Assembly (NCBI GenBank): GCA_947074225.1
Contig: CAMTOX010000006.1
Location: forward strand, 1-15,050
DNA: 15,050 bases
Origin: an uncultured bacterium
GTDB lineage: Bacteria; Bacteroidota; Bacteroidia; Bacteroidales; Paludibacteraceae
Direction: 5' to 3'
The translations under genes and the position numbers were made by a program. Shown in pieces: positions 1-15,050 of this stretch (the first letter of the stretch is position 1; every line of letters starts with the position of its first letter). The notes beneath the pieces were generated by a model, which was not told the origin of the DNA, searched no databases, and was given only the letters and a program-made list of their open reading frames with translations.

Positions 1-20
1 ACAGCGCTGCGTTTTTCCAT
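1..20 (-). CDS. possible 5' end of a further minus-strand gene (only 6 codons visible)
   Basis: An ATG on the minus strand at 20-18 opens a frame reading MEKRSA up to the window edge. It has the same orientation as rlmH and would lie about 100 bases downstream of its stop, so it could be the next gene. Six codons are far too few to identify a product or to prove coding. This is recorded only because a gene could continue off the left edge. Confidence 0.2.
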
Positions 21-104
21 GATGTGTGTGGATTTATGTGAATGGAAATACTTTCTGATGTAATAAATTAAAACTTAATTCTCTGAATATCTTCTTTATA
101 ACAA

Positions 105-118
105 GACACTATAGTGTC
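105..118. other. 14-bp perfect palindrome just downstream of rlmH
   Basis: GACACTATAGTGTC is a perfect dyad with no spacer. It begins 2 bases past the rlmH stop codon (123-125, minus strand). It could be the core of a weak terminator, but no U-run follows on the minus strand. It could equally be an operator for whatever lies to the left. The palindrome is seen directly; any role is inference. Confidence 0.35.
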
Positions 119-122
119 CTAA

Positions 123-614
123 CTACTTTTTTAATAAACTCTCTTCGTGATGATATGGTTCGCCACGTAATATTGTCATAGCTCTATAGAGCTGTTCTGT
201 AAACATTGGACGTATAATTTGGTGCGAAAAGGTCATTTTAGATAACGATAACAGATTATTAGATCTGTCGTAAACCGATTGCGAAAAACCATAGGCTCCG
301 CCTATTACAAATACTAAGCGTTTAGTTCCTTGATGGTTTAAGCGGTCAATCCAATTGGCAAAATTTATAGATGTAAACTCTTTTCCTTTATCATCTAAAA
401 GCACTACAAAATCGTCATTTTGAATGTTCTTCAAGATTAATTCGCCTTCTTTATCCCTTTGTACCGGCATTGGAATGGATTTGGTATTTTTTAGTTCCGG
501 TATGGTAATAACTTCCAACGGCATATAATGTTTTATACGTCCCACATACTCATTAATTGCAGCCGATACATAAGCTGTTGAGGTCTTCCCCACCCATATA
601 ATCGCAATCTTCAT
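123..614 (-). CDS. rlmH: 23S rRNA (pseudouridine1915-N3)-methyltransferase RlmH
   Basis: RlmH is a cytoplasmic SPOUT-class methyltransferase. It uses S-adenosylmethionine to methylate N3 of pseudouridine 1915 in helix 69 of 23S rRNA on the assembled 70S ribosome. The 163-residue product is slightly longer than the usual 155-159. The trefoil-knot SAM site shows as VIGGAYGFS (residues 103-111), matching the family's IGGxxG(L/F)S motif, followed by LSLSKMTFSHQIIR (122-135), EQLYRAMTI (140-148) and the C-terminal PYHHE (153-157), which carries the conserved Tyr-His needed for catalysis. The ATG at 614 fits the family N-terminus (MKI...VGK). It is transcribed away from the DUF4783/nadC pair. In staphylococci the 3' end of this gene is the SCCmec attachment site; no sign of integration is seen here. 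Confidence 0.95.
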   Translation of the reverse strand: MKIAIIWVGKTSTAYVSAAINEYVGRIKHYMPLEVITIPELKNTKSIPMPVQRDKEGELILKNIQNDDFVVLLDDKGKEFTSINFANWIDRLNHQGTKRLVFVIGGAYGFSQSVYDRSNNLLSLSKMTFSHQIIRPMFTEQLYRAMTILRGEPYHHEESLLKK

Positions 615-646
615 CTCATTTTTATTTCGTATAAAAGAAAAATGTT

Positions 647-654
647 TAACTTTG
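647..654 (+). promoter_or_regulatory. candidate -7 element for the DUF4783-nadC transcript
   Basis: TAACTTTG is a perfect match to the Bacteroides -7 box TAnnTTTG on the plus strand. It lies about 135 bases before the first gene of the pair. No clear TTTG -33 box sits 19-21 bases upstream, and the implied leader is long and AT-rich, so the assignment is weak. Confidence 0.3.
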
Positions 655-681
655 TCCTCGATTGACAGTTAAAACATAATG

Positions 682-712
682 CAAATGTCGTTTATTTAAT
701 AATAAAATGCAA
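682..712 (-). promoter_or_regulatory. candidate Bacteroides-type promoter for rlmH
   Basis: On the minus strand, TTG (712-710) is followed after 20 bases by GACATTTG (689-682). This is one base off the Bacteroides -7 consensus TAnnTTTG, and the spacing is right for a -33 TTTG/TTG element. It would give a leader of roughly 60 bases before rlmH. The call rests on a motif match only. Confidence 0.35.
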
Positions 713-789
713 CATTTTCAATAAAATATATTCACATAGCCTTATATCTAAATCTAACACAATTTTATTCATCATTAATTTACACAATT

Positions 790-1179
790 ATGAGAACACT
801 TTTATCTCCTTGGCGTGTACTGATGTTATTATTTGTCATCTCATTAAGTAGCATGGCAACTGCACAAACTGTCGATAATATTGCTTCTGGTTTTGCCACA
901 GGCAATATAACTATTGTAAAGAAATATCTTAACAATAATGTAGAATTGGTTATTCAACATGAAGACAATATCTACTCAAAAGAGCAACTAAGTGTGGTAT
1001 TGGACGACTTTTTCAAGAAAAATTCTCCTTCCAGATTCACTATTGCTCATCAAGGGACTCGCGATAATGCCCAATTTGTTATCGGGAATCTTGATACAAA
1101 AAAAGGAACATATAGAATTTATATTCTAATCAAACACAATTTAATACATCAATTACGTATAGAAAATCCAAATGATTGA
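790..1179 (+). CDS. small secreted DUF4783-type protein
   Basis: The product has 129 residues. It starts with a Sec signal peptide (basic start, hydrophobic core at about residues 9-20, likely cleavage after ATA, before Gln26). The mature domain of about 100 residues has an alternating pattern (e.g. YILIKHNLIHQLRIE near the C-terminus) suggestive of a small cystatin/NTF2-like alpha+beta fold. From its position directly before nadC and its overall look I assign it to the DUF4783 family of Bacteroidota, whose function is unknown; this assignment is from memory of the family and neighbourhood, not a search. The frame overlaps the nadC start by 8 bases (stop TGA at 1177-1179, nadC ATG at 1172), so translation of the two is probably coupled. 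Nothing links it biochemically to NAD synthesis. It should be exported to the periplasm. Confidence 0.72.
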   Translation: MRTLLSPWRVLMLLFVISLSSMATAQTVDNIASGFATGNITIVKKYLNNNVELVIQHEDNIYSKEQLSVVLDDFFKKNSPSRFTIAHQGTRDNAQFVIGNLDTKKGTYRIYILIKHNLIHQLRIENPND

Positions 1180-2014
1180 CAATTTAGATGCTTTAATTCA
1201 ATTATGGTTCGCAGAGGACATTGGCGATGGCGACCAGACAACGCTCTCAAGTATTCCTGCCGATGCTATGGGTGCTTCACAACTCATCATTAAAGAAGAT
1301 GGAGTATTAGCAGGTGTTGAAGTGGCAAAACGCGTGTTTCATGCCTTTGATCCAGAGTTAAAAATGACACAGTTCTTACACGATGGTGATAAAGTAAAAG
1401 TGGGCGATATTGCCTTTGTAGTAGAAGGACGCATACAGTCACTATTACAAACAGAGAGACTGATGCTTAATATTATGCAGCGCATGAGTGGAGTTGCTAC
1501 TCGTACGGCAGAATATGTAAAACTACTTGAAGGTACCAATACACGCGTATTAGATACACGTAAAACTACTCCTGGGTTACGTTTGCTTGAAAAAGAAGCG
1601 GTAAAGATTGGTGGTGGATGTAATCACCGCATTGGACTTTACGACATGATCTTACTTAAAGATAACCATGTTGACTTTGCAGGAGGCATTGATAAAGCTA
1701 TTATCCGTGCTCAAGAATATTTGAAAGAGAAAGGTAAAGATTTGAAGATAGAGATTGAAGTACGCTCTTTCGATGAGATTAGACAAGTGATGCAAGTGGG
1801 CGGAGTAGACCGAATTATGCTTGATAACTTCTCAACTGAGGATACTCGCAAGGCCGTTGAGATGATTAATGGTCAATTTGAAACCGAATCATCGGGGGGA
1901 ATTACTTTCAATACACTTCGCGATTATGCGCTTTGTGGTGTAGATTATATTTCTGTTGGAGCACTCACACACTCTGTAAAGAGTTTGGATATGAGTTTTA
2001 AAGCAGTGAAATAA
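1172..2014 (+). CDS. nadC: nicotinate-nucleotide pyrophosphorylase (carboxylating), quinolinate phosphoribosyltransferase
   Basis: NadC converts quinolinate plus PRPP into nicotinate mononucleotide, CO2 and pyrophosphate, the step where de novo NAD synthesis joins the salvage pathway. The 280-residue length is normal for the type II phosphoribosyltransferase. The N-terminal part carries EDIGDGDQTT (15-24). The barrel shows ERLMLN (95-100), TRKTTPG (129-135), GGCNHR (148-153), LLKDNH (161-166), EIEV (194-197), LDNF (217-220), SGGI (241-244) and SVGALTHS (261-268). These supply the Arg, His and Lys residues that hold the quinolinate carboxylates and the PRPP phosphates, and the Glu/Asp residues around the metal site. 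The start overlaps the upstream secreted-protein gene by 8 bases. The nadA and nadB partners are not in this window. Transcription probably ends at the palindrome just downstream. Confidence 0.97.
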   Translation: MIDNLDALIQLWFAEDIGDGDQTTLSSIPADAMGASQLIIKEDGVLAGVEVAKRVFHAFDPELKMTQFLHDGDKVKVGDIAFVVEGRIQSLLQTERLMLNIMQRMSGVATRTAEYVKLLEGTNTRVLDTRKTTPGLRLLEKEAVKIGGGCNHRIGLYDMILLKDNHVDFAGGIDKAIIRAQEYLKEKGKDLKIEIEVRSFDEIRQVMQVGGVDRIMLDNFSTEDTRKAVEMINGQFETESSGGITFNTLRDYALCGVDYISVGALTHSVKSLDMSFKAVK

Positions 2015-2030
2015 CTCATCGGTAAAAGAC

Positions 2031-2078
2031 AAATAAATAAGAGAGACAACTTAATTAAGTTGTCTCTCTTATTTATTT
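2031..2078 (+). terminator. perfect 48-bp palindrome, terminator after nadC
   Basis: The arms 2031-2054 and 2055-2078 are exact reverse complements (24 bp each, with TTAATTAA at the centre). The strand ends in a mixed A/T run (CTTATTTATTT). It begins 16 bases after the nadC stop. A strong stem followed by a U-rich tail fits a rho-independent terminator, and the symmetry would let it act in both directions. Confidence 0.8.
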
Positions 2079-2670
2079 ACATATACTTAGAGTGAAACTT
2101 TGACCAAAACTATAATCTAAAAATGCAGTGGTTTCTGGGTAATAGCTACTTAATTAAACAATTAATAATAAGAAGATCATCTTTATTATACTTTTAAAGA
2201 AACTACAAACCCTCTATTTAGCTATGACTATTGTGCTAAACCATTTCCTTTATGACCTCTTTTAAGAGCTATATCAAATAGTTTAATCATTCACTAACAA
2301 TCCGCACCAAATAGACTAATAATTTTCTCTTTATAACTATTATAACCATTTTCATATGCCTAAATTGTAATATTTATAATTACACACATTGAAACGTTTA
2401 AATTTTATTACCGCTATACAAATATATTCAACGTTCCTTTTTGTTTTCAGAGAATAGGTTCTATATTTCTTTTCTCGTTTAAGTAACGATAGTCAACATA
2501 TGTTTATCAATAACGACAAAAGTGTTGCAAATAGGCTATATTATTAGAAGTTTGCTTTAGAATATTCAAAAAAAAACAATTATCTTTGTGAGTTTTAAGA
2601 AGTAAAATTAATCTATTGATAATAAAACGTTTAGAATATAAAGCAATATTGCTTCAACATCTAACGTGAA
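2079..2670. other. AT-rich intergenic stretch before aspS, no gene seen
   Basis: About 590 bases without an open frame of useful length on either strand. It is strongly AT-rich and rich in stop codons. It has no tRNA-like cloverleaf, no tandem repeats and no recognisable remnant of a protein. The only items picked out are the aspS -7 element at 2581-2588 and a 14-bp palindrome, AAGCAATATTGCTT, at 2641-2654 in the presumed aspS leader. Confidence 0.6.
2581..2588 (+). promoter_or_regulatory. -7 promoter element for aspS
   Basis: TATCTTTG matches the Bacteroides primary-sigma -7 consensus TAnnTTTG exactly. TTTAG at 2556-2560 lies 20 bases upstream and is a weak -33 candidate. Transcription would start near 2595, giving a leader of about 90 bases to the preferred start codon at 2686. 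Confidence 0.55.
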
Positions 2671-2685
2671 ATGCAAAGAATCATT

Positions 2686-4440
2686 ATGTATAGAAACCAC
2701 ACGTGTGGCGAGTTACGACTTGCCAATTTGGGAGAAACCGTTACCTTGGCCGGTTGGGTACAACGTATTCGTAAAATGGGAGGAATGACTTTCATTGACT
2801 TACGCGATCGTTATGGTATTACTCAGTTGGTATTTAACCAAGAAGTAGATGCTGAACTCTGCGAACGTGCCAATCATCTTGGTCGTGAATATGTACTTCA
2901 AATTGTGGGTAAAGTAGCAGAACGTAGTGCTAAAAACAACCAATTGCCAACTGGCGATATTGAGATTATTGTTTCAGAACTTAACGTGCTTAATGCTGCA
3001 GAAACACCTCCTTTTACTATTGAAGATGAAACAGATGGTGGAGACGATATTCGTATGCAATACCGTTATTTAGACCTACGTCGTAACCCTGTGCGTGCTA
3101 ATTTAGAACTTCGTCATAAGATGGCATTTGAGGTACGTCGTTATCTTGATGCACAAGGTTTCTTAGAAGTAGAGACTCCAGTATTGATTAAGTCTACTCC
3201 TGAAGGAGCTCGCGACTTTGTTGTACCTAGTCGTATGAACCGTGGACAATTTTATGCCTTACCACAATCGCCACAAACATTTAAGCAATTGCTTATGGTT
3301 TCTGGCTTCGATCGTTATTTCCAAATTGTAAAATGTTTCCGCGATGAAGACCTACGCGCCGACCGTCAGCCTGAGTTTACTCAAATAGACTGCGAAATGT
3401 CGTTTGTTGACCAGGAAGATGTGCTACAACTATTTGAGAATATGAGCCGTCATCTATTCAAGACCATTAAGAATGTTGATTTAGATGCTTTCCCACGTAT
3501 GACTTGGCACGATGCAATGAAATATTATGGTTCAGACAAACCAGATACACGTTTCGAGATGAAATTTGTTGAACTCATGGATATTTTAAAAGGTCATGGC
3601 TTTCCAGTTTTTGATAGTGCTGCCTATGTTGGTGGTATTTGTGCTAAAGGTGCAGCTTCATATACACGTAAACAATTAGATGCTTTAACCGATTATGTGA
3701 AACGTCCACAAATAGGGGCTAAAGGAATGGTATATGCTCGTGTAGAGGCCGATGGTACCGTAAAATCGAGCGTAGATAAGTTTTACACTCAAGAGGTATT
3801 GCAAAGCCTTAAAACAGCTATGCAAGCTGAACCTGGCGACTTAATTCTAATACTTAGTGGCGACGATGTTCAAAAGAGTCGTAAGCAGCTTTGTGAATTA
3901 CGTCTTGAGGTAGCTTCACAATTAGGCTTGCGCGACAAGAATAAATTCTCATGCCTATGGGTGGTAGATTTTCCTCTTTTTGAATGGGACGAAGAGACAC
4001 AACGTTTCTATGCTATGCACCACCCTTTCACCGCACCAAAACCTGAAGATATTCACCTTTTAGATAGTGATCCGGGAGCTGTACGTGCAAATGCTTACGA
4101 CATGGTGGTAAATGGTGTTGAAGTTGGTGGTGGCTCTATTCGTATTTTCGATAAGACTTTACAGGCAAAAATGTTTGCACTTTTAGGATTTACACCTGAA
4201 AAAGCAGAAGAACAATTTGGATTCTTAATGAATGCATTCAAATATGGAGCTCCACCTCATGGCGGATTGGCATATGGATTAGACCGCTTTGTCTCTTTAT
4301 TTGCTGGATTAGATTCTATTCGCGATTGCATAGCATTCCCTAAAAACAATCAAGGACGCGATGTCATGATCGATGCTCCATCGCCTATTGACACTGAACA
4401 ATTAGACGAACTTTCATTGAAAATTGACATTAAGGCATAA
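2686..4440 (+). CDS. aspS: aspartyl-tRNA synthetase
   Basis: AspS is a class IIb synthetase that charges tRNA-Asp with aspartate in the cytoplasm. The 584 residues (from Met 2686) match the long bacterial type. Domains: an N-terminal OB anticodon-binding fold (about 1-105, with [21 protein letters not shown]); class II motif 1, RYLDLRR (127-133); motif 2, [18 protein letters not shown] (218-235); a bacterial GAD insertion in the middle; and motif 3, GGLAYGLDR, near 526-534, followed by FPKNNQGRD. The frame is open from an upstream ATG at 2671, but the extra MQRII is not seen in typical family members, which begin M-Y-R-x-H-T-C-G-E-L. I therefore prefer 2686. It is followed by a long imperfect hairpin and then a small membrane-protein gene. 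Confidence 0.97.
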
Positions 4441-4450
4441 CCATTGCTAT

Positions 4451-4522
4451 AATAAAATATGAATAATAACTCTGCTCTAGCTTTACAGAATTAGCAACTT
4501 AGAGTTATATTCATATTTTATT
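4451..4522 (+). terminator. long hairpin after aspS, probable terminator
   Basis: The left arm 4451-4473 (AATAAAATATGAATAATAACTCT) pairs with 4501-4522 almost perfectly, with a single one-base bulge. A 27-base loop separates the arms, and a short T-rich tail (TTTATCTAAT) follows. It starts 10 bases past the aspS stop and ends about 20 bases before the next start codon. It is likely the aspS terminator or an attenuator ahead of the membrane-protein gene. The stem is very AT-rich, so its strength is uncertain. Confidence 0.55.
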
Positions 4523-4543
4523 TATCTAATATAATTAATCATT

Positions 4544-4882
4544 ATGTTTCATTCTATTATCCTTCCGTTAATTGTTTCATCTGTTGCTATCTATTTAACT
4601 GCAGCTATTTTGCCTGGTATCACAGTGAAAAGTTTTTGGTATTCTATAGGAATTGCTATTGTTTTATCTTTGCTTAATGCCATTGTAAAACCCATTTTGC
4701 TTTTCTTATCTATACCAATAAATATACTAACATTTGGAATTTTCACTCTTGTTATAAATGCTGTAATCATCTTGATTGCAAGTGCAATCCTTAACGGATT
4801 CCATGTGCGTAACTTTTGGTGGGCTATTTTATTCAGTTTAATAACCACACTTATAACAAATATTTTCTATTGGTTTTTGTAG
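4544..4882 (+). CDS. PF04020-type four-helix membrane protein ('phage holin 4_2' / YvlD family)
   Basis: A 112-residue integral inner-membrane protein made almost entirely of four hydrophobic segments at roughly residues 4-24, 31-49, 54-81 and 89-111. The diagnostic part is LLNAIVKPILLFLSIPINI (residues 43-61), the conserved LNxxxKPxLxxLxxPxxxLTxG signature of the family annotated as 'mycobacterial 4 TMS phage holin' or YvlD-like, followed by TFGIFTLVINA. Despite that family name, members are widespread chromosomal genes. No lysin, phage or toxin gene is nearby, so I would not infer a lytic role. The molecular function is unknown; in some bacteria relatives sit in envelope-stress operons. The gene stands between aspS and gltX with a hairpin on each side, so it may be expressed separately. 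No clear promoter was identified. Confidence 0.85.
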   Translation: MFHSIILPLIVSSVAIYLTAAILPGITVKSFWYSIGIAIVLSLLNAIVKPILLFLSIPINILTFGIFTLVINAVIILIASAILNGFHVRNFWWAILFSLITTLITNIFYWFL

Positions 4883-4937
4883 AATAAAACATCTTGAAAT
4901 GAATAGTTCTAAATAGTGATTTCCTCTATGCTTAAGG

Positions 4938-4967
4938 CTATAAATTAAATAGCTATTTAAATTATAG
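4938..4967. terminator. AT-rich hairpin after the holin-like gene
   Basis: CTATAAATTAAATAG pairs with CTATTTAAATTATAG across the dyad centre at 4952/4953. The inner 16 bases (4945-4960) are a perfect palindrome and the outer part has one mismatch. It lies 55 bases after the stop and is followed by a modest T-rich run. It may be a terminator, but so AT-rich a stem could also be chance. Confidence 0.4.
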
Positions 4968-5121
4968 AGTCATTTTAATTGTTAACTCTCTGTGTTTTAG
5001 CTATAACAACTTTTATTTTGGTGTAAGAGATTTTGTAAATCATTATTGTAGGAAACAACAGAATTACCTTTAAATGCACTTTAGAACTACTTATATTCTA
5101 ATAATAACAACTTAAACATTG

Positions 5122-5145
5122 CAGACCTAATATATTTTTAGGCTG
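5122..5145 (+). promoter_or_regulatory. small leader hairpin directly before gltX
   Basis: CAGACCTAA pairs with TTAGGCTG around a 7-base loop (8 bp with one bulged A). It ends 16 bases before the gltX ATG, so it would sit at the ribosome entry site. It might affect initiation; no regulator is known from the sequence. No good TAnnTTTG promoter was found in the 280-base gap before gltX. Confidence 0.25.
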
Positions 5146-5161
5146 TTTATAATACTTATTT

Positions 5162-6685
5162 ATGGAGCGTAAAGTAAGAGTAAGATTTGCCCCTTCGCCA
5201 ACCGGGGCGTTACATATTGGTGGTGTGCGCACTGCTTTGTACAACTATCTATTTGCTAAACAGCATAATGGAGAGTTTATTTTTCGTATCGAAGATACAG
5301 ATAGTAACCGTTTTGTGCCCGGTGCCGAAGAGTATATCTTAGAGTCGTTTAAGTGGTTAGGAATACCATTTGACGAGGGAGTATCTTTTGGTGGTAATTA
5401 TGGACCATACCGTCAGAGCGAACGTAAAGAGATTTATCGTAAATATGTGGATCAATTGTTAGAGAATGGCCATGCCTATATTGCTTTTGATACCCCTGAA
5501 CAGTTGGATGCCAAACGTCAAGAAGTGGCAAATTTCCAATACGATGCCTCAACGCGTAATAGCATGACTAACTCTTTAACTTTGAGTAAAGAGGAGGTTG
5601 AAAACCGTATTGCCAATGGCGAAAAGTATGTGGTTCGCGCTATGATTACCCCTAATCAGGAGATTGTTGTACACGACATTATTCGTGGCGACGTACATGT
5701 AAACTCTTCAATATTGGACGATAAAGTGCTCTATAAATCGGCAGATAACTTGCCAACTTATCACCTTGCCAATATTGTAGACGACCATCTCATGGAAATT
5801 AGTCACGTTATTCGTGGCGAAGAGTGGTTACCCTCTGCCCCACTTCACGTTTTACTTTACCGTTTCTTTGGTTGGGAAGATACCATGCCGCAATTTGCAC
5901 ACCTTTCATTATTGCTTAAACCAGATGGTAATGGTAAATTAAGTAAGAGAGATGGCGATAGATTAGGATTCCCGGTTTTCCCTCTACAATGGACTGACCC
6001 TAAAACAGGAGAGATCTCTTCTGGTTATCGTGAGAGCGGATATTTCCCAGAAGCAGTAATAAACTTCTTAGCATTATTAGGTTGGAATCCTGGTAACGAT
6101 CAGGAAATAATGAGTATGGAAGAGATGATTCAACTATTCCGTCTTGAGAAATGTAGCCGCAGTGGTGCTAAATTTGATTACGAGAAAGGAAAATGGTTTA
6201 ACCACATCTACCTTCAGAAAAGAGACAACCATAACTTAGCTACACGCTTTATGCCTACTCTAAAAGAAAAAGGTGTTGAGTGCGATGCTGAAAAATTGGC
6301 TACCATTATTGGGTTAATAAAATCGCGTTGTAGCTTTGTAAGTGAATTTTGGGATCAATGTTATTTCTACTTCTTAGCTCCCGAAAGTTATGATGAGAAA
6401 GCCGTTCAGAAACGTTGGAAAGAAGATACCCCTAATTTACTTAATGCTTTAGTGAATTACATTGAAACACTTTCAGATGAAGAGTTTAACTCTATTGAAG
6501 TGAGTGAGAAAATGGTAATCTCATGGTGTGAATCGCAAGGCTATAATTTAGGGGCTGTAATGAATCCTTTCCGTCTATCGGTGGTTGGAGCTCTCAAAGG
6601 ACCTCATATGTTTGAGATAACAGCACTACTAGGAAAAGAAGAGACTTTACGTCGTGTGCGCAAAGCCTTAGAAACCATAGCATAA
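5162..6685 (+). CDS. gltX: glutamyl-tRNA synthetase
   Basis: GltX is a class I synthetase that charges tRNA-Glu with glutamate; the product also feeds tetrapyrrole synthesis in organisms using the C5 route. The 507 residues begin [15 protein letters not shown], with the HIGH-type motif as HIGG (18-21) and the KMSKS loop as KLSKR (259-263). [14 protein letters not shown] (42-47) and [16 protein letters not shown] (196-211) are standard active-site landmarks. The region where some GluRS enzymes bind zinc reads AYIAFDT (105-111) without cysteines, so this is a zinc-free form. The segment after KLSKR contains the extended FPVFPLQW...[24 protein letters not shown] typical of Bacteroidota. The C-terminal part is the helical anticodon-binding domain. 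A stem-loop with a T-tract follows and prmA starts soon after. Confidence 0.97.
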
Positions 6686-6692
6686 TATTATC

Positions 6693-6737
6693 AATAGCCT
6701 ATCTCACCCTTTAAATAGGTGAAATAGGCTATTTTTT
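6693..6737 (+). terminator. rho-independent terminator or attenuator between gltX and prmA
   Basis: AATAGCCTATCTCACC pairs with GGTGAAATAGGCTATT (one C/A mismatch) around a short loop, followed directly by a run of six T. This is the cleanest classical terminator in the window. It ends only 25 bases before the prmA start, leaving no room for a full promoter in between. Confidence 0.8.
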
Positions 6738-6762
6738 GTTTCACAATATAATCTGTATCGTT

Positions 6763-7602
6763 ATGAATTATATCAAAGTAACCTTCCGAATAGCCAATGC
6801 AGAGGAGTATACTGCCGATCTTTTGGCCTCATTTCTTGGTGAGATTGGATTTGAGAGTTTTGAAGAGACCACACAAGGTATTATTGGCTATTGTCCAGAA
6901 TCCTTGTTCGATGCTGCACAGATTCAACCTGTGTTAGACGAATTGCCTGGAGAGGCACAGATAACTTATAGAACAGATTTGATTGAAGATCAGAACTGGA
7001 ATCAAGTATGGGAAGATAACTATTTTGAACCGATAGTAGTGGGAGGACATTGCTGTATACATAGTGCACAGCGTCTGCCAGATAAGAAGTACAAGTACGA
7101 CATTATTATAAACCCTCGACAAGCTTTTGGAACCGGATCGCACGAGACCACACGCATGATTGTGAGCCTATTAATGGATATGAGCTTACATGGAAAAACC
7201 GTTATTGATATGGGATGCGGCACTGGAGTATTGGCTATAATGGCTTCTTTATGCGGTGCCAAAGAACTCTTCGCAGTCGATATCGACCCTTGGTCGCAAC
7301 AAAACGCCATTGATAATATTGCTGCTAACAACATTCATAACATTCAAGTGGCTTTGGGCGATGCCAACCTACTGGCCGATAAAAAATGTGATTTGTTAAT
7401 GGCGAATATCAATAGAAATATTCTTATTCAAGATATGGATAAATACTATAATGCCATAGAAGCAGGAGGAAAACTTATGATGAGTGGATTCTATTCGGAA
7501 GATTTACCACTCATTAAAGCAAAAGCAATATCTCTTGGAATGGAGCAAAAAGAGGTGATGACCAACAACGATTGGGTGGCAGTATGCTATAAGAAGTTAT
7601 AA
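6763..7602 (+). CDS. prmA: ribosomal protein L11 methyltransferase
   Basis: PrmA is a SAM-dependent class I methyltransferase that methylates the N-terminus and lysine side chains of ribosomal protein L11. The 279-residue product has the usual two parts: an N-terminal substrate-recognition domain (about 1-65) and a Rossmann-fold catalytic domain. Motifs are DQNWNQVWEDNYFEP (76-90), INPRQAFGTGSHETT (116-130), the SAM loop DMGCGTG (149-155), the acidic VDIDP (172-176) and ANINRNI (214-220), which matches the family's catalytic N-x-N motif. The frame extends upstream to a TTG at 6736, but that lies inside the T-tract of the gltX terminator and adds nine residues with no family support. I chose ATG 6763 (MNYIKV). 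Expression probably depends on read-through from gltX or a promoter inside gltX. Confidence 0.95.
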   Translation: MNYIKVTFRIANAEEYTADLLASFLGEIGFESFEETTQGIIGYCPESLFDAAQIQPVLDELPGEAQITYRTDLIEDQNWNQVWEDNYFEPIVVGGHCCIHSAQRLPDKKYKYDIIINPRQAFGTGSHETTRMIVSLLMDMSLHGKTVIDMGCGTGVLAIMASLCGAKELFAVDIDPWSQQNAIDNIAANNIHNIQVALGDANLLADKKCDLLMANINRNILIQDMDKYYNAIEAGGKLMMSGFYSEDLPLIKAKAISLGMEQKEVMTNNDWVAVCYKKL

Positions 7603-7614
7603 GCAAAATAGATG

Positions 7615-7665
7615 ATATATGAAGAGGGGATGAAAACTTATGGTTCTCATCCCCTCTTCATATAT
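7615..7665. terminator. bidirectional terminator between convergent prmA and 7677-8216
   Basis: A perfect 19-bp stem: arm 7615-7633 (ATATATGAAGAGGGGATGA) and arm 7647-7665, with a 13-base loop. It fills the gap between the prmA stop (7602) and the stop of the converging gene (7677). The GC-rich middle (GAGGGGATGA) makes it stable, and A/T-rich flanks on both sides allow termination in both directions. Confidence 0.8.
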
Positions 7666-7676
7666 TAAAAAGAATA

Positions 7677-8216
7677 TTAATCTTCGTCTTGACTATCGTC
7701 TTTAGTGCTTCCAAAAACTTTACGGCGTATTTCAAACTTTTCTATCAATACTCCTTTGGTAGGCAGCCACACTTTTAAGAGATGTGTTTTACCTCTTAGA
7801 AGCTTGACATCGAAGGTGGCACGAGCACGGTTTGTGAGTGCACTATTCTTTAATTCAAGCTCTTGTACAGGCAGTTCGTCTACACCTAGAGTAAGTTTAA
7901 CACTATTTCCTGCTATCTTCTTGTCAATCTTATAAGTTACAGTAACTTCAAACTCTCCACCCAATGATTTGGCTATGAAGTTATAATCTACAAAAGGTTG
8001 TAATAACCTACTGGTCTCTTTATCCTTATACTTACTGTCAATTCCTTTAATGTAGTTTTTGCTACCTGAGGTTACTTTCTCAATAGAACGTGAATTACGA
8101 TAGTCTGTAGCCTCAAAACTTACTCGCATATTCTTCATTTCATGCTTTCCTTGAGCCATTACACTACCCACTGCAACCAGTGCTAATAGTATAACCAATA
8201 GTTGTTTTCTCAACAT
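7677..8216 (-). CDS. secreted protein of unknown function
   Basis: I do not recognise the family. From Met 8216 the product has 179 residues and opens with a clear Sec signal peptide (MLRKQ, then a hydrophobic core LLVILLALVAVGSV, likely cleavage at VMA before Gln22). No lipobox cysteine is present, so a soluble periplasmic or surface location is likely. The mature part is rich in alternating beta-strand patterns (FEVTVTYKI, VKLTLGVDELPVQELEL, ARATFDVKLL), suggesting a beta-sandwich of the carbohydrate-binding or Ig-like sort, and ends in an acidic tail (DDSQDED). The frame extends ten codons further to an ATG at 8246, but that ATG lies inside the -7 promoter box (8244-8251), so 8216 is the better start. 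It converges on prmA, with which it shares a terminator. Confidence 0.8.
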   Translation of the reverse strand: MLRKQLLVILLALVAVGSVMAQGKHEMKNMRVSFEATDYRNSRSIEKVTSGSKNYIKGIDSKYKDKETSRLLQPFVDYNFIAKSLGGEFEVTVTYKIDKKIAGNSVKLTLGVDELPVQELELKNSALTNRARATFDVKLLRGKTHLLKVWLPTKGVLIEKFEIRRKVFGSTKDDSQDED

Positions 8217-8243
8217 AATTTTTTGTCTAATTGTTTTACATTG

Positions 8244-8251
8244 CAAAGTTA
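8244..8251 (-). promoter_or_regulatory. -7 promoter element for the secreted-protein gene
   Basis: On the minus strand this reads TAACTTTG, an exact TAnnTTTG match. Transcription would start around 8237, giving a leader of roughly 20 bases before ATG 8216. That excludes the upstream ATG at 8246 as a start on this transcript. No good -33 box was seen at the expected distance. Confidence 0.5.
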
Positions 8252-8352
8252 CAACTATATCTATTATGACATAAGTAGTTAACTATTAATGTAAACTAAA
8301 TAGAAAAAAGGAGTTCAAAAACCAGATTGTTATGAAATTTCACTAGTCTTGC

Positions 8353-9333
8353 CTATTTTTGAAAACTCTCAAAATATTTTAGGAACTGAGTTCTATTAAA
8401 TCGTTCTTCGCCCTCTTGATGTTTGCAACTAAATTTACCTTTATACTCTTCTATGCCAAGATACGAGAGTTTATCTTGCCATTCGCCAATCATTTCCAAT
8501 GCTTTACCTATCCAAGCATTACCCTCTTGATAGAGCACGCTGCAAATCTCTACAGCACTAGCACCAACAAGAATTGCTTTTACAATATCTTCCGGTGAGT
8601 GTACCCCACCTGAAAGTGCATAATCTATGCTATTTACTTTCCCTGAGGCTATACCAATCCAGCGTAGTGGTAATGCTAAATCTTGTTCACTGCTTAGCAC
8701 ATGTCCGGGAACATAATCCAATTTATAAACGTCAATATCGGTTTGATACATTCTATTAAACATTACAACGGCGTTGGCACCCTCTGCTTTAAGTCTATAT
8801 GTTAAACTTACCGGATTTGTTAAGTTTGATCCCAACTTGATAATGATGGGTAGTTTCACCGCTTTACGAATCTCTCTAAGAATATCTACATGGGTCTGTT
8901 CGTAGCTCCCATATACATAGTCTATCTCGGTTTGTACGCTCATAATATTGAGTTCAAAAGCATCGGCACCTGCCTCTTCTATTAGTTTAGCAAACTCTAC
9001 CCATTCGCCAATGTTCCAACAGTTTATACTTGCTATGATTGGAATGTCGCAAGCCGCTTTACATCCCTTAATAAGGGTTATATATTCATCTAAAGCATGG
9101 TTCTTTAAATAGAGCTGTAAATAGTCTAATCCTTCGGTATAGGTGCTATCGTCAATATAACTATCGGTTTGTTTAACTATATTCTCTTCAAATAATGATT
9201 TTAATACTACGGCTCCAACACCGGCATTAGCAAGCTCTTGAATATGTTCTACGCTATTTGTACGGTTGCAACTAGCTGCAATGATTGGATTCTTTAATTC
9301 CAATCCGGCAAAGGTGGTTTTTAAGTTACTCAT
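8353..9333 (-). CDS. dihydroorotate dehydrogenase-like FMN protein (noncanonical active site)
   Basis: A 326-residue TIM-barrel flavoprotein of the DHOD superfamily, of the kind annotated in Bacteroidota as 'dihydroorotate dehydrogenase-like protein'. The start MSNLKTTFAGLELKNPII (1-18) matches that subgroup. FMN-site features are K45 (VVLKS), ELNI (127-130), IIKLGSN (164-170), NR (193-194), SGGV (241-244) and GASAVEICSV (257-266). By eye, S132 falls where class 1 DHODs have the catalytic Cys of N-L-S-C-P-N and class 2 a Ser, but the following Pro-Asn is Val-Gln (NIMSVQ), so orotate binding is doubtful. I would not call it pyrD. No pyrimidine gene is adjacent. The true substrate is unknown. 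It lies 136 bases upstream of the secreted-protein gene in the same orientation, but that gene has its own promoter. Confidence 0.85.
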   Translation of the reverse strand: MSNLKTTFAGLELKNPIIAASCNRTNSVEHIQELANAGVGAVVLKSLFEENIVKQTDSYIDDSTYTEGLDYLQLYLKNHALDEYITLIKGCKAACDIPIIASINCWNIGEWVEFAKLIEEAGADAFELNIMSVQTEIDYVYGSYEQTHVDILREIRKAVKLPIIIKLGSNLTNPVSLTYRLKAEGANAVVMFNRMYQTDIDVYKLDYVPGHVLSSEQDLALPLRWIGIASGKVNSIDYALSGGVHSPEDIVKAILVGASAVEICSVLYQEGNAWIGKALEMIGEWQDKLSYLGIEEYKGKFSCKHQEGEERFNRTQFLKYFESFQK

Positions 9334-9450
9334 ATTAGTTTATGTTTTTATGGCCGACAAGAGCCTTTTTTGAGCTCTCTCTATCGACTTGATTAATATA
9401 CTTTCTTGTATCTCCTCTTAACTGCCATGAAACTGGTAAATTATAAAGAG

Positions 9451-9470
9451 GAGTTCTAAATAATGAACTC
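9451..9470. repeat. GAGTTC...GAACTC inverted repeat
   Basis: GAGTTC (9451-9456) and GAACTC (9465-9470) form a 6-bp dyad with an 8-base AT-only spacer. A further GAGTTC copy occurs at 9479-9484. It could be an operator-like site for the minus-strand DHOD-like gene. The elements are short, so chance is possible. Confidence 0.3.
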
Positions 9471-9518
9471 TTTCATTGGAGTTCAATTTAGATGGAATAA
9501 TTTTATATCTCTACTGTA

Positions 9519-9595
9519 ACGTAGATCTATCTTTATCTTCTCTTTTACTGTTTATTGAGTGTTATACTTATTTTTGAGAGAAGAAAAATCTACGT
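9519..9595. other. possible two-stem RNA structure
   Basis: ACGTAGAT (9519-9526) pairs with ATCTACGT (9588-9595). Nested inside, CTTCTCTT (9537-9544) pairs with GAGAGAAG (9576-9583, last pair U-G), leaving an asymmetric internal loop and a 31-base apical loop. It could be part of an untranslated leader or a small RNA. Only the pairing is seen; the strand and function are unknown. Confidence 0.3.
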
Positions 9596-10110
9596 ACTTA
9601 TATGCCAATATTGATTTATTAATTGGTTATTTGAACTACTCAAAAGGGAATTGGTGAAACCAGTTTCTTAAATCGGACAGTTCTTAATGAACAAATCTCA
9701 TAGATGATTTAATTTTAAAATAGATACTTATATAAATTATATTAATTACAAAAATAATATTATTTTCTTATCTCCAAACAAATAGATTCAAAATATAGAA
9801 AATACTCTTAATTAATTTAGAATCATACTTTCAGATTCAATGGTTTTTACGATATTTGCTTATCACAACAAGGTGTTTTAATAATCTATTTTAAATTAGA
9901 AAGAGATTTAATGTTTCTTGGTGAATCTATTGGTATTGATTGAATATTTTCATCTCAATTTGCCATTCATCTTCTCCTATTAAGGGCATTGACTCCTTTT
10001 AAATGCAAAAAACATACAACAATAACATGCGTTTTCAGAGTTACATTAGCAGTATAGGTTTATTTTAACTCCTCAAATATTACATATTCACTCTATATAA
10101 TCGGTAAACA

Positions 10111-10524
10111 ATGATACAACAAATTGAATTTCAATTACCTTCATGTCATAAAGGTTTTCATCTTATTACCCATTTAGTCACTTCAAAATTGGGGAATCTT
10201 CCAGAGAAAGGTCTATTGCATCTATTTATTAAACACTCTTCGGCAGGTTTGTCTATTAATGAGAATGCCGATCCGGATGTACGTACGGATTTAGATGCCA
10301 TCTTTGATCATTTGGTCAAGGAGCGCGAACGCTACTATACACATATTTACGAAGGCGATGACGATATGCCTGCACATGCTAAATCTACTCTTGTGGGTAG
10401 CTCTATTACGGTGCCCATAAGTAATTACCGTTTAAATTTAGGAACATGGCAAGGCCTCTATCTATGCGAGTTTAGAGAACATGCATCGCCTCGTAAGTTG
10501 GTAGCAACAATTATTGGCGAATAA
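10111..10524 (+). CDS. yjbQ: YjbQ/UPF0047 family protein
   Basis: A 137-residue cytoplasmic protein of the UPF0047/YjbQ family, often annotated as 'secondary thiamine-phosphate synthase enzyme' because some members show weak thiamine phosphate synthase activity; the physiological role is unsettled. The family signature is complete: HSSAGL (42-47), NENADPDVR (50-58), EGDDDMPAHAKS (81-92) and LGTWQGLYLCEFREH (110-124). The conserved His, Asp and Glu residues of these motifs line the putative metal and phosphate site of the trimer. The length is normal and the ATG start gives the expected MIQQIEFQ. It stands alone, with no thiamine genes near. It converges on the CotH-type gene, and its stop codon lies in the left arm of the shared terminator. 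Confidence 0.92.
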   Translation: MIQQIEFQLPSCHKGFHLITHLVTSKLGNLPEKGLLHLFIKHSSAGLSINENADPDVRTDLDAIFDHLVKERERYYTHIYEGDDDMPAHAKSTLVGSSITVPISNYRLNLGTWQGLYLCEFREHASPRKLVATIIGE

Positions 10525-10564
10525 AAAAAGAGGCGTTCTAAACTAGTTAGAACGCCTCTTTTTT
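10524..10564. terminator. bidirectional terminator shared by yjbQ and the CotH-type gene
   Basis: A perfect 18-bp stem: 10524-10541 (AAAAAAGAGGCGTTCTAA) with 10547-10564, and a five-base loop ACTAG. It has an A-run on one side and a T-run on the other, so it forms a classical terminator on both strands. The yjbQ stop (10522-10524) and the stop of the minus-strand gene (10563-10565) both touch the stem; the two genes are only 38 bases apart. Confidence 0.92.
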
Positions 10565-11999
10565 ATAGCTCGTTAATGACTCGCTGTTTGGTTAAAAAGA
10601 AATTGGCTTTGCCATCGCTGCCTCCTTTGTCATTGCCCGTGCGCAGACGGTAGAAATCGCAATTGCCCCACCCTGCCGGATAGTCGTTAATCTCCATATC
10701 CTCATTGGTATCGTTAGCTACATAAGGTTTTATCATGTTTTGCCAATTCACAATACGTTTGTAGGAGCCTGAATATTGAAAGAGGTCAAAATCGTTTACC
10801 AATTCTGCCAAATAACTTTTATAGAGATCATTAAACTCTGGTACCTTTAAGAGTTGTGTTATTAGAGGTCGAGCATCCATATTACCCCAACGTAGTGGAT
10901 TCTGTGTGCCACTATTCTCCATTAGTTCAGAGGTTCCTAAAGTATTGTCGTAATCGTAAGGAATAAAAAGAAACTTGCCCGATTCGTCAAAATAGAAGTA
11001 AAAGTTATTACTATTGTTCCAATAATCGTCCCACATCCCTACCACGACATTTACGGCATAAGCTTTCAAAAGCTCTTCTACATAGATATGCTCCTCTGCC
11101 CACGCTTTTACTTGGCTGCTTTGCAACTTCTTGAGTTCGTTTATAAAAGTCTGCAATTGCAGTTTTGCATCGCTTAAAGCGGTTTTATTGGTCTTTAAGT
11201 CGTAAATATAACTCTTAGAGCCATTACCATGGGCTTTAATATCTTCCACTCCCATATTGTTACTATTGGCATCATCCAATGTAGCTCCCCAAGAGGCTTT
11301 CCATAGGTTCCCATTTTTTCCCGGCAAATGTCCTTGTTCTGCTCTATATTTTAAGAAATCTTTATGTACCCCTTCTAAAAGCACATAAACGCCATAATAA
11401 GCCGGTTGTTCATCGCCTACAATATGTAACGAGAGTCGGCAATAGCTCGCACGAGGAGCGCTCCACACTCCATAGCGTTTAAATAAATCGTAGCAATAGA
11501 TTTCTCGACAATAGTTAGGATCGTCTTTATGCCATTTCAAATTAAAACGATCAACCGAACAGAACTTCTGTTTCTCAATAAATTCATCAAGTCGCAATGC
11601 AAAGTGAGCATGGTGCCAATTGGTTTGGCCGGCCTTGTGCATCTCTCCAGTATTCCCTTCGGGTCTGCGTCGTGAAGTGTTTCCGCGAATGCGAATACCT
11701 ATACTGTCCAACTCAAAAACCTCACTGCCTTTCACAAAGGTAAAGTGAGCTGGTATTAACTCCTTATTGAGGTAATTAATATCGTACATTCGCAACAGGT
11801 TATTCCAATCGTCAAGCTCCACAGTGAGCTTAATCTCTGGTATAGCATCAATATCAAAAAGATAGTCGGAAGTATAAGTGGTAGGTTTGGTGGTGTTATT
11901 TTCACCAGGAACTTCTTCAATAGGGTTACACCCTGCACTAAGTAATAAAGTGCCCATGAAAATGGCATAACTTAATGGGCGTAAAATCTTAATTCTCAT
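10563..11999 (-). CDS. CotH kinase-domain lipoprotein
   Basis: A 478-residue exported lipoprotein. The signal peptide ends in the lipobox LSAGC (20-24), so Cys24 should be lipidated. A low-complexity linker rich in Thr/Asn follows (about 25-45), then a CotH-type domain (PF08757) through most of the rest: RGNTSRR (105-111, the conserved RGN(S/T)S motif), WDDYWNNSNNFYFYF (323-337) and IPYDYDNTLG (346-355). In Bacillus CotH and its relatives, an atypical secreted protein kinase family, the Asp-x-x-x-Asn and D-x-D elements bind catalysis metal and ATP. Here they read D-Y-W-N-N and DYD, so catalytic residues appear kept. Its substrate is unknown; there is no spore-coat context. It should sit on the periplasmic side or cell surface. 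The last codon and stop are inside the terminator shared with yjbQ. Confidence 0.9.
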   Translation of the reverse strand: MRIKILRPLSYAIFMGTLLLSAGCNPIEEVPGENNTTKPTTYTSDYLFDIDAIPEIKLTVELDDWNNLLRMYDINYLNKELIPAHFTFVKGSEVFELDSIGIRIRGNTSRRRPEGNTGEMHKAGQTNWHHAHFALRLDEFIEKQKFCSVDRFNLKWHKDDPNYCREIYCYDLFKRYGVWSAPRASYCRLSLHIVGDEQPAYYGVYVLLEGVHKDFLKYRAEQGHLPGKNGNLWKASWGATLDDANSNNMGVEDIKAHGNGSKSYIYDLKTNKTALSDAKLQLQTFINELKKLQSSQVKAWAEEHIYVEELLKAYAVNVVVGMWDDYWNNSNNFYFYFDESGKFLFIPYDYDNTLGTSELMENSGTQNPLRWGNMDARPLITQLLKVPEFNDLYKSYLAELVNDFDLFQYSGSYKRIVNWQNMIKPYVANDTNEDMEINDYPAGWGNCDFYRLRTGNDKGGSDGKANFFLTKQRVINEL

Positions 12000-12053
12000 T
12001 TAATGGTTTGTTTGGTATTTGTTAGATTTATGAATGGTTATATTTTAATTATG

Positions 12054-12061
12054 CAAAAATA
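12054..12061 (-). promoter_or_regulatory. -7 promoter element for the CotH-type lipoprotein
   Basis: On the minus strand this reads TATTTTTG, an exact TAnnTTTG match. It would start transcription near 12047, with a leader of about 48 bases before ATG 11999. No convincing -33 box was found. Confidence 0.45.
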
Positions 12062-12150
12062 ATCAATAATTTCTTATAAACTCTATTTATTACAGATTGT
12101 TTTGGCAGTAAATAATATACAGTGAAAGCAGGTTTATGATGGTAGATAAA

Positions 12151-12189
12151 AATCAAACTCCTATTATATAAATAAATAGGAGTTTGATT
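12151..12189 (-). terminator. terminator downstream of the aminopeptidase P gene
   Basis: A perfect 15-bp stem: 12151-12165 (AATCAAACTCCTATT) with 12175-12189, and a 9-base AT loop. Read on the minus strand the stem is followed by a T-run (GATTTTTATC), the orientation expected for a terminator of the gene that ends at 12335. It lies about 145 bases past that stop. Confidence 0.7.
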
Positions 12190-12214
12190 ATAGTGTATTA
12201 TAGTGAATTATTTA

Positions 12215-12240
12215 AATGCCTTTTAATAAGAGAAGGCATT
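12215..12240. repeat. short AATGCCTT/AAGGCATT hairpin, with a neighbouring tandem repeat
   Basis: AATGCCTT (12215-12222) pairs with AAGGCATT (12233-12240) around a 10-base loop. Just beside it (12190-12209) TATAGTG occurs twice in a 10-base tandem. Both are in the 335-base gap 12000-12334, which otherwise holds only the CotH promoter and the terminator at 12151; I see no gene there. Confidence 0.35.
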
Positions 12241-12334
12241 AACCATATTTGCTATATGTTTGTTTCATAATTTATTACGCAATCATTATTCTTTATAAAG
12301 CATCTTAACGGTTAATACTTTCATACTTTTTTGT

Positions 12335-13741
12335 TTAAGCTTCTTGTGCCCTTTTCATTAATTTCTCAATGGCTTTAACGCTTTTAGGCAGCGGTTTACC
12401 AAGCACACGGCAACCTTGTTCGGTAATTAAGATATCGTCTTCAATACGTATTCCACCAAAGTTAAAGTAGCTTTTCAACTTCTTGTAGTCAATATATTCA
12501 GTATGCTTACCCTCTTTTTCCCACTGTTGTATAAGTTCTGGAATAAAATAGATGCCAGGTTCAACGGTCAACACGAATCCAGGTTTTAGTTCTCTCCCAC
12601 AACGTAAACTGCGGTGCCCGAAAATATCGCTACGTTTCGTCTGGCAGTCATATCCTACATTATCTTCGCCTAAACCTTCCATATCGTGTACATCTAATCC
12701 CAACATATGTCCTAATCCATGAGGCATAAATAGAGCGTGTGCACCGGCTTTTGTAGCTTCAATAGGGTCGCCTTTCATTAATCCCAATTTTGTTAATCCT
12801 TCGGCAATGATAGTAGTGGCTTTAACGTGTACATCCCAATAGCGTATGCCGGGGCGTGCCATCTTTATGGCTGCTTCGTTAGCTTCTAAAACAATATTGT
12901 ATATTGCCTTTTGTTTGTCGGTAAATTTTCCACTTACCGGAATGGTACGTGTATAATCCGAAGAGTATCCTGAAGTAGCTTCAGCGCCCATATCGACCAA
13001 TAATAAACGTCCTTTATTGAGTTTTAAATGGTGATAAGGGTTGTGTAATGTTTGTCCATTTTGTGAAAGAATAACAGGGAATGAGACGCCTTGTCCATAG
13101 CTTAATGCAATACCTTCGGCCAATCCAGCCAATTCGCGTTCTACCATGCCTGCTTTACAATTCTCCATCACTGCTTTATGCATGCGCACTCCAATATTAC
13201 AAGCCTCTTCTATGGCAGCAATCTCTTCTAGTTGCTTCACGCTGCGTAGTGCTACTACGGCATCGACCAGAATTTGTGAGGCATGTTCGCGTACCTTCTT
13301 CACTGAGATTTCAAGCATCTCGCTAATGAGTAAGTTCTGATCATCGCGGTAAGTTGGTAAATAGTGAATGGTGCGTCCTTCTGTCTGAGCACGTTGAAGG
13401 TAGGCTGGCAAGTCGGCCATCGGCATGGTATCTGTAATGCCACATTGGCCTGCTAGCTCTTGCATGGTAGGCTGAGGGCCCATCCAAATAATATCGTCCA
13501 TGGTATAATCGTCGCCTACAAGAATATCTCTATTGCGGTCAAGGTCTATAATACCCATTAAACCAGACAATTGTTGACCATAGAAATAGATGAAAGAACT
13601 ATCCTGACGGTAGCGATATACGTTCGACTTATAGTTCATTGAGGCTTCGTTGTTACTCATAAAAAGTACCACTCCCCCTTTCATTTGCGACATCAAAGCT
13701 TCGCGACGTTGCTTGTAAATTTCGGGTGTAAACATATTCAA
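12335..13741 (-). CDS. pepP: Xaa-Pro aminopeptidase (aminopeptidase P, M24B)
   Basis: A cytoplasmic dimetal peptidase that removes an N-terminal residue when proline is in second position. The 468 residues show an N-terminal creatinase/prolidase-like domain (about 1-170; VVLFMSNNEASMNYKSN, YRQDSSFIYFYG) and a C-terminal pita-bread M24 domain. The five metal ligands can be placed: D250 (LLLVDMG), D262 (SSDYTRTIP), H345 (HGLGHMLGLDVHD), E394 (TVEPGIYF) and E434 (IRIEDDIL). The probable proton-shuttle His is in HGLGH. No signal peptide is present. The start is ATG 13741 (MNMF) or the second ATG at 13735 (MF...), two residues apart; the sequence does not decide. A good promoter sits about 80 bases upstream and a terminator follows. 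Confidence 0.94.
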   Translation of the reverse strand: MNMFTPEIYKQRREALMSQMKGGVVLFMSNNEASMNYKSNVYRYRQDSSFIYFYGQQLSGLMGIIDLDRNRDILVGDDYTMDDIIWMGPQPTMQELAGQCGITDTMPMADLPAYLQRAQTEGRTIHYLPTYRDDQNLLISEMLEISVKKVREHASQILVDAVVALRSVKQLEEIAAIEEACNIGVRMHKAVMENCKAGMVERELAGLAEGIALSYGQGVSFPVILSQNGQTLHNPYHHLKLNKGRLLLVDMGAEATSGYSSDYTRTIPVSGKFTDKQKAIYNIVLEANEAAIKMARPGIRYWDVHVKATTIIAEGLTKLGLMKGDPIEATKAGAHALFMPHGLGHMLGLDVHDMEGLGEDNVGYDCQTKRSDIFGHRSLRCGRELKPGFVLTVEPGIYFIPELIQQWEKEGKHTEYIDYKKLKSYFNFGGIRIEDDILITEQGCRVLGKPLPKSVKAIEKLMKRAQEA

Positions 13742-13821
13742 TATGATTTTAAGATTAAGTTATTTCTCTGTTTTAGTATCTTCTGAAATATGAAATCTGG
13801 AGAAGATAAAATTAGTTGTCC

Positions 13822-13850
13822 CAAAGATAGAGATTATTTGTGAATTTCAA
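13822..13850 (-). promoter_or_regulatory. promoter of the aminopeptidase P gene
   Basis: On the minus strand TTG (13850-13848) is followed after 18 bases by TATCTTTG (13829-13822), an exact Bacteroides -7 box. The spacer is one base shorter than the usual 19-21. The start of transcription would be near 13815, with a leader of about 75 bases. It is the best two-box promoter in the window. Confidence 0.6.
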
Positions 13851-13921
13851 TTGTATCTATGGTCAACATTTATCTTCTTTTCAAGGTTACTGCTTTTTAT
13901 GGTTTAAGCCATTGTTTTTTT

Positions 13922-13941
13922 CTTCAAAGTACCTTCAAAGT
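13922..13941. repeat. CTTCAAAGT direct repeat
   Basis: CTTCAAAGT occurs at 13922-13930 and again at 13933-13941, separated by two bases. It lies just left of the large hairpin at 13950-14015 in the gap between pepP and the CNNM gene. Confidence 0.5.
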
Positions 13942-13949
13942 CGTATTAA

Positions 13950-14015
13950 AGAGGAATCAAAGAGGAACCAAATTCGATTACTAGGAATCGAATTTGGTTC
14001 CTCTTTGGTTCCTCT
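13950..14015. repeat. 30-bp hairpin built from doubled 11-base units
   Basis: The arm 13950-13979 pairs with 13986-14015 along 30 bp with a single G-U/mismatch, around the 6-base loop ACTAGG. Each arm begins with a tandem unit: AGAGGAATCAA then AGAGGAACCAA on the left, and TTGGTTCCTCT twice exactly on the right. It lies about 100 bases downstream of the minus-strand CNNM gene and could terminate it, but no good U-run follows at the base. The rest of the 371-base gap 13742-14112 holds the pepP promoter and further CCTCTAT copies; a 69-codon open frame across the repeat is probably a by-product of it. Confidence 0.75.
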
Positions 14016-14061
14016 ATGTATGCTCTTAATAGGCACTTTGCCTCTATGAATTTACCTCTAT
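14011..14061. repeat. three CCTCTAT copies next to the hairpin
   Basis: CCTCTAT occurs at 14011-14017, 14041-14047 and 14055-14061; the first overlaps the right base of the large hairpin. The shared CCTCT core also occurs at 14000-14004 inside the arm. This suggests local duplication of a short motif. Confidence 0.45.
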
Positions 14062-14112
14062 TTAGGTCGATAACCATGGTTGGCATCTACCCCACTTCGC
14101 TATTTGGTTTCA

Positions 14113-15001
14113 CTACTCTCTCTTCTCTTTAGAAGTGGTGTTTGAAATATGTTTATATTTATTCATGCGTTCATTCCATTTTTCCCTTGCCAGTTTCTGC
14201 ATATCGGGCACTGTATCTTTTTCGTCCATTATTTCAAGCCCAAAGATAGTTTCAACTACATCTTCCATAGTTATGATGCCTTCAAATGTACCGTATTCAT
14301 TCACCACTAAAGCAATATGCTCTTTATGTTCTAACATTCTTTCCCAGGTGTACGATATGGATTGATCTTCGTTCACAATCATAATTTCGCGTTTAATATC
14401 TATGAGTTTTATGTAAAGTTTATCTTCACTTAACTGTTCTAAAACCTCTTTAGATAAGACATATCCGGTAATATTTTCTGGATGCTCTTCGTATATGGGT
14501 ATGCGCGAATAGGGACGGAAAGATTTATCGCTAAAAAACTCCTCAAGGGTTTCATTCTCGTCGGCAGTAATGGTAACAATTCTTGGTGTCATGACTTCTT
14601 TCACGGTAACATAATCTAGTTTCATCAAGTTTTGAATTACTTTATTCTCTTTAGAATTAAATACGCCCTCGTTACCGGCTGTCTCTACTATGGCCGATAA
14701 CTCTTCACGACTCAAGGTTGCTTCGCTTCTTTTTTTTGTAAATACCTTGGTAATAAGCTCTGAGAGAAGCACTAGAGGGTAACATATGAAGATTAAAACA
14801 CGAATGACTCTTGCCGCTGGCAGAGCCAATTGTTTCCAATAAACAGCACCAATGGTTTTAGGAATAATCTCCGAGAGAACCAATATTAAAAAGGTTAGTA
14901 TGGCCGAAATAATACCAAAGTAGGCGTTACCGAAGAGTTCCACTGCCTGGGCTCCTACTCCGGCTGCCCCTAATGTATGGGCAACAGTGTTGAGCGATAA
15001 T
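14113..15001 (-). CDS. CNNM (DUF21) / CBS-pair membrane protein, N-terminus missing
   Basis: The C-terminal 295 or so residues of a 'hemolysin family' CNNM protein, cut at its 5' end by the contig end. Visible parts: the end of the CNNM/DUF21 membrane domain, with the signature SEIIPKTIGA and two hydrophobic helices (FGIISAILTFLILVL and VIRVLIFICYPLVLL); then a CBS pair (VKEVMTPRIVTI...SRIPIYEE and HIALVVNEYGTFEGIITMEDVVETIFG), the usual nucleotide-binding module; then a short tail ending DEKDTVPDMQKLAREKW. The C-terminal CorC/HlyC domain is absent, so this is the short Bacteroidota form and not GldE. Relatives are linked to Mg2+ or other divalent-cation transport; 'hemolysin' is a historical label. 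About 55-60 residues are missing. The frame appears to continue to a GTG at 15018 but that part is adapter. Confidence 0.92.
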
Positions 15002-15050
15002 AGATCGGAAGAGCACACGTCTGAACTCCAGTCACATTCAGAAATCTCGT
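15002..15050 (+). other. Illumina TruSeq adapter contamination (not genomic)
   Basis: From 15002 the sequence begins AGATCGGAAGAGCACACG and continues through CTCCAGTCAC (15026-15035), the standard TruSeq indexed-adapter sequence. Then comes the 8-base block ATTCAGAA (15036-15043) in the index position and ATCTCGT (15044-15050), the start of the constant P7-side segment. The first A is the normal A-tail/adapter junction. The real insert therefore ends at T15001. As I recall, ATTCAGAA equals the TruSeq HT D705 i7 index. Confidence 0.98.

What the first reader, a model, noticed from the sequence alone, without database searches (positions are those of the whole stretch)
15002..15050. The right end of the window is untrimmed Illumina adapter with a readable sample index
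49 bases match the TruSeq indexed adapter in order: the AGATCGGAAGAGC core, the constant part ending CCAGTCAC, an 8-base index (ATTCAGAA) and the ATCTCGT beginning of the next constant segment. The assembly extended into read-through adapter, so the true contig end is 15001. The index could even identify the sequencing lane sample.
Basis: partly seen in the sequence, partly recalled or inferred. Interest (0 to 1): 0.75.

Follow-up and report, generated by a model that had tools for sequence, protein, structure and literature searches.

The report
Leftover Illumina adapter at contig end
The last 49 bases of this contig are a sequencing-kit adapter with its sample tag, not bacterial DNA; it is a known kind of artefact that recurs all over this draft genome and gives a cut-off gene a false beginning.

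Summary
Confirmed artefact. Bases 15002-15050 equal, letter for letter, the first 49 bases of the Illumina TruSeq i7 adapter: 34 constant bases, index ATTCAGAA, then ATCTCGT. The window is the whole contig C6 of a draft genome (393 contigs, 67.5% complete). There the i7 arm occurs 89 times and the i5 arm 32 times; all 121 copies lie at contig ends and point outward; reversed-pattern controls find 0. The i5 index reads AGGCTATA. The 42-base adapter plus index also sits near contig ends in 15 other public assemblies of several phyla. Homology stops at the junction: the contig-end CNNM/CBS-domain gene lacks about 60 N-terminal residues present in 11 of 11 relatives compared, and its listed start codon lies inside the adapter. 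Tail lengths (i7 at most 55 bases; longer if misread, shorter if the insert end is AT-rich) fit contigs ending at a shared adapter node of a de Bruijn graph, K about 55 (inferred). Such contamination is published (PMC11536531). Trim at 15001. Interest is low.

The parts
15002..15035 (+). constant part of the TruSeq i7-side adapter (A-tail base plus GATCGGAAGAGCACACGTCTGAACTCCAGTCAC)
   Evidence: exact match; 89 copies in the assembly, 89 of 89 at contig ends pointing outward
15036..15043 (+). 8-base i7 sample index ATTCAGAA (the Illumina name D705 is recalled)
   Evidence: of 88 copies long enough to read (of 89, window included), 72 are identical and 16 differ by one base; the same 8-mer is iC705 in a barcode table of PMC6481090
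15044..15050 (+). first 7 bases of the P7-side constant segment (ATCTCGT...)
   Evidence: the longest copies in other assemblies continue ATGCCGTCTTCTGCTTG
14113..15001 (-). genomic part of a CNNM/CBS-domain protein gene cut off by the contig end; about 60 N-terminal residues missing
15002..15018 (-). adapter-derived 5' end of the listed ORF: GTG start at 15018..15016, residues MCSSD, and two bases of the junction codon

Best explanation
The 49 bases are untrimmed Illumina adapter. A library fragment shorter than the read was sequenced through its end into the ligated i7 adapter and index, and the reads entered the assembler with the adapter on. In a de Bruijn graph such reads from many genomes meet at the same adapter k-mers, and the assembler stops each contig there. 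Shown: adapter identity, its recurrence at 121 contig ends with both indices, and the homology break. Inferred: the graph mechanism, K about 55, and thin coverage by longer fragments at this spot.
For: Exact 49 of 49 match. 89 i7 and 32 i5 arm copies in the same assembly, 121 of 121 at distinct contig ends pointing outward; reversed-pattern controls 0 and 0. One index pair throughout: i7 ATTCAGAA exact in 72 of 88 readable copies and one mismatch in 16; i5 AGGCTATA exact in 18 of 32, one mismatch in 11, more in 3. The 42-mer with index has 42 matches in 15 other assemblies, 42 of 42 within 100 bases of a contig end. 11 of 11 relatives compared continue about 60 residues beyond the junction with sequence that the window lacks. 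89 of 89 i7 tails are at most 55 bases; 27 misread i7 tails are longer than 62 clean ones (means 51.2 and 47.3, Mann-Whitney p 9e-12), also when only misreads within the first 42 bases are counted, so that long tails have no more chance to hold one (16 against 72, means 52.0 and 47.9, p 5e-8); clean i7 tails are shorter where the last 8 insert bases are AT-rich (Spearman -0.41, p 0.001). The kind of artefact is published: PMC11536531.
Against: None found against the adapter itself. Against the graph details: no two adapter ends in the bin share their last 55 bases; the left contig end overlaps no other contig, so K was not confirmed independently; six of 32 i5 tails run 86-160 bases and break the 55-base cap; the length-controlled misread test is weaker for i5 (p 0.017, 0.061 and 0.007 for the first 42, 44 and 46 bases).
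Confidence: 0.99

Rival explanations
1. Genuine genomic sequence that happens to resemble the adapter, or a repeat element of this bacterium lying at contig breaks.
For: Genomic repeats also lie at contig ends and recur many times, as these do (121 ends).
Against: Exact match to a synthetic oligo including index and P7 segment; identical 42-mer in assemblies of several phyla; 121 of 121 copies terminal and outward; two arms that share only their first 13 bases, as in the kit; relatives carry coding sequence at this point.
Confidence: 0.003
2. Adapter ligated into a chimera or concatemer during library preparation, rather than read-through of a short insert.
For: It would also give genome-adapter junctions. 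Six long i5 tails end in sequence that is not adapter.
Against: 115 of 121 tails are at most 55 bases long and begin with the arm and index in ligation order. Two of the six long i5 tails were searched in the genome and match only themselves; the other four were not searched.
Confidence: 0.01

Closest known systems
Adapter contamination at contig ends of microbial genome databases (Moeller et al. 2024, PMC11536531; abstract, Results and Methods sections read)
   Same: Adapter at contig ends and its reverse complement at contig starts, next to the i7- or i5-specific arm; in MAGs and isolates; linked to contig breaks.
   Different: Their counts use the 12-base core; here the two index tags, the tail-length cap and the false ORF start are also read out.
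Illumina TruSeq dual-index adapter set (recalled; the two index 8-mers appear as iC705 and iR5_A in PMC6481090, passages seen)
   Same: 34-base constant part, 8-base i7 index, P7 segment; i5 arm with 8-base index.
   Different: No difference found; the copy is cut at 49 bases.

Membership tests
Illumina TruSeq i7 read-through adapter | constant 34-base segment starting AGATCGGAAGAGC | tested here: met
   exact at 15002-15035
Illumina TruSeq i7 read-through adapter | 8-base index followed by ATCTCGT... | tested here: met
   15036-15050; in the assembly 72 of 88 readable copies have the same index exactly, 16 with one mismatch
Illumina TruSeq i7 read-through adapter | i5-side arm present elsewhere in the same assembly | tested here: met
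   32 copies; index AGGCTATA exact in 18, one mismatch in 11, more in 3
Adapter contamination of contig ends (PMC11536531) | terminal, outward-pointing, far more frequent than chance | tested here: met
   121 of 121 arm copies terminal and outward; 13-base core 164 times, reversed control 0 (only part of these 164 places was listed)
Adapter contamination of contig ends (PMC11536531) | reads soft-clipped at the junction | not testable with these tools
   no raw reads held
Adapter contamination of contig ends (PMC11536531) | trimmed contigs can be rejoined | tested here: inconclusive
   window end: no overlapping contig in the genome; among the 121 adapter ends one pair shares a 21-mer, an exact 39-base overlap; ends without adapter were not compared

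The most novel reading that the evidence does not exclude
Adapter tails at contig ends act as a forensic record of an assembly: the tail-length cap gives the assembler's K (here about 55), the tails give both library indices, and the mean tail length estimates how many adapter junctions the whole metagenome held (about 16,000-64,000 by simulation).
Probability: 0.6. Interest if true: 0.15.

Novelty: not a real feature. Interest (0 to 1): 0.05.

Why it matters
It is a quality problem and not biology. The contig should be trimmed at 15001, as should the other adapter-tipped ends of this assembly. Genes called at such ends get adapter-coded N-termini that could enter protein databases (not checked here), and shared adapter k-mers could create false matches between unrelated genomes.

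Tried and rejected
Joining the window's right end to another contig: 14401-15001 matches only itself in the genome. Independent check of K through an overlap at the left end: none. Search for adapter-coded peptides in print (DWSSDVCSSDL, LEFRRVLFRS, TGVQTCALPI and two sub-strings): 0 papers in the held library. Index with its Illumina name D705: 0 papers. The two index 8-mers together: 15 papers, 10 listed; I opened two, one relevant (PMC6481090) and one a chance match inside construct sequences (PMC6344338). General paper searches: one search gave nothing used, one search gave PMC11536531, (20 papers, 5 listed) gave PMC8121793, one search gave two papers seen only as a listing. A protein-database search for a deposited adapter-fused protein was not run.

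Full report
What is there. The last 49 bases, 15002-15050, read AGATCGGAAGAGCACACGTCTGAACTCCAGTCAC + ATTCAGAA + ATCTCGT and equal the first 49 bases of the TruSeq i7-side adapter with that index (adapter letters and the index name D705 are recalled). The leading A is the A-tail added in library preparation (recalled), so 15001 is the last base that can be called genomic. The window is the complete contig C6 of genome G000, which has 2,196,743 bases in 393 contigs and is 67.5% complete, so this is a true contig end.

It is assembly-wide. The 34-base i7 arm occurs 89 times in G000 and the 33-base i5 arm 32 times; both patterns read backwards occur 0 times. I read the sequence of all 121 copies: 60 loci came from those searches and 61 were fetched. 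Each is at a contig end and points outward, and the 121 lie next to 121 different genomic sequences. i7 tails are 35-55 bases; 26 of 32 i5 tails are 43-54 and six are 86-160. The 13-base core occurs 164 times, reversed control 0. Only part of these 164 places was listed, so I do not claim that all are terminal; 164 would be about one in five of the 786 contig ends.

The indices. Of 88 i7 copies long enough to read, 72 carry ATTCAGAA and 16 differ by one base. Of 32 i5 copies, 18 carry AGGCTATA, 11 differ by one base and 3 by more. AGGCTATA is the reverse complement of TATAGCCT. ATTCAGAA and TATAGCCT appear as iC705 and iR5_A in a barcode table of PMC6481090 (passages seen); the Illumina names D705 and D501 are recalled. 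The library can be described by its index pair, but the index does not name a sample. The adapter plus ATTCAGAA gives 42 matches in 15 named assemblies: MAGs of three SRR7610xxx runs (Bacteroides, Parabacteroides, Rikenellaceae, Desulfovibrionaceae, Negativicutes) and MAGs labelled LaPlata, Erken and MJ (Chloroflexi, Planctomycetaceae, Collierbacteria, Spartobacteria and others; that these are lake samples is recalled). The contig ranges show all 42 within 100 bases of a contig end.

Independent biological test. On the minus strand a gene runs off the contig end. Its product has a CNNM transmembrane domain, matched only from profile position 56 of 181, and a CBS domain. The listed ORF starts with GTG at 15018..15016, inside the adapter; start codons further inside the frame were not judged. 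In G000 and 40 relatives, 40 of 41 genomes had some match: 12 close places in 11 relatives, and otherwise weaker matches at 24-35% identity, probably paralogs. Eleven of the 12 close places were fetched and compared (43-54% identity); the second place in G039 was not. In the multiple alignment all 11 have isoleucine at the junction codon, before a shared L..NT stretch, where the window has a leucine with two of its three bases from the adapter. Upstream all 11 continue with about 60 residues, beginning MTLL-, MGLL- or similar, where the window has adapter translation (DWSSDVCSSD). The pairwise BLAST alignments start at the junction codon in 2 of 11 and run 2-6 residues into the adapter-coded part in 9 of 11, which I take as chance extension. 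One relative (L089) has a longer open frame upstream of its likely start.

How it arises. Read-through of a short insert brings adapter into reads. If the adapter is not trimmed, reads from everywhere in the sample converge on the same k-mers, and a de Bruijn assembler ends contigs where paths merge. This predicts a cap on tail length at K, longer tails where the adapter was misread (later merging) and shorter tails where the insert end is common (earlier merging). For i7: cap 55 in 89 of 89; 27 misread tails with mean 51.2 against 62 clean with mean 47.3, Mann-Whitney p 9e-12; AT content of the last 8 insert bases against tail length in clean tails, Spearman -0.41, p 0.001. Because a longer tail has more bases in which to hold a misread, I repeated the test counting only misreads in the first 42 bases: 16 against 72, means 52.0 and 47.9, p 5e-8 (88 of 89 tails). 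For i5 the signs are the same: 13 misread against 13 clean tails of at most 55 bases, p 0.0006; Spearman -0.67, p 0.013. The length-controlled i5 tests give p 0.017, 0.061 and 0.007 for the first 42, 44 and 46 bases; the six long tails were left out of these i5 comparisons. With K=55 the mean clean i7 tail implies about 7.7 shared insert bases, while within the bin the longest shared end averages 3.3, so the merging partners would have to lie elsewhere in the metagenome. A simulation at 62% AT gives mean tails of 47.9 for 16,000 junctions and 46.9 for 64,000. Against this reading: no partner was seen, no two adapter ends in the bin share their last 55 bases, and no overlap at the left contig end confirms K.

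Other assemblies. The 33 SRR-run tails are at most 53 bases (L160 is held two bases short of its contig end, so 48 and not 46 for it), while 6 of the 9 LaPlata, Erken and MJ tails exceed 55 and two reach 99. A lake data set that I take from recall to be the source of those nine was trimmed with Trimmomatic and assembled with Megahit (PMC8121793, passages seen; the word LaPlata is not in its text). Caps that differ by pipeline fit the model but do not prove it.

Did the adapter break this contig? Not shown. No other contig of G000 overlaps 14401-15001. Among the 121 adapter ends only one pair shares a 21-mer within the last 200 genomic bases: C220 left and C250 right, an exact 39-base overlap, shorter than the inferred K.

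Known or new. Adapter-tipped contigs in microbial genome databases are described in PMC11536531 (abstract, Results and Methods read): 1110 of 15,657 MGnify reference assemblies are enriched at p<0.01, about 157 expected by chance, concentrated at contig ends with the i7 and i5 arms next to the core. This window is one more case. The finding is right and is an artefact.

Noticed in passing
window 1-15050: Ordinary gene content by family search: rlmH, DUF4783, nadC, aspS, a 4-TMS membrane protein (PF04020), gltX, prmA, a dihydroorotate dehydrogenase-like protein, a UPF0047 protein, a CotH-kinase protein and an M24 aminopeptidase P. The taxon was not established.
   Followed up: partly
L033, L038, L047, L048, L058, L060 (contig ends of G000): Six of 32 i5-side tails run 86-160 bases into garbled sequence after a misread adapter; perhaps single low-quality read ends carried into contigs. 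Two of the six (L033, L047) were searched and match only themselves in the genome.
   Followed up: partly
L156 and L167, beyond the adapter: In two contigs of other assemblies the full i7 adapter is followed by AAAA and then a run of G, which suggests two-colour chemistry reading past the end of the molecule (recalled).
   Followed up: no
G000 contigs C220 (left end, L049) and C250 (right end, L051): With the adapters set aside the two ends overlap by exactly 39 bases, so they are probably neighbours in the genome.
   Followed up: partly
G000:C83:5207-5932: A second CNNM/CBS-type match in the same genome, 29% identical to the contig-end gene, with a 431-residue open frame; perhaps the GldE-type paralog.
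   Followed up: no
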